From positions 4,979,001 through 5,043,000 of the forward strand of contig NZ_CP090349.1 in the NCBI RefSeq assembly GCF_021398735.1: a stretch of 64,000 nt of DNA, read 5' to 3'. Source of the stretch: Methylobacterium oryzae. Its GTDB lineage: Bacteria > Pseudomonadota > Alphaproteobacteria > Rhizobiales > Beijerinckiaceae. The notes beneath the pieces were generated by a model that saw only the letters and a program-made list of their open reading frames with translations, was not told where the DNA came from and searched no databases. Below, piece after piece: positions 1-64,000 of this stretch; the first letter of the stretch is position 1, and each line of letters opens with the position of its first letter. The translations under genes were made by a program, and so were the position numbers.

Positions 1-576
1 ACCAGCGCGCATCGGTCCAATCAGCAGGATCGAACCGGAGGCAGCATGTCCGCTTCGAGACGAAAGCGCGACATCCGATTGCGATCCTGAGCGGACAATC
101 AGGACCGGCTCCGGCAGCCCGACACGGTCGTCGCGTTCCTCGCACGCCCACTTTTCTGGACGCGCTTCGGATCCGGGGACCGGTCGCGCGAAAATCCATG
201 AGGCCGTACAAGCTGGACGAGGATAGACCGGGCTGCCCCTCGAACTCGGCTCGACTGGTATCGGTGACGCTGTACTCGACGTTCTCGAGATCAGTCGACC
301 CGGTGGCGACGACCAAGCCGACCACCTACAGGCCACACAGGTAACCGCTCACCTGATAGAAGCGGCGTCGGTCTGAGCGAGCGTGCGGAGCCGGCAGAGG
401 CTTGCAGGCGAGATCCGGCACATCGGCCGCGAGTCTATCGATCGTCAGCTCACCCGTCAGTGGAGATGGCGTGGTAGCCGCCGGCCATCCTGCCGATGAG
501 CGGCCTCGCGTCGCGGCTCACACGCTGGTGACGTCGGGCGCGCTTCCGCGTCGTGAGGGGGCAAGAGCGCCCTCGA
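1..576. other. Intergenic left edge, no supported gene
   Basis: No reading frame here has a recognisable family, a convincing start or a good ribosome binding site. Around 44-90 there is a short stretch with AGCATGTCCGCTTCGAGA followed by AGCGCGACATCCG. It resembles the dispersed intergenic repeat seen at many other places in this window, so it may be a partial copy. Confidence 0.5.
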
Positions 577-1185
577 TCAGTTCATCTTCCGGCGCCGGTC
601 CTGCACCTCTTGCTGCGCAAGCTTCCGGCCCAGCGATATCAAGAGCGCGTCGGCCAGCGCTTTCAGAGCCGGATCTCGCAACTCCACAATCGCCTGCTGT
701 GCGGCGATGGCGCGATCGGCGGCCCGGTCGAGCGCGGTTTCATCGGGGCGGCGCGTGCCCTCCGCGAAAGTGCCCTCGCTCATCCGCAGTGAGGTGATGT
801 CCACGAGGATGCCGCCACCACCGACCGGTCGCCCCTGATGATCAGCGGTGAAGCGGCCTCGCGCCAGAACCCAGCGGGTCTGACGGTCGACCGAGATGAC
901 CCTGTACTCGGTCAGGAAGGTGCTACCTTCGCCGGCGCTGCGCCGGATCAGATCGAGAACCCGCACCCGATCCTCGGGGTGTATGGCTTCGACGTATTGG
1001 GTCAGTGGAACGCCCGCCTCCGCCTGCTGCGGGTCGACATCGAAGAGCAGCGCCACGAAGGCGTCCGAGCGCGCGCAGTCCGTCGCCGCGTCCCACTCCC
1101 ACTGGCCGATGACGTCGAGTTCATCGAGCGCCGACTGAAATGCCTTCGGACACGTCTGACCGCCAAGGGATCGGGGCTTCGGCAC
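577..1185 (-). CDS. Single PAS domain signalling protein
   Basis: A 202-residue soluble protein with one PAS_3-type fold (about residues 20-130). Visible signs are WEWDAATD near the start, HPEDR in the middle and a closing strand GGGILVDITSLR. No kinase, GGDEF or transmembrane segment follows. The C-terminal 60 residues are predicted helical (ALKALADALLISLG) and resemble the tail of the PAS protein at 29339-30019. It probably senses a small ligand or redox state and passes it on by protein contact. The start codon is GTG at 1185. The gene stands alone. The PAS fold is clear; partner and ligand are unknown. Confidence 0.75.
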   Translation of the reverse strand: MPKPRSLGGQTCPKAFQSALDELDVIGQWEWDAATDCARSDAFVALLFDVDPQQAEAGVPLTQYVEAIHPEDRVRVLDLIRRSAGEGSTFLTEYRVISVDRQTRWVLARGRFTADHQGRPVGGGGILVDITSLRMSEGTFAEGTRRPDETALDRAADRAIAAQQAIVELRDPALKALADALLISLGRKLAQQEVQDRRRKMN

Positions 1186-1355
1186 GCCGTACCTGCTCTC
1201 GCTGTTCGCTCACACCCATGTGACCTGTCGCACGACACAACCACAAAGGGCAAGCTTTGCGCTAGCACAACCGTTGCGCTTCACACGCATTCAAATAGAA
1301 TTTGAAACGGTATAACAGTGTACACGGCGCGTGCGGGACGCCGAGACGGAGGCCT

Positions 1356-1664
1356 ATGAGCAGCAAGACGCCGCCCCCCAGCGCCCTTCATCATGAGGAG
1401 GAATGCTGGGTCTCGACGCTTCGGCAACAGAGAACGGAACGGCTCCTGAGTCGTATCGCGGAAGCGGTGCAGGTGCCGCCCTCTGCGTTCTACAGGCCAC
1501 CGAACGCCGTCGATGCGGGAGCGTCCGCCGCGGCAATTCCGGTGGCCCCGGTCGCCAGCGACGCTGAGTGCGCGGAGTTGCTGGCCGCTTTCAATTTAGT
1601 CCGTGATCCTGAGGATCGACGCAGGCTCCTGGAGCTGATGCAGAAGACGGCCGAGCGCGCCTGA
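1356..1664 (+). CDS. Small hypothetical protein
   Basis: A 102-residue protein. The start at 1356 is chosen because GGAGG lies five bases upstream; an in-frame start at 1302 would add 18 residues without a comparable site. The N-terminal half has the helical stretch TLRQQRTERLLSRIAEA. The middle is Ala/Pro-rich. The C-terminus (CAELLAAFNLVRDPEDRRRL) is a charged helix of the sort seen after DNA-binding domains in small alphaproteobacterial regulators. I do not recognise a full domain. No signal peptide or membrane segment is visible. Confidence 0.6.
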   Translation: MSSKTPPPSALHHEEECWVSTLRQQRTERLLSRIAEAVQVPPSAFYRPPNAVDAGASAAAIPVAPVASDAECAELLAAFNLVRDPEDRRRLLELMQKTAERA

Positions 1665-1730
1665 GGCTGAACACCGGCCCTCCGCCCGGTGAGCCGATCG
1701 GGACGTCGCGACGTGGAATATGCGACCGCC

Positions 1731-2123
1731 TCAGAATCCGATCCGATCGGCCGCCTTCCTGAGCGCCGGCGATGGGCTGCCTATCCAGCTGGTGCGGCCG
1801 TTCTCATACAGCCGGCCCCACGCGCGCCGCCCGCCCGGCGCGAATATCACCTGAAGTTTATGGTCGAGGCAGTCGTGGACCTTGCACACGTCAGCGAGCA
1901 GGTAGGTTTCGCCATCCGCTTTTACTTCTCTGGAAGGTTGGGACGGTCCGTTCGACGTGCGGCTATAGGCCGTCACCCACTTCGGCACTGAAGGACCACT
2001 TCTCAGCATCGCGTTGTAGGCGCGCTCGTAGTCGGGTCGGCGCAGCAGATCGAACAGGTAGACATCCGCAGCAGCGGCCGGTCCGACAGCGACGAGACTG
2101 AGTACAGCGAAGACTGTGTGCAT
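1731..2123 (-). CDS. Ivy-family periplasmic C-type lysozyme inhibitor
   Basis: A 130-residue secreted protein. Residues 1-19 form a signal peptide (hydrophobic FAVLSLVAVGPAAAA). The mature part carries CKVHDC, the disulfide-bracketed loop characteristic of Ivy (inhibitor of vertebrate lysozyme) proteins, in which this loop occludes the lysozyme active site. Downstream FAPGGRRAWGRLYE fits the family C-terminal half. The likely role is protection of peptidoglycan in the periplasm, or control of the cell's own muramidases. It lies alone and convergent with its left neighbour. Family assignment rests on the loop motif, length and signal peptide. Confidence 0.8.
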   Translation of the reverse strand: MHTVFAVLSLVAVGPAAAADVYLFDLLRRPDYERAYNAMLRSGPSVPKWVTAYSRTSNGPSQPSREVKADGETYLLADVCKVHDCLDHKLQVIFAPGGRRAWGRLYENGRTSWIGSPSPALRKAADRIGF

Positions 2124-2341
2124 AAGAATGAGAATAGCTCAGCCGCCGGCGCCGGCAACTGCTGGACCCAAGACATCAGCCTTAGCAATATGGTCCGCGG
2201 TATGCGACACCCGTCTGGTTCTTCCAGACCATTATCTCCGGCCCCGCCGACACCGCCGCGCGGGGCTATTGTGCATTCTGCTCTTCAGACGCGCTCTCAG
2301 GCTGTTAGGGTCCTGATTGGGGCTGATGCTCGGGTGGGTGG

Positions 2342-2830
2342 GGATGAGCCCTGCCCGCGAGCCGTATCTGCCCGACGTTTCCGATGAGGAACGGGCGCCG
2401 GTCGCGCACGAACTGACGCTGCTGCGCGAGGATGCCGGTCAGCGCGAGCATGCGTTGCGGGAGGTGTTCAGCGCGCTGCGCCACATCGTCAGGACCGGCT
2501 GCCTGTGGCGGCTGAGGCCGCACGACCTGCCGCCCTGGTTTGCCGTGTATCGGCAGGCGCAGCGCGGACTATCAGGTGGCTGCTTCGAGCAACGGGCCGA
2601 GGATCCGCGCGCGGTGCTGCACCTCGCCGCGGGTCGGGCGCCGGAGCCGACCGCAACCATGCTCGACGGCCGGACCTCGCGCTCCTCGCCCGAGAGCGGC
2701 GAACGAGCGGGCTACAATGGGGCCAAGCGCGAGAAGGGCTCGATGCTGCGCATGGCGGTGGAAACCCTCGGCCCTCTCCTGACGCGGCACGTCACTTCAG
2801 AATCAACCCTTGGGCGACTCGACGTGTCTC
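2342..2830 (+). pseudogene. IS5-type (DUF4096) transposase remnant
   Basis: The translation follows the IS5-family plan only in part: the N-terminal LPDVSDEERAPVAHELTLL, the helix REVFSALRHIVRTGCLWR, then LPPWFAVYRQ, all typical of the DUF4096 region. Further on, DGRTSRSSPE and GYNGAKREKG correspond to the start of the DDE catalytic domain, followed by VETLGPLLTRHVT. The rest of the catalytic domain is missing and the segment between the two blocks is scrambled. No terminal inverted repeats were found. This is a dead transposase fragment just upstream of flagellin. Confidence 0.75.
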
Positions 2831-2996
2831 AGTTCCATGAAAAGTATAGTCGCCGGCAACGCGCGTCGTTATATTTCTGTTCACTTCGGTAATTTAATTT
2901 CTGCATTGTTTCCGAGTCGAGCTTGATCAATTTCGAGCGCCGTTGTCCATGAGCCCGCCGAAAAAGCGGCGCGTTGAGTCAGAAAGATAGCGATCC

Positions 2997-4214
2997 ATGT
3001 CTTCGATCACCCTGTCGGCCGCGACGCGTCAGAACCTGCTCTCGCTGCAGGACACCGCCCAGCTGATGTCGACCACCCAGAACCGGCTCGCGACCGGCAA
3101 GACCGTCAACTCCGCCCTCGACAACCCGACCAACTTCTTCACCTCCCAGGCCCTCGACGGACGCTCCTCGAGCCTGAACTCCCTCCTCGACGGCATCTCC
3201 AACGGCATCCAGTCGATCCAGGCCGCCAACCAGGGCATCACCTCGATCCAGAAGCTGGTCAGCCAGGCCAAGTCGATCGCCAGCCAGGCGCTCTCGACCC
3301 AGCTCTCCACCACCGGCACCGCCGCCAACGCCTACAGCGCCAGCACCGCCTCCTCGACCGTGCTCCTGACCATCAACGGCAGCTCGGTCTCGGCCACGGT
3401 CGCCGCCTCCTCGAGCATCAGCGCCACCGTCGCGGCGCTCAACGCCGCGGTCAGCTCGGCCTCGACCGCGTCGAGCGGTGCCTTCGGCGCCGGCGCGATC
3501 TTCTCGGCCGACAGCACCGGCACCAAGATCGTCCTGAACGCCCAGGCGGACGTGGAATTCCAGAACTCCGGCAGCCAGACGGCGCTCGGCTTCACCGCCT
3601 CGGCCACCACCGCCTCGACCTACGGCACCGCCGCCAGCACCGTGATGTCCAGCGACCTGTCGATCTCGGGCGTGACGCAGCGCGCCTCGCTGGCCAACCA
3701 GTACAACAACCTGCTCAACCAGATCACGCAGCTCGCCAGCGACGCCAGCTACAACGGCGTCAACCTCATTGCCGGCAAGGGCAATGACATGAACATCAAG
3801 TTCAACGACACCGGCAGCTCGAACCTGAACGTCGCCTCGGTCGACGCGACCTCCAGCGGCCTGGGCCTGTCGTCGATCACCAGCTCGAACAGTTCGTCGA
3901 GCCAGAACGGCCTCGGCAACTTCCTGCTGAACGCGGACGTCAACAAGACCTTGTCGACCCTGACCAAAGCCGACGCGACCTTGAATTCCGCGGCGAGCGC
4001 GCTGGGCTCGAACCTGTCGGTGGTTCAGAACCGCCAGGACTTCTCCAAGCAGCTGATCAACGTGCTGCAGACGGGCTCGGCCAACCTGACCAACGCCGAC
4101 CTGAACCAGGAGGCGGCGAACTCGCAGGCGCTGTCGACCCGCCAGTCGATGGGCATCTCGGCCCTGTCGCTGGCCAACTCCGCCCAGCAGGGCGTCCTCC
4201 AGCTCCTGCGGTAA
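2997..4214 (+). CDS. Flagellin
   Basis: A 405-residue flagellin, the filament subunit exported by the flagellar type III system. The N-terminal D0/D1 helices (ITLSAATRQNLLSLQDTA, then RLATGKTVNSALDNPTNFF) and C-terminal D1/D0 helices (MGISALSLANSAQQGVLQLL) are both complete. The central region (about residues 110-220) is Ser/Thr/Ala-rich and variable, as expected for the surface domain. Codon use is strongly biased to C/G-ending codons, consistent with high expression. The gene is preceded by an AT-rich stretch (2860-2950) and followed by a perfect hairpin at 4240-4260. No other flagellar structural gene is in the window. Confidence 0.97.
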   Translation: MSSITLSAATRQNLLSLQDTAQLMSTTQNRLATGKTVNSALDNPTNFFTSQALDGRSSSLNSLLDGISNGIQSIQAANQGITSIQKLVSQAKSIASQALSTQLSTTGTAANAYSASTASSTVLLTINGSSVSATVAASSSISATVAALNAAVSSASTASSGAFGAGAIFSADSTGTKIVLNAQADVEFQNSGSQTALGFTASATTASTYGTAASTVMSSDLSISGVTQRASLANQYNNLLNQITQLASDASYNGVNLIAGKGNDMNIKFNDTGSSNLNVASVDATSSGLGLSSITSSNSSSSQNGLGNFLLNADVNKTLSTLTKADATLNSAASALGSNLSVVQNRQDFSKQLINVLQTGSANLTNADLNQEAANSQALSTRQSMGISALSLANSAQQGVLQLLR

Positions 4215-4239
4215 ACCTCACCCTGAGCGTCTACACCAC

Positions 4240-4260
4240 GCCCGGAGCTCGGCTCCGGGC
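4240..4260 (+). terminator. Hairpin after flagellin, possible terminator
   Basis: Perfect inverted repeat with arms GCCCGGAGC / GCTCCGGGC around a three-base loop, 26 bases after the flagellin stop. No T-run follows, so it may act as a transcript-stabilising or rho-assisted terminator hairpin rather than a classic intrinsic terminator. Confidence 0.5.
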
Positions 4261-4480
4261 GAACGCATTCCAAGGTATGGATGGTGGCTCCCGGCTACCG
4301 GCGATCGATTGCCGGGCGCCGAAAGCTCGCAGAAGCGAGACGATTACAGCGCTACTGCCCGGAACGTAGGGGAATCGTAGATCTGGAAGCAGCCTGCCGA
4401 GTGCAGGGCCAGAGATGCTCCAGTGCCCTATGTTGAGGAACCTCAATTCATTCTGAGCCGATGTCGATGACTGACTGGCG

Positions 4481-4560
4481 GATGGCTGCTTTCGGGATCA
4501 GCCAGACAGCTGTCCACAAAGCGGTATGGGTCGGCACCAGTCCGTTCGGTCCTGGAGCCG
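4481..4560 (+). repeat. Copy of dispersed intergenic repeat
   Basis: Contains GGCTGCTTTCGGGA followed 40 bases later by ATGGGTCGGCACCAGTCCG. These are the two core blocks of the imperfect repeat described for 51145-51290. The copy abuts the decayed HD-GYP fragment. Confidence 0.5.
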
Positions 4561-4880
4561 GTCGATCCGATCCAGCAGCCGCTCGAGCACGGACAGGGCC
4601 GGGAGGATGTCGGTCGGAGCGAGGAGCCGGGCCTGGGCCTCGGCGCGGGCAGCGTTGCCTCAGGTGAGAAACAGAAACAGGGCGCCGGTCGCGCGCAGCG
4701 GCTCCGAAGTCAGCCCGGCGACGTCGCCGACGATGAGGTCCGGCAGCTCCGCCGGCGCGATGTCGTCATACAGGTCGTGGACGGTGCAACGCCGCGCGGG
4801 GCCGAGGGAACGTGCGAGGCGCCCGGTCCGGATCATCAGAGATCAGCAACAGCCCGCCCAAGGCGGCCTCCGTGCGACGA
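4541..4880 (-). pseudogene. HD-GYP protein, N-terminal fragment (module copy A)
   Basis: On the minus strand the DNA aligns with the first ~120 codons of the intact HD-GYP gene at 51294-52358: a start region reading LLLISDD, then RRCTVHDLYDD, DLIVGDVAGLTSE, FLFLT and ARAEAQARLLAPTDILPAL. There is a deletion after the receiver-like Asp motif, a TGA inside what should be LTHGNAARAE, and loss of frame. The homology stops near the RIDRL segment, so the entire HD-GYP catalytic domain is missing. It lies downstream of the decayed small gene and MCP copy A, in the same order as the intact operon at 51-54 kb. Confidence 0.8.
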
Positions 4881-4919
4881 CGGGGCGGTGCAGCGTCCAG
4901 CTTCGATTGGCGGCCACAG

Positions 4920-5229
4920 TCACAGAGTGGGCGGAAACCGCTGCGTCGAGTTGGCGAGCTCCTCTGCCGCGCTCACGAAGCTTCGCAAGGCTTCGATCGT
5001 GGCAGCATCCTGCAGCCCAAGCTCATGGAGCGAGAGATCCATATCCTTGATCGGGTGCTCCAACGCGCGGCTCAGTTGGAGCAGCCTTTCGCCGCCGGCC
5101 TAGATGTGCGGCGCGCGCGCCGAGATCCTCGCCCCGCGCGTACGCGGCAGCGAGATTTGCGTGCAGCCGGTCGGACTGGTCTGAGCCGTTCGGCCGGGCC
5201 GGGACGACGCGGATCTCGGCCGTGGCCAC
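4920..5229 (-). pseudogene. Small helical module protein, frameshifted (copy A)
   Basis: Homologous to the intact 117-residue protein at 52406-52759. It begins with GTG immediately after the MCP copy A stop and reads RLHANLAAAYARGEDLG in frame. It then shifts frame near the HI-QAGG segment; in the ancestral frame a TAG follows directly. The C-terminal part is still readable in another frame (AGGERLLQLSRALEHPIKD, ending in TQRFPPTL). At least one frameshift plus one nonsense codon make it a pseudogene. Confidence 0.8.
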
Positions 5230-5231
5230 CC

Positions 5232-6923
5232 TCAGGCGGCGCGCACGGTTGCGAGGAAGCGGGCGACCTCGGCGCCGAGATGCTCGGATTGCCGCGACAG
5301 CTCCGAGGCCGCCGACAGGACCTGCGAGGCCGCAGCCCCCGTCTCCTCCGACGCCTGCGCCACGCCGGCGATGTTGCCCGTCACCGCGTGCGTCCCCGCC
5401 GAGGCCTGCGCCACGTTGCGGACGATCTCCTGGGTCGCCGCGCCCTGCTCCTCGACGGCGGCCGCGATCGAGGTCGCCACGCTGTCGATCTCCTGGATGC
5501 GGCCCGTGATCCCGCCGATCGCCGTCACCGCCTGCGCGGTCACCCCCTGGACCTCGCCGATCTGGCGCGCGATCTCCTCGGTCGCCTTGGCGGTCTGCTC
5601 GGCCAGCGCCTTCACCTCGGAGGCCACGACCGCGAAGCCCCGCCCGGCCGCGCCGGCGCGGGCCGCCTCGATGGTGGCGTTGAGCGCCAGCAGGTTGGTC
5701 TGGCCGGCGATGCCGGAGATCATCCCGACCATGTCGCCGATCCGCGCGGCGTTCTGGCTGAGCGCCTGGACGAGGTGGGCGGTCTGGTCGGCCTCGCCGA
5801 CCGCGGCCTGGGCGAGGTGGGCCGAGCCGGTCACCTGCCGGCCGATCTCCTGCACGGAGGAGCCGAGCTCCTCGGCGGCGGCAGCGACCGTGTTGACGTT
5901 GGTCGACGCCTCCTCGGCGGCGGCGGCCACGGTGGTCGACTGGGATGCGGTCTCCTGGGCGGTGGCGGTCATCTGCTGGGCGGTGGCCTGGAGTTCGGTG
6001 GCCGAGGACGAGACCAGGCCGACGATCCCGCCGACGGCGCGCTCGAAGCCGTCGGCGAGCTCGATCATGGTACGCTTGCGCTCGGCAGCCGCGGCCTCAT
6101 CGGCGCGGCGTTTCACCTCGGCCTCCTCGGCGGCCTTGCGGGCGACCATGGTCTTGATGCCCTCGACGGCCTGGCCGACGGCCCCGATCTCGTCGCCGCG
6201 GGCGGCCTCGCGGATCTCGGCGTCGACCGCGCCCTTGGCCATCCGCTGCAGGACGCCCACGAGGCTGCCCAGCGGGCGGGTGATGCCGAAGATCACGATC
6301 AGCGCGGAGAGCGCGACGGCGCTGACGAGGCCAGCCACGGAGGCGCCGATCAGCACGGTTTTAGCCGTGGTGACGGCCTGCTCGGAGTCATCGCGGGCTT
6401 GGCGCAGCTCGGCGTTCAGCCGCGTGACGCGACCTTGAACAAAATCCCGCATCTTGGTGCGCGCGGCAGAAGCGTCAGTCAGAAGGACCTTAGCAGCAGC
6501 TTCATTGTCATTCTTGAGGCCGAGCGCGTTGGATTTATCCAGAGCAGAGTAGAACTCCTTGAGAATACTCTGGAGAGTTTCGTTGGTGACCTTCCGATCG
6601 GGCGTGTCCGCCATCGCGATCAAGGTGTTCGCAGCATCGAGTGACGTCTTTACAGCCGCATCGTACCGCACTTTATAGCCGGCCATCTCCTGCTCGCGGG
6701 TTTCGAGAATGAGGTTGCGCGCCTGGATCGCTGCATCGTTGGTGTTGACCTGAACAGCCAAGATCCGTTCGAGGCGGACTGCCTGCGTGTCGACGATCTC
6801 GCGCATTTGCCCTGCGAGTAGATTGAGCTCTCCGATGGCGTAATGAACCAGGCCGGCGGCGACTGCGGCCATGATCAGCAGCGGAACAGACGCCTTGATC
6901 AGGATACTGGAGTTTCGCAGCAT
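5232..6923 (-). CDS. Methyl-accepting chemotaxis protein (module copy A)
   Basis: A 563-residue transmembrane chemoreceptor. TM1 is at about residues 8-29, a four-helix-bundle ligand domain at 30-185, TM2 at 188-211, then HAMP ([18 protein letters not shown]) and a cytoplasmic signalling domain with the hairpin tip [17 protein letters not shown] and EVKALAEQT. It should couple to CheW/CheA and control flagellar switching. There is no C-terminal methyltransferase-tethering pentapeptide. The HAMP and signalling half is nearly identical, down to DNA level, to the MCP at 52761-54452, while the sensory half has diverged. It heads a minus-strand operon whose next two genes are dead, and its upstream region is AT-rich (6924-7080). 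Confidence 0.96.
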
Positions 6924-8040
6924 AGAGGCACCACTTTATACTTCTTTAAGTGACACAAAGTAATCTGCATTACTTAAAATAATATTAAAATACATTGATT
7001 ATGCAGATCATGCAACAGAGATTTCAATATAATATTCGATAATAGAATGATGGAGTAGATTACGAGTGTGCACCTGAATATCGTTATCTGGAGATACGAC
7101 AACGCAATCAATCGATGCTTAATGGCGAATATCGGTATCCAGGATGCATTCGCGAGACAGGTCACGCTCGATGGCTGGCTGCCTCGGCATCATCATCGGT
7201 GTAGCAGATTTGATCGCGGTCACCGCCGCCTTATGGCGCACCGCATGCCTGATCCTTAACATTCAGCGTCGGGGTAAGCTCCAAGACAGCCGACGCCCTC
7301 TTAAGCCTCATGGCAGTTGACGTATCTGACCCGTCAACGGTCCGAGGCGTGACGCGATCGCGGCCAGGCGATCGGCGATTGCCGAAAACTTGCAGCTTCA
7401 TCCCGGCTACCGGGATATCCTCTGGAAGAAGCCCGCACCCGAGGGTCCGACGGTCTCTATAGAGATCCAGAAGACTTGCCCCACGGCAATCGCGTTCCGG
7501 GATGTGAGACCGCACTCAATCGATGGAGTCCGACGATCCGTGGAAGGCCGCTTTCAGGAACCGTCAGCTCCGTTCCGGCCGTCTGGGTTGGGTCGCGATT
7601 GGCCGTGAGCATAGTCACGCTGACAGGGCCCTGTTCCGAGCAGACAAAATCCGGCGCTGGAGCGCTGTTATGCGACCGGCCGCGGGCGTCGGGAAGGGAT
7701 CCAGACTCGTCAGGGCGGAAACGCGGTGAGCGATTCTGATGGCCTCGTGACGAGTCGAGCCGCCTGCAAGACGCGGCCTGCTGTGAGGCGCGTCATGCGC
7801 TCGACGCCACCCTGCGTTGAATCACGATAAGCGCATTGTCCTAAGCACGCGATTCCGAGTGCCTCGAAGCGCTGTATCGCCCGGATATCAACCACCGATA
7901 GCCAGATCAACGCGAGTGCCTTTACCTAAAGTAGTCATTATGAATACATTACATTAATGTGGATTAGATTTCATATGCGCCGCGTCTTTCTAAGACGTAT
8001 AGACAATTTTCGACCGAAATGTGCGGGAGTAGACAGAGAA
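6924..8040. other. Long intergenic region between divergent MCP and MucR genes
   Basis: 1.1 kb with no supportable gene. The two ends (6924-7080 and 7925-8040) are strongly AT-rich against a GC-rich background and probably hold the MCP and mucR promoters. The last 45 bases before the MucR start (CGTATAGACAATT and GGGAGT blocks) are conserved at the MucR pseudogene, 54997-55034. A partial copy of the dispersed repeat lies at 7548-7605 (GGCCGCTTTCAGGAA and CTGGGTTGGGTCGCG). The remainder looks like degraded sequence. Confidence 0.55.
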
Positions 8041-8490
8041 ATGAATAATGATGCGGCCAACGCATGCAACGTCTCCCTCGATTACAGCGCAATGACGGCG
8101 AACCTCGTGGCGGCCTACGTGTCTCACAATCGCGTCGCAGCCTCGGAGATGCCGGCGCTGATCGCGACGGCGGCCGCTGCCCTGACCGGCCTTCAGCCCA
8201 CCGATCCGTCGACCGCGGATGGAGACAGGAAAGCGACACCGAAGATGGTCCGGGCGTCGATCACACGCGAGGCACTGATCAGCTTCGAGGATGGTAAGCG
8301 GTACAAGACGATCAAGCGGCATCTGACCGCCTGTGGTTTGACGCCGGAGACGTACCGGGCGAAGTGGGGCCTGCCGAACGACTACCCGATGGTCGCTCCT
8401 GCCTACGCGGCGAAGCGATCCAGGATCGCCAGGAGCTTGGCGCAGGGTCGGTCCCAGCGCGATCCCGGTCCGGAAACTGCAGCCGGATAG
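8041..8490 (+). CDS. MucR/Ros-family transcriptional regulator
   Basis: A 149-residue DNA-binding regulator. The N-terminal helix NLVAAYVSHNRVAA and the C-terminal block RYKTIKRHLTACGLTPETY, then RAKWGLPNDYPMVAP, are diagnostic of MucR/Ros. In classic members the strand before this block supplies zinc-binding Cys; here it reads ALISFEDGKR, with Ser where Cys is expected, as in zinc-independent members. MucR proteins bind AT-rich DNA broadly and act on motility, exopolysaccharide and cell-cycle genes. The start at 8041 is preferred over 7957 because homology to the paralogue at 55035 begins there. Divergent from MCP copy A, it is the intact member of a duplicated pair. Confidence 0.93.
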   Translation: MNNDAANACNVSLDYSAMTANLVAAYVSHNRVAASEMPALIATAAAALTGLQPTDPSTADGDRKATPKMVRASITREALISFEDGKRYKTIKRHLTACGLTPETYRAKWGLPNDYPMVAPAYAAKRSRIARSLAQGRSQRDPGPETAAG

Positions 8491-8571
8491 CTGGCGCATT
8501 CCGAAGCTTCGTGCCCAGTCATGAAGTTCGCAAGATATTCGAAAGGTGATGGCTGGCCAGAGTGGTTCTGC

Positions 8572-8612
8572 CCCGGTCCGCTTTCAGGGGGCAGAGGCAT
8601 CGGAGCGGACAT
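8572..8612 (+). repeat. Partial copy of dispersed intergenic repeat
   Basis: Contains GGTCCGCTTTCAGGGGGC followed by CGGAGCGGACATCGCC, matching the right-hand part of the repeat family. The 417-base gap between MucR and the tRNA-Ser gene otherwise holds only an acetyltransferase remnant. Confidence 0.5.
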
Positions 8613-8656
8613 CGCCATTCGGCCCGCTGCCGATCCTTAACCGATCTGAAGCCGGT

Positions 8657-8760
8657 GCGATCCCCTTCCGTGATCGGGCGAATAACCCGGCAGGGCACGC
8701 CTGCGGCGACGATATTCGGCGGTATGTTCTTCGTGACGAGGCTGCCCGCCCGGACGATGC
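8657..8760 (-). pseudogene. Hexapeptide O-acetyltransferase C-terminal remnant
   Basis: One minus-strand frame reads VRAGSLVTKNIPPN and AAGVPCRVIRPIT. This is the hallmark C-terminal end of NodL/maltose-type left-handed beta-helix acetyltransferases (GAGSVVTKDIPPN..AAGNPCRVIR). Neither the rest of the hexapeptide repeats nor a start is present upstream, so only the last ~35 codons survive. It lies 150 bases from the 3' end of tRNA-Ser, a common site for integration and excision. Confidence 0.6.
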
Positions 8761-8907
8761 CGTGATCGCCTGATCCGTGATCTCGGCGGCCTCGCGCAGT
8801 CCGGAGACGGTCGCGGGTCCCTGAGCCAACGAGTCCCGTCAGCTGGTGGGGCAGACGGTGGGGTGGACCGCCAAACGGCGGGAAGCTTGTCCACGATCCA
8901 GGCCTGC

Positions 8908-8997
8908 TGGCGGAAGGGGTGGGATTCGAACCCACGGTGGAGTTGCCCCCACGGCGGTTTTCAAGACCGCTGCCTTAAACCACTCGGCCACCCTTCC
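8908..8997 (-). tRNA. tRNA-Ser (anticodon TGA)
   Basis: A complete cloverleaf on the minus strand. The acceptor stem is GGAAGGG/CCCTTCC, the anticodon stem GCGGT/ACCGC holds loop CTTGAAA with anticodon TGA, the class II variable arm is long as in tRNA-Ser, and the T-arm contains GTTCGAATC. The discriminator G and CCA end are encoded (8908-8911). Confidence 0.97.
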
Positions 8998-9175
8998 TGG
9001 CAGCATCCGCGACCTCACGGTTACGGCCGCGGCCGAGGTGGCGTCAACAGCAGAACAACCGGTTGACCTCCCGAACCATTCCGCCTATCTCACCGCCCAC
9101 GCCCGGAGCCGCTCGATGCGCTGCGGGCTCTGCCCCGCCATCTTCGAAACCGGATGCGCAGGGCTCACGGCTGAT

Positions 9176-9249
9176 TGGGGGATAGTTTAACGGTAGAACG
9201 GTGGACTCTGACTCCTCTAGTCCTGGTTCGAATCCAGGTCCCCCAGCCA
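9176..9249 (+). tRNA. tRNA-Gln (anticodon CTG)
   Basis: Acceptor TGGGGGA/TCCCCCA, D-arm GTTT/GAAC, anticodon loop CTCTGAC with anticodon CTG, T-arm CCTGG/CCAGG around TTCGAAT, discriminator G and encoded CCA. The anticodon stem GTGGA/TCCTC has a T-T mismatch at positions 28-42, unusual for a functional tRNA. Followed at once by an intrinsic terminator. Confidence 0.95.
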
Positions 9250-9258
9250 CCGCGCCGG

Positions 9259-9290
9259 CCCGCCCGATCTCCGATCCGGCGGGTTTTTTC
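9259..9290 (+). terminator. Intrinsic terminator of tRNA-Gln
   Basis: Inverted repeat CCCGCC / GGCGGG with a 13-base loop, followed by TTTTTTC. Classic rho-independent terminator ten bases after the tRNA 3' end. Confidence 0.9.
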
Positions 9291-9402
9291 TTGCCCGGAG
9301 CCCGGCGCATCCTCCTCTGATCCTCAGCGAGGTGTGGGTCTGGCACGGACCGAACAGCGGTCGGCCGTTGACGCGCCGCGGCGCGGCCGCCTAGATCGGT
9401 CC

Positions 9403-9762
9403 ATGCGCCGGTGCCAGCCTCTCACGGTTCGAGGGCGCGCGATCATCGGCTTGGTCGCGCTCTACGCGCTGCTGCTCCAAGCCTTCCTCGGCTTCGCCAC
9501 CCCGGCACAGGCCTGGGTCGATTCGGACGCGGCGATCTGCGCCGGTCACGCCTCGGGCGACCCCGCCGGCCCGGTGGCGCACGCTCATCCGTGCTGCACG
9601 CTCGTGCAGGCCGGCGCGCTGGTCCTGCCGACCGTCGACCCGACCGCGACCGGCTGGCCCGTCGCCGCCGAGACGCGCCGCGCGTGGCGCCCCGAATCCG
9701 AGATCCCGACGACCGGCCCGCCGGCCTCGACGGGCACCGCGCGAGGTCCACCCAAGGCCTGA
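9403..9762 (+). CDS. Small secreted His/Cys protein of metal-uptake locus (DUF2946-like)
   Basis: A 119-residue protein with an N-terminal hydrophobic segment (residues 12-35, AIIGLVALYALLLQAF then FATPAQA), a signal peptide or anchor. The exported part has CAGH and HAHPCC, a His/Cys arrangement that could bind a metal, and a Pro-rich end. Proteins of this shape (DUF2946-like) are often encoded beside PepSY and TonB-receptor genes. It is the first gene of a four-gene block, 39 bases before the PepSY gene. The start at 9403 places the signal segment near the N-terminus. Function is inferred from context only. Confidence 0.65.
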   Translation: MRRCQPLTVRGRAIIGLVALYALLLQAFLGFATPAQAWVDSDAAICAGHASGDPAGPVAHAHPCCTLVQAGALVLPTVDPTATGWPVAAETRRAWRPESEIPTTGPPASTGTARGPPKA

Positions 9763-9801
9763 CGATCCCGCTCCCGATCGTTCAGGCCCGGACCTCCCAT
9801 C

Positions 9802-11178
9802 ATGTCGATTGTTCTCCACGGCGACGCCCCCGCGTACGGGGCGGCGGCAACGCGGCGACTGTCCCGCGACGCCGTCTATCGGGCCGTCTGGCGGTGGCAC
9901 TTCTACGCCGGCCTGCTCTGCCTGCCCTTCCTGATCGGCCTCTCGGCCACCGGCGCGCTCTACCTGTTCAAGGACGAGATCAATGGCAGCCTGTTCGCGT
10001 ACCGGACCCGGGTCGCGCCGCAGGCGACGGCGCCGATCGGCCCGGACCGGCTGATCTTCAACGCGCTGCAGGCCGTGCCCGACGGCGCGCCCGTCACCTA
10101 CATCGACCCGGCCGCGCCGGACGCCGCGGCGCGAGTGACGCTCGCTTCCGGCGACCGCCGGATCCACGTCTACCTAAACCCCTATACCGGCGACGTGCTC
10201 GACCGCGTCGACCGTGACCGCGAGCTCATGGCGGTGATCCGCGGACTGCACAGCCTCGCCCTGGTCGGGCCCCTCGCGAACGCCGTCATCGAGATCGTCG
10301 CCGGTTTCGCGATCGTCCTAGTGTTGACCGGCGCGTATCTCTGGTGGCCCCGCGGCCGCGCGGGCGGCGTCGTCACGGTGCGCGGCGGCCCGCGCCGGCG
10401 CGTGTGGTGGCGCGACCTTCACGCCGTCACCGGGTTCGTGGCCGGCGGCGGGCTGCTCTTCCTGGCACTCACGGGCCTGCCCTGGTCGATCTGGTGGGGG
10501 CAGGAACTGCGCGCGTGGTCGAACGCCGCCGGCCTCGGGCAACCGGCCGCGCTCTGGGCGAATCGGCCGGTCTCGACGGTGCCGCTGCGCGACCGGCTGG
10601 AGGATGCCGGGTGGACCCTGCAGGACGCGCCGGTGCCGCGCTCCGTGCCGGCCGCGGCCGCGAGCGTCGGGATCGACGACGCCGTGGCGATCCTTCGACA
10701 TCTGGGGATGCCCCCCGGCTTCGAGCTGGCGCTGCCCGTCGGCGCGGACGGCGTCTACGCCGCCGCGATCTACCCGCGCGACGTCACGCGGCAGCGGGTC
10801 ATCACCCTCGACCAGTATTCCGGCCGGCCGCTGGTGGACGTCCGTTTCACCGATCTCGGACCGGTCGGCCGGGCGATCCAGTACGGGATCGGCATCCACA
10901 AGGGCGAGCACTGGGGCCGCGCGAACCAGATGGCGATGCTGGGCTTCTGCCTCGCCACATTCCTGCTCGCCGTCACCGCCGGGACGATGTGGTGGAAGCG
11001 GCGCCCGGCCGGCGGCCTCGGCGTGCCGCCCTGGCCGGCGGATCGGCGGGTGGCTGCGACCGTGACCGCGATCATCCTCGGGCTCGGGGCGCTCTTCCCG
11101 CTGACCGGGCTCGCCATCGCCGCCATGGTCGGTCTCGACCTCGCCGCGGGCCGACTGCGAAGACGGTGGGCGCGCTGA
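9802..11178 (+). CDS. PepSY-associated transmembrane protein (PiuB-like)
   Basis: A 458-residue inner-membrane protein of the PepSY_TM family. TM1 is at about 33-56 (HFYAGLLCLPFLIGLSATG), followed by a periplasmic PepSY-like region with FKDEI, then further TM segments near 155-180, 203-233, 375-400 and 415-448. Conserved His residues precede TM1 and sit in RDLHAVTGF and IGIHKGEHWG; such His are candidate heme or metal ligands. Members typically lie beside siderophore or heme TonB receptors and are thought to act as ferric reductases in iron release. Here it sits between two DUF2946-like genes, upstream of a TonB receptor. The family is secure; the reaction is inferred. Confidence 0.92.
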   Translation: MSIVLHGDAPAYGAAATRRLSRDAVYRAVWRWHFYAGLLCLPFLIGLSATGALYLFKDEINGSLFAYRTRVAPQATAPIGPDRLIFNALQAVPDGAPVTYIDPAAPDAAARVTLASGDRRIHVYLNPYTGDVLDRVDRDRELMAVIRGLHSLALVGPLANAVIEIVAGFAIVLVLTGAYLWWPRGRAGGVVTVRGGPRRRVWWRDLHAVTGFVAGGGLLFLALTGLPWSIWWGQELRAWSNAAGLGQPAALWANRPVSTVPLRDRLEDAGWTLQDAPVPRSVPAAAASVGIDDAVAILRHLGMPPGFELALPVGADGVYAAAIYPRDVTRQRVITLDQYSGRPLVDVRFTDLGPVGRAIQYGIGIHKGEHWGRANQMAMLGFCLATFLLAVTAGTMWWKRRPAGGLGVPPWPADRRVAATVTAIILGLGALFPLTGLAIAAMVGLDLAAGRLRRRWAR

Positions 11179-11182
11179 GCCG

Positions 11183-11596
11183 GTGCGGGCGGGCGCCGTG
11201 CCCGTGCACACGTCTCCGCGCCTGAGACGCGGGCGCCCGGGCCTCCCGGGCGCGGTGCTGATCGCGCTCGCGCTCTGGATCCAGGCGCTCGCGCCGGCCG
11301 TCGCGCTCCGGATGGCGCAGGCGGATCGGGGCGCGCTGCCCGGCCAGATCCTGTGCGGGCACGCGCCGGATCAGGCCGGTGACACGGCGGTCGGCCCGGG
11401 CGCGCCGGCACCGGGGTCCTGCGCCCTCTGCGGGCTGTGTCGGGCCGGTGCCGTCCCGCCGCTGCTCCCGCACGCGCCCGGCCTCGCGCGCCGCCTGCGC
11501 TGGACGGCGGTGGCGTGGCCGATCCCGCCCCCCGTCCGGACCGCGTCGGTCCCCGCCTTCATCGGCCAGCCCCGCGGGCCGCCCCGCTGTGCCTGA
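11183..11596 (+). CDS. DUF2946-like small membrane/secreted protein
   Basis: A 137-residue protein starting with GTG four bases after the PepSY stop, so probably translationally coupled. A hydrophobic segment (about residues 26-45, GAVLIALALWIQALAPAVAL) is followed by LCGHAP and CALCGLCRAG. The C-x2-C-x2-C cluster is the recognisable DUF2946 feature and a likely metal-binding site. It resembles the protein at 9403-9762 in layout. Position between PepSY and TonB receptor suggests an accessory role in metal or heme handling. Exact function unknown. Confidence 0.75.
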   Translation: MRAGAVPVHTSPRLRRGRPGLPGAVLIALALWIQALAPAVALRMAQADRGALPGQILCGHAPDQAGDTAVGPGAPAPGSCALCGLCRAGAVPPLLPHAPGLARRLRWTAVAWPIPPPVRTASVPAFIGQPRGPPRCA

Positions 11597-11652
11597 TCGC
11601 CCGTCCTCCGGGCGGCGCCGCCGCTCGCCCCATCGATCAGACGAGACCTCCG

Positions 11653-13962
11653 ATGACCTCCGACTCCCCCGTCCTGCGCGGCGGCGCCCTCGCGCTCCTG
11701 CTCGCCGGAAGCCCCCTCCCCGCCCTCGGCCAGACCGCCGTCACCCTCGAGGAACTCTCAGTGGAGGGCGAGGCCGCGCCCGTTGCGGGCCGGCCCGCCG
11801 CGCCGGCCTTCGGCGTGGCGGCGCCGCCGGGCTCGGCGCCCGCGGTGATCGAGCACCCGGTCGGCGAGATCGTCACCGGCATCGGCCGCGATGACACGAT
11901 CGCGAACCGGCCGGCGACCAGCATCGGCTCGGTCCTGGTGAACAGCCCCGGCGTGACCGTGCGGCAGGGGAACGGCGGCCGCGACGTGGTCATCTCGATC
12001 CGCGGCAACAACGCCCGCTCCACCGGCGTGATCAAGAACACCGTCGTCCTGGAGGACGGCTTCATCCTCACCCAGCCGGACGGGGCGGCGCGCTTCGACC
12101 TCACGGACCCCCGCGCCTACGGCCGGATCGACGTGTTCCGCGGGCCGCAATCGCCGCTCTTCGGCAACTACGCCACCGGGGGCACCATCGCGTTCCGGAC
12201 ACGCACCGGGCGGGAGATCGACGGCTACGAGATCGGGGTGGATGCCGGCAGCTTCGGCTACCTCAGCAACTATTTCACCGTCGGCGGCGTCAGCGGCCCG
12301 TTCGAGATCAGTCTGTTCGCCAGCGATGTCCGCGCGAACGGCTACCAAGACCACGCGAGCTACGACACGCAGACCATCAACCTGCTCGCGAGCTACACCC
12401 CGACGCCGGACAATCGCTTCACCCTGAAGGTGATCAACAACACCCTCGACGCCAACCTGCCCGCCCGTGCGTCCCTGGCCCAGTACCGGATCAACCCGTA
12501 CCAGCGCGGCTGCGCCGCGGCCGCGAACGCGGCTCCGGGCTGCACCACCTTCAACCTGTTCCGGAACGGGGCGTTCGGCGCGACCGTGCCGGTGACGGCC
12601 GACGAGGGCAGCTTCGGGCGCAACGACCGCCGGACCATCGTGGCCGTCCGCTGGGAGCACGACCTCGACGCGTTCACCACGTGGCGCACGCAGCTCGGCT
12701 TCGACGAGCGCAACTTCGACCAGCCGTTCTACACGACCGCGTCGCGGGGCTCCTACCCGTCCTGGAACTTCCTGACCGACCTGACCCGGCAGGGCGACGT
12801 GTTCGGCCTGCCGGCGACGGGCTACGTCGCGCTCGCCTACAACACGATCGACAACCACATCACCACCTTCAACCGGGCCCCCTACGTCGGCCCGCGCCTG
12901 GGGGCGCTGATCGGCGATCAGACGGCGGTGCAGTCCAATCTCGGCGGCCGGGCGCGGCTGGAGCTGGGGCTGTTGGACCAGTGGACCGGCATCCTCGGCC
13001 TGAGCGCCGAGACCACGACGATCACCGGGCGCAACGTCGCCTACGCGCACGCGGCGAGCGGCACGACGCGGACGGTGGCGGACGCGAACCGGTCCTTCCT
13101 CAACGTCGCCCCCGAACTGGCCCTGGTCTACCGGCCGGACGCGGCCTGGGCGCTGCGCGGCCGGGTCGCCACCGGCTACACCACGCCGGCCGCCAGCAAC
13201 CTGTTCATCACCCCGGCCGGGCTGCCCGGCAACAACACGCAGCTCCGGACGCAGGAGAACCTCGGCTTCGATCTCGGCGCCGAGTGGAGCCCGGTGACCG
13301 ATCTCCGCCTGAGCGTGACCGGGTTCTACGAGTTCTTCCGCAACGAGCTGGTCTCGCAATCGCCGGGGGCCGGCCTCCTCGCCTACACGTTCAACGCGCC
13401 GGCCTCGGAGCATCGCGGCATCGAGGCCGGCGCCGACTGGGCCTTCGCGCCCGGCTGGCGCGGAACGCTGGCCTACACGTTCGACGACCAGATCTACACC
13501 CGCTACGCCGAGCAGCTCAGCGCCGGCAGCCTGAGCCGGTCCTTCGACCGGGCCGGGAACCGGATCCCCGGGGTTCCGGCCCACCAGATCCTCGCCCGCC
13601 TCGGCTACGACGTGCCGAGCGGCCCGCTCGCGGGTCTCGGCGCCTTCGTGGAGACGGTCGTCCAGGGCGATTTCTACCTCGACAACGCCAACCTGCTGAA
13701 GGCGCCGGGCTACGCGGTGGTCAACGCCAACCTGCACTACGCCACGGAGCTGACGGGCGGCTACGCGAAGCGGCTGAGCCTGTACGTCGAGGTGCGCAAC
13801 CTGTTCGACACGACCTACGTCGCCTCCGCGCAGAACCTCGCCAACAGCATCAGCGGCACGACCGGACTCCAGAACGGCGCCGCCGTGCTGGCGACCACCA
13901 CGGGATCGGTCTTCGCGGGTGCTCCGCGAAACATCGTCGGCGGCATGCGGCTGGCATTTTGA
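11653..13962 (+). CDS. TonB-dependent outer membrane receptor
   Basis: A 769-residue outer-membrane receptor. Residues 1-26 are a signal peptide ending LPALGQ. The TonB box region reads VTLEELSVEG. The plug domain (about 80-190) contains SIGSVLVNSPGVTVRQGNGG, SIRGNNAR and VFRGPQSPLFGNYATGG. The rest is a 22-strand barrel ending MRLAF, a proper C-terminal aromatic residue. It imports a scarce chelate using TonB energy. The neighbours (PepSY, DUF2946) point to iron, heme or copper but the substrate cannot be read from sequence. The start at 11653 gives a clean signal peptide; longer forms back to 11437 do not. No Fur-type box was recognised. Confidence 0.94.
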   Translation: MTSDSPVLRGGALALLLAGSPLPALGQTAVTLEELSVEGEAAPVAGRPAAPAFGVAAPPGSAPAVIEHPVGEIVTGIGRDDTIANRPATSIGSVLVNSPGVTVRQGNGGRDVVISIRGNNARSTGVIKNTVVLEDGFILTQPDGAARFDLTDPRAYGRIDVFRGPQSPLFGNYATGGTIAFRTRTGREIDGYEIGVDAGSFGYLSNYFTVGGVSGPFEISLFASDVRANGYQDHASYDTQTINLLASYTPTPDNRFTLKVINNTLDANLPARASLAQYRINPYQRGCAAAANAAPGCTTFNLFRNGAFGATVPVTADEGSFGRNDRRTIVAVRWEHDLDAFTTWRTQLGFDERNFDQPFYTTASRGSYPSWNFLTDLTRQGDVFGLPATGYVALAYNTIDNHITTFNRAPYVGPRLGALIGDQTAVQSNLGGRARLELGLLDQWTGILGLSAETTTITGRNVAYAHAASGTTRTVADANRSFLNVAPELALVYRPDAAWALRGRVATGYTTPAASNLFITPAGLPGNNTQLRTQENLGFDLGAEWSPVTDLRLSVTGFYEFFRNELVSQSPGAGLLAYTFNAPASEHRGIEAGADWAFAPGWRGTLAYTFDDQIYTRYAEQLSAGSLSRSFDRAGNRIPGVPAHQILARLGYDVPSGPLAGLGAFVETVVQGDFYLDNANLLKAPGYAVVNANLHYATELTGGYAKRLSLYVEVRNLFDTTYVASAQNLANSISGTTGLQNGAAVLATTTGSVFAGAPRNIVGGMRLAF

Positions 13963-14085
13963 TAACCGCGCGGCGGCTCGCGCGTGGTGTCGCAGTCGAG
14001 CGTACACTATGCTTCGGCAGTCGATCGCAGGGCGGGGCCTGAGCGCGCGGCGGGGCCGTGGGCGGGGATGTGGCGCGATGGTCCG

Positions 14086-15063
14086 ATGAGGCGGCGAACC
14101 GTACTCGCTGGGTTGCCCCTGGCGCTCGCCGGGTGGCCGCGCACCGTGCTGGCGCAGGGTCAGGCCCATGTCGCGGCCCTCTGGCCGTTCGCGGAGGGCG
14201 ATCCCGAGGGCCGGGTGCTGGCGGAATCGTTTCATGCCGGCCTGCGCGACCACGGTCATCCCGATCAGCGGGTCGACGATCGCTGGACCGGGGCCGACCG
14301 CGAGCGCACGCGTCTCCTCGCGACCGAACTCGTGGCCGCACAGCCGCAGGTGATCTTCGCCTACCTCAGCGCGCAGCTCACGGCCGTGGCGGCTCTGACG
14401 AAGCAGATCCCGATCGTGTTCGTCGGCGCCTCGAACCCGGTCCGCTTCGGGTACGTGGAGAGTCTCCAGCGCCCGGGCGGCAACATCACCGGCTTCACGC
14501 TCTACGAGGCGCCGCTGGGCGGGAAATGGGTGGCGGCCCTCAAGGAGGCTGTTCCGAGCCTCAGGCACGTCACGCTCCTGTCCAATCCGAGCACCGAGAT
14601 CCGCGGCGAGAACCTCTACGCCGAGCCGTTCCGCGCCACCGCGGCCGCGCTCAGGATCGAGCCGGTGGTGGTGAAGATCGACAAGGCGGCCGAGATCGAG
14701 CCGGTGATCGCCGCGCTCGCGCGGCGGGGCGACGGGGGCCTGATCGTCGCCCCCGGCACGTTCAGCGAGGCCAACGGCGACCACATCGTCGCGCTCACCA
14801 CGAGTCTCCGGGTCCCCGCGGTCTTCGCGATCCGGCGTTTCGCCTATCGGGGCGGCCTGATGTCGTACGGACCGGATCCGGTGGAGACGGTCCGCCGGGC
14901 GGCCGCTTATGTCGGCCGCATCCTGCGCGGCGAGAACCCCGCGACCCTGCCGGTCCAGGCGCCGACGAAGTTCGACTTCATCGTGAATCTCAAGACGGCC
15001 CGCAGCATGGGCGTGACGATCTCGTCGGCGCTCCTCGCCCAGGCGGACGAGATCGTCGAATGA
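14086..15063 (+). CDS. ABC_sub_bind family periplasmic binding protein
   Basis: A 325-residue binding protein of the ABC_sub_bind family (TrpX-like). The N-terminus MRRRTVLAGLPLALAG is a signal peptide with a twin-arginine-like RR, cleaved near LAQG. Family marks are PIVFVGASNPVRFGYV, RPGGNITGFT, VTLLSNPST and AYVGRILRGENPATLPV. No permease or ATPase gene is nearby. Its stop overlaps the start of a histidine kinase gene by four bases (ATGA), so the two are co-translated. The likely role is to capture a ligand and present it to the kinase sensor domain. The ligand is unknown. Paralogous to 18918-19904. Confidence 0.9.
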   Translation: MRRRTVLAGLPLALAGWPRTVLAQGQAHVAALWPFAEGDPEGRVLAESFHAGLRDHGHPDQRVDDRWTGADRERTRLLATELVAAQPQVIFAYLSAQLTAVAALTKQIPIVFVGASNPVRFGYVESLQRPGGNITGFTLYEAPLGGKWVAALKEAVPSLRHVTLLSNPSTEIRGENLYAEPFRATAAALRIEPVVVKIDKAAEIEPVIAALARRGDGGLIVAPGTFSEANGDHIVALTTSLRVPAVFAIRRFAYRGGLMSYGPDPVETVRRAAAYVGRILRGENPATLPVQAPTKFDFIVNLKTARSMGVTISSALLAQADEIVE

Positions 15064-17126
15064 CGGCGCCGCGCCCGACAGCCTCCCCGCCGGCCGCGAC
15101 AGCGCCGCCGCGCTGGTTCCGCCTGCCGCTCGCGGGGAAGTTCGCGGTGGCCTTCGTGGGCCTGGTCAGCCTCGTGCTGCTCATCAACGGCGCCGTCGAC
15201 CTGACGCTAAACTACCAGGACGCCAAGCGGACCGCGATCGAGACGCAGCGCACCAAGGCGCGCGCGGCCGCCGAGCGCGTCGACGCCTTCCTGTCCTCGA
15301 TCGAGGGCCAGATCGGCTGGACGACGCGCGCCGAGTGGCGGCGCGTCTCCCCCGAGCAGCAGCGCTACGACTTCATCCGCCTGCTGCGCCAGGCGCCGGC
15401 CATCACGGAGGTGGCGTACCTCGATCCGGCCGGCAAGGAGCAACTGCGCGTCTCCCGGCTGGAGCCGGACGCCGTCGCCAGCGGCAAGGATTTCTCGACC
15501 TCGCCGCGCTTCACCCAGGCGCTCGCCCAGAAGACGTGGTTCGGCCCGGTCTATTTCCGGCGCGGCTCCGAGCCGTACATGACCGTCTCGGTGGCCCATG
15601 CCGGCCGCGACCCGGGCGTGACCGTCGCGGAAGTCAATCTCAAGCTGATCTGGGACGTCGTCAGCGCGATCAACGTCGGCGAGCACGGCTACGCCTTCGT
15701 GACGACGGCGACCGGTCGCCTGATCGCGCACCCGGACCTCAGTCTCGTCCTGCGCGACACCGACCTCTCCGGCCTGCCCGAGGTCGCGGCGGCCCTGCCC
15801 GGCTCCCGCATGGCGGGTCAGGACTACGAGATCACGACCGGCCTCGACGGCGGCTGGGTGCTGGCGGCCCACGCCACCATCCCGCGGGTCGACTGGATCG
15901 TCTTCGTGCAGGAATCGCTGCGCGACGCCATGGGGCCGGCGCTCGAATCCGTGATCCAGACCACGTCGCTGATGGGTCTCGGCGTCCTGCTGGCGGCGGT
16001 GGCGGGCACCTTCCTGGCGCGGCGCATGGTCGTGCCCATCCGCGAGCTCGAGGACGGGGCGGAGCGGTTCGGCGCGGGCGACCTGTCCGAGCGGATCGTG
16101 ATCCGCACCGGCGACGAGATCGAGACCCTCGCGCACCGGTTCAACACGATGGCGAGCCGGGTCCAGGATTCCTACGAGACGCTCGAGGCCAAGGTCGAGG
16201 AGCGGACCCGCGACCTCAACCGGTCGCTCGACGATCTCCAGCGGGCGCAGAGCCGGCTCGTCCAGTCCGAGAAGCTCGCCTCGCTGGGTCAGCTCACCGC
16301 CGGCATCGCCCACGAGATCAAGAACCCGCTGAACTTCGTCAACAACTTCGCGTCGCTCTCGAACGAGCTGGTGGACGAGCTGCGGGAGGTGCTCGAACCG
16401 ACGACCCTCGACCCGGACACGCGCGCGGAGGTCGAGGAGCTCGCCGGCCTGCTCAAGAGCAATCTCGAGAAGGTCGTCCAGCACGGCAAGCGCGCGGACT
16501 CGATCGTCAAGAACATGCTGCTGCACTCGCGCACCGGGTCCGGCGAGCATCGCCCGGTCGAGGTCAACGCGCTGGTCGAGGAGAGCCTGAATCTTGCCTA
16601 TCACGGGGCCCGTGCGGCGAAACCCGGCTTCAACGTGACCCTCGTGCGCGATTACGATCCGGCGGCCGGCCTCGCCGACCTGTACCCTCAGGAGATCACG
16701 CGGGTCCTGCTGAACCTGATGTCGAACGGATTCTACGCCACCGAGAAGCGGGCCGCCGATGGCGAACCCGGCTATGCGCCCACGCTCTCGGTCGCCACCC
16801 GGGACCGGGGCGACGGCGTCGAGATCCGCGTGCGCGACAACGGCACCGGCATCCCGGACAGCGTCAAGGCCAAGATGTTCGACCCGTTCTTCACCACCAA
16901 GCCGGCCGGCGAGGGAACGGGGCTCGGCCTGTCGCTGAGCCACGACATCCTCGTCAAGCAGCACGGCGGAACGGTTGACGTCGCCACGGAACCGGGTGCC
17001 TTCACGGAATTCATCATCACCCTGCCGCGGCAGAGTGTTACGCCGGACGCGCCGCCTCGGCCACCGACCTTGGCGGCGACCGAGCCGGCGACCGAGGCGG
17101 CGACCGAGACTGAGAGCCAGCCATGA
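15060..17126 (+). CDS. Membrane sensor histidine kinase (dCACHE-HAMP-HisKA)
   Basis: A 688-residue sensor kinase. TM1 is at about 26-48, a large periplasmic double-CACHE-like domain at 50-295, TM2 at 301-322, HAMP at 322-375, a coiled coil (EERTRDLNRSLDDLQRAQ), HisKA with phospho-His 418 in GIAHEIKNPLN, and HATPase_c with NGTGIP and GEGTGLGLSL. It overlaps the binding-protein gene upstream by four bases and the response regulator downstream by four bases. Neighbours suggest that the solute-binding protein feeds its periplasmic domain and the two receivers take its phosphate. The C-terminal 30 residues are a repetitive Ala/Thr/Glu tail. Confidence 0.95.
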   Translation: MTAPRPTASPPAATAPPRWFRLPLAGKFAVAFVGLVSLVLLINGAVDLTLNYQDAKRTAIETQRTKARAAAERVDAFLSSIEGQIGWTTRAEWRRVSPEQQRYDFIRLLRQAPAITEVAYLDPAGKEQLRVSRLEPDAVASGKDFSTSPRFTQALAQKTWFGPVYFRRGSEPYMTVSVAHAGRDPGVTVAEVNLKLIWDVVSAINVGEHGYAFVTTATGRLIAHPDLSLVLRDTDLSGLPEVAAALPGSRMAGQDYEITTGLDGGWVLAAHATIPRVDWIVFVQESLRDAMGPALESVIQTTSLMGLGVLLAAVAGTFLARRMVVPIRELEDGAERFGAGDLSERIVIRTGDEIETLAHRFNTMASRVQDSYETLEAKVEERTRDLNRSLDDLQRAQSRLVQSEKLASLGQLTAGIAHEIKNPLNFVNNFASLSNELVDELREVLEPTTLDPDTRAEVEELAGLLKSNLEKVVQHGKRADSIVKNMLLHSRTGSGEHRPVEVNALVEESLNLAYHGARAAKPGFNVTLVRDYDPAAGLADLYPQEITRVLLNLMSNGFYATEKRAADGEPGYAPTLSVATRDRGDGVEIRVRDNGTGIPDSVKAKMFDPFFTTKPAGEGTGLGLSLSHDILVKQHGGTVDVATEPGAFTEFIITLPRQSVTPDAPPRPPTLAATEPATEAATETESQP

Positions 17127-17521
17127 ACGTCCTGATCCTCGTCGTCGATGACGAACCCGACGTGACAGACCTGTTCCGGCAGCAGTTTCGCCGCGAGCTG
17201 CGCGCCGGACGCTTCGCGATGGCCTTCGCGCACTCGGCCGCGGAGGCCCTGGAGCGGATCAACGGCTCGAACGAGCCGAGCCTGATCCTGATGCTGTCGG
17301 ACATCAACATGCCCGGGATGACCGGCCTCGAATTGCTGCCCCTGGTGCGCGCGGCCCGCCCCGACGTGCCGGTGATCATGATTACGGCCTACGGCGACGC
17401 CGAGACGCGCGAGAAGGTCCGCGCCGCCGGCGCCGTGGGCCTGATCACCAAGCCGATCGACTTCGCCGTTCTGAAGGCCGAGATCGATCGCCGTCTGTCC
17501 GCCTTCGCGGGGACCGAATGA
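17123..17521 (+). CDS. Single-domain response regulator
   Basis: A 132-residue stand-alone receiver. The acidic pocket is DDEP (residues 9-12), phospho-Asp 60 lies in LSDINMPGM, the conserved Thr is in MITAYGD and the Lys in ITKPIDF. It has no output domain, so it acts by protein contact or as a phosphate sink or relay. The ATGA overlaps at both ends (kinase upstream, receiver-cyclase downstream) mean the three genes are translated together. Receiver sequence is close to the receiver half of the next gene, suggesting duplication. Confidence 0.95.
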
Positions 17522-18783
17522 CGCCCGGTGCGCCGAGCGCCAAGATCCTCGTCGTCGACGACGAGCCGGATCTCGAGGCGCTGATCACCCAGAAGTTCCG
17601 CCGCCAGATCCGGCAGGGCCTCGTCACGTTCCTGTTCGCCCACGACGGGCAGGAGGCGCTGGACCGCCTGGCCGAGAGCCGCGACGTCGATCTGGTCGTC
17701 TCCGACATCAACATGCCGCGGATGGACGGGCTGACCCTGCTCGCCAAGCTGCAGGAGCTGGCCGAGCGCCCCTCGATCATCATCGTCTCGGCCTACGGCG
17801 ACATGGCGAACATCCGCACGGCAATGAACCGGGGCGCCTTCGACTTCCTGACGAAGCCGATCGACTTCGCCGACCTCGAGACGACGATCGAGCGGACGCT
17901 GCGCCACGTCGAGGACCTGCGCGAGGGGCGGCGGCGGCAATCGCTCGCCGAGCGGGCCCACGCCTCCCTGGCCCGGTACTTCTCGCCGAACCTCGCCGAG
18001 CGGCTCGCGGGGGACGCGTCGGGCCTCGAACTCGGCGGCCACCGCCGCGACGTGGCCTCCCTGTTCACCGACATCGCGGGCTTCACCAGCCTGGTGGAGA
18101 GCCTCGACCCGGCGCAGCTCGCCGAGATCCTCAACGGCTATTTCGCCGAGATGACCGACGTGGTCTTCGCCCACGAGGGGACGGTGGCCAAGATCGTCGG
18201 CGACGCCCTGCACGTCCTGTTCGGCGCGCCGGGGGACCAGCCGGACCACGCGGCGCGGGCGGTGGCCTGCGCCCTCGCCCTGGACGAGGCGGCCGAGGGC
18301 TTCCGCAATCGCTGGCGCGAGCGGGGAATCGAGATCGGCGTGACGCGGATCGGCGTTCATGCCGGCCCGGCGATCGTGGGCAATTTCGGCGGCGGCCGCT
18401 ACTTCGACTACACGGCCTACGGCGACACCATCAACACGGCCGCCCGTCTGGAGAACGCCAACAAGGCCTTCGGCACGCGGATCTGCGTCAGCGACGCCGT
18501 CGTGATCCGCGCCGGACAGTTCCGCGGCCGCCCCCTCGGCGACCTCCTCCTGCGCGGCAAGCAGACGGCCCTGCGCGCCTACGAACCCCTGACGGAAGCG
18601 GCCTACGGCGACGCGCTGCTCGCCCAGTACCAGGACGCCTACGCCAAGCTCGATACCGGGGAGGCCGGCGCGCTGGCCGCCTTCGCGGCCCTGGTCGGTC
18701 TGCGCCCCGACGACGGGGTGGCGGCCTTCCACCTGAAGCGGCTGCTGAACGGCGGCAGCGGCAGTCGGGTCGAGGTCCGCTGA
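17518..18783 (+). CDS. Response regulator with class III adenylate cyclase output
   Basis: A 421-residue protein. The receiver (residues 8-125) has DDEP and phospho-Asp 63 in [10 protein letters not shown] linker helix is followed by a class III nucleotidyl cyclase domain (about 175-350). Metal-binding Asp residues are D185 ([11 protein letters not shown]) and D229 ([12 protein letters not shown]), a purine-contacting Lys is in GTVAKIVGD, and the transition-state Asn/Arg are in [10 protein letters not shown]. The residues fit adenylate rather than guanylate cyclase. Phosphorylation by the upstream kinase should control cAMP synthesis in the cytoplasm. The start overlaps the previous stop by four bases. 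Confidence 0.95.
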
Positions 18784-18917
18784 GTCGCGCGCGGCTTCCC
18801 CGTCGCCCGCCCCGATAGCCCCGCCTTAAGGCAGCGCCTATTACCGTCCGAGGGCGTGCGATCGGAATCCCTCCCGATCGGCGATGCTCGGAACGGGTTC
18901 GGACGGGAGACCGGCGG

Positions 18918-19904
18918 ATGAGACGGCGCGACGTCATCGCGGCCCTCGGCGGCGCGGCCGCGTGGCCGGCCCTCGCCGCCGCGCCGGCGAAGGGTCAGCG
19001 TCGCCTGGGGATCCTGCTGGTCTACGGCGAGGCGCATCCCGACAGTCCCGTCATCGTCGAGACGCTGAAGGAGAGCCTGAAGCGGGCCGGCTGGATCTGG
19101 GGTGAGAACCTGACGGTCGACCTGCAGTACGGCAACGGCGACGCCGAGCGGATGCGCGTCCAGGCGGAGGAGATCGTCGCGCGCGCGCCCGACGCGGTGC
19201 TCGCGCAGGGCGTCGTCGGCGCGACCGCGCTCCAGCGGACGACCACGACGGTTCCGATCGTCTTCATGATGCTTCAGGACCCGGTCGGCGGCGGCTTCGT
19301 GACGAACCTGTCGCGGCCCGGCGGGAACCTCACCGGCTTCACCAACTTCGACTTCGTCCTCGTCGGCAAGTGGCTGCAGCTCCTGAAGGAACTCAGCCCC
19401 GGCGTGACGCGGGCGCTCGCCCTCATCAACCCCGATTACCGGGCGCGCTTGGCGGGCTACACGGCCGAGATGGCCCGCATCGGCCCAGCACTCGGGATCG
19501 ACGCCCGGATCGCGGGCGTGCACGACGCGGCCGAGATCGAGGCGGCGATCGCCGGCTTCGCCGGACAACCGGAGGGCGGCCTCATCGCGCTGCCGGACGC
19601 GGTGACCGGGGTGTACGGCCAGCTGATCGTCGATCTGGCGGCGACCCACCGCCTGCCGGCCGTGTACGCCTACGCGGCGCCGGTCCACCTCGGCGGCCTC
19701 GCCGCCTACACGACCAGCGTCGAGCAGGACGTGCAGCGGGCGGCGGGCTACATCGATCGGATCCTGCGCGGCGCAGTGGTCGGCGACCTGCCGGTGCAGG
19801 CGAGCGAGCGCTTCATCACCCTGCTCAACCTGACGACGGCCGCCTCCCTGGGATTGACCATCTCGCCCTCGCTGATGGCGAAGGTGGACGAGCTGGTCGA
19901 GTAG
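18918..19904 (+). CDS. ABC_sub_bind family periplasmic binding protein (second)
   Basis: A 328-residue paralogue of 14086-15063. The N-terminus MRRRDVIAALGGAAAWPAL is a Tat-like signal peptide. Family signs are RLGILLVYGEAHPDS, VPIVFMMLQDPVGGGFV, RPGGNLTGFTNF and GYIDRILRGAVVGDLPV. It follows the receiver-cyclase gene after 134 bases in the same direction, again without permease or ATPase. It may supply a second ligand to the same kinase, or be a decoupled transport component. The 134-base gap could hold its own promoter. Confidence 0.9.
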   Translation: MRRRDVIAALGGAAAWPALAAAPAKGQRRLGILLVYGEAHPDSPVIVETLKESLKRAGWIWGENLTVDLQYGNGDAERMRVQAEEIVARAPDAVLAQGVVGATALQRTTTTVPIVFMMLQDPVGGGFVTNLSRPGGNLTGFTNFDFVLVGKWLQLLKELSPGVTRALALINPDYRARLAGYTAEMARIGPALGIDARIAGVHDAAEIEAAIAGFAGQPEGGLIALPDAVTGVYGQLIVDLAATHRLPAVYAYAAPVHLGGLAAYTTSVEQDVQRAAGYIDRILRGAVVGDLPVQASERFITLLNLTTAASLGLTISPSLMAKVDELVE

Positions 19905-19967
19905 CGGCCGCCGGAACCGGTGCCGGTCGTCGCGGCGGCACCGCCGCGACGACCGCGACGGAGCGGA

Positions 19968-20444
19968 TCAGCTGAAAGCCGGCAGGCGTCCGTCGGGCGA
20001 GTAGCGGTCGATGGCCGAGGGCAGGTCGCGCGAGAGGCGCGCCAGCAGCTCGCTCTTGCTCAGGCCGGTGCGCTGCTCCAGGGCCGCCAGCGTGTCCGGT
20101 CCGATGGCGCGCTCCAGATCCGCGGTCGGGATGTCGCGGTTCGGCCCGTGATTGATCCAGGACTGGGCCGTCTCGGCGTGGCCGCCCTTGGTGAAATGGT
20201 CGACCAGCTCGGTCAGGCCCCCGGCGATGAGGCCGCCGACGCCGCCCGCGCTGGCGCCGCCGAGGAGCCGATCCAGGTTCGCCGGGATGGTCGAACCCGT
20301 CGCGGGCGGGACCTGCGGCGCCGGCGACCGGGACGCGTCCTTGGCGTGGCCGCCGAGCCACTCGGCGATCCGGTCGCGGTTCTGGTAACCGGCCACGGCC
20401 AGCAGGCCCAGCAGGGCGGTCATCGAAGGGTATCCCTTGCTCAT
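19968..20444 (-). CDS. YidB/DUF937 family protein
   Basis: A 158-residue protein. The N-terminal segment MTALLGLLAVAGYQNRDRIA, the Gly-rich middle (GGASAGGVGGLIAGGLTELV) and the C-terminal block FTKGGHAETAQSWINHGPNR followed by LERAIGPDTLAALEQRTGLS are the DUF937 (YidB) signature. The function of the family is unresolved. The GxxG-rich stretch may insert in or lie on the membrane. It reads convergent to the binding-protein gene on its left and stands first in a run of minus-strand genes with stress-type annotation. Confidence 0.9.
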   Translation of the reverse strand: MSKGYPSMTALLGLLAVAGYQNRDRIAEWLGGHAKDASRSPAPQVPPATGSTIPANLDRLLGGASAGGVGGLIAGGLTELVDHFTKGGHAETAQSWINHGPNRDIPTADLERAIGPDTLAALEQRTGLSKSELLARLSRDLPSAIDRYSPDGRLPAFS

Positions 20445-20507
20445 CGCGTCGTCCTCTTGAGGCGGGCCCTCGGCCCGGGTGGTACGGCGGTCATCCGCCG
20501 CAATGGG

Positions 20508-21923
20508 TCAGGCCCCGCTCGGGCCCGCGTCGCTCGCGACCGTCCGGCCAGCCAACGCGGACCCGTCCTCCGCGCTCCGGCCGGTCGTGATGGCGCGCTT
20601 GACGGTCGAGCGGGCGGCGTCGATGGCGATGGCCGCGGCCGACATGGTCCGCGCCTCGGTCGGTCGCTCGAGGGCGTGCTTGGCGATGTCGCCCGCGAGA
20701 TCGTCGATCTCCCGGGCGAGGCTCTCGAGACGCGCCGGGTCGGTCGTCTCCTGCGCCTCCTGGCGGATCCTCAGCAGGCGGTCCGTCGCTTCCTCGACGC
20801 GCTCCCGGCGCAGGCGCGACAGGCGCTGGCCGATCCAGGCGAGCGCGGAGCCGATACCGCCGCCGAGGAAGGCGAGCAGGTAGATCCAGGTCTCGTAGCG
20901 CTCGATGAAGCTCTGCTGCTCGCGCTCGTAATAGTCGACAGCGCCGGGATGGATCGGCAGCCGGGCGCTCGTCGCGCCGACGGTCCCGTCATAGGCGGGC
21001 GCCTGAAAATAGTCGGCCGCGGGCGTGACGTTGGCCATGGCGCTGCGCAGCTCGAACAGGTGCTGGGTGACGTCGGCCGCCACCGACCGGGCGAGGTTCG
21101 CGCGCGCCATCAGGCGGTACGAGGCGCCGACCGTGTGAACCTCCTCGTCGGGCACCTTGGGGCTGCCGCCGAAGGTCTCGGCCGGCATGGTGACGACCTG
21201 CAGCCGCGGTAGACGGGCAACGATCGCCTCGGCGTTCTCGACATCCACGAAGGAGATCTTGCGATCGCGGCTGGCCGCCTGGACGAGGCCGACGATCCGC
21301 TGCGCCGTCGGCGCGGTCGGCGCGATGACCGAGATCACCGCGTCGACCCGCTTCCGGGCGAAGGCCGCGCCCAGGTCGCTCTCGGCCATCTCGACCAGGG
21401 CGACGTGGCGCGGCGGCAGCGCGCCTGCCGGCTCGGTGGTCACCAGCGTCAGACCGTAATGCTCCAGCATGGCGCGGATGAGCGCCTCGTCGGCGTCCCT
21501 GTGGGCCAGGATCGCCAGGCGCTTGCGGTCGAGATCGGGGAAGCGGGCGATCCCGGCGGATTCCGGCGACGCGATGATCATCGCCTGATCGCGCAGGATC
21601 GCCAGCGTCAGGCCGTTATCCGGAAGCTCCACATCCGGCCGCACGATCGCCAGATCGGCGCGGCCGTCGCCCAGCGCCTCGGCGCTGTCGCGCACGTCGT
21701 CGAAGGGCAGGATCTTGAGGCGGATCTCCTTGTGGCGCTTGGCCAGAGCGTCCGCGTAGGCCTGGATCAGGGCCGGCTCGGTTCCGTCCTTCGGGGCGAC
21801 AGCGATCGTCAGGACGGTGGCCCGCGACGCCCAGTAGGCCACGCCCGCGCCGACACTCAGCAGGATGGCCAGCATCAGGAAGACGAATTCCTGACGCAGG
21901 AAGAGGCTGGCGAAGCGCCGCAT
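20508..21923 (-). CDS. Membrane-anchored TAXI/NMT1-type solute-binding protein
   Basis: A 471-residue protein. TM1 is at about 12-31, the periplasmic part (35-340) is a TAXI/NMT1-type type-2 binding fold (LTIAVAPKDGTEPALIQAYA, then DGRADLAIVRPD), TM2 is at about 345-366, and a ~105-residue cytoplasmic tail is helical and charged (RRERVEEATDRLLRIRQEA). TRAP transporter membrane subunits are absent. A binding domain tethered by two TM segments with a cytoplasmic coiled-coil tail looks more like a receptor than a transport component. The start at 21923 (MRRFASLFLR) places TM1 correctly; a longer in-frame start at 21962 is possible. Confidence 0.85.
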   Translation of the reverse strand: MRRFASLFLRQEFVFLMLAILLSVGAGVAYWASRATVLTIAVAPKDGTEPALIQAYADALAKRHKEIRLKILPFDDVRDSAEALGDGRADLAIVRPDVELPDNGLTLAILRDQAMIIASPESAGIARFPDLDRKRLAILAHRDADEALIRAMLEHYGLTLVTTEPAGALPPRHVALVEMAESDLGAAFARKRVDAVISVIAPTAPTAQRIVGLVQAASRDRKISFVDVENAEAIVARLPRLQVVTMPAETFGGSPKVPDEEVHTVGASYRLMARANLARSVAADVTQHLFELRSAMANVTPAADYFQAPAYDGTVGATSARLPIHPGAVDYYEREQQSFIERYETWIYLLAFLGGGIGSALAWIGQRLSRLRRERVEEATDRLLRIRQEAQETTDPARLESLAREIDDLAGDIAKHALERPTEARTMSAAAIAIDAARSTVKRAITTGRSAEDGSALAGRTVASDAGPSGA

Positions 21924-22017
21924 CGGCTCTGCTCTCGCGCATCGAGCGGCCAGGCCCGGCACCGTGCCGGGCGAGGGCCTGAGGGCGGCGCCGAGGGGAC
22001 GGCGCCGCGGGACGGGC

Positions 22018-22221
22018 TCAGTGCTTGCCGATGATCTTGTCGGCGACGAACTTGGCGCCGTCCTTGACGTCGCCGACGGTCTTCTGCGCCTCGCCCTTCA
22101 GCTCCTGCGCCTTGCCCTCGGCCACCAGCTTGTCGTTGCCCGTCGCCTTGCCGGCCGCCTGCTTGACGTTGCCCACCGCCTCGTTGGCCAGGCCCTCGAT
22201 CTTGTCGGTCGTGCTGCTCAT
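22018..22221 (-). CDS. CsbD family stress protein
   Basis: A 67-residue CsbD-like protein, small, hydrophilic and helical: KIEGLANEAVGNVKQAAGK, DKLVAEGKAQELKGEAQKT, then VGDVKDGAKFVADKI. CsbD proteins are abundant under general-stress sigma control, with unknown mechanism. The start at 22221 gives the family length. It sits near the EcfG-type sigma factor gene, which fits a stress regulon, but I found no clear EcfG promoter (GGAAC with a GTT) just upstream. Confidence 0.95.
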   Translation of the reverse strand: MSSTTDKIEGLANEAVGNVKQAAGKATGNDKLVAEGKAQELKGEAQKTVGDVKDGAKFVADKIIGKH

Positions 22222-22304
22222 CGCGTGCGCTCCTTCACGGTCGTGGTGGCGGTCGTACTCGTCGGTCGAGAGGTCCGGTCGGGCGCGCGGCCCACCGGGA
22301 TAGA

Positions 22305-22330
22305 CGGCCCCCGCATGCACGCGGGGGCCG
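22305..22330 (-). terminator. Hairpin downstream of PAS-LuxR gene
   Basis: Ten-base arms CGGCCCCCGC / GCGGGGGCCG with a six-base loop, between the PAS-LuxR stop (22438) and the CsbD start. No T-run follows on either strand. It may terminate the upstream gene or stabilise its transcript. Confidence 0.45.
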
Positions 22331-22437
22331 AGGGGATCACCGGGTGACCGGAGAACGGTCCGCCGACGGTGAGATGGCGGTCAGATGATGGCGACGTCTG
22401 GTGGATCAATAGTTCCAAATTACCAGTATAATGAAAT

Positions 22438-23898
22438 TCAGCCACCGGGTCCCTGGAGTGGAAATCCGTTCTCCCGGCCCCAAACAACCGCTTCGGTCCG
22501 GCGATGGACTCCGAGCTTCCGGTACAGTGCGGCGCCGTGATTGCGCACCGTGTTGCGCGACAGCCCGAGCTTGCGCGCGATCGCGTCGTCGCTGAGCCCC
22601 GAGCAGATCAGGTTGAGGATCTGGCGCTCGCGCACGGTCAGGTTCGGCGCCGCCGCGTCGCCGCCCTCCCGGCCAGGCCGGCGCAGGTTCGCCAGCTTCT
22701 CGATCAGCCCGCGGCTGAACCACGACGTGTCGGCCATCACTGTCTCGATCGCGTCGAACAGCTCCCGCTCGGAGTGCTTGCGCTCGGTGATGTCCTGCAG
22801 CACCAGCAGAAGGAAATCGGCGTCGTTGATCGTGATCCGCTCGGCCGAGACCAGGCAGTCGAGGTTCGCGCCGCTCTCGTGGCGCAGGCAGACCTCAGTA
22901 CCCAGTACGTAGCCCTCGCTCACCAGCCTCTTCTCGAAGGCCTCCCGCTGAGACGACGTCACCCACAGGCCGGCCTCCTCCAGCGAGCGGCCGACGACGC
23001 GGTCCTCGCCCAGGCCGAAGGCCCGGCTGAACGCCTCGTTCACGCCCGTGACCTGGCCGTCCTCGGCCCGCACCAGCACGGTCGGGATCGGCGTCAGCCT
23101 GAACGCCTTGGCGAAGCGCTCCTCGCTCTGGCGCAGGGCGGCCTCGGCCTTCCGGCGCAGCTCCAGGTCCGCGAAGGTGAACAGCATGCAGGGCTCATCG
23201 CCCATCTCGATCGGCTGCCCGGCGACGATCACGAAGCGACGCCCGCCGTCGGGCAGGTCGAGGCAGGCCTCCATCTGCGGGATCGTGCCGCCCGCATTGA
23301 GCCGCGCGACGGCGAGGTCGCGGTTGCGCGCGCCGGCCAGGACGTCGACCTCGTAGACGCTGCGGCCGATGACGGCGTCGCGGGTGTGGCCGGTCATCTC
23401 CAGGAAGCCGAGATTGACCCTGACGTGGCGCAGGTCGGACAGCCGCGTGATCACCGCCGGGGCCGGGTTGGCGTTGAAGGTGCGCTCGAACCGCTCCTCG
23501 GCCTCGAACTGGTCGGAGACGTCCTTCAGGATCAGCGCGAGGCAGCTCGGGTTGCCGTCGCGGTCGGTGGCGACCAAGCCTCTGAGGGAGTGAACGAACT
23601 CGACACCGGGCCGGTCTGTCCGCGTGACCTCGACCACCACGTCGTGGAAGGTCTCGCCAGCGATCACGCGCTCGATCGGGTAGTTCTCCGGCTCGTGATT
23701 GTTGCGGTAGCGGAGGCAGAAGCGGTCGCGATAGGCGTCGACGGTTGGGCCGAGCTCGTCGAGGCTCTCGGCACCGTGCATCGCCAGGGCGGCCGCGTTG
23801 GCGTAGGCGATGGTCTGGTCGGGCTCGACCAGGATCACGCCCTCGCTCAGGCCGGCGATGATCTGCCGGAGCTCATGCCTGTCGACACCCGCCGTCAC
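22438..23898 (-). CDS. PAS-domain LuxR-type transcriptional regulator
   Basis: About 486 residues from a GTG at 23898; a TTG at 23988 would add 30. Three PAS domains in series: residues ~10-135 (GVILVEPDQTIAYANAAALA), ~140-260 (ending in a strand CMLFTFADLELR) and ~265-390 (TVLVRAEDGQVTGVNEAFS to LLVLQDITERK). A C-terminal LuxR/GerE helix-turn-helix follows: LTVRERQILNLICSGLSDDA, then NTVRNHGAALYRKLGVH. It should bind DNA in response to a PAS signal. Divergent from the NepR-EcfG gene, so it may share or control that promoter region. Confidence 0.92.
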   Translation of the reverse strand: MTAGVDRHELRQIIAGLSEGVILVEPDQTIAYANAAALAMHGAESLDELGPTVDAYRDRFCLRYRNNHEPENYPIERVIAGETFHDVVVEVTRTDRPGVEFVHSLRGLVATDRDGNPSCLALILKDVSDQFEAEERFERTFNANPAPAVITRLSDLRHVRVNLGFLEMTGHTRDAVIGRSVYEVDVLAGARNRDLAVARLNAGGTIPQMEACLDLPDGGRRFVIVAGQPIEMGDEPCMLFTFADLELRRKAEAALRQSEERFAKAFRLTPIPTVLVRAEDGQVTGVNEAFSRAFGLGEDRVVGRSLEEAGLWVTSSQREAFEKRLVSEGYVLGTEVCLRHESGANLDCLVSAERITINDADFLLLVLQDITERKHSERELFDAIETVMADTSWFSRGLIEKLANLRRPGREGGDAAAPNLTVRERQILNLICSGLSDDAIARKLGLSRNTVRNHGAALYRKLGVHRRTEAVVWGRENGFPLQGPGG

Positions 23899-24011
23899 GA
23901 TCCGTCCGGTCCCCGCCGCCTCGACGCCGCGCCCCTCGCAGCGGGGCACAAACGGGTTGCGCGCAAGCAGGTTCCGCCCGATCCGCAATTTTCACTGGTA
24001 TACCTGCATCA

Positions 24012-24788
24012 TTGACATCGTCGAGATCAACCAGAGATAAGTTCGCAGCCCTCCCGCGAGATGTCGTGCCCGTCGCGACGCTGTCTCCACCCCATCGAGC
24101 CCAGAGCTTCACCGTGAAGCCCGCTGTCGAAGAGCGCGATCCGGCCGGCGCGTCCGATCCCGTCATCTCGTATATCCAGGCGCAACTCGGTCATCGGCTG
24201 CGCCAGTACTATTCAGAAGTTGCACCGATCGAGATGAGCTCACGGCTGGCCGGCGTGCTGGGCCGCCTGTCCGCGGCCCTGGATGCCGCCGAGTCCGAAC
24301 GGCAGGTTCCCGGTGCGTTCAAGGACGATCTGATCGCCCTGGTGCCGCGCCTGCGCCGCTACGCCCTGTCGCTGACGTTCGACGGTGTCGAGGCCGACGA
24401 TCTCGTGCAGTTCACGCTGCTCAAGGCGTGGGAGCACCGGCAGCGCTTCCAGCCCGGCACGAGCCTGGTGGCCTGGCTGTTCACGATCTTGCGCAACGGC
24501 TTCATCAACGGACGACGCAAGCGACGCTTCGAGGTCCCCGATCCCGACGGCGCGCACGCCGTCACCCTCTTCGAACCGGCCGCCCAGGAGCACAGCATGG
24601 GCCTGAAGGAGGTCCGGGCCGCGATCGATCGGCTCGACCCGGCCTATCGCGAGGCGCTGATCCTCGTGGCCGTCGACGGTCTTGCCTACGAGGCCGCGGC
24701 CTCCGTAATCGGGTGCCCGCCGGGCACGGTGAAGAGCCGGGTCAGCCGCGCCCGCGACCGCCTGCTTCACGAGCTGGGCGAGCGCTGA
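24012..24788 (+). CDS. NepR-EcfG fusion: anti-sigma-like region joined to ECF sigma factor
   Basis: A 258-residue protein. Residues ~55-95 (YIQAQLGHRLRQYYSEV, then SRLAGVLGRLSAAL) match the two-helix NepR anti-sigma signature. Residues ~100-258 are an EcfG-type sigma: region 2 with LVPRLRRYALSLT and DLVQFTLLKAWEHRQRFQPG, region 4 with RLDPAYREALILVAVDGLAY and GTVKSRVSRARDRL. EcfG normally binds a separate NepR, and phosphorylated PhyR removes NepR. Here both are in one unbroken frame. The start is uncertain: TTG at 24012, GTG at 24114, or ATG at 24234; only the last would exclude most of the NepR part. Divergent from the PAS-LuxR gene. Confidence 0.85.
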   Translation: MTSSRSTRDKFAALPRDVVPVATLSPPHRAQSFTVKPAVEERDPAGASDPVISYIQAQLGHRLRQYYSEVAPIEMSSRLAGVLGRLSAALDAAESERQVPGAFKDDLIALVPRLRRYALSLTFDGVEADDLVQFTLLKAWEHRQRFQPGTSLVAWLFTILRNGFINGRRKRRFEVPDPDGAHAVTLFEPAAQEHSMGLKEVRAAIDRLDPAYREALILVAVDGLAYEAAASVIGCPPGTVKSRVSRARDRLLHELGER

Positions 24789-24877
24789 CACACGCGCGAC
24801 TCCGGTGGCCGGCGCAGGATGCTGGGCCATCGTCGCGAGCCAGCAATCGCGGGGACGCGAACGCCGCACCCGATCGA

Positions 24878-25375
24878 TCAGGCGGAGCGGCGGTCGGGCC
24901 GTGTCTGCGCGGGCGTCCGCTCGATGGGCAGGCGCGCGACCGAAGCCCCTCTGGCATCGCGCACCACCAGCACCCAGTCCTCCGCGTAGCCCTCGTCGGC
25001 GAGCTCCTGGACCATGTCCCGGATCACGCTCCGGGCGTCGTCGAGCGCCTGGTCGATGCTCGTGGCCTCGATGCCGATCTCGTCCTTGATGATCTCGCGA
25101 CCGTGCTCGATGTCGAAGTAGAGGCGGCGCGGAACGAGCCGAAAGTCGCTGCGGTCGCCGCTCGTGAGCCTGTCGATGTCGAAGATCTTCGCCGGATCCT
25201 GCGAAGTCCGGGACCTCGCGACCTTCAGGAGCGCGAGTCCGCCACCCACCAGTACGGCGGCTGCACTGGCGACACAGGACGCGAGTATTATCGTGTAGAA
25301 GCCGAACGTTTGCCAGCCAAAGGCAAGCACAGGCAATCCGCCGCACAGGGCGGCTAAGATGACAACCAGCGGCAT
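24878..25375 (-). CDS. Membrane protein with DUF6894 domain
   Basis: A 165-residue protein from ATG 25375. Two N-terminal transmembrane segments (about 4-22 and 26-48, FYTIILASCVASAAAVLVGG) are followed by a cytoplasmic domain with RRLYFDIEHGREIIKDEIG and DQALDDARSVIRDMVQEL. This is the DUF6894 pattern common in Methylobacterium and Bradyrhizobium relatives. DUF6894 is usually a stand-alone ~80-residue protein; a membrane-tethered form is less common. Function unknown. Convergent with the sigma factor gene. Confidence 0.75.
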   Translation of the reverse strand: MPLVVILAALCGGLPVLAFGWQTFGFYTIILASCVASAAAVLVGGGLALLKVARSRTSQDPAKIFDIDRLTSGDRSDFRLVPRRLYFDIEHGREIIKDEIGIEATSIDQALDDARSVIRDMVQELADEGYAEDWVLVVRDARGASVARLPIERTPAQTRPDRRSA

Positions 25376-25580
25376 CCCCCCGGCCCTCGATCGCGCGTTG
25401 GCTCTCCGATGTGGGGTATACGGCAAAACTCCGGTCCGCAAGAACGTCCTGACAATCGGTGCGCGTTCGACGGGACGGGCTGAAATTAACGCTACTCGCG
25501 CGACCGACGGATCGAGTATCCCGCGTGAAGAGCGAACACAGGGCGCCGAAATCCGTCTCGCGCGGTCGCTGGTCGATGGT

Positions 25581-26048
25581 TCATCCAGCGATCGGAACGC
25601 GGTCGAGCGCTCGGATCGCGAGATCTGGCGCACGCGGAGAGGCACAATCTCGTGAGCCTGCACGTGTCGACTGACGGGACCTCGCGCGCCACGCACCGCG
25701 CAGTCTGATCGAAAGCCTATCGGAACTCACCGGCGCCTCTGTCCACGCCTTGCCATCACCGTGGGCGGCAAAATCATCGTATGTCGCCAGGACGGCCCTG
25801 AACTTGGCGACGAGCGGGCTGTCGACCGGGTCCGCCAGCTGGCCGAGACTCGCGACGCTGCCGCTAGGAAGGGTCGCCGCCGCATTCGCCTCGGATCGCG
25901 CGTCGCTCGAATTGCGCCACTGTCTGCCATTCTCGGCAGGACGAGGCCGCTCCGGTTCGTGCGTGGGAGGAGCCGTTCGCGCATCCAGGGCCCATGCGTG
26001 AGCTGCATTCAGCGCGAGGCACAGAGCGATGAGGTGACCGCGGCGCAT
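25581..26048 (-). CDS. Hypothetical secreted protein
   Basis: About 155 residues from ATG 26048. The first 21 residues (MRRGHLIALCLALNAAHAWA) are a good signal peptide. The mature part is low-complexity and charged, with a conserved-looking segment LADPVDSPLVAKFRAVLATY. The last ~50 residues are Arg/Ser-rich and may be read-through of non-coding sequence. No family recognised. Divergent from the small membrane protein at 26142. Confidence 0.45.
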   Translation of the reverse strand: MRRGHLIALCLALNAAHAWALDARTAPPTHEPERPRPAENGRQWRNSSDARSEANAAATLPSGSVASLGQLADPVDSPLVAKFRAVLATYDDFAAHGDGKAWTEAPVSSDRLSIRLRGAWRARSRQSTRAGSRDCASPRAPDLAIRALDRVPIAG

Positions 26049-26141
26049 AGTCCAGATCCCGTTTCCCGCGTGTTTCCCGCGCGACGCCACGCGCCGCGTG
26101 GCGGGGCCCGCCTGTGCCAGGGCGGAGCCGTCCGTGATACG

Positions 26142-26459
26142 ATGGCATACGACTGCGCGATGAGGACAGGGATGCGCGTGCGCGGCGTCGACAACCGAGA
26201 GCTTAGGCAATGGTTCTACGACAGCCGACCAATGGTCTTCGGCTTCTGCTTGACGGCGTTCGTCGCGATCTTCTGGCAGGTCAGCCGGTTCGAGGGCTTT
26301 CAGCCGATCTTCTCCTGCGCCCGCACGACGGACGTGGACCGTCAATTGCTGCGCCTGGGAATGGATGCCTGCATGGGCAACGCGCGCACCCAGTCGGATC
26401 GCGAGGGATGCATGCGGACCGTCCATCTGCTCGCTTGCATGAAGGAGCGCTGGCGCTGA
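26142..26459 (+). CDS. Small membrane protein with paired Cys
   Basis: Up to 105 residues; starts at 26142, 26160 and 26172 are all in frame. One transmembrane segment (VFGFCLTAFVAIFWQVS) follows a short charged N-terminus, so the C-terminus probably faces the periplasm. That part has four Cys (FSCART, MDACMG, EGCMR, LLACMK), likely forming two disulfides. No family recognised. It looks coding because the Cys spacing and membrane segment are regular. Confidence 0.55.
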   Translation: MAYDCAMRTGMRVRGVDNRELRQWFYDSRPMVFGFCLTAFVAIFWQVSRFEGFQPIFSCARTTDVDRQLLRLGMDACMGNARTQSDREGCMRTVHLLACMKERWR

Positions 26460-26514
26460 TCGACCGCGGCCGCGGCGCGAGAACCCGCAGCGGGGTTGCA
26501 GCGGACGCGATCAC

Positions 26515-26712
26515 CTACAGCAGGCCGCTCGACGCGCCCCCGTTCAGCGAGCGGCTGGCGCGCGCGACCAGCTTCGCGAAGGCCAGAGCCGCCGCCGAGG
26601 CCTGCGTCCGGGAGGGAAACGACCGGTCGGATTCGGCCACCGTCATCTCGGTCTCGTCGAGGAGCACCCAGGTCCAGAGATGCTGTCCGGTGGCTTGGAT
26701 CCTGAAATGCAT
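26515..26712 (-). CDS. Small hypothetical protein (YegP-like fold possible)
   Basis: A 65-residue protein. MHFRIQATGQHLWTWVLLDE, then AESDRSFPSRTQASAAALAF resembles the beta-beta-beta-alpha plan of small DUF1508/YegP-type proteins (W-x-L-x-D-x ... S-x-x-F-x-S-x-x-x-A). The match is weak and length is short. Convergent with the small membrane protein on its left. No partner evident. Confidence 0.45.
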   Translation of the reverse strand: MHFRIQATGQHLWTWVLLDETEMTVAESDRSFPSRTQASAAALAFAKLVARASRSLNGGASSGLL

Positions 26713-27020
26713 CGCGAACTCGCAGGCTGAGGCATCGTGCGATCATGCCCGGCGGAAAGTCGCGCCGTGTTAATGGGTTGCGCCGCGCAACATCCTATGT
26801 CGGTGGGATCGCGTTCCATCCCCGATATCCCCGCCGATCACAGGCTGCGACGCTCGGCAGCGATCGATCGGAGATTCGCACGACGCGCTGAGCCGGCAAT
26901 CCGATCGGCGCGAAGGCATCTTTTGATGAGGACAGCGACGCCGGATGTTGGTCGTAAGGCACCGTTGTCGCCGACCGCATCCACGGGGCCCCGAGCGCCC
27001 CGGGCGAGCAGCCTTCGGGC

Positions 27021-27194
27021 ATGCGTTCGGCCGGAGATGCTTCCGCCTCGCTGATGGATCAGATCGCCCCCGCTCGTACCGGCCGCACCCGCAGGAGGCC
27101 TCATCCGGCCCTTGTCGTGGCGTCTGTCGCCCTCGCCATCGGCCTCTGGTTCGTCATCTACGCGGTGGCCGGACGCGCCATCTGGTTCTGGTGA
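27021..27194 (+). CDS. 57-residue single-pass membrane protein
   Basis: ATG at 27021, TGA at 27192-27194. The N-terminal half is polar and ends in a basic patch (RTGRTRRRPHPA). The C-terminal half is one hydrophobic helix with aromatic residues (VVASVALAIGLWFVIY) and ends AIWFW. The basic-in, hydrophobic-out layout is that of a small inner-membrane protein. An alternative start is ATG at 27054. No upstream Shine-Dalgarno stands out. Confidence 0.5.
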   Translation: MRSAGDASASLMDQIAPARTGRTRRRPHPALVVASVALAIGLWFVIYAVAGRAIWFW

Positions 27195-27526
27195 GGCGGG
27201 ACACCCGGCCCCGTCCCGCCGGAGCTTCCTAGCCCTCAAGAGGTCGCGACTGGGCCGGCGCAAACCATCGCCAGTAAAGAAGCTCAGCGGCTGGACGACG
27301 CGCGTGCCTCGAGGGCGCGGAGCGCCCACGGAACGAGCCGGGCTTTCCGCGCAATCAGGTTTCTTGGAGAAAGTTCGCAGATTCTGGTGACTGCCAGCGT
27401 GCTGGCGCTCCCAAGGGGACCGCGCCGAGGCTGATGCATCAATGCTTTAGGCCGAAGTGGGACCCGATAACCGCCCACGGGATCATTGGGCTTTTTGCCC
27501 CTGAGGTGTGTTTAAGCGTGGAATAA
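27195..27526. other. Intergenic region left of the ISL3 element
   Basis: No supported gene, repeat copy or hairpin was recognised between the small membrane protein and the left inverted repeat of the ISL3 element. Confidence 0.5.
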
Positions 27527-27550
27527 GGGCTCTGACGCACTTTCGCTGAT
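27527..27550 (+). repeat. ISL3 left terminal inverted repeat
   Basis: Twenty-four bases matching the right end (29157-29180) in inverted orientation with a single G/T difference at position 11. The transposase stop lies at its inner edge. Confidence 0.92.
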
Positions 27551-29112
27551 CATCCGGAGGTCAATCCGATCAGGCGAGCTTGCAACAGGTCGATCTTGCC
27601 GCGGCCATACATCTGGCGCTTTACCAGCTTGAGTTTGGTGATCTGCCCCTCTGTCTGGCCGTTCGACCATCGCAACGTGATCGCTGTCCGAACCGCAGCT
27701 CGGTCCTGACCGACTCCGCGGGCGAACGAGGCGACGAGGCCTGTGCCAGCACGCGTGAGCCACCCTTCGAGCCTGTCCGGCGCCATCGCCCGAACCATCG
27801 TCTGGAAAGCGCCCACCACCTCGCGCGCCTCAACCAGCGCCGGCACGCCGTCCTCGACGGCAGCCACGGTCAGCGTCTCCGCCTTGGTCAAGCGGTCGCG
27901 ACCTGTCGTCAGCCATCGCGCCAGAGTTCGTGCCGACGGCACACGCTGTAGCCGTTCGATCTGGGCCTGCTCCGCGCGTCGACGCCGCGTTGCCCATTCC
28001 CCGACCACGCGCAGCGATCCTCGGAAGCCTTGTCCCTTCGCCCTGCGCCAAAGCTCGGTCGCGTTGCGGCTGCCAGCATCCCACTGGGCATCGAGCCAGG
28101 GCAAATGGGCATCGAGCGAACTCTGGCGGACGCGGAAGACGTCGGTACGCTCCCCACGCAGGACCGCACGCACCACCTTACGGCTGTGGCCAAGACGTTG
28201 GCAGATCCGGCGGATCGGAACGCCTGCCTCGGCGAGCGCGCGGATGGCCGCGTCCGCCTCCTTCCGCCGCAGGTAACCCTCGTACTGGATGCGCTCGGCC
28301 GCAGTGAGCAGCGCCGGATCGATTGTGGCTGCGCCGACGACCTCGCGAACCTGTCGCATCGACCTGCGCACGGCATCGAGGAAGCCACGGCTGGCGTTCT
28401 CCATGAGGTGCCACCGGTCGGCGACCTGGATGGCCTGCGGCAGAGCACGGGCAATGGCCTCGCCATATCCACCCCCGCGGTCGCGGGCGACGATCTGGAT
28501 CGAGCCGTTCATCTTCAGCCAAGTCTGTGCGGTAGCCCGCTCGCGGTCGGGCAGGAGCGCTACGATGCGGCGGCGTTCGAGATCGCAGACGAGGGTGCCG
28601 TAGCGGTGATTGCGCCGCCAGGCGAAGTCGTCGATGCCGATGACGCTGAGTGGATCGGAGTGTGTCGCCGCCCGACGGCGGATCACGCGCAGGAGCGTAT
28701 CTCGACTGACGGGCAGCATGAGACGCTGGGCAAGCCCCGCACCGGGCCGACCACCGAGTGCGAGCCCGAGGTGATGGACGATCTGCTCCAGCCGTGAGGT
28801 GCGCCGAGCGAAGGCAGGCAGGACGTCGTTGGAGAAGCGCTCGGCGAAGATCTTCCGCCCACAGGCCGCTGCGTCACACCAGAAGCGTCTCACCATGACT
28901 TGGAGTTCGACGCGCCGACCACCGAGCGGCAGGTCGGCGGCACGGCGCTGGTAGCGGCTTTGGATGCGACGTGACGAGGTCCGGCAGTCTGGGCACGTCG
29001 CCGTCGCAGATCCGGACCTCACGACCAGACCAATCCGATCGGTGCCGACATCGAGGTGATCGACGACGAATCCGGCAGGTACGAGGCTCGACGGTCTGAA
29101 GCGAGGGCGCAT
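27550..29112 (-). CDS. ISL3 family transposase
   Basis: A 520-residue transposase. The N-terminal zinc-ribbon has CPDCRTSSRRIQSRYQRR followed by a Cys pair in FWCDAAACGRKIF. The DDE-type catalytic core shows VIGIDDFAWRRNHRYGTLVC, then DRERATAQTW, ARDRGGGYGEAI and ADRWHLMENA, with the last acidic residue in the C-terminal SNGQTEGQITKLKLVKRQMY. This order is characteristic of ISL3. The frame is intact and the terminal repeats are present, so the element may be active. The start codon is ATG at 29112, 45 bases inside the right repeat. Confidence 0.96.
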   Translation of the reverse strand: MRPRFRPSSLVPAGFVVDHLDVGTDRIGLVVRSGSATATCPDCRTSSRRIQSRYQRRAADLPLGGRRVELQVMVRRFWCDAAACGRKIFAERFSNDVLPAFARRTSRLEQIVHHLGLALGGRPGAGLAQRLMLPVSRDTLLRVIRRRAATHSDPLSVIGIDDFAWRRNHRYGTLVCDLERRRIVALLPDRERATAQTWLKMNGSIQIVARDRGGGYGEAIARALPQAIQVADRWHLMENASRGFLDAVRRSMRQVREVVGAATIDPALLTAAERIQYEGYLRRKEADAAIRALAEAGVPIRRICQRLGHSRKVVRAVLRGERTDVFRVRQSSLDAHLPWLDAQWDAGSRNATELWRRAKGQGFRGSLRVVGEWATRRRRAEQAQIERLQRVPSARTLARWLTTGRDRLTKAETLTVAAVEDGVPALVEAREVVGAFQTMVRAMAPDRLEGWLTRAGTGLVASFARGVGQDRAAVRTAITLRWSNGQTEGQITKLKLVKRQMYGRGKIDLLQARLIGLTSG

Positions 29113-29156
29113 GCTGCAGCTCCATCGTGGATATCCTCAACCTCAACGCCGCCGGC

Positions 29157-29180
29157 ATCAGCGAAAGTGAGTCAGAGCCC
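29157..29180 (-). repeat. ISL3 right terminal inverted repeat
   Basis: Inverted partner of 27527-27550. The transposase start is 44 bases inward, leaving room for the element's own promoter. Confidence 0.92.
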
Positions 29181-29338
29181 CGATTGGAAGCCGATCCGGG
29201 GTCCCGTTCCAATGCCGTTTGACAGGTCAGGGCACGCTTCCCATCCCGAGCCGAAATTGCCGGAGGGCTTACGAATAGCTGCTCTCAGAAACAGCCAAGG
29301 GCCGACTTTATGGCATCCTTGGGCGTACAGCAGCCCAT

Positions 29339-30019
29339 TCAATGGAATTGGTCGGTCGGTTCAGACGAGCTCATGCTCCGCGCCAGCAGAATGCCCGCCA
29401 CCACGAGTGCCTGTCTCAGCACAGGGAGCATTTCCTTGGCGCTGTCCTGCTCAATGAGCCCGTGCGCGATCAGCAGGTAGTCAGCTACGGCTTCCAGGGC
29501 TGAGCCGGGTGGCGTCGTCGGGCTCGTAGGCGGAGGGACAAAGCGCGCGAGGGTGCCGTAGGCACTCAGCGGCTCCGAGCCGCTGGAAATGATCTCGGTT
29601 AGTGAGCCTAGGTAGCCCAGGAAGGTGTGCCCCGGTGGACCATAGGATGGCACGGCGCCGATCATCACCCAGGCGTAGCTGCCATCGGCCCGACGTAGGC
29701 GAGTGCGGAGGCTGTATTCGCTCTGCTGATCACGGACGCTGCGCAGGAAAGTGACGGCAGTCTCGTAGTCGTCAGGATGCATGCAGATGAGCCATCCGTG
29801 TCCCACGGCTTCAGCAGCTGCCTGGCCGATGAATGCGGCCCACTCGGGGCTGACGTAGGTCACGCGGCCGTCCGCCTGTGTGACGAAGATCATTTCGATA
29901 TATCCGAGAGCCGAATGGTGAGTTGTCGGACCGTAACCTGTATAAAAAATCAGCTTCGTCCAGAAGTTGACAGGCGCTTTCTGAGACACTTTCTCCGCGA
30001 GTGGCCTCGGCACCATCAT
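29339..30019 (-). CDS. Single PAS domain protein with helical tail
   Basis: About 226 residues from ATG 30019 (MMVPRPLAEK). One PAS domain (about residues 40-150): YIEMIFVTQADGRVTYVSPE, HPDDYETAV and a closing strand YLGSLTEI. The tail (ALEAVADYLLIAHGLIEQD) resembles that of the PAS protein at 577-1185. No output domain. It sits just beyond the ISL3 right end, and an in-frame extension to 30304 lacks any family feature. Confidence 0.75.
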   Translation of the reverse strand: MMVPRPLAEKVSQKAPVNFWTKLIFYTGYGPTTHHSALGYIEMIFVTQADGRVTYVSPEWAAFIGQAAAEAVGHGWLICMHPDDYETAVTFLRSVRDQQSEYSLRTRLRRADGSYAWVMIGAVPSYGPPGHTFLGYLGSLTEIISSGSEPLSAYGTLARFVPPPTSPTTPPGSALEAVADYLLIAHGLIEQDSAKEMLPVLRQALVVAGILLARSMSSSEPTDQFH

Positions 30020-30148
30020 GAACGGGGTTGCGATCCCGCAGGCAGGCGGCGTTTCGGAAAACCGCTTAGGCGTACGGCGTACCCCTCGGACAGTTCTTAG
30101 CGGGTGTGCCCTCGGCAGTATCGATGGCAAGGGAGGACGAGTGCGAAT

Positions 30149-30215
30149 GACCGCTTCCGGGACGCACCGACGGCGGTCCAAGCGGCTGGTATGGGTCGGA
30201 AGACGCCTTTCGAAT
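30149..30215 (+). repeat. Copy of dispersed intergenic repeat
   Basis: Begins GACCGCTTCCGGGA and contains GGCTGGTATGGGTCGGAAGA, the same two blocks as other copies. Confidence 0.5.
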
Positions 30216-30239
30216 GCCCAAGCTGGTGAGTTCAAACCC

Positions 30240-31289
30240 TTAGGGTGGCCCGACCGTGTCGGCGGCAAATGCCTTTCGAGATCCCAACGGCCTCGGTTGG
30301 CCAATGGTGCTATCCCGCGCCGTCTGTCGTTCCATCTCGGAGTTCAGTTCAGCACCAAGAAGGACGATGACTATCGAGATCCAGATCCAGGACATAAAGC
30401 CAATGCCAGCTCCGAGAGAGCCATAAATACGGTTATAGCTATCGAAGGTTACGACATACCAAGAGAATGCGGCCGAGGCGCCTACCCATCCAATCGCGGC
30501 AACGGCACTACCCCAACTGACCCATCTCCACTTTGCCTCACGGCGGCTTGGGCCGTATCGATAAACAAGCGAAAGGCCGAGGCTAACGAGGAAGATCAGA
30601 GCTGGCCAACGCATGATCCGGATCACTGTGTCCGTTCGTGCACCAAAGCCGATCTCGTTCAGCAGAATGGGAACGCCCACCACGATGCCGATAGCGGCCA
30701 CTGTGACGATGGCTCCGGTCGTCGTGAACAGGAAGGTGGTCGCGTAGACACGCACTAAGGCTCGCTTCTCGCGCTCCCGATAGATGACGTTCAGTGCGTC
30801 GAAGAGGGCGACAACCCCTGAGTTGGCGCTCCAAAAGGCGATGAGGAAGCTGAGCAGTGAGGCCGTGCTGAGGGTCCCTGTGCCCTGTTGGGCAACGTGC
30901 TGAAGCTGAGCCGAAATCAGATCGAGAACGCCGTCGGGTAGGACCCCTATGAGCACGCTCAAGTGCTGGCCAATGACAGCAGGATCTGCGAACAAGCTGT
31001 AGAGTGATACGATCGTCGCGATGCCTGGGAACGTGGATAGAAGGGCGAAGAAGGCAACGCCACCAGCCGTTGACAGAACACGGTCGCGAGGGACCGCCCA
31101 GAAGACCCTCTTGAGAATGTCCCGCCATCCAGCGGGAGGTATTTCAGATGGCTGAGCCGCAGAGCGGCCATGGCCAAGCTCACGAGCCCGCTCTTTCGCT
31201 ATCCTGATTGTTTCCTCATCGGGAAGGCGCGTGCTGACCGAACGCCAATCGTCACCGTCTGCCTCTTCTCGATTCATGAGATGGCTCAC
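30240..31289 (-). CDS. YihY/BrkB family membrane protein
   Basis: A 349-residue integral membrane protein. After ~60 polar residues come about six transmembrane segments: LSTAGGVAFFALLSTFPGIA, then STASLLSFLIAFWSANSGV, TTTGAIVTVAAIGIVVGVP, WPALIFLVSLGLSLVYRYG, WGSAVAAIGWVGASAAFSW and FMSWIWISIVIVLLGAELNS. The NVIYREREKR loop and the GAELNSEME end are family marks. It was once annotated as ribonuclease BN; the real role is probably membrane transport. Base composition is less GC-rich than its neighbours, suggesting transfer. Confidence 0.93.
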   Translation of the reverse strand: MSHLMNREEADGDDWRSVSTRLPDEETIRIAKERARELGHGRSAAQPSEIPPAGWRDILKRVFWAVPRDRVLSTAGGVAFFALLSTFPGIATIVSLYSLFADPAVIGQHLSVLIGVLPDGVLDLISAQLQHVAQQGTGTLSTASLLSFLIAFWSANSGVVALFDALNVIYREREKRALVRVYATTFLFTTTGAIVTVAAIGIVVGVPILLNEIGFGARTDTVIRIMRWPALIFLVSLGLSLVYRYGPSRREAKWRWVSWGSAVAAIGWVGASAAFSWYVVTFDSYNRIYGSLGAGIGFMSWIWISIVIVLLGAELNSEMERQTARDSTIGQPRPLGSRKAFAADTVGPP

Positions 31290-31775
31290 AGTGCGAAAGC
31301 GGGCTCTATGTCGAGCTTAGCCACCTTCCCCTCAATGGGCCAATAGGCCCATAGCTCGAGGTTCCCGTGTGCCTATGGCTGATGGATCTTACCTGGGAGC
31401 GCGGACCGCTCAAGAACGCTTGAGGCGGAAGGCTTCTCTACCAACGGGCGTGATGACGTCGTTCAAGCAGCAACACCGTGACTGAACGGCATGCCCATCT
31501 TGGCACCTAGCTGATTGGATGGACGGCGTTTCATATTCGAGACAAGCCCGCTCCCGACCCTCTGCCGACCGCGCAGATGTCCGCATCCCGGCCGCATGAC
31601 CGACGGCGAGTTCTGACTGCAGCGGGTGGTTTCCTGCGCGTCGGCTCTGGGCGCTTGCCGCCCCATAAACGGACTAGTCGTCAGCGAAACCAAGCTATGC
31701 TGCCACCGGTCGCTTGGCGTCCGCCCGTCGACCCTGTCTTTGACGTTTGGGTGGCGTCGAGGACTGGGGATTCGA
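31290..31775. other. Intergenic region with weak repeat copy
   Basis: No gene supported. Around 31540-31600 the minus strand contains GCGGACATCTGCGCGG and GAGGGTCGGGAGCGGG, weak matches to the dispersed repeat family. The rest is unremarkable. Confidence 0.45.
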
Positions 31776-32495
31776 TCACGCGATGGTGCCGCCGCCATCG
31801 ACGCGTACGTTCGACCCCGTCGCGAACGGAGTGGTTGCGAGGAACATCACCGCGTTGGCGATGTCCTCGGACTGGCCCACACGCCGCGCAGGCAGCCTCT
31901 CGGCCGCGCCGGCATACATGGCCGCCCGGTCCTTCTCCGGCATGCGCGACCAGAGCGGCGTCTCGATCAGGCCGGGCGAGACGGTGTTGACCCGGGTGGG
32001 CGCGAGTTCGAGCGCCAGCCCGCGGGCGAGGCTCTCCAGCGCCGCGTTGATCGCGCCCTGGAGCGGAGCGGCGGCCTGGGGCCGCTCGCTCATGAAGCCC
32101 GAGATGAAGGTCAGCGTGCCACCCTCCCTGATCCGCATGAACCGGGCGATCCGGTAGGCTCCCCAGAACTTGCTCTCCACGGCCGCCTTCGCGGCATCGA
32201 GGTCTAACTGCCGGACGGGGCCCCGCGCCGTCTCGGCCGCCGAGACCGCGATGTGGTCCCAGGGCGCCTGATCGGCGAAGAAGCGCTCGATACCCTCGGC
32301 CTCGCCGGTGTCCAGCACGGCGGCGCTGGCGCCGGTCCCGAGCGTGCCGATGGCGGCGTTCAGCTTTTCCCTGGAGCGGGAGGCGATCGTGACCTCGGCG
32401 CCGGCCGCGAGGGCCACTGCCGCGATGGCCAGGCCGATCCCGGAACTCCCGCCGACGATTAGGAAGCGTTGGCCTTTCAGCGTCTGCGTCGTCAT
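31776..32495 (-). CDS. SDR family protein lacking the catalytic Tyr/Lys
   Basis: A 239-residue Rossmann-fold protein. The dinucleotide motif is GGSSGIGLAIA (14-24), with AGAEVTIASRS for NADP preference and VSPGLIETPLW near the end. The usual YxxxK catalytic site falls in AAPLQGAINAALESL, where Tyr is replaced by Gln and Lys by Asn. It may be non-catalytic or use a different mechanism. Second gene of an SDR pair (56 bases after the first), probably one transcript under the divergent LysR regulator. Start ATG 32495. Confidence 0.9.
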   Translation of the reverse strand: MTTQTLKGQRFLIVGGSSGIGLAIAAVALAAGAEVTIASRSREKLNAAIGTLGTGASAAVLDTGEAEGIERFFADQAPWDHIAVSAAETARGPVRQLDLDAAKAAVESKFWGAYRIARFMRIREGGTLTFISGFMSERPQAAAPLQGAINAALESLARGLALELAPTRVNTVSPGLIETPLWSRMPEKDRAAMYAGAAERLPARRVGQSEDIANAVMFLATTPFATGSNVRVDGGGTIA

Positions 32496-32551
32496 CGACG
32501 TACCCCCGTTCCGTGGATCGGCTTGCGTGTCGTCGGTCACCCTGAAATGGC

Positions 32552-33208
32552 TCAGCCCTTCGGGGTGTACATGGCCTCGACTTCCCAGGCGCCCTTCGGC
32601 TGGCTGTGGAGCTGCCAGAAGTGCTCGGCGACCGCGTTGGCGTCTTCGGCGGTGGTGACGAAGCCCGCGACCGTCACGGTGGCGACGTGTACGCCCTTCT
32701 CCTTGAACGGCTCGAAGATGCCCAGCGCCAGGGCGCGGATGCCGGCCTTGCCGATGCTGAGCGAGAGGTACTCGGGATGCGGCTGCAGCCCGAAGCCGCC
32801 GCCCGTGAACAGGACGGAGCCCGATCCGCGCTGGAGCATCTTCGGCGCCGCGGCCTGGGCGGCGACGGCGGCACCGCCGATGTTGACGGCGAGGTCGGTG
32901 TTGAAGCTGTCGCGCGGCTGGTCGGCCAGCGTCTGGTTGCGCATCGAGGCGGCGTTGAAGTGCAGCACGTCGATGCCGCCGAAGTCGCGCTCGACGCCCT
33001 CGACGAGCTTCGCGACGCTGGCGGGGTCAGCGGCATCCACGGTGCGGACGTCAACCTTGTGGCCCTTGGCCTTGAGCTGCTCGGCGAGGTCCCTCACCTT
33101 GCCCTCGTCGCGGGCGCTCAGGACGACCTGGAAGCCCTCGCGGGCGAAGCGCTCCGCGGTCGCGAGACCCATGCCTGGGCCGGAACCGATGCTGAGGAAG
33201 GTGCTCAT
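32552..33208 (-). CDS. SDR family oxidoreductase (atypical active site)
   Basis: A 218-residue Rossmann protein. The nucleotide motif is GSGPGMGLATAERFA, with VVLSARDEGKV after strand 2 and VLHFNAAS replacing the usual NNAG. The active-site helix reads EYLSLSIGKAGIRAL: the Lys is present but the residue four before it is Leu, not Tyr. A Tyr lies seven before the Lys and could be shifted. Substrate unknown. First gene of the pair, divergent from the LysR gene across 93 bases that contain a perfect palindrome. Start ATG 33208. Confidence 0.9.
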   Translation of the reverse strand: MSTFLSIGSGPGMGLATAERFAREGFQVVLSARDEGKVRDLAEQLKAKGHKVDVRTVDAADPASVAKLVEGVERDFGGIDVLHFNAASMRNQTLADQPRDSFNTDLAVNIGGAAVAAQAAAPKMLQRGSGSVLFTGGGFGLQPHPEYLSLSIGKAGIRALALGIFEPFKEKGVHVATVTVAGFVTTAEDANAVAEHFWQLHSQPKGAWEVEAMYTPKG

Positions 33209-33261
33209 CGTTTGTGTCTCCTCGACGTTTCGATGCACCCGATGTACGCCTTGCACCTGGT

Positions 33262-33273
33262 CGGATTAATCCG
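33262..33273. promoter_or_regulatory. Palindromic operator candidate between SDR and LysR genes
   Basis: Perfect 12-base palindrome CGGATTAATCCG, 54 bases before the SDR start and 29 before the LysR start. LysR proteins usually bind an interrupted palindrome in exactly this position between divergent genes. The core is consistent with T-N11-A type sites. Confidence 0.5.
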
Positions 33274-33301
33274 GCGTCCTCGCATTTCACTCGTGCAGGT
33301 C

Positions 33302-34225
33302 ATGCAGGAATTGCCGAATCAAATCAGCTTGGACGAGTTGGCTGCCTTCGTAGCGGTCGCTGAGGCGGGCAGCTTCGCCATGGCCGCGGAGGCGCTCGGC
33401 CGGGACGCCTCAGTGTTGTCGCGGCGCGTTAGCCAAGTCGAGCAACGCCTCGGGGTCCGCCTGCTGTCGCGCACCACGCGGCGCGTGGCGCTCACGGAGG
33501 TCGGCGCGACCTACTGTAGGCGCGTCCAGGCGCTGCTTGAGGAGCTGGCGAGCGCGAGCCGGGAGGCCAGCGACCATGCTGCCAGCCCGCAGGGACTCGT
33601 ACGGGTCTCCCTGCCGCTGACCTTCGGACGCCAGTGGGTCTCGCCACTGCTGCCCGGCTTCCTCGCACGTCACCCCCTGATCCGACTGGACCTGCGGTTC
33701 ACCGACCGCTTCGTCGACCTCGTCGCCGAAGGCATCGACGTCTCAATCCGGGTCGCGGCGGGCAAGCCGCGCGACAGCAGCCTGACCACTCGCAAGATCG
33801 CGACCTACCGGAACCTGCTGGTGGCCTCGCCGGGCTACCTGGCCGAGCGGGGCAACCCGGCTACGCCCGCCGACCTCGCCGGCCATGCCTGCCTGGGCTT
33901 CACCGGCTACGCCGCCTGGCCCGACTGGCCGCTGACGAAGGGCGGCCGGCGACAGACGGTGCGCCCCGACTGCACGCTCGTCGCGGACCACTCGGAGGTC
34001 TTGCTGGCCGCGGCGGTCGAGGGCGCCGGCATCACCTTCACGGCCGACTGGCTGGCTGGACCGGCCCTGCGCGATGGCAGTCTGGTCGCGGTGCTGCCGG
34101 GTTGGGGCGGACGCGAGGACGGCGGCGTCTACGCTGTGATGCCTCCGGGCCGCTTGGTGCCTGCGAAGACGCGCCTGTTCGTCGATGAAGTCGCCTCAGC
34201 CATCAAGGCGGGGTGGGTGCGCTGA
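33302..34225 (+). CDS. LysR family transcriptional regulator
   Basis: A 307-residue LysR regulator. The winged helix-turn-helix is at residues ~8-66 (LDELAAFVAVAEAGSFAMAA, then RRVSQVEQRLGVRLLSRTTR). The substrate-binding domain is at ~95-300 (GLVRVSLPLTFGRQWVSPLL, IDVSIRVAAGKP and VAAAVEGAGITFTADWLAG-like segments). It belongs to the AaeR/DsdC-type group that often controls a divergent oxidoreductase. Divergent from the two SDR genes, which are the likely targets. Start ATG 33302 chosen for family length. Confidence 0.95.
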   Translation: MQELPNQISLDELAAFVAVAEAGSFAMAAEALGRDASVLSRRVSQVEQRLGVRLLSRTTRRVALTEVGATYCRRVQALLEELASASREASDHAASPQGLVRVSLPLTFGRQWVSPLLPGFLARHPLIRLDLRFTDRFVDLVAEGIDVSIRVAAGKPRDSSLTTRKIATYRNLLVASPGYLAERGNPATPADLAGHACLGFTGYAAWPDWPLTKGGRRQTVRPDCTLVADHSEVLLAAAVEGAGITFTADWLAGPALRDGSLVAVLPGWGGREDGGVYAVMPPGRLVPAKTRLFVDEVASAIKAGWVR

Positions 34226-34235
34226 GTTGCCCTCG

Positions 34236-34368
34236 CTGTGCATCCTGCACGTCCGCTTCGGAGAAGAGCCCAGAGCCCGTTCTGCGTCTGGGTTGGGTCG
34301 GGTGCGGAACAGCCGCTTGGGGTAGGCTTCCGCCGGTCCGCTTCCGAGCAGCAACGGACAGAAGCGGA
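34236..34368 (+). repeat. Copy of dispersed intergenic repeat
   Basis: Contains GTCCGCTTCGGAGAA, CTGGGTTGGGTCGGGTGCGG, then GCCGGTCCGCTTCCGAGCAG and AGAAGCGGACC. This is one of the more complete copies. Confidence 0.6.
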
Positions 34369-34475
34369 CCTTGTATCTTCTGCCGCTTCCGACCGTCGAC
34401 CGGCGCAGATCTTGCTCATTCAGTCGAACGACGCTCGATCCATTTGCTCACGGGCTATCAGCGTGCTTACGATCC

Positions 34476-35123
34476 CTAATGGTTGGTCGTAGCCCCACCC
34501 GTGGCCTGTTGGATGGCCAAGGCTATCTCCTCCTCACTGCGTCCCCCGCTAACGGCGAAGCGGCCTCCGAAGACAAAGTGAGGGACCGACCTGACCCCGG
34601 CGGCTGCCGACCGGGCCGCCTCCTGCTCGACGCGTCGGTGCTGCGCGGGATCGAACGCCAGCGCGCGGGCTTCCTGACGCTCGAACCCGTAGGCCACGGC
34701 GATATCGGCGAGGATATCGGCGTCCGAGATGTTCTTGGCTTCGAGGAAATGGGCACCGGTAATCGCGACTGCGAGCCGGTGCTGCGTACCGCGTTCCCGC
34801 GCCGCGAGGATCAGCCCGTGCGCCGCCTGCGTCCTGTAGGTCCAGGCTTGGCGGCTCAGGTCTAGGTCGAGGCCGGACGCCCGCGCCTCCGCCTCGGGCC
34901 GGGCGGACGACACCTTCGGGTCGGTCACGCCATAGCGCGAGCGGAGAAGGTCGGGAATGTGCAGGCCCTCCGCGGGCGCATCGGGAAGCAGGAGGACCGG
35001 ATGCTGACGGATGTCTACGTCGAGCTCGGGGAAACGCTCCGCCAGGACCTTGTCGAGACGATGGTGTCCGATGATGCACCAGGGACAAGTGACCTCGGTG
35101 TAAAGGTCGATTGGCAGCGTCAT
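34476..35123 (-). CDS. DsbA family oxidoreductase (FrnE-like)
   Basis: A 215-residue thioredoxin-fold protein, cytoplasmic by its lack of a signal peptide. The active site CPWC lies in LYTEVTCPWCIIGHHRL, the family helical insertion follows, and VPHFVFGGRFAVSGG contains the cis-Pro loop. FrnE-like proteins handle disulfides or polyketide and quinone substrates. It follows the azoreductase gene after 43 bases in the same direction, so the two are likely co-transcribed and controlled by the divergent HxlR regulator, fitting an electrophile or disulfide stress response. Start ATG 35123. Confidence 0.93.
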   Translation of the reverse strand: MTLPIDLYTEVTCPWCIIGHHRLDKVLAERFPELDVDIRQHPVLLLPDAPAEGLHIPDLLRSRYGVTDPKVSSARPEAEARASGLDLDLSRQAWTYRTQAAHGLILAARERGTQHRLAVAITGAHFLEAKNISDADILADIAVAYGFERQEARALAFDPAQHRRVEQEAARSAAAGVRSVPHFVFGGRFAVSGGRSEEEIALAIQQATGGATTNH

Positions 35124-35166
35124 GGCATCACCCTGATCGGGCGGACGGGACTGGGGACCACTCAGA

Positions 35167-35790
35167 TCACGCATGCAGCGTTTCCAGGACCGAGCGGACC
35201 CGGCCTGTGGTGACGTCGATGGCGGCCCGAGCCGCCTCCGGCCCGAAGACGGTGCCTTCCACCCGGACGAGTTCGACGTCGGTCAGTCCGATAAAGCCCA
35301 GCAGGTGGTGCAGATATCCGGTCTGGAAATCGAAAGGGGCCCATTCGCCTTCGGAGAAGACGCCGCCTGCGGCGGCAACGAGATAGACCTTCTTGCCGGT
35401 CAGGAAGCCTCGCGGCCTGCCGCCTTCGCCGTAACCGAAGGTCACGCCCGGCCAAGTGATGTGATCGAACCAGGCCTTGAGCTGCGACGGCGGGCCGAAA
35501 TTGATCATGCCAGAGCCCAGGACGATCGAGTCGGCGGCCTTCACCTCATCGACAAGCTCCTGGGCAAGGCGGACCGCCTCGGCCTGCTCGGGCGTGCGCT
35601 CCTCGGGGGGCGCGACGCGGCCTTGGATGTAGGCCTGTCCGATATGCGGCAGCGGGGCGGCCGCGAGATCGCGGATCGAGAGGGTGCCGCCTGTGCGAAC
35701 CATCAAGCCTTCGGCGATCTCGGTCGCGAAGCGGGTGGAGAGGCTATCGGCGCCACGGGGGCTCGACGTGACAAGGAGTATGGAGGCCAT
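35167..35790 (-). CDS. azoR: FMN-dependent NADH-azoreductase
   Basis: A 207-residue flavodoxin-like quinone/azo reductase. The N-terminal FMN loop is [16 protein letters not shown], then [20 protein letters not shown] and [12 protein letters not shown], and [11 protein letters not shown] before the C-terminal helices. It reduces quinones and azo compounds by two electrons with NADH. It is divergent from an HxlR regulator with a palindrome between them, and upstream of a DsbA-like gene. In Bacillus the HxlR-family protein YodB controls azoR1 in the same pairing. Cytoplasmic. Confidence 0.96.
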
Positions 35791-35812
35791 CGTTGCTCCG
35801 ACACGACCAGGA

Positions 35813-35831
35813 CGGTAATTTATTGTTACCG
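35813..35831. promoter_or_regulatory. HxlR operator candidate
   Basis: Inverted repeat CGGTAA-N7-TTACCG in an AT-rich spacer between the azoR start and the HxlR start. It lies 22 bases upstream of azoR and fits the size of winged-helix dimer sites. Probably bound by the divergent HxlR protein. Confidence 0.55.
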
Positions 35832-35876
35832 ACCCTATTAAAGTGCCTGCTCCGACCCTCGCAAGAAGGCATTCCT

Positions 35877-36284
35877 ATGACACTTAGTGACATCGATTTT
35901 CCTACCCCCGGCGAAGGTGACGATTGCCGGGTGGTGCGCGAAATCCTCGATCTCGTCGCCGACAAATGGAGCCTGTATGTCATCGCCACGCTCAAGGATG
36001 GACCAGTTCGGTTCAATGAGCTGCGGCGTCGGATCGACGGGATCTCGCAACGGATGCTGACGATCACCTTGCGCGGACTGGAACGCGACGGCTTGGTCAA
36101 ACGGACACTATTCGCGACTATTCCGCCGCGCGTCGATTATGAGTTGACGGATATGGGGCGGACCCTGTTCGCTCCAGTTATGGCTCTCGTAACTTGGGCG
36201 AACACCAACCAGGGCAGCATCCAACGCGCCCGGGTCCGATATGATGAAGGCCAGGGCGCGCGTGCGGGACAGCCCGCACAGTAG
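35877..36284 (+). CDS. HxlR family transcriptional regulator
   Basis: A 135-residue winged-helix regulator. The HxlR signature is REILDLVADKWSLYVIATLK, then RFNELRRRIDGISQRMLT and LRGLERDGLVKRTLF, ending YELTDMGRTL. Cys 17 (GDDCRVV) precedes the first helix, matching the position of the redox-sensing Cys in YodB-type members. The start ATG 35877 gives family length; an in-frame codon at 35793 adds 28 unrelated residues. Divergent from azoR, the likely target and inducer-detoxifying enzyme. Confidence 0.95.
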   Translation: MTLSDIDFPTPGEGDDCRVVREILDLVADKWSLYVIATLKDGPVRFNELRRRIDGISQRMLTITLRGLERDGLVKRTLFATIPPRVDYELTDMGRTLFAPVMALVTWANTNQGSIQRARVRYDEGQGARAGQPAQ

Positions 36285-36683
36285 CCTGACGCTGACGACG
36301 GCTTCGTCTTTGTTCTTGGGCGAGCCACGCCATCAAGCTGCGCCCTACACCACCAAGAAGTGGCCGCTTTTGGGTTGCGCGGACGGCGACTTGAATGTCT
36401 GTGTTGGGTCGATTGCGGATCGATCACTTCCGGCTCAAGGGCCGAGGTCCCTTCGCCATCCTCCGCGGCCACTTACGCAAGGGCACCTCTTCAATATAAA
36501 ACAATCCTTGTATTTTTCATGATTTCGAGCAGGCGTGATTGCGAAAATAATATTGCAAGATCTTATCTGCGTTCGAATACCGGCCGGATTTGCCTCGTGA
36601 TATAATTGCGCGATCTTATCTGTTAATTTGGAAAAGGTGCGATTTTGCTGTAGGAAAGGCAATCCATAGCTAAGGGAGCCCCT
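36285..36683. other. Intergenic region, AT-rich promoter side
   Basis: No gene. 36355-36440 carries a weak copy of the dispersed repeat (AAGTGGCCGCTTTTGGGT and GTGTTGGGTCGATTGCGG). 36480-36660 is strongly AT-rich (many ATAT and AATATT steps) just before the GGDEF-EAL gene and likely contains its promoter. Confidence 0.5.
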
Positions 36684-38513
36684 GTGTCCCATCCCGATCT
36701 GAGGCTTGTCGAGGCTGTTGATAGTCCGGGAGATGAGGCGCTCCTACGACATGCAAACACGTCGATTTCTGTTCGGGACAACGCCGTAGCTTCGCATGCA
36801 GAGCTCGGCAATAATGCCGGCATCGCCTTCCCAGGCATGGTCGCGACTGAACAGAGTCTTCTGTTCGAAGCCGCTTTGCAGAACATGATCCAGGGCCTGT
36901 GCATGTTCGATGCGCAGGGCCGCCTCGTCGTGTCGAACAGGCGCTATCGCGACATCTTCGGCATCCCGCAGGACATGATCCTCACGGGCATGACCCAGCG
37001 CGATATCTGTGCCTCTTTGGTTGCGCGGGGCCTCTACTCGCCGGGACTCAGTCTCGAGGAGATCGAGCGCAGCACTCAGGACGCGCTGCAATCGATCGAG
37101 CCCGCGCCGATCACGCGCGAACTCACCAACGGACGCACGTTGGCGATCAACTATCGCGTCATGAACGGCGGCGGCTGGGTCTCGACCTTCGAGGATATCA
37201 CCGAGCAGCGGCGGAGCGCGGAGCGCATCGCCTACTTGGCCCACCACGACGCCCTGACCGACCTTGCCAACATCCGGTCGATGCGCCAGGGCTACCGCGA
37301 CCTGGTCGAGGCGCGGGACGACGAACAGCCGCTGCTGGCGATGTTCTACATCGACCTCGACCGCTTCAAATTCGTCAACGACACCTACGGGCACGCGGCC
37401 GGCGACGAGCTCCTGCAGGAGGTCGCCGCGCGGCTGCGGAGGAACACGCGGCGGGGCGACGTCGTGGCCCGCCTCGGCGGCGACGAGTTCGCGCTCGTGC
37501 AGCGCGTGAGTGTCGATGCCGCTGCGACATCGACCGCCCAGCGCCTCGTCAACGTCCTGTCGGAGCCGTTCGATCTCGCGTGCGGCCGCGTCCATACCGG
37601 CGCCAGCATCGGCCTCGCGATCCGCGCGGTCCAGGACCTGGACATGGACCCGCTGCTGCATGATGCCGACCTCGCCCTGCGCCATTCGAAGACCGAGGGG
37701 CGCGGCATCGTCAGCGTCTTCGAAGCCAGCATGTCGGAGGCCTTCGAGGCGCGTCGGCAGATCGAAGCCGACCTCCAGGCCGCGCTGACGGCGGAGCAGT
37801 TCGAGTTGCACTACCAGACCCTCGTCGATGCCCGAGACGGACACGTCGCCTGCGTCGAGGCGCTGGTGCGCTGGTGCCATCCGACACGCGGCCTGCTCCC
37901 ACCGCTGTCCTTCATTCCCCTGGCGGAGGAATCCGGCCTCATCCTGCCCCTCGGCCGCTGGATCCTGAAGCGGGCCTGCCTGGATGCCTTGGCGTGGCCC
38001 GAGACCGTCGATGTCGCCGTCAACGTCTCCAGCGTCCAGATGCGTCAGAAGGGTTTCGGCGCGGAGGTGCTTGCGTTGTTGGCGGAGACCGGCCTGGCCC
38101 CCGCGCGGTTGGAGATCGAGATCACCGAGACCGCGCTGCTGGAGGAGAGCGAGGCGACCCGGGACAATCTCGCCGCGCTCAACGGCGCCGGCATCCGGAT
38201 CGCCATGGACGATTTCGGCACCGGCTACTCGTCTCTGAGCTACCTGCGCCGGTTCCCGATCGACAAGATCAAGATCGACCGCTCGTTCATGAGCGAGGCC
38301 GAGACAAGCCCCGACGCGCGCGCCATCATCCGGGCCGTGGCCGGCCTGGGCGTCAGCCTGGGCATCACCACGGTGGTCGAGGGCATCGAGACGGCGCAGC
38401 AGCTGGAACTCGCCCGGGCCGAGGGCGTCGGGCAGGTCCAGGGCTACCTCCTGAGCCGGCCGCAGCCGCACGCGGCGCTGTCGAGAACAGGTCTTCCGAA
38501 GCACGTCTGGTGA
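36684..38513 (+). CDS. PAS-GGDEF-EAL cyclic-di-GMP enzyme
   Basis: A 609-residue cytoplasmic protein. A PAS domain of the PAS_7 type (about 60-175, MIQGLCMFDAQGRLVVSNRR) precedes GGDEF (about 185-345) with intact active site GGDEF at 265-269 and inhibitory site RRGD just upstream, and then EAL (about 355-600) with VEALVRW (EAL at 392-394), ITETALLEE, DDFGTGYSSL and KIDRSF. Both halves keep catalytic residues, so it could make or degrade c-di-GMP depending on the PAS signal. Start is GTG 36684. The AT-rich upstream region recalls those of the chemoreceptor genes. Confidence 0.96.
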   Translation: MSHPDLRLVEAVDSPGDEALLRHANTSISVRDNAVASHAELGNNAGIAFPGMVATEQSLLFEAALQNMIQGLCMFDAQGRLVVSNRRYRDIFGIPQDMILTGMTQRDICASLVARGLYSPGLSLEEIERSTQDALQSIEPAPITRELTNGRTLAINYRVMNGGGWVSTFEDITEQRRSAERIAYLAHHDALTDLANIRSMRQGYRDLVEARDDEQPLLAMFYIDLDRFKFVNDTYGHAAGDELLQEVAARLRRNTRRGDVVARLGGDEFALVQRVSVDAAATSTAQRLVNVLSEPFDLACGRVHTGASIGLAIRAVQDLDMDPLLHDADLALRHSKTEGRGIVSVFEASMSEAFEARRQIEADLQAALTAEQFELHYQTLVDARDGHVACVEALVRWCHPTRGLLPPLSFIPLAEESGLILPLGRWILKRACLDALAWPETVDVAVNVSSVQMRQKGFGAEVLALLAETGLAPARLEIEITETALLEESEATRDNLAALNGAGIRIAMDDFGTGYSSLSYLRRFPIDKIKIDRSFMSEAETSPDARAIIRAVAGLGVSLGITTVVEGIETAQQLELARAEGVGQVQGYLLSRPQPHAALSRTGLPKHVW

Positions 38514-38602
38514 GCCGTGCGGTCATCATCGAGACCGCAAAGGCCTAAATGGGCGGGAACGGCGCGGCCCCCGCTGAGAAGGTCAATACCGAAGCCGCCG
38601 TG

Positions 38603-39637
38603 CTAGGCGCCGTCCGGATCGAAGGCAATTATCACCGGGCGGAACGCGTTGACGAGATCGGCGTCTAACCGGCCGGTCATCGATTGCACGATGCTGTAAG
38701 CCTCTCGACCCGTCATCGCCGGCCGGTACGGGCGCCGCTCGATGAGCGCACCGTAGATGTCGCAGATCGTCACCAGCCGCACCAGGTCGGGGATCTCCGG
38801 CGCCCTCAGGCCGTCCGGGTAGCCTGAGCCGTCGAGCATCTCGTGATGCGACCGCACGACCTGCAACACCTCCTGCGAGAAGCCGCTGTCCACCAACATC
38901 TCGTAGCCGATGGCCGCGTGCATGCGCATCACCGTCATCTCCGGCTCGGTCAGTCGACCCGGCTTGTTGAGGATCGACAGGGGAATCTTCGTCTTCCCGA
39001 CATCGTGCACCAGAGCCGCCTTTGTCAGCCTGGAGCTGTCAAAATCATGGAGCCCCAACTCGATCGCGAACGCGGCAGAGAGGCCGGCGACGATCAGGCA
39101 GTGCTGCTGCGTTGCCTCGTCGAAGCGCCGTACGGCGCTGATCCAATCGCGGATGCCGCATTGCTGTACCGCGCGCATGACCAGTTCGGCGCCGGTGCTC
39201 GCTAGCTCCGGCGTGACCGCCCGGCCGGAGAAGAAGGTCTGAACGAAGAAGAGCCGTGCTGCGGCCGCCAGCTCCGTCGCGATAGCAGAGCCACCCTGAT
39301 CCTGAAGCTGCTCGATCGTCTCTCGCATCAGCTCGATCGCCGATGTGGCTGAGAGAGTATCGTCGGCACTGAGCAGCCGCGCCTGTGCCTCGGCACGAGC
39401 GGCGTTGCCGTGGATCAGGAACAGGAACGGCGCGCCCGCTGCGCGTACCGGCTTCAGAAGCCGTTTGAAGCGCACGATCGCGTCCGAGGTGAGCTGTGCC
39501 ACGTCGCCTATGATCAGGTCGGGCACAACTGCCGGTTCCACTTCGGCGTAGAGGTCGTGGATCGAGCAGTGTCGTGTCGAACCGAGGTCGCGGGCGAGGC
39601 GCCCGGACCGGGACAGATCGTCGGAGATCAACAACAC
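38603..39637 (-). CDS. HD-GYP phosphodiesterase with receiver-like N-terminus (module copy C)
   Basis: About 344 residues from GTG 39637, which has AGGGG five bases upstream and aligns with the paralogue at 51294-52358; an in-frame start at 39739 would overlap the small gene. The N-terminal ~100 residues are receiver-like (VLLISDDLSRSGRLARDLG, DLIIGDVAQL). The C-terminal HD-GYP domain has HDVGKTKIPLSILNKPGRLT and HHEMLDGSGYPDGL, all key metal and GYP residues. It should hydrolyse c-di-GMP. Last gene of a minus-strand operon after a small helical protein and a truncated PAS chemoreceptor. Confidence 0.93.
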   Translation of the reverse strand: MLLISDDLSRSGRLARDLGSTRHCSIHDLYAEVEPAVVPDLIIGDVAQLTSDAIVRFKRLLKPVRAAGAPFLFLIHGNAARAEAQARLLSADDTLSATSAIELMRETIEQLQDQGGSAIATELAAAARLFFVQTFFSGRAVTPELASTGAELVMRAVQQCGIRDWISAVRRFDEATQQHCLIVAGLSAAFAIELGLHDFDSSRLTKAALVHDVGKTKIPLSILNKPGRLTEPEMTVMRMHAAIGYEMLVDSGFSQEVLQVVRSHHEMLDGSGYPDGLRAPEIPDLVRLVTICDIYGALIERRPYRPAMTGREAYSIVQSMTGRLDADLVNAFRPVIIAFDPDGA

Positions 39638-39675
39638 TGCGCCCCTGTGCTTCCCCCTCGCAAACGCTGGGATTG

Positions 39676-39984
39676 TCAGGCGTTGGCCGGAAACCGCTGC
39701 GCCGTACCGGCGAGCCTCTCGACCGCACCGACGAGGCACCGCAGCGCTTCACACGTTGCCGGATCCAACAGGCCGACCTCGGTCAGCGATCGATCCAGCC
39801 CGTCGAGGGCACCCTGGAACGCACGGCTCAGCTCCAGAAGCCTCTCACTGCCTGCATGGATGTACGGCACCCGCGAGCCGAGATGCTCCCCGCGCGCGTG
39901 TGCGGCTGCCAGATCGGCACTCAGGCGCCCAAACTGGCTCAAGCTGGAAGGCCGGATCGGAAGTCGTATCGAGGAAGTTGCCGT
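39676..39984 (-). pseudogene. Small helical module protein, start lost (copy C)
   Basis: Homologous to the protein at 52406-52759: LPIRPSSLSQFGRLSADLAA, then AHARGEHLGSR and SERLLELSRAFQGALDGLD, ending AQRFPANA. The frame is open to the stop at 39676. The first codons are missing: the sequence joins directly to the remnant of a PAS domain upstream, and the only start codon is a TTG at 39942. It may still be made as an 88-residue form, but the original start has been lost by deletion. Confidence 0.6.
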
Positions 39985-39988
39985 TGGC

Positions 39989-40459
39989 CTACAGGATCGT
40001 GCCGGTCGGATCGAAGGCGATCACCGCCTGCGACCGGTGCAGCGCCGCGATCTGACCGGCATAGTCGAGCATCTGCAGCTTCTGCGCCGTGACGTCGGAC
40101 GCGACTTTGACCACCTTCACGACGCGGCCGGAGCGGTCGAGCACCGGGTTGTAGCTCGCCTGGACCCAGACGTACCGGCCGCCCTGGGCGATCCGCTTGA
40201 ACTCGGCGACCTGATGGGTGCCCTGCCGCAGGGCGTCCCAGAAGGCGTGGTACGCGGGTGTCTCCCGATGCGCCGCCTCCACGAACAGGGCGTGGCGCTG
40301 GCCCCGGATGTCGGGCAGGGCGTAGCCCATCATCGTCAGGAAATTGGCGTTGGCCGTGATGATGGTGCCGTCCGGCTCGAACTCGATGACGGCCTGAGAC
40401 CGGTCGAGGGCGTCGAATGTGAATGAAATATCCCTACGTGCGCCCCCAATACCGAACAT
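39989..40459 (-). pseudogene. PAS-PAS chemoreceptor truncated after first PAS
   Basis: 156 codons. The N-terminal sequence (DRSQAVIEFEPDGTIITANA, then FLTMMGYALPDIRGQRHALF and VVKVASDVTAQKLQMLDYAG) is a complete PAS typical of soluble PAS-PAS-MCP receptors. A second PAS begins (RSQAVIAFDPTGTIL) but stops at TAG where Thr is expected; the next codons still read AN-NFL, the family continuation. Then the sequence runs straight into the small module gene, so the rest of PAS2 and the whole MCP domain are deleted. It may still be translated as a lone PAS protein. Upstream DNA is AT-rich. Confidence 0.7.
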
Positions 40460-41107
40460 GACTTCCCCCGAAGCGGATTATAATTTTTGTAGCGATGTAC
40501 GTCGAAGAACGCTTTGCTTAGAAAGCGTCGACCGAGAATGAATATTTTGTTGACATGAAGATTGCGTACAATATTAAATTAGCGATTAAGGATGGCCGAC
40601 CTGCTCCTTGGTAAATTCTAACATCAGTATAGCGTCAATCAAAAGCGATGCGTGATAAGGCAAAATCATCTAGTAATTGTGCATTTATACTCAGTTCGCC
40701 ATATAAGAGAATTTCCGGATTTCAGCAGAGATTGGTCATATCTTGGGTTGACTGTCACCTGCCAGATTAAAATCAAAGTTGAATTGCCGTGAGTTGTGCT
40801 TTTTGTCGCAAATGGGCCTCTGACCGAGCAAAGGCTCAGAACCCATTGAAGAGGGGCTATGCCGCTCGGCATGTTTGGGGCGAGCGACTGCCGTCCCTTT
40901 CCGACCCGAAGTTGCCAGTCGGCCGAGGAGTGACCGCTTTCGGGAAGCACCGCCTACTTTCCGGACGGCTGGGTCGGGTCGCAAGCAGAAGGACCGCTCA
41001 GGGTGGGTTTCTGCCTGTCTGGTTTCGAGCGGATTAGCGGTGAAGCAGACATCGCCGTCGAGCTCGACCCACGATACCTACGGCAGTTGGAACTTCAGGA
41101 TATCGCT
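40460..41107. other. Intergenic region, AT-rich then repeat
   Basis: 40460-40790 is AT-rich and without a gene; it likely carries the promoter of the PAS remnant operon. 40928-41055 holds a good copy of the dispersed repeat. Nothing else is supported. Confidence 0.55.
40928..41055 (+). repeat. Copy of dispersed intergenic repeat
   Basis: Contains GAGTGACCGCTTTCGGGAAG, CGGCTGGGTCGGGTCGCAAG, AGGACCGCTCAGGGTGGGTT and AAGCAGACATCGCC in order. One of the two best copies, closely parallel to 51145-51290. Confidence 0.65.
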
Positions 41108-41740
41108 TCAGCGCGCCGCACCCGGCTCGTGGATCGGGCAGCGGTTGAACCGCTCGCGGAACCCGGCCGAATGCCTGTAGGGGGCGTTGCGGGCGCGGTT
41201 GATGTTACCGAGGGGGCGGTGAGCTGCAAGGCCGGTCCAGACGCTGAAGCGCATCTCCTCGTCTACCGCCTGCACCCGGGCGGGGTCCCAACTGTCCTGC
41301 GGCTGAACCCGGACAACCCCAACCCGCTGGAACGGTGTCTCGTCCTCCTTCCACTCCATCGTCGGGTCCTCGACCGGCTGGCGTTCGAGGTCGCGGCAGA
41401 GTTGGACCCGGAACTCCCATTCGCCGGTAATGCCGATCATTTCAGACTGCACCGTCTCGCGAATGGCGTTCGGGCGGCCGGAGGCATCGATCTCAGTGCC
41501 GGTGAGGGCGGTCAAAGCCGGAGCGACGGGGGCCAGCGAGAACTTGGCGATGTAGTCGCCGTACCGGAACGGGGTCAGGCTGTAGTAGGTCTCGCCGAGC
41601 GGATCGACATTGGGCGCGCCGCCCAGCGAACCGATGGTGGGGCTGTCGATGCCCACCGCATGCAGAGCCTTGTTGCTGCTTGATGGTCTGCCCTTCGTCC
41701 GGCGTCACCGCCTCGACGTCAGGAGCGTATCGCACCGGTG
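41108..41740 (-). pseudogene. Catalase-family protein, internally deleted
   Basis: A short N-terminal part (RYAPDVEAVTPDEGQTIKQQ) matches the start of the intact catalase-like gene at 41991-43073. It joins, out of frame, to a C-terminal part reading LHAVGIDSPTIGSLGG, then YYSLTPFRYGDYIAKFSLAP and AAHRPLGNINRARNAPYR. About 155 codons in between are gone, including the heme-facing N-terminal region. The C-terminal end is nevertheless open for 182 codons. It lies back to back with its intact paralogue, a likely old duplication. Confidence 0.8.
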
Positions 41741-41990
41741 ATCGCAAGGTCTGTCTCCCGCTGGCGGCCAGGACAGAACACCCGCTCCCCCGGCCACGTT
41801 CCGGGTTGTGCGACATTCAATCGCCCATGAACGAGGTGTGGAACGGCAGGAGGCCGGCGCGGCTTGTCGGCAGTGCGGTCTTTCTCTCCGCCTAGGCACG
41901 GCCGCGATCCGGCGGCCTTCGGACCCCGCGTCCCGATCCCAGCCTTCGTCAAACCATCCTGCAGGCGGACGACACGTCGAGGATACGCCG

Positions 41991-43073
41991 ATGACATTCC
42001 TTCGCTACGCCCCCGACGTCGAGACGCCCGCTCCGGACGAGCAGAAGTCCATCGACGGCATCATCCAGGGGATGACGCAGCAGTCGCAGGTGGTGGAGAA
42101 GCGCGAGCACCACGCGGTACGCGCGAGCCACGCCAAGAGCTCCGCCTGCGTCGTCGGGGATCTGGTCGTTCCGGAGAACCTGCCCCCGGAACTCGCGCAG
42201 GGCCTGTTCGCCAAGCCTGGAACGTACAAGATGGCCGTGCGCTTCGCGCAGGGCCCAGGCGAGACCCTCGGTGACCGGGTGTCCACGCACCGCGGCATGT
42301 CGATCAAGGTCTTCGGGGTGCCGGGCGAGAAGCTGCCTGGGCACGACGTCGACACCCAGGACTTCGTGCTGGCCACCGGTACGACCTTCCCGTCGGGCAC
42401 GGCGGCGGGCTTCCTGCGCGACGGCACGGTCATCGGGAAATCGACGGGCCTGCCGGAGGGCGTGAAGAGCGTCGTCGCGGCCACGGCGCGCAACCTCAAC
42501 CGGGTTCTGCACGCGTTCGGCACGGAGAGCGCCATGGCCGATTTCCTCGGCCATCCCTACAGCCACCCGCTCGCCGACAGCTACTTCAGTCAGGCCCCGA
42601 TGCGGTTCGGCGACTACGTCGCCAAGATCGGGGCGGTCCCGGCTTCGCCCGCCCAACGTAACCTCGCCGAATGGCGCCTTGATCCACACTGGGACGAGGA
42701 CGGTTTCCGTCACGCGGCCGCGGCCTTCTTCCGCGACAACGAGGTGGTCTACGAGTTAAAGGCGCAGCTTTGGGCGGATTCCGAGCGCCAGCCCATCGAG
42801 GATGCCTCGGTCGACTGGCCGGTCGCGATCAGCTCGTACCGCACGGTGGCGACGCTCCGCCTGCCCCAGCAGGATGCCTACTCCCCTAAGCGGGTTCACT
42901 ACTTCGACGAGGTGATGACCTTCCGCCCCGCGCACAGCCTCACGGCGCACCAGCCGCTCGGTTCGGTGATGCGGGCGCGGCTTCAGGTCTACCGGGCGCT
43001 GAGCGATTTCCGCCACCGGGAGAACGGCGTCACCGCCGAGAACACCGCATCGCCGGAGAGCATTCCGGCCTGA
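41991..43073 (+). CDS. Catalase family (SrpA-like) protein
   Basis: A 360-residue protein of the short heme-catalase-like family. The proximal catalytic His is in AVRASHAKSSACVVGDLVV, then RFAQGPGETLGDRVSTHRGM, PGHDVDTQDFVLATGTTFPS and the C-terminal LTAHQPLGSVMRARLQVYRA. It lacks the C-terminal flavodoxin-like domain of large catalases and has no signal peptide. A role in peroxide handling is inferred; such proteins are often peroxidases or lipid peroxide enzymes. Start ATG 41991. Beside a deleted paralogue and followed by a long-loop hairpin. Confidence 0.92.
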   Translation: MTFLRYAPDVETPAPDEQKSIDGIIQGMTQQSQVVEKREHHAVRASHAKSSACVVGDLVVPENLPPELAQGLFAKPGTYKMAVRFAQGPGETLGDRVSTHRGMSIKVFGVPGEKLPGHDVDTQDFVLATGTTFPSGTAAGFLRDGTVIGKSTGLPEGVKSVVAATARNLNRVLHAFGTESAMADFLGHPYSHPLADSYFSQAPMRFGDYVAKIGAVPASPAQRNLAEWRLDPHWDEDGFRHAAAAFFRDNEVVYELKAQLWADSERQPIEDASVDWPVAISSYRTVATLRLPQQDAYSPKRVHYFDEVMTFRPAHSLTAHQPLGSVMRARLQVYRALSDFRHRENGVTAENTASPESIPA

Positions 43074-43083
43074 GGCCGCCTCC

Positions 43084-43136
43084 TTCAGCGTCCCGAATGG
43101 ACCGACAGCAGTCCCATCAACCTGAGGGACGCTGAA
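43084..43136 (+). terminator. Inverted repeat after catalase-like gene
   Basis: Perfect 11-base arms TTCAGCGTCCC / GGGACGCTGAA with a 31-base loop, starting 10 bases after the stop codon. No T-run. Position suggests transcript end or stabilisation. Confidence 0.45.
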
Positions 43137-43470
43137 AGCCTCGACGGTTTCAGGAGGGGCTTCGGCCTCGGCACGACGGAGGCGGGACCAGCTACGTGGC
43201 TTGCGCCTTCGGATGGCGCCTTTTACCGAAATTATCTGTACTTTACGGCATATTTGCAAGCAACGGCCGCACAACATACGATTACCAACAACTGGATGGC
43301 AGTCTTACGGGAAGAATTTTACCTGAGGCTTGATCAACGATCCAGCCGACGCGTCCTTTGCGCGCATTGCGGGGAGCGAGACGATGGCCCTCGACACCGC
43401 CAGGGTGGCCGAGACTCGATTGTGCGCTAACTCGTCGTCGAGCCTGTCGCCAACGGGCGGGGGACGATCC
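43137..43470. other. Intergenic region before cupin gene
   Basis: No gene or repeat copy is supported. A short AT-richer stretch at 43220-43330 may hold the cupin promoter. Confidence 0.45.
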
Positions 43471-43965
43471 ATGACCAAACGCCTTCGGACCATCGCCACC
43501 GGTTTCGCGGCCTTGATCGCCAGCACGGGCGCGGGCCTCGCGCAGGACCATGGGACGCACGGCGCGGTTGCGCTGCCGGATGCCGCGAGCGCGACCTACC
43601 AACCGGGACCGCCGAACCTACCGAAGGGCACGCAGATCAGCATGGTCTCAGGCGATCCGAGCAAGCCCGGCCCCTTTGTCCTGCGGGTGAAGTTTCCCGC
43701 CAACACGGTCATCGCGCCCCATACTCATTCCGAAGCCGAGACGCTGACGATCCTCTCGGGCTCGATCTATCACGAGCACGGCACGACCATCGACAAGGCG
43801 AGAGGCAAGGAGCTGCGCGCGGGCGGGTTCGTGTTCCTGCCCAAGGACATGCCGCATTCGCTCTGGACCAGCGAGCAGCCGGTAGAGCTTCAGGTGAATG
43901 GCTTTGGGCCCTTCGGGCTGAACTACATCAATCCCGCTGACGACCCGAGCAAGTCGGTTCAGTAG
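43471..43965 (+). CDS. Secreted cupin domain protein
   Basis: A 164-residue periplasmic cupin. Residues 1-24 are a signal peptide ending GAGLAQ. The cupin barrel has motif 1 in VIAPHTHSEAETLTILSGSI, supplying two His and a Glu for metal, and motif 2 in GGFVFLPKDMPHSLW with the third His. The N-terminal mature region has a His pair (DHGTHG). Similar proteins occur in oxidative-stress and volatile-compound loci. Substrate unknown. Start ATG 43471, where the signal peptide begins; the longer frame to 43330 is not supported. Confidence 0.9.
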   Translation: MTKRLRTIATGFAALIASTGAGLAQDHGTHGAVALPDAASATYQPGPPNLPKGTQISMVSGDPSKPGPFVLRVKFPANTVIAPHTHSEAETLTILSGSIYHEHGTTIDKARGKELRAGGFVFLPKDMPHSLWTSEQPVELQVNGFGPFGLNYINPADDPSKSVQ

Positions 43966-44144
43966 ATCTGAACCCTCGTACCAAACGCCTCATCCGAGGT
44001 GCCCGCTACGACGGACACTGCGCCCGCAATGGCCCCTCTGTCGTGTTGAGGAGGCGCCGCTGTTCGGCCGCGTCGAGGAGTCGGAGTAGACTGCAGATCC
44101 GTGCCCTGTCCTCCCGTCCATCTGCGCCGGCCTGATACCGTCTA

Positions 44145-44225
44145 CTCAGGGTGGAAAGCGGGCAGTCTGGTTCCGGAGGATCAGAACAGAGAAGCGGCCA
44201 TCGCCATCGCGCGCTTGGCCGTCCT
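44145..44225 (+). repeat. Weak copy of dispersed intergenic repeat
   Basis: Contains CTCAGGGTGGAAAGCGGGC, TCTGGTTCCGGA and AGAGAAGCGGCCATCGCC, matching the right half of the family. Confidence 0.4.
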
Positions 44226-44261
44226 TTCCCTGCGAACTGGAAGGTCTGCCGTTCGGATCAA

Positions 44262-44639
44262 TCAGGCCGCGAACTGCCGCAGCGCCCGGGTCACCTCGTC
44301 CCGCTTGTACGGCTTGGAGAAGAACACGCCGCGCACCGGGAGATCCTCGGGCGTGGGACGGTGCTTACCCGAGATGATGATTAGTTCGATGGGCGGCCAG
44401 CGGTCACGGATCATGGCCGCGAGCTTCATCCCGTCGACGCCGCCGGGCATGTCGATGTCCGTGAACACCACCCGGATGTCGAGGCGGTTCTCCAGGATGC
44501 GCACCGCCTCGTCGGCGCTGCGAGCCTCGACCACGTCGAACCCCGCCATCTCGACGAGATCGACCGCCATCATGCGCTGAAGGGGCTCGTCCTCGACCAC
44601 GAGGATCACGGCGGAGGCCGCTGGCATCGCTTGTCCCAT
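44262..44639 (-). CDS. Single-domain response regulator (HWE kinase partner)
   Basis: A 125-residue receiver. Acidic pair EDE (residues 16-18), phospho-Asp in VVFTDIDMPGGVDGMKLA, Ser in IIISGKH and Lys in FFSKPYKRDE. The stop is preceded by KP-type Lys region as usual. No output domain. It starts nine bases after the HWE kinase stop in the same operon, so it is the likely phosphoacceptor. Stand-alone receivers with HWE kinases are common in alphaproteobacterial light and stress pathways. Confidence 0.95.
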   Translation of the reverse strand: MGQAMPAASAVILVVEDEPLQRMMAVDLVEMAGFDVVEARSADEAVRILENRLDIRVVFTDIDMPGGVDGMKLAAMIRDRWPPIELIIISGKHRPTPEDLPVRGVFFSKPYKRDEVTRALRQFAA

Positions 44640-44648
44640 GACGGCTTC

Positions 44649-46997
44649 CTAGGACTGATGGATCTGCGCGAGCGGCGCGCGCATCTCGGCCCGGAAACCG
44701 GTGGGCTGGTAGCGTAGGTCGACGTCGCCCGTTCCGACCAATCCGAGACGGATCAGTCGCGAGCCGAAGCCGCGTCTGGCGGGTTCCTTAACGGGCGGCC
44801 CACCGCTCTCCTCCCAGTCGAGCACTAGGTCACCTTCATCGCTATCGCCATCGACGCGCCAACTGACCCCGACGTGGCCCTCGTCGTTGGAGAGAGCCCC
44901 GTACTTCGTCGCGTTAGTCGCGAGTTCGTGCAGCAGAAGAGAGACAGATAGGGTCGCGCGCGGCCCAAGCGAGACCTGCGGCCCAGAAACCTTGAGCCGT
45001 GTGGTTTGGGCGAAGGTGCGCAGAACCGCGCTGGCGACCGCGTCCAGGGGGGCCGCCGTCCATTCCTGCTGCAGCAGGACGTCGTGCGCCGCCGAGAGCG
45101 CGTGGATGCGCTGCTCGAACGCCTCGACTGGTTCTCGGTCGGGCACCGTCTTCAGGGTCTGGGTCGCGATGGAGAGGACCATGGCCAGCATGTTCTTCAT
45201 GCGGTGGCTCAGTTCCTCGTTGAGCACTCTCTGCTGCTCCTCCGCCTCCAGGCGACCGATGGCGGCCCGGGTGCGGTCGGCGACGTTGCGCAGGAAAGCC
45301 TGCTCCTCAGCCGTCCAAGCGTGCGGTTCGGCCTTCAAGGCGAAGAAAAGGGTGACGAACTGCCCGTGCTCCATCAGCGGGATATTGGCGATGGACCGGA
45401 CGCCGACGGCTGCCAGGGCGTCGCTGCCGCCGGCCGTGCGCGGATCGTCCGTCGCGTCGGCGATGAACACGGCCCGGCCCGCCTTGAGGTCGTCGACGTA
45501 AGACCCGTAGCTCCGGAAAGGGTACACGCCGTTCAGGCGATCGACGCCCTCCGCGACGTGGTCGTCGGCGATGGTGACGGTGTCGCGCACATGGTCGACA
45601 TCGCCGTACCCCACGTGGCTGAGCCCTAGCGTCCGCGCCAGGATGTCCGCCGCGACCGGCGCGACATCCGCCTTGGCGGTGACGTGGCGCAGCCGGTCGC
45701 CGAGTTCGATCAGGGCGTTGCGGCGTTCCTCGGCTTGCTTGCGCTCGGTGATGTCGATGAACATCACGGCGAGGCGCTGATCCGCCTCCTTATGGCCGTG
45801 TGCCTCGAAGGTGCGGTTCAGGGCGGGCACGGCGACCTCGAACGTCGCGGGCTCGCCGGTGTCGACCACGCCCGCGTAGATGTCGATCAGCCATTGCGGG
45901 ATGGTCGGGATCACTTCGCGGATGGTCCTGCCCACGGTTTGGTTCGCCGGTAGGCTCGACTGGATCTCGAAGGCGGGATTGACCTCCAGGAAGCGCACAT
46001 CGACCGCGTGACCCTCGTCGTCCCGCAGGATCTCGGCGGAGAAGAACCCCTCGTGCATGCTGGTGAACAGACTCCGCCAGCGGTCCTCGCTCGCCGTGGC
46101 GGCGCGCTCGGCATCCTTCTGGACCGTGATGTCCCGTGAGACCGAGAGCAGCTTCTCGGGGACGCCTTGCGCGTCGAGGATCGGCGTGACCTGGACATCC
46201 CACCAGCGCGGGTTACCGGCCATGGTGCTAGCCCCGCCCTGGAAGCGGCCGACGCCTCCTGCCTTGGCCGCCACGACGGCAGCCTTGGCGTCCGCGTTGC
46301 CCTGGCCCTGCCAGAAGTCCGGCCAAGGGCAGCCGCGGATGGCGTTGAAGTCGCCGACCTCCATCACGCGCTTGCCACCCTCGCTCATGAACGTGAGGCG
46401 CGTATCCAGGTCGAGGACCTTGATGCAGTCGGCGGACGAGGCGAGCACGCTGCGCATGAACGCGGCCTCCTCACGCCTCTCCCTGAGGGCGCGCCGCAGT
46501 TCGAGCTGCGTCATCACCTGATGCGCGAGGACGCGCAGGGTCTGCTGCTGGACGGCGGTGAGATCGCGCGGCTCGTAGTCGAGCACGCAAACGGTGCCGA
46601 TGGCATGGCCCTCGGCGGTCTTCAGGAGCGCCCCGGCGTAGAACTTCAGATGGGGCTCGCCGGCGACCAGCGGATTGCACGCGAAGCGCGTGTCGCGGGT
46701 GGCGTCCGGGACGAGGAGGAACTCCTCTTCCAGGATCGCGCAGGCGCAGAACGAGCTGTCGAGCGGCGTCTCGCGCACGCCGAGGCCGACTTCCGCCTTG
46801 AAGAACTGGCGGCCCTCGCCGATCAGGTTCACGACCGCGATGGGCGTGCCGCAGACCGCCGAAGCGAGTGCGGCGATCTCGTCGAACCCCGGTTCACGCG
46901 GCGTGTCGAGGATCTGGTAGCGGTGAAGGGCCGCCAAGCGGGCGTCCTCGGCGTCGAGGCCAGCGACAGCCACGGGCGACTTTACTGGTTCAATCAT
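44649..46997 (-). CDS. HWE histidine kinase with GAF and PAS domains
   Basis: A 782-residue soluble sensor kinase. GAF 1 (about 20-170, LDTPREPGFDEIAALASAVC), PAS 1 (about 185-300, DLDTRLTFMSEGGKRVME), PAS 2 (about 310-420), GAF 2 (about 430-590) and the HWE kinase core: phospho-His in ELSHRMKNMLAMVLSIATQT, N-box HELATNATKYGALS, and RRGFGSRLI at the end. HWE kinases have a distinct ATP lid and usually sense light, redox or stress. The next gene is its receiver. No Cys/His pattern proves a bilin or flavin chromophore. Confidence 0.95.
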   Translation of the reverse strand: MIEPVKSPVAVAGLDAEDARLAALHRYQILDTPREPGFDEIAALASAVCGTPIAVVNLIGEGRQFFKAEVGLGVRETPLDSSFCACAILEEEFLLVPDATRDTRFACNPLVAGEPHLKFYAGALLKTAEGHAIGTVCVLDYEPRDLTAVQQQTLRVLAHQVMTQLELRRALRERREEAAFMRSVLASSADCIKVLDLDTRLTFMSEGGKRVMEVGDFNAIRGCPWPDFWQGQGNADAKAAVVAAKAGGVGRFQGGASTMAGNPRWWDVQVTPILDAQGVPEKLLSVSRDITVQKDAERAATASEDRWRSLFTSMHEGFFSAEILRDDEGHAVDVRFLEVNPAFEIQSSLPANQTVGRTIREVIPTIPQWLIDIYAGVVDTGEPATFEVAVPALNRTFEAHGHKEADQRLAVMFIDITERKQAEERRNALIELGDRLRHVTAKADVAPVAADILARTLGLSHVGYGDVDHVRDTVTIADDHVAEGVDRLNGVYPFRSYGSYVDDLKAGRAVFIADATDDPRTAGGSDALAAVGVRSIANIPLMEHGQFVTLFFALKAEPHAWTAEEQAFLRNVADRTRAAIGRLEAEEQQRVLNEELSHRMKNMLAMVLSIATQTLKTVPDREPVEAFEQRIHALSAAHDVLLQQEWTAAPLDAVASAVLRTFAQTTRLKVSGPQVSLGPRATLSVSLLLHELATNATKYGALSNDEGHVGVSWRVDGDSDEGDLVLDWEESGGPPVKEPARRGFGSRLIRLGLVGTGDVDLRYQPTGFRAEMRAPLAQIHQS

Positions 46998-47408
46998 GAA
47001 CGAGGTCGCTGCCGATCCGCGTGCCCGAACTCACTGTCAGCCTGTGTAGCGGTAGGAAGTGTGCGTTCGGGAATGGGGAGATTTTCTGAGGGTTGTGGAG
47101 GGGCATCGGCGACAGGCGGTGTCGAGTGACATGCCCTTTACCACAGGAGCTTCGATTGCGCATGAGACGATTGCGCGAGGGCTGAGCGGCCCACAGGACA
47201 CCGGTCCTCGTACAAGCGGTTCGGGCCGGTCGACCGGGGCCAAAGCCGATACCGTGCAGCGTCCGACCCATGACCGCTTTCGGGCAGCTCAGAAGGCTGT
47301 CCGCGCTTCCGAGTCGGGTCGGGTGCGGTACACCAGCTCGGGGTGGTTTCCCGACCATCCGCTTCCGAATGGTCGATGTATAGAAGCAGACCTACCCACG
47401 GCGACCAT
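46998..47408. other. Intergenic region with a good repeat copy
   Basis: No gene. 47272-47395 is a clear copy of the dispersed repeat (see separate entry). The left part should contain the HWE kinase promoter on the minus strand. Confidence 0.5.
47272..47395 (+). repeat. Copy of dispersed intergenic repeat
   Basis: Contains TGACCGCTTTCGGGCAGCTC, GAGTCGGGTCGGGTGCGG, TCGGGGTGGTTTCCCGACC, then ATCCGCTTCCGAATGG and AGAAGCAGACC. A near-full-length copy. Confidence 0.65.
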
Positions 47409-48010
47409 TTACTTCCCCGCTGGACTTTTGAGCAGCTTGTCCCGAGGTGTTGGGGAATGAAACATACCTCCGAGGAAAGCCGGGAAGGCGTTCATATTCT
47501 GGTTGCCGTGTCGGCTCTCCGGCCGCAACGCGGTGACGACGGAACGCTCGACAGAAAACTTCCGCAGGACAGGCACCAGCGCACCTCGCTCGACGTGGAA
47601 CGCGACGACATACGACAGCGAGATGCCGATGCCGCCGACCACGAGGATGGCCGCGACCGCATCGCTGAAGTCTGCGACGCCGCCGGCGTTCGGCGTGAGA
47701 TCAACCGCGCGGCCGCCGATCCGGAACGGCCAGCGCAAAGCCTGGCCCGCACTCTGGAAGCGGAAATTCAAGCGGTCGTGGTGGATGTGGTCGTCCGGAT
47801 GCTGCGGTGTCCCGCGCTGCTCTAGGTAGATTTGGGACGCGAAAGCGCAGAGCCGATGCGGCGCGAGACGCCGGGAGAGCAAGCGGGAGCCGGGCAGTTC
47901 GCCCACGCGGACCGCCACGTCAATGCCCTCCTCGATGAGGTCGGCGACGCGGTCCCTAGGGCGCTGGTCGACAAATAGTTTGGGGTGGCGCTTCACGGAT
48001 TGCAGCCCCG
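47409..48010 (-). pseudogene. LysR-type regulator, C-terminal fragment
   Basis: The frame encodes most of a LysR substrate-binding domain: HPKLFVDQRPRDRVADLIEE, GIDVAVRVGELPGSRLLSRR, DHIHHDRLNFRF, and AAILVVGGIGISLSYVVAFH. The N-terminal helix-turn-helix is absent; homology ends near 48000, where the sequence runs into the upstream region of the hybrid kinase on the other strand. A truncated regulator gene without DNA-binding domain. Confidence 0.8.
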
Positions 48011-48111
48011 GCGGTGTGCAAGGCTGGTCAGGAACCTTCCTCGGGGTAAACGCACTTGGATTAGCCACGAGAGGCGCCGCGGCCGCGGTAAACGGAAGAG
48101 AAGCATCCTTC

Positions 48112-50226
48112 GTGTCGGGGGACGAACTGAAGACCCTCTCCCGTGGGGAGCTCGAGGCCGAGATCCTGCGTCTGCGCGGGTCCGAGGCCGCCATCCGTCA
48201 GAGGGAGGAGCGTTTCCGGACGATCCTGGAGACGGTCGATGCGGCCTTCGCCATCGTCGAGGTCAAGTTCGACGCCGAGGACCGGCCGGTCGACTACCGC
48301 TTCGTAGAGGCCAACCCTGCCTTCGAGCGCGAGTCGGGCGTCAACCTTCGCGGCAAGTGGGTAACCGAGTTCGCCCCTGACCTGGAGCCCTTCTGGTTCG
48401 AGACTTACGGGCGGGTCGCCAAGGCCCGGGAACCCGCGAACTTCGAGAGCTATGCTGAGGCGTTCTCGCGCTGGTTCGACGTGCGCGCTGTTCCCGTCGG
48501 TGACCCTGCGGACCGGCAGATTGCCATCATCTTCAACAACGTGACCGCCCGACGCGAGGCCGAAGAGCGCCTGCGCGCCAGCGAGGCGCTCGCACGGGCT
48601 AACATTGAGCGCGTGCAACTCGCCCTGGCCGCTGGCGCGATCATCGGCACGTGGCACTGGGACCTACCGTCCGACCGGTTCACGGTCGACGAAGCCTTCG
48701 CCCGAAGCTTCGGGCTCGATCCAGCGCTCGGCCGCGAGGGCATCCCGCTGGCGCAGATCGTAGCCACCGTACATCCTGACGACCAAGCGGGTTTGGCGGA
48801 AGCGATCAACGAGGCCGTCGGCCGGGGCGGCGCCTATGCGCACCAGTACCGGGTGCGCCGGTTGAACGGGCGCTACTACTGGATCGAAGCCAATGGCCGG
48901 GTCGACCACGCGCCGGACGGCACGCCCCTGAGCTTTCCCGGCGTGCTCCTCGACGTCGAGGAGCGTCGTGTTGTCGAACAGGAGCGGGACCGGGCCATCA
49001 CCCAGTTGCGCGCCCTCACCGAAACTCTCGAGCAGCGCGTCGGCGAGCGCACGGCCGAGCTGATGAACGCTGAGGAGCAGCTCCGCCAATCGCAGAAGAT
49101 GGAGGCGGTCGGACAACTCACGGGAGGGCTTGCCCACGACTTCAACAACCTGCTGGCCGGCATCTCCGGCAGCTTGGAGTTGATGGGCACCCGTATCGAG
49201 CAGGGGCGCCTCAAGGACGTCGACAAGTATATGGCCGCCGCGCAGGGGGCGACGAAGCGGGCGGCGGCGCTGACCCACCGCCTGCTGGCCTTCTCGCGTC
49301 GGCAGACGCTCGCGCCGAAAGGCACCGACGTGAACGCCCTGGTCGATGGCATGCTCGACCTGATCCGGCGGACGGTCGGGCCGAGCGTTCAGCTTGAGAC
49401 GGCCGGACCCACGGACCTATGGCCGACTCTGGTCGACCCGTCCCAGCTCGAGAACGCGCTGCTGAACCTCTGCATCAACGGCCGCGACGCGATGCCGGAC
49501 GGGGGGCGCATCGTCATCGAGACCGGCAACCGTCGGATCACTCCCCGAGTCGCCGAGCGACAGGATATGCCGGCCGGTGAGTACCTGTCGCTGAGCGTCT
49601 CGGACACCGGCACCGGCATGCCCCCGGAAGTGGTGGCGAAGGCGTTCGACCCATTCTTCACGACCAAGCCGCTCGGCCAGGGGACCGGCCTCGGCCTTTC
49701 GATGATCTACGGCTTCGTCAAGCAGTCCGGCGGGCAGGTCCGCATCCACTCGAACGTGGGGCAGGGCACAACGGTCACGGTTTACCTCCCGCGCCACAGG
49801 GGCGAGGCTGAGCGTGACGAGGCCCTGCCGGAGGAAGGATCCCCGGCATTGGCACAGGCCGGCGAGACCGTCCTTGTGGTGGACGACGAGCCCAGCGTGC
49901 GCATGCTGGTGACGGACGTGCTGAGCGACCTCGGCTACACCGCCGTGGAGGCTGCGGATGGGGCGGGCGGTCTTAAGGTGCTCCAGTCCGACGCCCGTAT
50001 TGACTTGCTCGTCACCGATGTGGGCCTGCCCAATGGCTTGAACGGCCGTCAGATGGCCGACGCCGCTCGGGTCTCGCGGCCCGGCCTCAAGGTTCTGTTC
50101 ATCACCGGCTACGCCGAGAGCACGCTGCTGACGGACGGCCAGATGGAACCGGGGATGGCCGTCCTGACCAAGCCGTTCGCCGTCGATGCGCTGGCATCGC
50201 GCATCCGCGATTTGATCGCGAATTGA
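48112..50226 (+). CDS. Hybrid histidine kinase, PAS-PAS-HisKA-REC
   Basis: About 704 residues from GTG 48112, which has GGAAGAGAAG eight bases upstream; longer in-frame starts would overlap the dead lysR. PAS 1 (about 40-150, LETVDAAFAIVEVKF), PAS 2 (about 165-290, PSDRFTVDEAFARSFGL), coiled coil, HisKA with phospho-His in LTGGLAHDFNNLLAGISGS, HATPase_c with GTGMP and GQGTGLGLSMIYGF, and a C-terminal receiver with VVDDEPSVRML, phospho-Asp in LLVTDVGLPNG and Lys in VLTKPFA. Soluble. The internal receiver suggests a phosphorelay or self-regulation. The next gene downstream on the opposite strand is an incomplete receiver. Confidence 0.94.
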   Translation: MSGDELKTLSRGELEAEILRLRGSEAAIRQREERFRTILETVDAAFAIVEVKFDAEDRPVDYRFVEANPAFERESGVNLRGKWVTEFAPDLEPFWFETYGRVAKAREPANFESYAEAFSRWFDVRAVPVGDPADRQIAIIFNNVTARREAEERLRASEALARANIERVQLALAAGAIIGTWHWDLPSDRFTVDEAFARSFGLDPALGREGIPLAQIVATVHPDDQAGLAEAINEAVGRGGAYAHQYRVRRLNGRYYWIEANGRVDHAPDGTPLSFPGVLLDVEERRVVEQERDRAITQLRALTETLEQRVGERTAELMNAEEQLRQSQKMEAVGQLTGGLAHDFNNLLAGISGSLELMGTRIEQGRLKDVDKYMAAAQGATKRAAALTHRLLAFSRRQTLAPKGTDVNALVDGMLDLIRRTVGPSVQLETAGPTDLWPTLVDPSQLENALLNLCINGRDAMPDGGRIVIETGNRRITPRVAERQDMPAGEYLSLSVSDTGTGMPPEVVAKAFDPFFTTKPLGQGTGLGLSMIYGFVKQSGGQVRIHSNVGQGTTVTVYLPRHRGEAERDEALPEEGSPALAQAGETVLVVDDEPSVRMLVTDVLSDLGYTAVEAADGAGGLKVLQSDARIDLLVTDVGLPNGLNGRQMADAARVSRPGLKVLFITGYAESTLLTDGQMEPGMAVLTKPFAVDALASRIRDLIAN

Positions 50227-50261
50227 CGGTAACCTGACACCCCTGTCGAAGGACTGGCGCA

Positions 50262-50335
50262 CGGCTGCTTCGCAGAGCCGCCGCTTGTGGTTCGGACGAC
50301 AGCAATGGGTCGGTCGCGGGAGGACCCCTCTGGGT
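50262..50335 (+). repeat. Copy of dispersed intergenic repeat
   Basis: Contains GGCTGCTTCGCAGAGC, GCAATGGGTCGGTCGCGGGA and CCCTCTGGGTAGATTTCAG, the left and centre blocks of the family. Confidence 0.6.
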
Positions 50336-50464
50336 AGATTTCAGTCAGCTCAGGTTCTGAAAGTCGTCAAAGAGGATATCGCCCTCCCGCCCACTCGCCG
50401 CCCGCACCGACATTGTGGCAGCCAAGCCGAATGTGTTCAGACTTAGCCGGCCTGACGGCCGGGG

Positions 50465-50986
50465 CTACGTTTTGTCCGGCTCGGTCGTGGGAGCTGCGAC
50501 AACGCCCATCCCGCTGCCCATCTCCGTCCCGGTATGGGGCGGCACGCCGCTCGGGAGCACGGGAGCGCCTGAGGGCTCGTCCTGTACCTGTGCGAGGCCA
50601 GCTTCCACCTCATGGATGAGGTCTGCAAAGTCGTAGGGCTTGCTGAGCAGTCGCGTGCCCGGCGGCAACTCCTCTCGGAGATCTGATCCGGCTCCCGAGG
50701 TGACGATAATGCCGACAGTGGGCCAACGGTGATGAACGAGGTGGGCAAGGGCAACACCATCGCCCACGATGCCGCGTCCAGTGATCAGCATGCTCACAGG
50801 CATCGGTCCTTCGAGAACCGCCAGCGCCTCGGCGGCTGTGCGGACCTCTATAGTCTGGAAGCCGACGTCTTCCAGCATGTCGGCCGTGACCATACGGACG
50901 ACCTCATCAGCCTCCGCGATGAGGATGGCTAAAGGCCTGCTGTTAGCCAAAACCGTGCTCCGTATGATCAGGCCGGGAGCGCTCAC
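50465..50986 (-). CDS. Receiver-like protein lacking the phospho-Asp
   Basis: A 173-residue protein with a CheY-like fold: ILIAEADEVVRMVTADML, then VSMLITGRGIVGDGVALA, GIIVTSGAGSD and LLSKPYDFADLIHE. The strand-3 Asp that accepts phosphate in true receivers is Gly (LITGRG), while the upstream acidic residues and the Lys are kept. The last ~45 residues are Pro/Gly-rich. It cannot be phosphorylated in the normal way, so it may be a constitutive binding partner or phosphorylation-independent receiver. Convergent with the hybrid kinase. Confidence 0.85.
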   Translation of the reverse strand: MSAPGLIIRSTVLANSRPLAILIAEADEVVRMVTADMLEDVGFQTIEVRTAAEALAVLEGPMPVSMLITGRGIVGDGVALAHLVHHRWPTVGIIVTSGAGSDLREELPPGTRLLSKPYDFADLIHEVEAGLAQVQDEPSGAPVLPSGVPPHTGTEMGSGMGVVAAPTTEPDKT

Positions 50987-51293
50987 CGCTCTCAGGCACT
51001 GACGGCCGGGTCCGAAGCCAGTGATGATCCCTTATGCGCTATTTATTCGCCCAGGGCGATGACCGTGGTTTGTGGCGGCTCGTCACCTACGGGCGTACCC
51101 TGGCAAGGCCGCCTTCCCCGAACTGACGTCGCCGGGCCGTCGATGAATGGCGGCTTTCGGGAAGCGTCAATGCAGATCTGTACGGCCCGAGTGGGTCGGT
51201 CGCGGAATGACCGGAAAGGGTGGATTTCCGGCGGTCCGCTCTGGAACAGCAAGCGCATCGGAGCGGACGTCGCGGTCCCACCCAATTCCGACC
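50987..51293. other. Intergenic region with the best repeat copy
   Basis: No gene. 51145-51290 is the most complete copy of the dispersed repeat in this window (see next entry). The left part should contain the promoter of the receiver-like gene. Confidence 0.5.
51145..51290 (+). repeat. Copy of dispersed intergenic repeat (reference copy)
   Basis: Ordered blocks: GGCGGCTTTCGGGAAGCG, GAGTGGGTCGGTCGCGGAA, GACCGGAAAGGGTGGATTTC, CGGCGGTCCGCTCTGGAACA and CGGAGCGGACGTCGCGG. Spacings match those at 40928-41055, 47272-47395 and 34236-34368. GGTCCGC and GCGGAC blocks can pair, so the RNA could fold into a hairpin. Confidence 0.65.
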
Positions 51294-52358
51294 CTAAGCC
51301 GCAGCAGTGCCGGCCGGATCAAACGTGGTCATCACTGGGCGGAACGCCGTGACCAGATCAGGGTCGAGCCGGCCTGTCATAGACTGCACGATCCCGTAGG
51401 CCTGCCTTCCCGGCATCGGTGCCCGGTACGGCCGCCGCTCGATCAGCGCGCCGTAAATGTCGCAGATCGTTACCAGCCGGACGAGGTCCGAGATCTCAGG
51501 TGCCCGCAGCCCGTCCGGGTAGCCGGAGCCATCGAGCATCTCGTGATGCGAGCGGACCACCTGCAGCATCTCCCGCGAGAAGCCGCTATCCACCAGCATG
51601 TCGTAGCCCAGCGCCGCGTGCGTCCGCATCACCGTCATCTCTTCGTCGGTGAGCCGCCCGGGTTTGTTCAGGATCGCGGTCGAGATCCGGGTTTTGCCGA
51701 CGTCGTGCAGCAGCGCCGCCTTGGTCAGGCGGTAGCTGTCCAGATCGGCAAACCCGAGCTTCGCCGCGAACGCGGCAGCGAGACCTGTAACGATCAGGCA
51801 GTGCCGGTGCGTGGCCTCGTCGAAGCGCTGTACCGCCCCGATCCACTCGCGGAGGCCACAATGCTGCACGGCTCGGGCGATCAGGCCGGTGCCGGTGCTC
51901 GCGAGCTCGGGCGTGATTAGCTGGCTCGAGAAGAAGGTCTGGTCAAAGAATTGCCGCGCCTCGTCCGCCATCCGAGCAGCGACGGCGGAGCCACCGACTT
52001 CCAGAAGCCGGTCGATCCGAGCCAGCAGGCGCTCAAGCATGGTCAGGGCCGGGAGGATGTCGGTGGGAGCGAGGAGTCGCACCTGGGCCTCAGCGCGAGC
52101 GGCGTTACCGTGGGTCAGGAACAGGAACGGGGCGCCGGCCCCGCGCAGCGGCTCTAGCATCCGCTGCAGGCGCGCGATCGCCTCGGAGGTAAGCTGAGCG
52201 ACGTCGCCGACGATCAGATCCGGCTGCACCGACGGCAGGCTGTCATCATACAGGTCCTGGACGGTACAGCGCCGGGTCGGGCCGAGGGAACGCGCAAGGC
52301 GACCGGTCCGGGCCAGGTCGTCGGAGATCAACAACAGCCTGCCCAAGCCGGCCTCCAT
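51294..52358 (-). CDS. HD-GYP phosphodiesterase with receiver-like N-terminus (module copy B)
   Basis: A 354-residue protein. The receiver-like N-terminus (5-110) has LLLISDDLARTGRLARSLG and Asp 52 in DLIVGDVAQL. The HD-GYP domain (about 170-340) has HDVGK at 218-222, NKPGRLTDEEMTVMRTHAAL and HHEMLDGSGYPDGL at 271-284, with all residues expected for a c-di-GMP phosphodiesterase. Last gene of the MCP - small protein - HD-GYP operon; its start is 47 bases after the small gene. Paralogues: intact at 38603-39637, dead at 4541-4880. It probably lowers c-di-GMP in response to the receptor. Confidence 0.95.
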   Translation of the reverse strand: MEAGLGRLLLISDDLARTGRLARSLGPTRRCTVQDLYDDSLPSVQPDLIVGDVAQLTSEAIARLQRMLEPLRGAGAPFLFLTHGNAARAEAQVRLLAPTDILPALTMLERLLARIDRLLEVGGSAVAARMADEARQFFDQTFFSSQLITPELASTGTGLIARAVQHCGLREWIGAVQRFDEATHRHCLIVTGLAAAFAAKLGFADLDSYRLTKAALLHDVGKTRISTAILNKPGRLTDEEMTVMRTHAALGYDMLVDSGFSREMLQVVRSHHEMLDGSGYPDGLRAPEISDLVRLVTICDIYGALIERRPYRAPMPGRQAYGIVQSMTGRLDPDLVTAFRPVMTTFDPAGTAAA

Positions 52359-52405
52359 CTGATGCTGGGGCCGGTCTTACGTCCGGCCCGAAGTCGTGAG
52401 CGCAG

Positions 52406-52759
52406 TCAGAGGGTCGCTGGGTACCGCTGCGCTAGGCCGGCGAGGCCGTGCACGGTGTGAGCGAAGCTCTGCGCCGTGTTGGCGAGGCTCTCGGTCTTGA
52501 TGACGAAGTCTCGCAGGGCTTCACGCATGTCCGGATCCCGGAGACCGAGCTTGATCAACGTGAGATCCAGATCCTCGATCGCGCGTTCCAAGGCGCAAGT
52601 CAGTTCGAGCAGCCTGTCGCCACCTGCTTGGATGTGAGGGGCTCGGGGGCCGAGATCCGCGCCACGTTCGTGCGCGGCGGCTAAGTCCGCGTGCAGTCGG
52701 TCGAACTGGTGCGTGCCGTGAGGCCGGACCGGGAGGGCGAGGATCTCGACCATAGCCAT
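52406..52759 (-). CDS. Small helical protein between MCP and HD-GYP genes (copy B)
   Basis: A 117-residue all-helical protein of no family I recognise: LPVRPHGTHQFDRLHADLAA, then HERGADLGPRAPHIQAGGDR, LLELTCALERAIEDLDLTL and ESLANTAQSFAHTVHGLAGL. No signal peptide or Cys. The ATG at 52757-52759 ends one base from the MCP stop, so the two genes are translationally coupled. Homologues lie in the same place at 4920-5229 (dead) and 39676-39984 (start lost), always upstream of an HD-GYP gene. This invariant position suggests a partner or adaptor of the HD-GYP protein or receptor. Confidence 0.85.
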   Translation of the reverse strand: MAMVEILALPVRPHGTHQFDRLHADLAAAHERGADLGPRAPHIQAGGDRLLELTCALERAIEDLDLTLIKLGLRDPDMREALRDFVIKTESLANTAQSFAHTVHGLAGLAQRYPATL

Positions 52760-52760
52760 C

Positions 52761-54452
52761 TCAGGCGGCGCGGACGGTGGCGAGGAAGCGGGCGACCTCG
52801 GCACCGAGATGCTCGGATTGCCGCGACAGCTCCGAGGCCGCCGACAGGACCTGCGAGGCCGCCGCCCCCGTCTCCTCCGACGCCTGCGCCACGCCGGCGA
52901 TGTTGCCCGTCACTTCGTTCGTCCCCGCCGAGGCCTGCGCCACGTTGCGCACGATCTCCTGTGTCGCCGCCCCCTGCTCCTCGACGGCGGCCGCGATCGA
53001 GGTCGCCACGCTGTCGATCTCCCGGATCCGCCCGGTGATCCCGCCGATCGCCGTCACCGCCTGCGCGGTCACCCCCTGGACCTCGCCGATCTGACGGCTG
53101 ATCTCCTCCGTCGTCTTGGCAGTCTGGTCGGCGAGCGCCTTCACCTCGGTGGCCACGACCGCGAAACCCCGACCCGCGGCACCCGCCCGCGCCGCCTCGA
53201 TCGTGGCGTTGAGCGCCAGCAGGTTGGTCTGGGCGGCGATCCCCGAGATCATCCCGACCATGTCGCCGATCCGCGCGGCGTTCTGGCTGAGCGCCTGGAC
53301 GAGGTGGGCGGTCTGGTCGGCTTCGCCGACCGCGGCCTGGGCAAGGTGGGCCGAGCCGGTCACCTGCCGGCCGATCTCCTGCACGGAGGAGCCGAGTTCC
53401 TCGGCCGCGGCCGCGACCGTGTTGACGTTGGTCGAGGCCTCCTCGGCGGCCGCGGCCACGCTGGTCGATTGCGCAGCGGTCTCCTCGGCGGTGGCGGTCA
53501 TCTGCTGGGCGGTGGCCTGGAGCTCGGTGGCCGAGGACGAGACCAGGCCGACGATGCCGCCGACGGCGCGCTCGAAGCCGTCGGCGAGCTCGATCATGGT
53601 GCGCTTGCGCTCGGCAGCCGCGGCCGCGTCGGCGCGGCGCCGGACCTCGGCCTCCTCGGCGGCCTTGCGGGCGACCATGGCCTTGATGCCCTCGACCGCC
53701 TGACCGACGGCGCCGATCTCGTCGCCGCGGGTGGCCTCGCGGATCTCGGCATCGACCTCGCCGTGGGCCATCCGCTGCAGCACCCCCACCAGGCTGCCCA
53801 GCGGGCGGGTGATGCCGAAGATCACGATCAGGGCGGAGAGCAGGGCGGCGCCGACGAGGCCGGCCGCGGAGGCACCGATCAGCACGATCCTGGCGGTGCT
53901 CACCGCCTGCTCGGCATCGTCGCGCGCCTGCCGCAGCTCGGCGTTGAGGACATCGACCCGTTCCTGCACGAACTCGCGCATCTTTTTGCGCGAAGCCGCA
54001 GCGTCGATCAGGAGAGCCTTGGTCGCGCCGTCGTTGTCGTTCTTCAGGCCGAGAGCGGTTGCCCGATCCTGCGCGGCATAGAACTCCTCCAGGATGGTCT
54101 TGAGCGTCTGATTGGCGGCTTTACGCTCTGGTGTGTCGGCCAAGGAGATCAGGGTTTCGGTGGCCTCTTTAGTAGCCTTCAACGTGGCGTCGTAGCGAGC
54201 CTTGTAGGCGGCCATCTCCGCCTCACGGGTCTCAAGGATGAGATTGCGTGACTGAATGGCGAGTTCGTTGACATGGGATCGCAGGCTCAGGATCCTTTCG
54301 AGCCGAACAGCTTGCAGGTCGACGATCGTGCGGGTTTGCTTGGCAAGTGCGTCGAGGCATGTAATCGCATAGACCATCAATCCCGCGGCAATGAACGCCA
54401 TTAAGGCGAGCGGCACGATGGCCTTGATGATGATTTTCGAACTGCGCAGCAT
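52761..54452 (-). CDS. Methyl-accepting chemotaxis protein (module copy B)
   Basis: A 563-residue chemoreceptor, same length as that at 5232-6923. TM1 is at about 8-28, a four-helix-bundle sensor at 30-185, TM2 at 188-211, HAMP ([18 protein letters not shown]), and the signalling hairpin tip [17 protein letters not shown]. The HAMP-to-C-terminus DNA is nearly identical to copy A, while the sensor domain differs at many positions. It likely senses a different ligand but feeds the same chemotaxis array. First gene of the operon with the small protein and HD-GYP. The upstream region (54453-54560) is AT-rich. Confidence 0.96.
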
Positions 54453-55034
54453 GGATATGCCCTAGACCGACTAATCCCGATCAGATCATATGATCCGCCG
54501 CATATTACTAAAAATCTAACGTTTTCAAATTTTAAGATTGACGACTTCTAGGAATGATTTATTCGGAGTCGATCTTATATTGAGTGCATTTGAATCCGTG
54601 CGCGCGTCGGGTCTCGAACATTTTCGAAGAACGTCGGGCATATTCACGCTCCGGACTCGGGTGGGAAATCATCCGGATATGACAGATCGATCTCGCGCGC
54701 CGCCGCTTCCCGGCAGTCGGCCGGGATAAAGCTGGTGCGACCCATGACGCCCCAGAAAGCACTCGAAGCCCCCCCCGCGCTCGCGACATGCGCGCTACGG
54801 CACCCTGCGTTGGACAGCAATCATCGCAATGTCATCCAAGCGACAATCTTCGTGGCCCTCAGCACTCTTTCGTCTGCAATTTCAAGCAATAGTATGTGTG
54901 AAAGATCATGACCTCATCTTAAATGATTGTATTTTGAATAATCTCACTATTCATGGATGAAGTTTAACATTCGAATCGCTTCTCCCGCGCGTATAGTCAA
55001 TTCACGACGCGAACGTATGGGAGTGAACATACCG
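54453..55034. other. Intergenic region between divergent MCP copy B and MucR pseudogene
   Basis: No gene. AT-rich at both ends (54480-54560 and 54890-54960), as in the equivalent region of copy A (6924-8040). The last ~40 bases before the MucR start match those before the intact MucR gene (CGTATAGTCAATT, GGGAGT), so the duplication includes the regulatory segment. Confidence 0.5.
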
Positions 55035-55463
55035 ATGGATACTGACGCAGTCTTTGCAGGAAACAGCCACCTCGATTGCGGCGAGATGAACGCTAACTTA
55101 GTGGCGGCGTATGTGTCGCACAATCGCGTCGCAGCCTTGGAGGTGCCTGCACTGATTACGGCGATGGCTGCGGCCTTCACCGGCCTTCAAACTTCCGATC
55201 AGTCGGCCGTGTCGGGAAGCAGAAGGGTTACACCGGCCCAGATCCGAGCGTCGATTAGGCACGAGGCGTAAATCAGCTTCGAGGACGGCAAGCCGTACAA
55301 GACGATCAAGCGGCATCTGACGGCGTGTGGCCTGACGCTGGAAACGTACCGAGCTAAGTGGTGCCTGCCAAGCGACTACCCGATGGTGGCCCCTGCCTAC
55401 GGGGCCGAACGGTCCAGGATCGCCAAAAGCTTGGCTATGGGTCGACCTCGGATCGTCCGCTAA
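55035..55463 (+). pseudogene. MucR/Ros-family regulator with internal stop (copy B)
   Basis: A 142-codon frame homologous to the intact MucR at 8041-8490: MNANLVAAYVSHNRVAALEV, then the block FEDGKPYKTIKRHLTACGLT and YPMVAPAYGAERSRIAKSLA. TAA at 55269-55271 interrupts it where the paralogue has Leu (ALISFEDG). The rest of the frame is unbroken, so the nonsense change is probably recent. The truncated product (78 residues) would lack the DNA-binding part. Divergent from MCP copy B, mirroring copy A. Confidence 0.9.
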
Positions 55464-55775
55464 TCGGAAGCGCTCGACGGCCCCGGGGCGACTGGGTTGG
55501 GTCGATAGGGGGCCGTCCTGTGTGGATGGCTCCCGCATTGCAAGTGGCGAATTGAGCTTCTGACGCGTTGGTCGGGTGCAGTCTTGTGTCCGGCCTGTTG
55601 ATGCAGTCGTTCATGTTGACTGCTGGCCCTGATGGTATCCGTGAGCTGGGTCCCACTCTGCTTTGCGGGCTATGACGCCCTGGACAGCCGGCGGGGTGTC
55701 CCGGCTCCCGGTCTGACCGGTTCGCCATCAACTCTCATCGTCCTCGCAACCTGGAAACGTCTCCTCTACGTGCTG

Positions 55776-56804
55776 TCAGGCGGCCGTGGCCGCCGGTGCG
55801 CGGTAGGTGCCGCCGCGGGTCATGATCGCCCAGGCGACCCGCGCCGTGCGATTGGCCGCCGCCACAGTCACCACGCGCACTGGCTTACGCTGCAGCAGCG
55901 CCGGCAGCCGCGGGTCGACCGAGGTCGGTGTCGTCTTCGCGCGCCGGATCAGAGACGTCATGCCGACCACGAGCAGCCGGCGCAGGTAGCGGTCGCCCAT
56001 GCGTGAGATCCGGCCCAGGCGCTCCTTGCCGCCACTGCAGTTCTGCAGCGGTGTCAGGCCCAACGAGGCAGCGAACTGCCGACCGGAACGGAAGCGCTCG
56101 GGCTCGCTCACCGAGGCGGCCAGCGCGGTTGCCGACACGATGCCGACACCCGGGATCGTCGCAAGCCGCTGCGACAGGTCGCTGTCTCGATGCCAGGTGA
56201 GCAACTCCTTCTCCAGTCGGGTGAGCTGAATCTGCAAGGCACCGATCTGATCGGCCAACCCGGTCACCACGCGCTGGGCTAACGGCGGCACCTCGGCCGC
56301 GTCTCCGGCCGAGAGCCGGGCCGCCAGTTCGAGCGCGTGCCGCAGGCCCCGCGCCATCTCGATCCCAAACTCGGCGAGCAGGCCTCGGATCATGTTCACC
56401 AGCTGCGTGCGTTGCTTGACCAGCAGGTCGCGCGTCCGGTGCAGCGCCAGCGCCGCCTGCTGCTCGGTCGCCTTCACGGGCACGAAGCGCATGCTCGGGC
56501 GCGTCACCGCCTCACAGATGGCAGCGGCATCGTTCGCATCGGTCTTGCCGCGCTTGACGTACGGCTTCACGTAAGCCGGCGGCATCAGCCGCACGTCATG
56601 GCCGAGCTTTATGAGTTCCCGGGCCCAGTGGTGCGCTGTGCCGCACGCCTCCATGCCGATCAGGCACCGTGGCAGCTTGGCGAAGAACGGCGTGACCTGC
56701 GCCCGCCGCAGCGCCTTCCGAACGACGACGTGCCCAGCTGCATCGACGGCGTGAACCTGAAAGATGCTTTTGGCCAGATCGATGCCGACGGTGGTGATCT
56801 CCAT
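55776..56804 (-). CDS. IS110 family transposase
   Basis: A 342-residue IS110-type transposase. The N-terminal DEDD-RuvC-like domain has EITTVGIDLAKSIFQVHAVD and KRGKTDANDAAAICEAV. The C-terminal transposase_20 domain has LATIPGVGIVSATALAASV, FAASLGLTPLQNCSGG and GRISRMGDRYLRRLLVVG. The frame is intact. IS110 elements lack clear terminal inverted repeats, so the element ends were not placed. Start ATG 56804. It sits next to a flavin-binding gene fragment that lacks its N-terminus, probably cut by the insertion. Confidence 0.95.
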   Translation of the reverse strand: MEITTVGIDLAKSIFQVHAVDAAGHVVVRKALRRAQVTPFFAKLPRCLIGMEACGTAHHWARELIKLGHDVRLMPPAYVKPYVKRGKTDANDAAAICEAVTRPSMRFVPVKATEQQAALALHRTRDLLVKQRTQLVNMIRGLLAEFGIEMARGLRHALELAARLSAGDAAEVPPLAQRVVTGLADQIGALQIQLTRLEKELLTWHRDSDLSQRLATIPGVGIVSATALAASVSEPERFRSGRQFAASLGLTPLQNCSGGKERLGRISRMGDRYLRRLLVVGMTSLIRRAKTTPTSVDPRLPALLQRKPVRVVTVAAANRTARVAWAIMTRGGTYRAPAATAA

Positions 56805-56925
56805 GGGGATGGCTCCTGCATGAGCGTGGCTGCTGCTTCGACAGCGACCACATCTTGGCACCGAGATGCCGTCAGTCGGAGCGGGAGCCATCCACCCCAT
56901 CTGCTTTTCTCGCGGACCTTCACGG

Positions 56926-57297
56926 AAGACCAACCCGAAGCTCGGCCTGCTGTTCATCGACTTCGAGACGCCGCACCGCCTGCGCCTCCACGGCACGGCG
57001 CGGATCGCCCGCGACGCGAGGGACCTGGAACGTCATCCTGGCGCCGAGCTGGTGCTCAAGATCGATATCGCCGAGGTGTTCGTGAACTGCCCGCGCTACA
57101 TCCACCGTTACCGTCGGGAGGCTGCGTCAGGCTTCGTGCCGGGGCGGGCACGAGCGGGCGAGGTCCCGGCCTGGAAGAGGATCGATCTGTTCGCGGATGT
57201 TCTGCCCGACCGCGATCGGCGAGCGATCGACCCGCGCGACACCGGGACAATGACCCTGGCCGATTACCGCCTGCTGTTGGAGCGTGGGGAAACCTGA
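56926..57297 (+). pseudogene. Pyridoxamine-5'-phosphate-oxidase-like protein, C-terminal fragment
   Basis: Reads KTNPKLGLLFIDFETPHRLR, then HGTARIARDARDLERHPG and EVFVNCPRYIHRYRRE, the C-terminal half of the FMN-binding split-barrel family of PNPOx-like proteins. The first ~80-90 residues, with most of the FMN site, are absent; upstream sequence belongs to the IS110 end. The fragment ends at a normal stop (57297). Its other half was not found on the left side of the IS110 gene. Confidence 0.8.
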
Positions 57298-57605
57298 CCC
57301 CGCACGGCCGCGGCTGGCTGTCAGGCCGGAACGTCTCGACCGTCTGCGACGGGTCGCCAACCCATCCTCTCGATCGGTCCCGTCCGGAGCCGGCCGGTCA
57401 GCCCTGACCCATCGATGACCCCATCGACCCGCAGGATGCGCGATCTGCTGGATCGGCCTCCGATAAGGCGTGAGGCGCCCACGGCCTGACCAAGTTTCCG
57501 GTTCGCGGCCTCGTCACTGGCGGCGCTCCGAGAGAGCCACCGCCCGTCACGCCACGACCCGGGTCTCAACTGCACGGCAGCGGCGACGGGCGAAAGATCC
57601 GAGCC
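57298..57605. other. Intergenic region, nothing recognised
   Basis: No gene, repeat copy or hairpin supported between the PNPOx-like fragment and the secreted protein gene. Confidence 0.45.
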
Positions 57606-57908
57606 TCACCACGCCTGCTCGAGGACGAAGCGTCCGTGATCCTGCTCGCGCCGGGATGGCTCCTGATCGTTCCGACGATCATCGATGCTGACGATCACGG
57701 TCCCCCGGCGATCTTTGCCAATCCAGAGCTTCCCCGAGGGGCCTCGGAAGCCCGCATAACCGTTCGCACAAGAGACGGTCCCTGCACTCTCCGTACACAG
57801 CTGGGCTACGGCGGCCGGTCCCGCCGCGAACAGCGCGGGGGCGAAGGCGACGGCGGACCCCGCAGAGAGCAACACGGAGGCGAGGCCAATGGCGGATGTG
57901 ACGCGCAT
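57606..57908 (-). CDS. Small secreted hypothetical protein
   Basis: A 100-residue protein. The signal peptide covers about residues 1-35 (GLASVLLSAGSAVAF then AAGPAAVAQ). The mature part has two Cys (QLCTESAGTVSCANGY), likely a disulfide, then KLWIGKDRRGTVIVSIDDR and a charged C-terminus. No family recognised. The secretory signal and regular composition favour a real gene. It stands alone on the minus strand. Confidence 0.65.
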   Translation of the reverse strand: MRVTSAIGLASVLLSAGSAVAFAPALFAAGPAAVAQLCTESAGTVSCANGYAGFRGPSGKLWIGKDRRGTVIVSIDDRRNDQEPSRREQDHGRFVLEQAW

Positions 57909-58617
57909 AGCCGCAGATTATGCAGCCTGTGGTTGAGTCTCAAGACAACTACGCAACCTGACCCCGGAGCTTCCCAGGACATCGAACGGCTTGGTAAATA
58001 TCGGTCGGCTGTCGGGTCGATCGAGGGACCGGCACCCGGCGGCCGCGATCGCTGTACCACGCCGGATTTCCCGAGACAGTTTGGTTCAGCTTGCGAGCCG
58101 CGACACGGCTCGGTGCGGCCTGGACGTCGGCCCGATCGAGCCAGGCAGATGGCGACCGCGGCCATCCCCGAGATTACGGAAGATCGGGCCGCCTGCGGAA
58201 CGAAGTCGTCCGCTCCGATGCCCCTGCAGCTCGGAAACGGAACGGCAGAGATTCACCCGTCGGAGACGCTCGTGCGGGCGGTCTGCGGCGGCCGATGCTG
58301 GCGGACGCCGGGTGATCGGCACGGAAGGCCGGCTGCCGGAAGAGAGGACGGACGCCTCGCGACCCAACCCAGCCATTCCGGCCTGTTCAGCGGCATCCCC
58401 GAACCGGACATTCGGATGCAAGCAGCGGTGTCACCGTCTCATATGCCGAGTGCAGTTCACGACGAGAAATGCGGACTTGATCGCGGTGGAGACGGATCGT
58501 CGCCGGGCACACTCGATCGGGCGAACAATTCGTCGCGAGCGTCAAATGTTACAAATTTCGACTGATCGTTGAATGTGTAATTGTCATGGCAGGCCACTGC
58601 GAATGATCAGACCTCTA
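57909..58617. other. Intergenic region with a repeat copy
   Basis: No gene. 58305-58410 on the minus strand matches the dispersed repeat (see next entry). The right end (58540-58617) is AT-richer and lies downstream of the TetR gene. Confidence 0.45.
58305..58410 (-). repeat. Copy of dispersed intergenic repeat, minus orientation
   Basis: Read on the minus strand: CCGAATGTCCGGTTCGGGG, GGCTGGGTTGGGTCGCGAGG and GGCCTTCCGTGCC, in the family order. The only clear inverted-orientation copy. Confidence 0.45.
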
Positions 58618-59205
58618 TCATTCCGCACTAGAATTGGCGAATGCATCGATCAAGACGGAACGCTGTCGATGAACCACCCGGAGAAAGACGGCATCGTCCT
58701 CTAAGGCTCGCGCCAGCACGATCGCGCCCTGTATCCCCGAAACCGCCTCCTCAGCGAGTTGCGAGGCTTGCGGTTCGTGAACGCCGCCGGCTCTCAGGCA
58801 CCGGGCCAGAGCCGATATCCAGCGCGCGAAGTAGCTCCTTATCCGCTCCGCGAAAACGGCTCCGGAGGCATTCAGGCCAATGCAGCCGACGAGACAGACT
58901 CTCCTGCCGGATCGGAAGTATTCCGTCACATCGTCGATCATGGACGTGACGGCCGCTGTCGGATCGCGCGCATGCTCCAACGTCGAGAAGATGACCTTCT
59001 CGAACCAAGCGTCTATGTCGGCGAGAACCGCCTCCATCATCTCTTCCTTCCCGCCGGGAAAGAAGTTGTAGAGGCTGCCCTTGCCGAGGCCAGTCGCCTT
59101 CGACAGCACCGACAGGCTCGCGCCCTCGAACCCGTGCTCGCGGAACGCTTCCGCGAGTGCCGGCACGGCACCGGCACGTTCGGTGAGGACGCGCTTCGTG
59201 CTCAA
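58618..59205 (-). CDS. TetR family transcriptional regulator
   Basis: A 195-residue TetR regulator. The N-terminal helix-turn-helix is [20 protein letters not shown] then [18 protein letters not shown]. The C-terminal ligand domain has [20 protein letters not shown] and two Cys that may sense thiols (VCLVGCIG). It overlaps the DUF1348 gene upstream by four bases, so the pair is one operon. A perfect 15-base-arm palindrome lies just before the operon and is the likely self-regulated operator. The signal is unknown. Confidence 0.95.
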
Positions 59206-59666
59206 AGGCCCAGGTCACTCAGCGAGGGGTGATCGTCGGGTCTGCGCCCGAGCGGCCAACGGAACTTCCGTTCCGCCTCGGTGATCGGCATCTCGTTGAT
59301 GCTGGCATGCCTGTGCGCCATCAATCCGTCTTCGGCGAACTCCCAGTTCTCATTGCCGTAGGCGCGGAACCAGTGCCCGCCGTCGTCGCGATACTCGTAG
59401 GCATAGCGCACCGCGATACGGTTGCCGGTGAAGGCCCACAACTGCTTGATCAGTCTGTATTCGTGCTCCTTGTTCCACTTCCGAGTGAGGAAAGCTTGCG
59501 CCTCCTCGCGATTGGTCGCGAACTCGACGCGGTTCCGCCAGCGCGTGTCGGGCGTATAGGCCTGCGCGACCTTGGCCGCATCGCGCGTGTTCCAGCCATC
59601 TTCGGCAAGACGCACCTTCTGGATCGCGGATTCCTCGGTGAACGGGGGAAGCGGGGGTCGGGACAT
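59202..59666 (-). CDS. DUF1348 (NTF2-like) protein
   Basis: About 154 residues from ATG 59666; a second ATG is at 59675. DUF1348 marks: [49 protein letters not shown] and [20 protein letters not shown]. The fold is NTF2-like with a pocket, and the function is unassigned, often beside stress or xenobiotic regulators. First gene of the operon with TetR. The operator palindrome starts 17 bases upstream, so the TetR product should repress it. Confidence 0.95.
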
Positions 59667-59682
59667 CGGGATCACCTCTCAG

Positions 59683-59714
59683 GACCATGTTGTACCGTTC
59701 GGTACAACATGGTC
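59683..59714. promoter_or_regulatory. TetR operator: 15-base inverted repeat
   Basis: Arms GACCATGTTGTACCG / CGGTACAACATGGTC with a two-base centre, no mismatch. It sits between the DUF1348-tetR start and the RND gene end, 17 bases upstream of DUF1348. Length and symmetry fit a TetR dimer or double-dimer site. Confidence 0.85.
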
Positions 59715-59910
59715 GCCGATAGATCAAGCGCCCTGAAAGCCCTCCGGCTCTCGGTCGGGAAATCTGCAAGCGGCGAAGGGCATCTTTTCCGGAGTGCCGT
59801 TCCCGAAGCGGACCCGCGGAAGCCCACCCGACCCCGTCGGTCACCTGCGGCTGCGCGGCTCGCGTCAGCGGAGGGATGTCCCGCCGCGCCCCTGGCAAGG
59901 ACGAGCACCC

Positions 59911-62900
59911 TCAGGGCACCGGGATGCCGCGCCGGACGGGACCGGCCTCCGGCTGGCCGGCCGCCGCGGAACCGAAGACCCGCGCGATCAGGACGTAGAA
60001 GAGCGGCGTGACGAAGACGGCGAGCACCGTCGCGGTGACCATGCCGCCGAGCACGCCCGTGCCGATGGCCCGCTGGCTGTTCATGCTGGCCCCCGTCGCG
60101 ACGGCGAGCGGCACGACGCCGAGGATGAAGGCGAACGAGGTCATGACGATGGGCCGGAAGCGCAGCTCGCACGCCTCCAGCGCCGCCTCCCGGACGGGCA
60201 CGCCCCTGGCCACGAAGTCCTTGGCCACCTCGATGATCAGGATGGCGTTCTTCGCGGTCAGGCCGATCACCGTGATCAGGCCGACCTTGAAGTAGACGTC
60301 GTTCGGCATGTCCCGCATCAGCATCGCGAAGACCGCGCCGACCACGCCGGTCGGCACCACGAGCAGCACGGCGAGGGGGATCGACCAGCTCTCGTAGAGC
60401 GCGGCGAGGCAGAGGAAGACGCAGAACAGCGCCAGCGCCAGCAGATAGACAGCCAGGGAGCCCGACAGCTTCTCCTGCAGCGATTGCCCGGTCCAGGCGA
60501 AGTCGAAGCCCGGCGGCAACTGCCCCGCCAGGCGCTCCATCTCGGCCATGGCGTCGCCGCTGGCGTAGCCGGGGGCGGCGCTGCCGGAGATCTTGATGCT
60601 CGGGTAGCCGTTGAAGCCCACGACCTGCGACGGGCCCATCGTCCATTGCACCCGGGCGAAGGACTGGAACGGCACCATCTGCCCCTTGGCGTTGCGGACG
60701 TTCAGGTCGAGCAGATCCTCCGCCTTCATGCGCCGGGCCGCCTCGGCCTGGACGATCACCCGCTGCATCCGCGCCTGGTTCGGGAAGTCGTTGACGTAGG
60801 CCGAACCCAGGCTCGTGGAGAGGGCGTCGTTGATGTCGGCGAAGGTGACACCCAGCGCGCTGGCCTTCTGCCGGTCGAGGACGAGCTCGATCTGCGGCGT
60901 GGTCGGCAGGCCCTCGACGTAGACGCCCTGCAGGATCGGGCTCTGGGACGCCGCCTTGACGAGCTGGTCGCGCGCGGCCGCCAGCGCCGCGTGGCCCTGC
61001 TGCGCCTTGTCCTGGAGGCGGAAGGCGAAGCCGCTCGAATTGCCGAGCGAGTCGATGGCCGGCGGCGAGAGCGACATGGCGATGGCGTCGGGCAGGCCGC
61101 CGAGGGCGGCGTTGGCGCGGGCCGTGATGGCGTCGGCGCTGTCCTGCGGCCCGCGCTCGCCCCAGGGCTTCAGCCCGACGAAGTTGATGGCCGCGTTCTG
61201 CCCCTGGCCCGAGAAGCCGAACCCGAGGAGCAGCGTCTGGCTGTCGATGCCGGGCTCCTTGGCGAAGTGCTCCTCAATGCGCTTGGCCACGTCGAGCGTG
61301 CGGCCGGTGGCGGATTCCGGCGGGGTCTGCGCGTCGACGATGACGTAGCCCTGGTCCTCGATGGGCAGGAAGCTCGACGGCATGCGCCAGTAGCCCCAGC
61401 CGAGCGCGGCCACGAGGAGGCCGTACACCAGGAGCGCCCGAACGGGCCGGCGCAGCAGGCCCGCCACGCCGGACCGGTAGGCCCCCGTGCCGGCGTGGAA
61501 GCGGCGGTTGAACCAGCCGAAGAAGCCGCCCTTGGCATGATGGTGGCCCTTCTCGACCGGCTTCAGCAGCGTGGCGCAGAGCGCGGGCGTCAGCGAGAGG
61601 GCCAGGAAGGCCGAGAAGGCGATCGAGGTCGCCATGCTGACGGCGAACTGCCGGTAGATCACCCCGACCGAGCCGGGGAAGAAGGCGAGCGGCACGAACA
61701 CCGCGACCAGCACCGAGGTGATGCCGACGATGGCGCCGGTGATCTGGCCCATCGCCTTGGCGGTGGCCTCCCTCGGCGGGAGCCCCTCCTCGCCCATGAT
61801 GCGCTCGACGTTCTCGACCACCACGATGGCGTCGTCGACGAGGATGCCGATGGCCAGCACCATGCCGAACATGGTCAGCACGTTGATCGAGAAGCCGGCG
61901 AGCAGCAGCGCGCCGCAGGTGCCGAGCAGCGCCACCGGCACCACGATGGTCGGGATGAGGGTGTAGCGGACGTTCTGCAGGAACAGGAACATCACCGCGA
62001 AGACGAGGGCCATCGCCTCGGCGAGCGTCATCAGCACCTTCCGGATCGACACCTCGACGAAGGGCGTGGTGTCGTAGGGCACCGTCACCCGGATGTTGGC
62101 GGGCAGCGTGCGCTGGAGCTGGGCGAGCTTCGCCTTGACGCCGCCGGCGGCCGCGAGCGCGTTCGCGCCCGGGGCGAGCTGGATGCCGATGCCGGCGGCC
62201 GGGCGCCCGTCGAGGCGGGTCTGCATCGTGTAGGACTGGCCGCCGAGCTCGACCTCGGCCACGTCGCGCAGGCGCACGAGCGACCCGTCGGGGTTGGCGC
62301 GCAGCACGATCTCGGCGAACTCGGCGGGCGTGGTCAGCTGCCCCTTCACCAGCACGTTCGCGGCGATGCGCTGGCCCTCGGCCGCGGGCTGCGCGCCGAC
62401 GGTCCCTGAAGCGATCTGCGCGTTCTGCGCACCGACCGCGGCCGTGACGTCGCCCGGCGTCATCCCGAACCCGACGAGCTTGACCGGGTCGATCCAGATG
62501 CGCAGCGCCTTCTCGGATGAGAACAGGGTGGCCCGGCCGACGCCCGGCACCCGCCGCAACTCGCCGAGGAGGCGGCGGGCGGCGATGTCGCCGAGGTCGG
62601 TCTCGCTCAAGGAGCCGTCCTTCGAGGAGACGGTGACGAACTGCAGGAAGCTGGTGCTGGCCTCCTCGACGATGACGCCCTGCTGCGTGACCGCCCGGGG
62701 CAGGCGCGCCTCGATGCGCTTGATCCGGTTCTGCACCGCCACCGTCGCCTTCGACGGGTCCGAGCCCGGCGCGAAGGACGCCATGATCTGCGCCATGCCG
62801 GACGTGTCGCTGGTGCTCTCGAAGTACATCAGCCCGGGGATGCCGTTCAGCTCCTCCTCGATGATGCGCGTGACCCCGTCGTAGAGCCGCTCGGGCGGAG

Positions 62901-63054
62901 AACCGGGATAGGTCGCGCTCACCTGGATCGTGACGGGCGCCACGTCCGGGTATTGCGACACCGGCAGGAACGCGAGGGAGATCGCCCCCACCAGCACGAT
63001 GAAGATGGAGATCGCCCAGGCGAAGATCGGGCGCGCGATGAAGAAGCGGGTCAT
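59911..63054 (-). CDS. RND family efflux permease (HAE1/AcrB type)
   Basis: A 1047-residue inner-membrane pump subunit. TM1 begins FIARPIFAWAISIFIVLVGA, followed by the pore domain with SQYPDVAPVTIQVSATYPG. TM4 has the proton-relay Asp pair in GILVDDAIVVVENVERIM, and the second repeat has GLTAKNAILIIEVAKDFV with the partner Lys. Length and twofold repeat match AcrB/MexB. It exports hydrophobic drugs with proton energy, together with an adaptor and a TolC-like outer channel. The adaptor gene is 18 bases upstream. No TolC gene is visible here. Confidence 0.97.
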   Translation of the reverse strand: MTRFFIARPIFAWAISIFIVLVGAISLAFLPVSQYPDVAPVTIQVSATYPGSPPERLYDGVTRIIEEELNGIPGLMYFESTSDTSGMAQIMASFAPGSDPSKATVAVQNRIKRIEARLPRAVTQQGVIVEEASTSFLQFVTVSSKDGSLSETDLGDIAARRLLGELRRVPGVGRATLFSSEKALRIWIDPVKLVGFGMTPGDVTAAVGAQNAQIASGTVGAQPAAEGQRIAANVLVKGQLTTPAEFAEIVLRANPDGSLVRLRDVAEVELGGQSYTMQTRLDGRPAAGIGIQLAPGANALAAAGGVKAKLAQLQRTLPANIRVTVPYDTTPFVEVSIRKVLMTLAEAMALVFAVMFLFLQNVRYTLIPTIVVPVALLGTCGALLLAGFSINVLTMFGMVLAIGILVDDAIVVVENVERIMGEEGLPPREATAKAMGQITGAIVGITSVLVAVFVPLAFFPGSVGVIYRQFAVSMATSIAFSAFLALSLTPALCATLLKPVEKGHHHAKGGFFGWFNRRFHAGTGAYRSGVAGLLRRPVRALLVYGLLVAALGWGYWRMPSSFLPIEDQGYVIVDAQTPPESATGRTLDVAKRIEEHFAKEPGIDSQTLLLGFGFSGQGQNAAINFVGLKPWGERGPQDSADAITARANAALGGLPDAIAMSLSPPAIDSLGNSSGFAFRLQDKAQQGHAALAAARDQLVKAASQSPILQGVYVEGLPTTPQIELVLDRQKASALGVTFADINDALSTSLGSAYVNDFPNQARMQRVIVQAEAARRMKAEDLLDLNVRNAKGQMVPFQSFARVQWTMGPSQVVGFNGYPSIKISGSAAPGYASGDAMAEMERLAGQLPPGFDFAWTGQSLQEKLSGSLAVYLLALALFCVFLCLAALYESWSIPLAVLLVVPTGVVGAVFAMLMRDMPNDVYFKVGLITVIGLTAKNAILIIEVAKDFVARGVPVREAALEACELRFRPIVMTSFAFILGVVPLAVATGASMNSQRAIGTGVLGGMVTATVLAVFVTPLFYVLIARVFGSAAAGQPEAGPVRRGIPVP

Positions 63055-63072
63055 GGTGCGGTCCCGGCGCGG

Positions 63073-64000
63073 TCAGGGCTTCGCGGAGGCGGAGGACGTC
63101 CGGGCGCCCTGCCAGGGCGCCGGGTTCACCGCCATGCCGGGCTGTATCCGCTGGAAACCCTCGACCACGACGGTCTCGCCGGCCTTGAGCCCGTCCTCGA
63201 CGATCCAGCCCGCATCCGTCAGCGCCCCCGCACGCACGGGGCGCAGCGCGACAATCCTGTCCTCCCCGACCACGAAGACCTGCGCGACGCCGGCGCTCGA
63301 CCGCTGGATGGCCTGGGCCGGGACGACGACCGCGCCCGGCAAAATTCCCTGCGCGAGGCGGATACGGACATAGGTGCCCGGCAGCAGGACGACCTTCGGG
63401 TTCGGGAACGTGGCCCTGAGCGACACCTGCCCGGTGCCGGGGTCGACGCTCACATCCGTGAACAGCAGACGCCCGGCATCGGCGTGGAGCGCGCCGTCGG
63501 GCAGGACGAGGCGGACCGCCGTCTCCTCCTTGCCCGTGGCCCGCTCCGCCAGCCGGCCCGGATCGGCCGCGGGGGCGTTGAAATCGGCGAAGATCGGATC
63601 GACCTGCTGGATCAGCGCGAGCTTGGTCGCCTCGCCCTGGCCCACGAGGGCGCCCTCCGTGACGAGGGCCCGGCCGATGCGGCCGGCGATGGGCGCCCGC
63701 ACGGTCGCGTAGTCGAGGTCGATCCGGGCGCGGGCGAGCTGCGCCTTCGCGCTCGCGACGTCGGCTTCGGCTTGGCGCAGGGCGGCGATCGTGAGGTCGT
63801 GCTGGGCGGTGCTGGCGGCCTGACGCTCCAGAAGGGTCTCGGTGCGCTCGGATTGCTTCAGCGCCTGCACCCGCGTGGCCTCGGCCCGGTCGAGCGCCGC
63901 GGACTTGGCATCGACCTCGGCCCGGTAGACGGCGGGGTCGATGCGGAAGAGGACATCGCCCTTCCGGACGAGGCTGCCTTCCTCGAAAGCGCGCTCCTGG
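63073..64000 (-). CDS. RND periplasmic adaptor subunit (partial, 5' end outside window)
   Basis: About 309 codons visible; the gene continues past 64000. Membrane-fusion protein pattern: N-terminal barrel-sandwich half (FEEGSLVRKGDVLFRIDPAV, cut at the edge), coiled-coil hairpin, second lipoyl half (DYATVRAPIAGRIGRALVTE), beta-barrel domain (VDPGTGQVSLRATFPNP, LPGTYVRIRL) and membrane-proximal end (AGETVVVEGFQRIQPGMAV). It bridges the RND permease and the outer-membrane channel. First of the two-gene pump operon. Confidence 0.95.
   Translation of the reverse strand, partial: QERAFEEGSLVRKGDVLFRIDPAVYRAEVDAKSAALDRAEATRVQALKQSERTETLLERQAASTAQHDLTIAALRQAEADVASAKAQLARARIDLDYATVRAPIAGRIGRALVTEGALVGQGEATKLALIQQVDPIFADFNAPAADPGRLAERATGKEETAVRLVLPDGALHADAGRLLFTDVSVDPGTGQVSLRATFPNPKVVLLPGTYVRIRLAQGILPGAVVVPAQAIQRSSAGVAQVFVVGEDRIVALRPVRAGALTDAGWIVEDGLKAGETVVVEGFQRIQPGMAVNPAPWQGARTSSASAKP

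Follow-up and report, generated by a model that had tools for sequence, protein, structure and literature searches.

Does a small gene that lies between a chemoreceptor (MCP) gene and the gene of a c-di-GMP enzyme help to connect the two proteins? The question is raised by a 64,000-nucleotide stretch of the Methylobacterium oryzae genome (the window), in which a first, sequence-only reading had recognised three loci of one plan: an MCP gene, a small gene, an HD-GYP phosphodiesterase gene and a divergent MucR-like gene. The shared plan is real, with copy B intact and copies A and C decayed (Table 1). In copy B, the MCP, small and HD-GYP genes follow one another on the minus strand (51294-54452) and all three frames are open. 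The small gene had been described as coupled to the MCP stop and as encoding 117 residues. It does adjoin the stop, as a single base separates the TGA of the receptor from an ATG at 52759, but comparison of start contexts among relatives favours a second ATG at 52753, which gives a 7-nt gap and 115 residues. A scan of copy B for promoters and terminators gave no signal above chance. In both copy A and copy B, the receptor has HAMP and MCPsignal domains above the Pfam cut-off; 4HB_MCP_1 exceeds the cut-off in copy B and falls below it in copy A.

Table 1. Features of the three loci in the window (positions are those of the window).
Feature	Positions	Strand	Description	Evidence
MCP, copy B	52761..54452	-	563 aa; 4HB_MCP_1, HAMP, MCPsignal	Pfam
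Small companion protein, predicted helical, copy B	52406..52759	-	117 codons from ATG 52759	ORF, family comparison
HD-GYP phosphodiesterase (predicted), copy B	51294..52358	-	354 aa; degenerate receiver-like N-terminal domain	Pfam HD_5, fold
MucR-like gene, copy B, divergent	54954..55445	+	broken	tblastn with copy A MucR, 65% identity
MCP, copy A	5232..6923	-	563 aa, intact	Pfam
Small gene, copy A	4923..5227	-	broken: profile match falls in two frames, one piece with an internal TAG	
HD-GYP gene remnant, copy A	4541..4870 (limits approximate)	-	receiver-like N-terminal part only	tblastn, residues 6-148
MucR, copy A, divergent	7957..8490	+	177 aa, intact	Pfam ROS_MUCR
HD-GYP phosphodiesterase (predicted), copy C	38603..39640	-	intact, 70% identical to copy B enzyme	
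Small gene, copy C	39676..39969	-	N-terminally truncated	
PAS-domain fragment, copy C	39989..40459	-	ends in TAG; without signalling domain	

The other two loci are as the sequence-only reading had them. Copy A keeps the gene order with a broken small gene and an HD-GYP gene reduced to its N-terminal part, and copy C has an intact HD-GYP gene and a truncated small gene behind a PAS remnant that ends in TAG. This PAS fragment, probably part of a chemoreceptor, runs nearly straight into the small gene, after which the HD-GYP gene follows. The open reading frame listed for the copy C HD-GYP gene reaches 39739 and overlaps the small gene. On another contig (C2), the first codons of a sequence behind an MCP gene match the small gene of copy A; its profile score falls short of significance (E 0.5), and it is a probable fourth vestige judging by those codons. 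A profile search of the M. oryzae genome gave otherwise no small-gene match with E below 0.05, and no companion gene was found behind the other MCPs at 47 loci (two of them without an MCP hit). The genome encodes 49 MCP domains, and traces of the companion are confined to the copy A and B receptors and the probable C2 vestige.

The divergent MucR gene of copy B is still present, but its ROS_MUCR frame is broken by an in-frame TAA (55269-55271). MucR also stands divergent upstream in copy A, at L044 and L071, and on plasmid p2 of M. phyllosphaerae, which carries an intact and independently annotated MucR, MCP, small gene and HD-GYP module. No MucR match was detected at 37 of 43 loci, the closest relative (L039) among them. 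MucR is not a general part of the module.

Judged by its sequence, the small protein founds a family without earlier description. No match above curated cut-offs was obtained in Pfam (small proteins of copies B and C and five further members) or NCBIfam (five members), and none of the papers listed in literature searches describes the family in its title or abstract opening. Where databases show any name for its members, it is hypothetical or uncharacterized protein only; the gene neighbourhoods now provide this family with partners. The protein is all-helical by prediction, and its predicted fold is a helical hairpin. Purifying selection indicates that the gene is more than a chance open reading frame: it differs from its closest relative by a dN of 0.038 and a dS of 0.115, with a third-position excess, and dN/dS lies between 0.22 and 0.53 in nine of 11 pairs, the other two being near-identical and uninformative. 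Two assignments were rejected. The best conserved histidine (position 40, 115-residue numbering) is a glutamine in many members, which argues against an HPt phosphotransfer protein, and profile comparison gives a relationship to HD-GYP proteins a probability of 1%.

The family appears to be confined to Methylobacterium and has convincing members nowhere else. It is present in 50 of 111 genomes of the genus; the other 61 gave no match, so the gene is dispensable. Searches at the family, order and class levels scored no more than 12 candidates in each genome and may miss distant members; they matched 20 of 397, 11 of 397 and, besides M. oryzae, one of 385 genomes. Thirteen family-level matches are in Methylobacterium. 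The seven in other genera (E 3e-4 to 1e-3) lie inside long reading frames and were discarded; six of these loci were rescanned, and none reached 1e-3. Of the order-level matches, three are in Methylobacterium and eight outside. The only strong one outside the genus (G731) was likewise set aside: over 9.4 kb it shares 98% identity with a Methylobacterium locus, which suggests contamination or recent transfer. The remaining seven are weak (E 1.5e-4 to 7.4e-4); upon rescanning of three, two (L177, L179) came just under 1e-3 and the third did not. The class-level match is weak and sits inside a 1079-aa frame.

Within the genus, the small gene is tied closely to chemoreceptors. After near-duplicates were collapsed, it lay directly 3' of an MCP gene, with the receptor match ending within 330 nt, in 53 of 65 members. 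With duplicates kept, the commonest gap between MCP stop and small-gene start is exactly 7 nt (32 of 70 pairs), and 23 of the other 38 pairs have gaps of -1 to 17 nt. The adjacency persists among members that share as little as about 20-30% protein identity, and in distinct MCP clades. In a tree of 55 case and 32 control MCPs, from which five case loci with short or broken sequences were dropped, the companion-bearing receptors are scattered, include both 4HB transmembrane and PAS types, and are interleaved with companion-less MCPs of M. oryzae. The locus is also a mosaic: the receptor sensor region of copy B is 93-96% like that of L328 and 67-73% like that of L039, and its small gene is 93-95% like that of L039 and 72-77% like that of L328. 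Sensor and companion thus vary independently. Since recombination moves the small gene separately from the sensor domain, the small protein is probably not a ligand-specific partner of its receptor.

The sequence-only reading had made consistent linkage of homologues to both MCP and HD-GYP genes its test. The neighbourhoods bear out the MCP half of this, but an HD-GYP gene lies within 500 nt downstream in just 11 of 62 deduplicated members, and five have a GGDEF-EAL gene instead. HD-GYP is therefore not obligatory, and a c-di-GMP enzyme (16 of 62) is the better rule. The enzymes are of several unrelated architectures, namely degenerate-receiver HD-GYP, canonical REC-HD-GYP and GGDEF-EAL types. 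Against a c-di-GMP link, 46 of the 62 members lack such a gene within that distance. Behind companion-less MCPs, a c-di-GMP enzyme was found in none of 44 cases in M. oryzae and in one of 42 from six further genomes that carry the companion; the enrichment over these two controls (16/62 vs 1/86) has a Fisher p of 3e-6 with loci taken as independent.

The copy B enzyme matches solved HD-GYP enzymes in sequence, and an alignment of 53 sequences shows no variation at H218-D219, K222, H247, H271-H272, G279-Y280-P281 and D300. From these metal-binding and GYP residues it is predicted to be an HD-GYP c-di-GMP phosphodiesterase. In its AlphaFold model, beta and alpha elements alternate in an N-terminal domain with a receiver fold, for which Foldseek returned weak matches to receivers that include FixJ and HemR (E 1e-3 to 5e-3). 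A complete receiver active site comprises an acidic pair, a phospho-accepting aspartate, a threonine or serine, and a lysine. In the alignment with the copy B enzyme, D13, D14 and D52 are nearly invariant, but neither a lysine nor a threonine is conserved at the usual places, and the copy B receiver lacks the usual lysine; even with E values up to 1 allowed, Pfam gave no match to Response_reg. RpfG is a response regulator of the REC-HD-GYP type, and with an incomplete and unrecognised receiver the copy B enzyme was rejected as a full regulator of this kind. Several other partners of the small gene do have the domain order of RpfG, with canonical receiver residues. Seven of the 16 downstream enzymes are REC-HD-GYP proteins; Response_reg is confirmed by Pfam in six and seen in translation only in the seventh (L066). 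Response_reg and HD_5 were matched in the partners at L061, L053, L062, L130, L169, L131 and L151.

These REC-HD-GYP partners add weight to the receptor-to-c-di-GMP route proposed earlier, but they indicate phosphotransfer from CheA at least as much as the direct coupling first envisaged. From the gene linkage, we infer that the small protein may be an accessory receptor companion which helps to route receptor output to c-di-GMP turnover, a reading to which we give an even chance. The companion would probably be made from the message of the receptor, starting a few bases past its stop, and would act in signalling output rather than in ligand sensing. At the roughly one quarter of loci with an enzyme gene, output would pass from the receptor through CheA and the companion to c-di-GMP turnover. 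Most likely, the receptor would control CheA, which would phosphorylate the receiver of a REC-HD-GYP enzyme; the companion could bind the cytoplasmic part of the receptor and thereby favour the c-di-GMP branch or keep the enzyme close to the array. As the receiver of the copy B enzyme is degenerate, the companion or a different partner may need to stand in for phosphotransfer there. Co-transcription, binding, phosphotransfer and an effect on c-di-GMP are all steps that we infer. A bolder version is tentative and somewhat doubtful: the family could be an adaptor dedicated to plugging c-di-GMP enzymes of interchangeable type into chemoreceptor arrays, with sensor, adaptor and enzyme recombining as separate modules. 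If so, a single receptor would steer both the flagellar motor and c-di-GMP.

A serious alternative, if one short of an even chance, is that the companion modulates its own receptor only, by acting on packing, adaptation or the control of the kinase in the array. The enzymes would then be neighbours because genes for motility and for c-di-GMP are often carried jointly by the plasmids and islands of Methylobacterium. The far tighter linkage to MCP than to enzyme genes, the many members without an enzyme and the plasmid location of several loci are consistent with this. In a third, non-random control, companion-less MCPs within the fetched companion loci, an enzyme followed seven of 27 (four of 23 without duplicate loci), showing that the pairing also arises without the companion; the positives are four distinct places, all in two genomes that share these loci (G002, G109). 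Enrichment nevertheless persists against all three controls with duplicate loci removed (16/62 vs 5/109, p 9e-5, loci again taken as independent), and at L136, where the 10-kb stretch gave no MCP hit, a GGDEF-EAL gene follows the small gene after 57 nt.

It is improbable that the small gene is a mere passenger of MCP gene duplication and exchange without a signalling role. Its sporadic presence, its recombination mosaics and its decayed copies (A, C, the C2 vestige, L044, L045 and L072) would suit a hitch-hiker, but not the purifying selection on it or an adjacency that endures across divergent members and receptor clades. Least probable of all is a module fixed at three genes, with a small protein that couples MCP directly to HD-GYP under MucR regulation, which copy B, L039, the p2 module and the REC-HD-GYP loci would fit, but which is weakened by the scarcity of HD-GYP, its substitution by GGDEF-EAL, and a MucR gene that has no match at most loci and is broken in copy B.

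The favoured companion reading has a partial parallel in the Wsp system, in which an MCP with a 4HB_MCP_1 sensor (WspA) acts with the kinase WspE and the receiver-bearing diguanylate cyclase WspR, as described in the portion of the source available (PMC8846402). Both pair an MCP of this sensor type with a receiver-carrying c-di-GMP enzyme. In Methylobacterium, however, the enzyme belongs to the HD-GYP or GGDEF-EAL type, no CheA or CheW gene is part of the three-gene module, and a small protein follows the receptor, of which that portion makes no mention for Wsp. A Caulobacter phosphorelay, as far as the available part of its account goes (PMC11481889), is unrelated to the family. Like CheW and other coupling proteins, the small protein is tied to the chemoreceptor, in its case genetically. 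CheW is a beta-barrel protein, whereas the small protein is predicted to be all-helical and has no Pfam CheW match. In genomes with dozens of receptors, such as this one, the companion is a testable candidate for giving individual receptors distinct outputs, and it suggests a plug-in link between chemical sensing and the choice to swim or settle.

Among the subset of window reading frames scanned near the module are a hybrid PAS-HisKA kinase, an HWE-type kinase, a weak single receiver and an IS110 transposase. The 9-kb stretch of one REC-HD-GYP relative in M. aquaticum gave no MCP match, which counts against the companion reading; in its favour, plasmid p3 of M. phyllosphaerae has a related REC-HD-GYP gene next to cheB-cheR-cheW-MCP.

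Three loci built on one plan, with a chemoreceptor gene (MCP), the gene of a small helical protein and an HD-GYP gene, had been described by the sequence-only reading, and all three (copies A, B and C) were found, with the correction that the divergent regulator gene of copy B, MucR, carries an in-frame stop. In copy B, a single base separates the MCP stop from the small gene's first ATG; relatives share the next ATG as start, 7 nt past the MCP stop. Copy A retains its MCP and divergent MucR; its small gene is split across two reading frames and interrupted by a TAG, and of the HD-GYP gene the N-terminal part alone survives. In copy C, a PAS fragment precedes a truncated small gene, and the HD-GYP gene is kept. 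A PAS-GGDEF-EAL gene, encoding a second c-di-GMP enzyme at this copy, is convergent with this HD-GYP gene, the ends lying about 90 nt apart. The 6.65-Mb genome (window at C1:4979001-5043000) also encodes, on contig C2, an MCP with 97% identity to copy A over 1090 nt. It is probably followed by a fourth small-gene vestige, as judged from first codons that match those of the copy A small gene, with a non-significant profile score. No match to the small gene in this genome reached E < 0.05 outside copies A, B and C. Its domain counts are 49 for MCP signalling, 7 for HD_5, 28 for GGDEF and 20 for EAL.

Coordinates of module genes and other features, in window numbering
Feature	Position	Strand	Content
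Copy B MCP	54452-52761	minus	4HB_MCP_1, HAMP, MCPsignal domains
Copy B small gene	52759-52406	minus	ORF
Copy B HD-GYP gene	52358-51294	minus	ORF
Gene convergent with copy C	36684-38513	plus	PAS-GGDEF-EAL
Transposase gene	55776-56996	minus	IS110-type
Transposase gene	27550-29112	minus	ISL3-type
Cluster beside copy B	44649-46997	minus	
Cluster beside copy B	47923-50226	plus	
Cluster beside copy B	50465-50986	minus	
Receiver-cyclase gene	17518-18783	plus	Response-regulator receiver fused to adenylate/guanylate cyclase catalytic domain

The small protein belongs to a family centred on Methylobacterium. Protein searches of 5.8 billion sequences retrieved 19 relatives with the copy B protein as query and 51 with a 51-row alignment; where the listed name gives an organism, it is always Methylobacterium, save for one metagenome bin named Microvirga. 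Genome searches with successively larger alignments raised the number of Methylobacterium genomes with a member from 30 to 48 and then to 50 of 111, a few of them matching only at weak E-values. No convincing member was found beyond the genus in genomes sampled from the family (397), order (397) and class (385), sets that each contained the window's own genome and some of the same genus. One genome of another family (L170, G731:C233:1-9500) matches the Methylobacterium companion locus L063 over 9.4 kb at 98% identity, a sign of either contamination or recent transfer. Members are mostly about 90-115 residues long, with a conserved core around G-x-DLG-x-R-x-x-H/Q-I, and the small protein has no match above cut-off among Pfam and NCBIfam models. 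Its predicted structure is all helical, with long helices at 35-68 and 74-95 (pLDDT 81, pTM 0.66), and aligns best with helical hairpins. In nine of 11 small-gene pairs dN/dS is 0.22-0.53; the remaining two are near-identical and uninformative.

The usual partner of this protein is the receptor. We collected stretches of 3.5-14 kb around the matches of the first two genus searches, plus ten matches from the family and order searches, and a profile scan of these and the window gave 86 small-gene matches (E ≤ 1e-3). A same-strand MCP lies within 1.5 kb upstream in 70 of them; the distance from MCP stop to small-gene start is exactly 7 nt in 32 of the 70 and -1 to 17 nt in 23 more. For counting, matches with E ≤ 1e-8 (n=77) were reduced to 65 representatives by merging the two pieces of copy A and collapsing those with at least 90% identity. 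The small gene is directly behind an MCP in 53 of the 65 (the receptor match ends at most 330 nt from the small-gene match). Among the 12 exceptions, copy C has its presumed receptor reduced to the PAS fragment, L042 has an MCP about 0.7 kb away, L068 meets a contig end, and L055 was flagged because its truncated MCP, about 0.7 kb upstream, was missed by the signalling-domain query. The small gene is 5' rather than 3' of a same-strand MCP in L058 and L075, and seems from its sequence to be so in L060. L132 and L149 have MCPs nearby, none directly upstream; L136 has a GGDEF-EAL gene and no MCP; and L064 and L157 are weak matches with no MCP.

The c-di-GMP enzyme is optional and of several kinds. 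Excluding three representatives short of downstream sequence, a same-strand enzyme gene starts within 500 nt downstream in 16 of 62. Four encode window-type HD-GYP enzymes or relatives (B, C, the decayed L044 and L072), seven REC-HD-GYP proteins (L061, L066, L053, L169, L062, L130, L151) and five GGDEF-EAL proteins (L056, L065, L136, L137, L143). Pfam assigns Response_reg and HD_5 to the REC-HD-GYP proteins other than L066, which the scan left out, and to L131. The GGDEF-EAL proteins carry GAF-PAS (L056, also L144), GAF (L137) or MHYT-PAS (L065) domains, or none of these (L136); L143 was left out of the scan.

This enrichment looks real, though not exclusive to companion-bearing receptors. No downstream enzyme was found for the 44 own-genome MCP genes lacking an intact companion, the C2 receptor included, and one for 42 MCPs of six other companion-bearing genomes, chosen by hand. 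Companion-less MCPs inside the fetched loci have one in 7/27 cases (4/23 after duplicate-locus removal), in four distinct places, all in loci common to genomes G002 and G109. With shared ancestry ignored, Fisher p is 3e-6 when the own-genome and six-genome sets serve as controls, 0.014 with the own-genome and in-locus sets, and 8e-4 with all three (9e-5 without duplicate loci). In G109 and G002 (L051, L133, L152), GGDEF or EAL genes also follow MCP genes that lack the companion, as a local habit.

Annotated plasmids provide independent cases. Plasmid CBMB27-p2 of M. phyllosphaerae has an intact set of divergent MucR, MCP, hypothetical protein and HD-GYP, with identities to copy B of 96% (MCP), 67% (small protein) and 87% (HD-GYP); its MucR is 66% identical to that of copy A. 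Plasmid pNMS14P2 has MCP, hypothetical protein and EAL protein at what is also locus L056. On plasmid CBMB27-p3, a related REC-HD-GYP gene adjoins cheB, cheR, cheW and an MCP; the 8.9 kb scanned there gave no match to the small gene. Around one REC-HD-GYP relative in M. aquaticum, a 9-kb stretch contains no MCP match.

Companion-bearing receptors are scattered in a tree of the MCP signalling region, mixed among receptors of the own genome that lack a companion; the pairing has therefore not been inherited as a single block. Signalling-region exchange among receptors may blur this tree. By sliding identity, the sensor part of copy B is 93-96% identical to L328 versus 67-73% to L039, its small gene 93-95% to L039 versus 72-77% to L328, and its signalling part 84-98% to each other copy. 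The small gene has therefore been exchanged independently of the sensor, an observation that speaks against a ligand-specific role and is in keeping with one at the shared cytoplasmic output. Transposase genes lie near module copies, and mobile elements may explain decay and exchange.

The copy B enzyme has HD-GYP catalytic positions that do not vary across 53 aligned relatives, and its closest matches by both sequence and fold are solved HD-GYP enzymes. Its N-terminal domain, unseen by Pfam, is predicted to be alternating beta-alpha and weakly matches receivers; the acidic pair and putative phospho-Asp are kept and the lysine is absent. Phosphotransfer is therefore plausible in the REC-HD-GYP partners; in the copy B enzyme it is doubtful.

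The proposal of a direct receptor-to-c-di-GMP route was half right: a conserved small protein does occupy the junction between chemoreceptor and c-di-GMP enzyme, in a setting where the receptor is the usual partner and the enzyme is optional. From the observed gene order and domain content we infer each later step: most likely, the protein would be an output-side receptor companion helping to direct signal towards c-di-GMP turnover, and CheA would phosphorylate the receiver of the enzyme wherever that receiver is intact.

Other signalling genes occur in the window. Copy B is adjoined by a cluster with an HWE-type histidine kinase, a hybrid PAS-HisKA-receiver kinase and a weak single receiver protein, and a receiver-cyclase fusion is encoded elsewhere.
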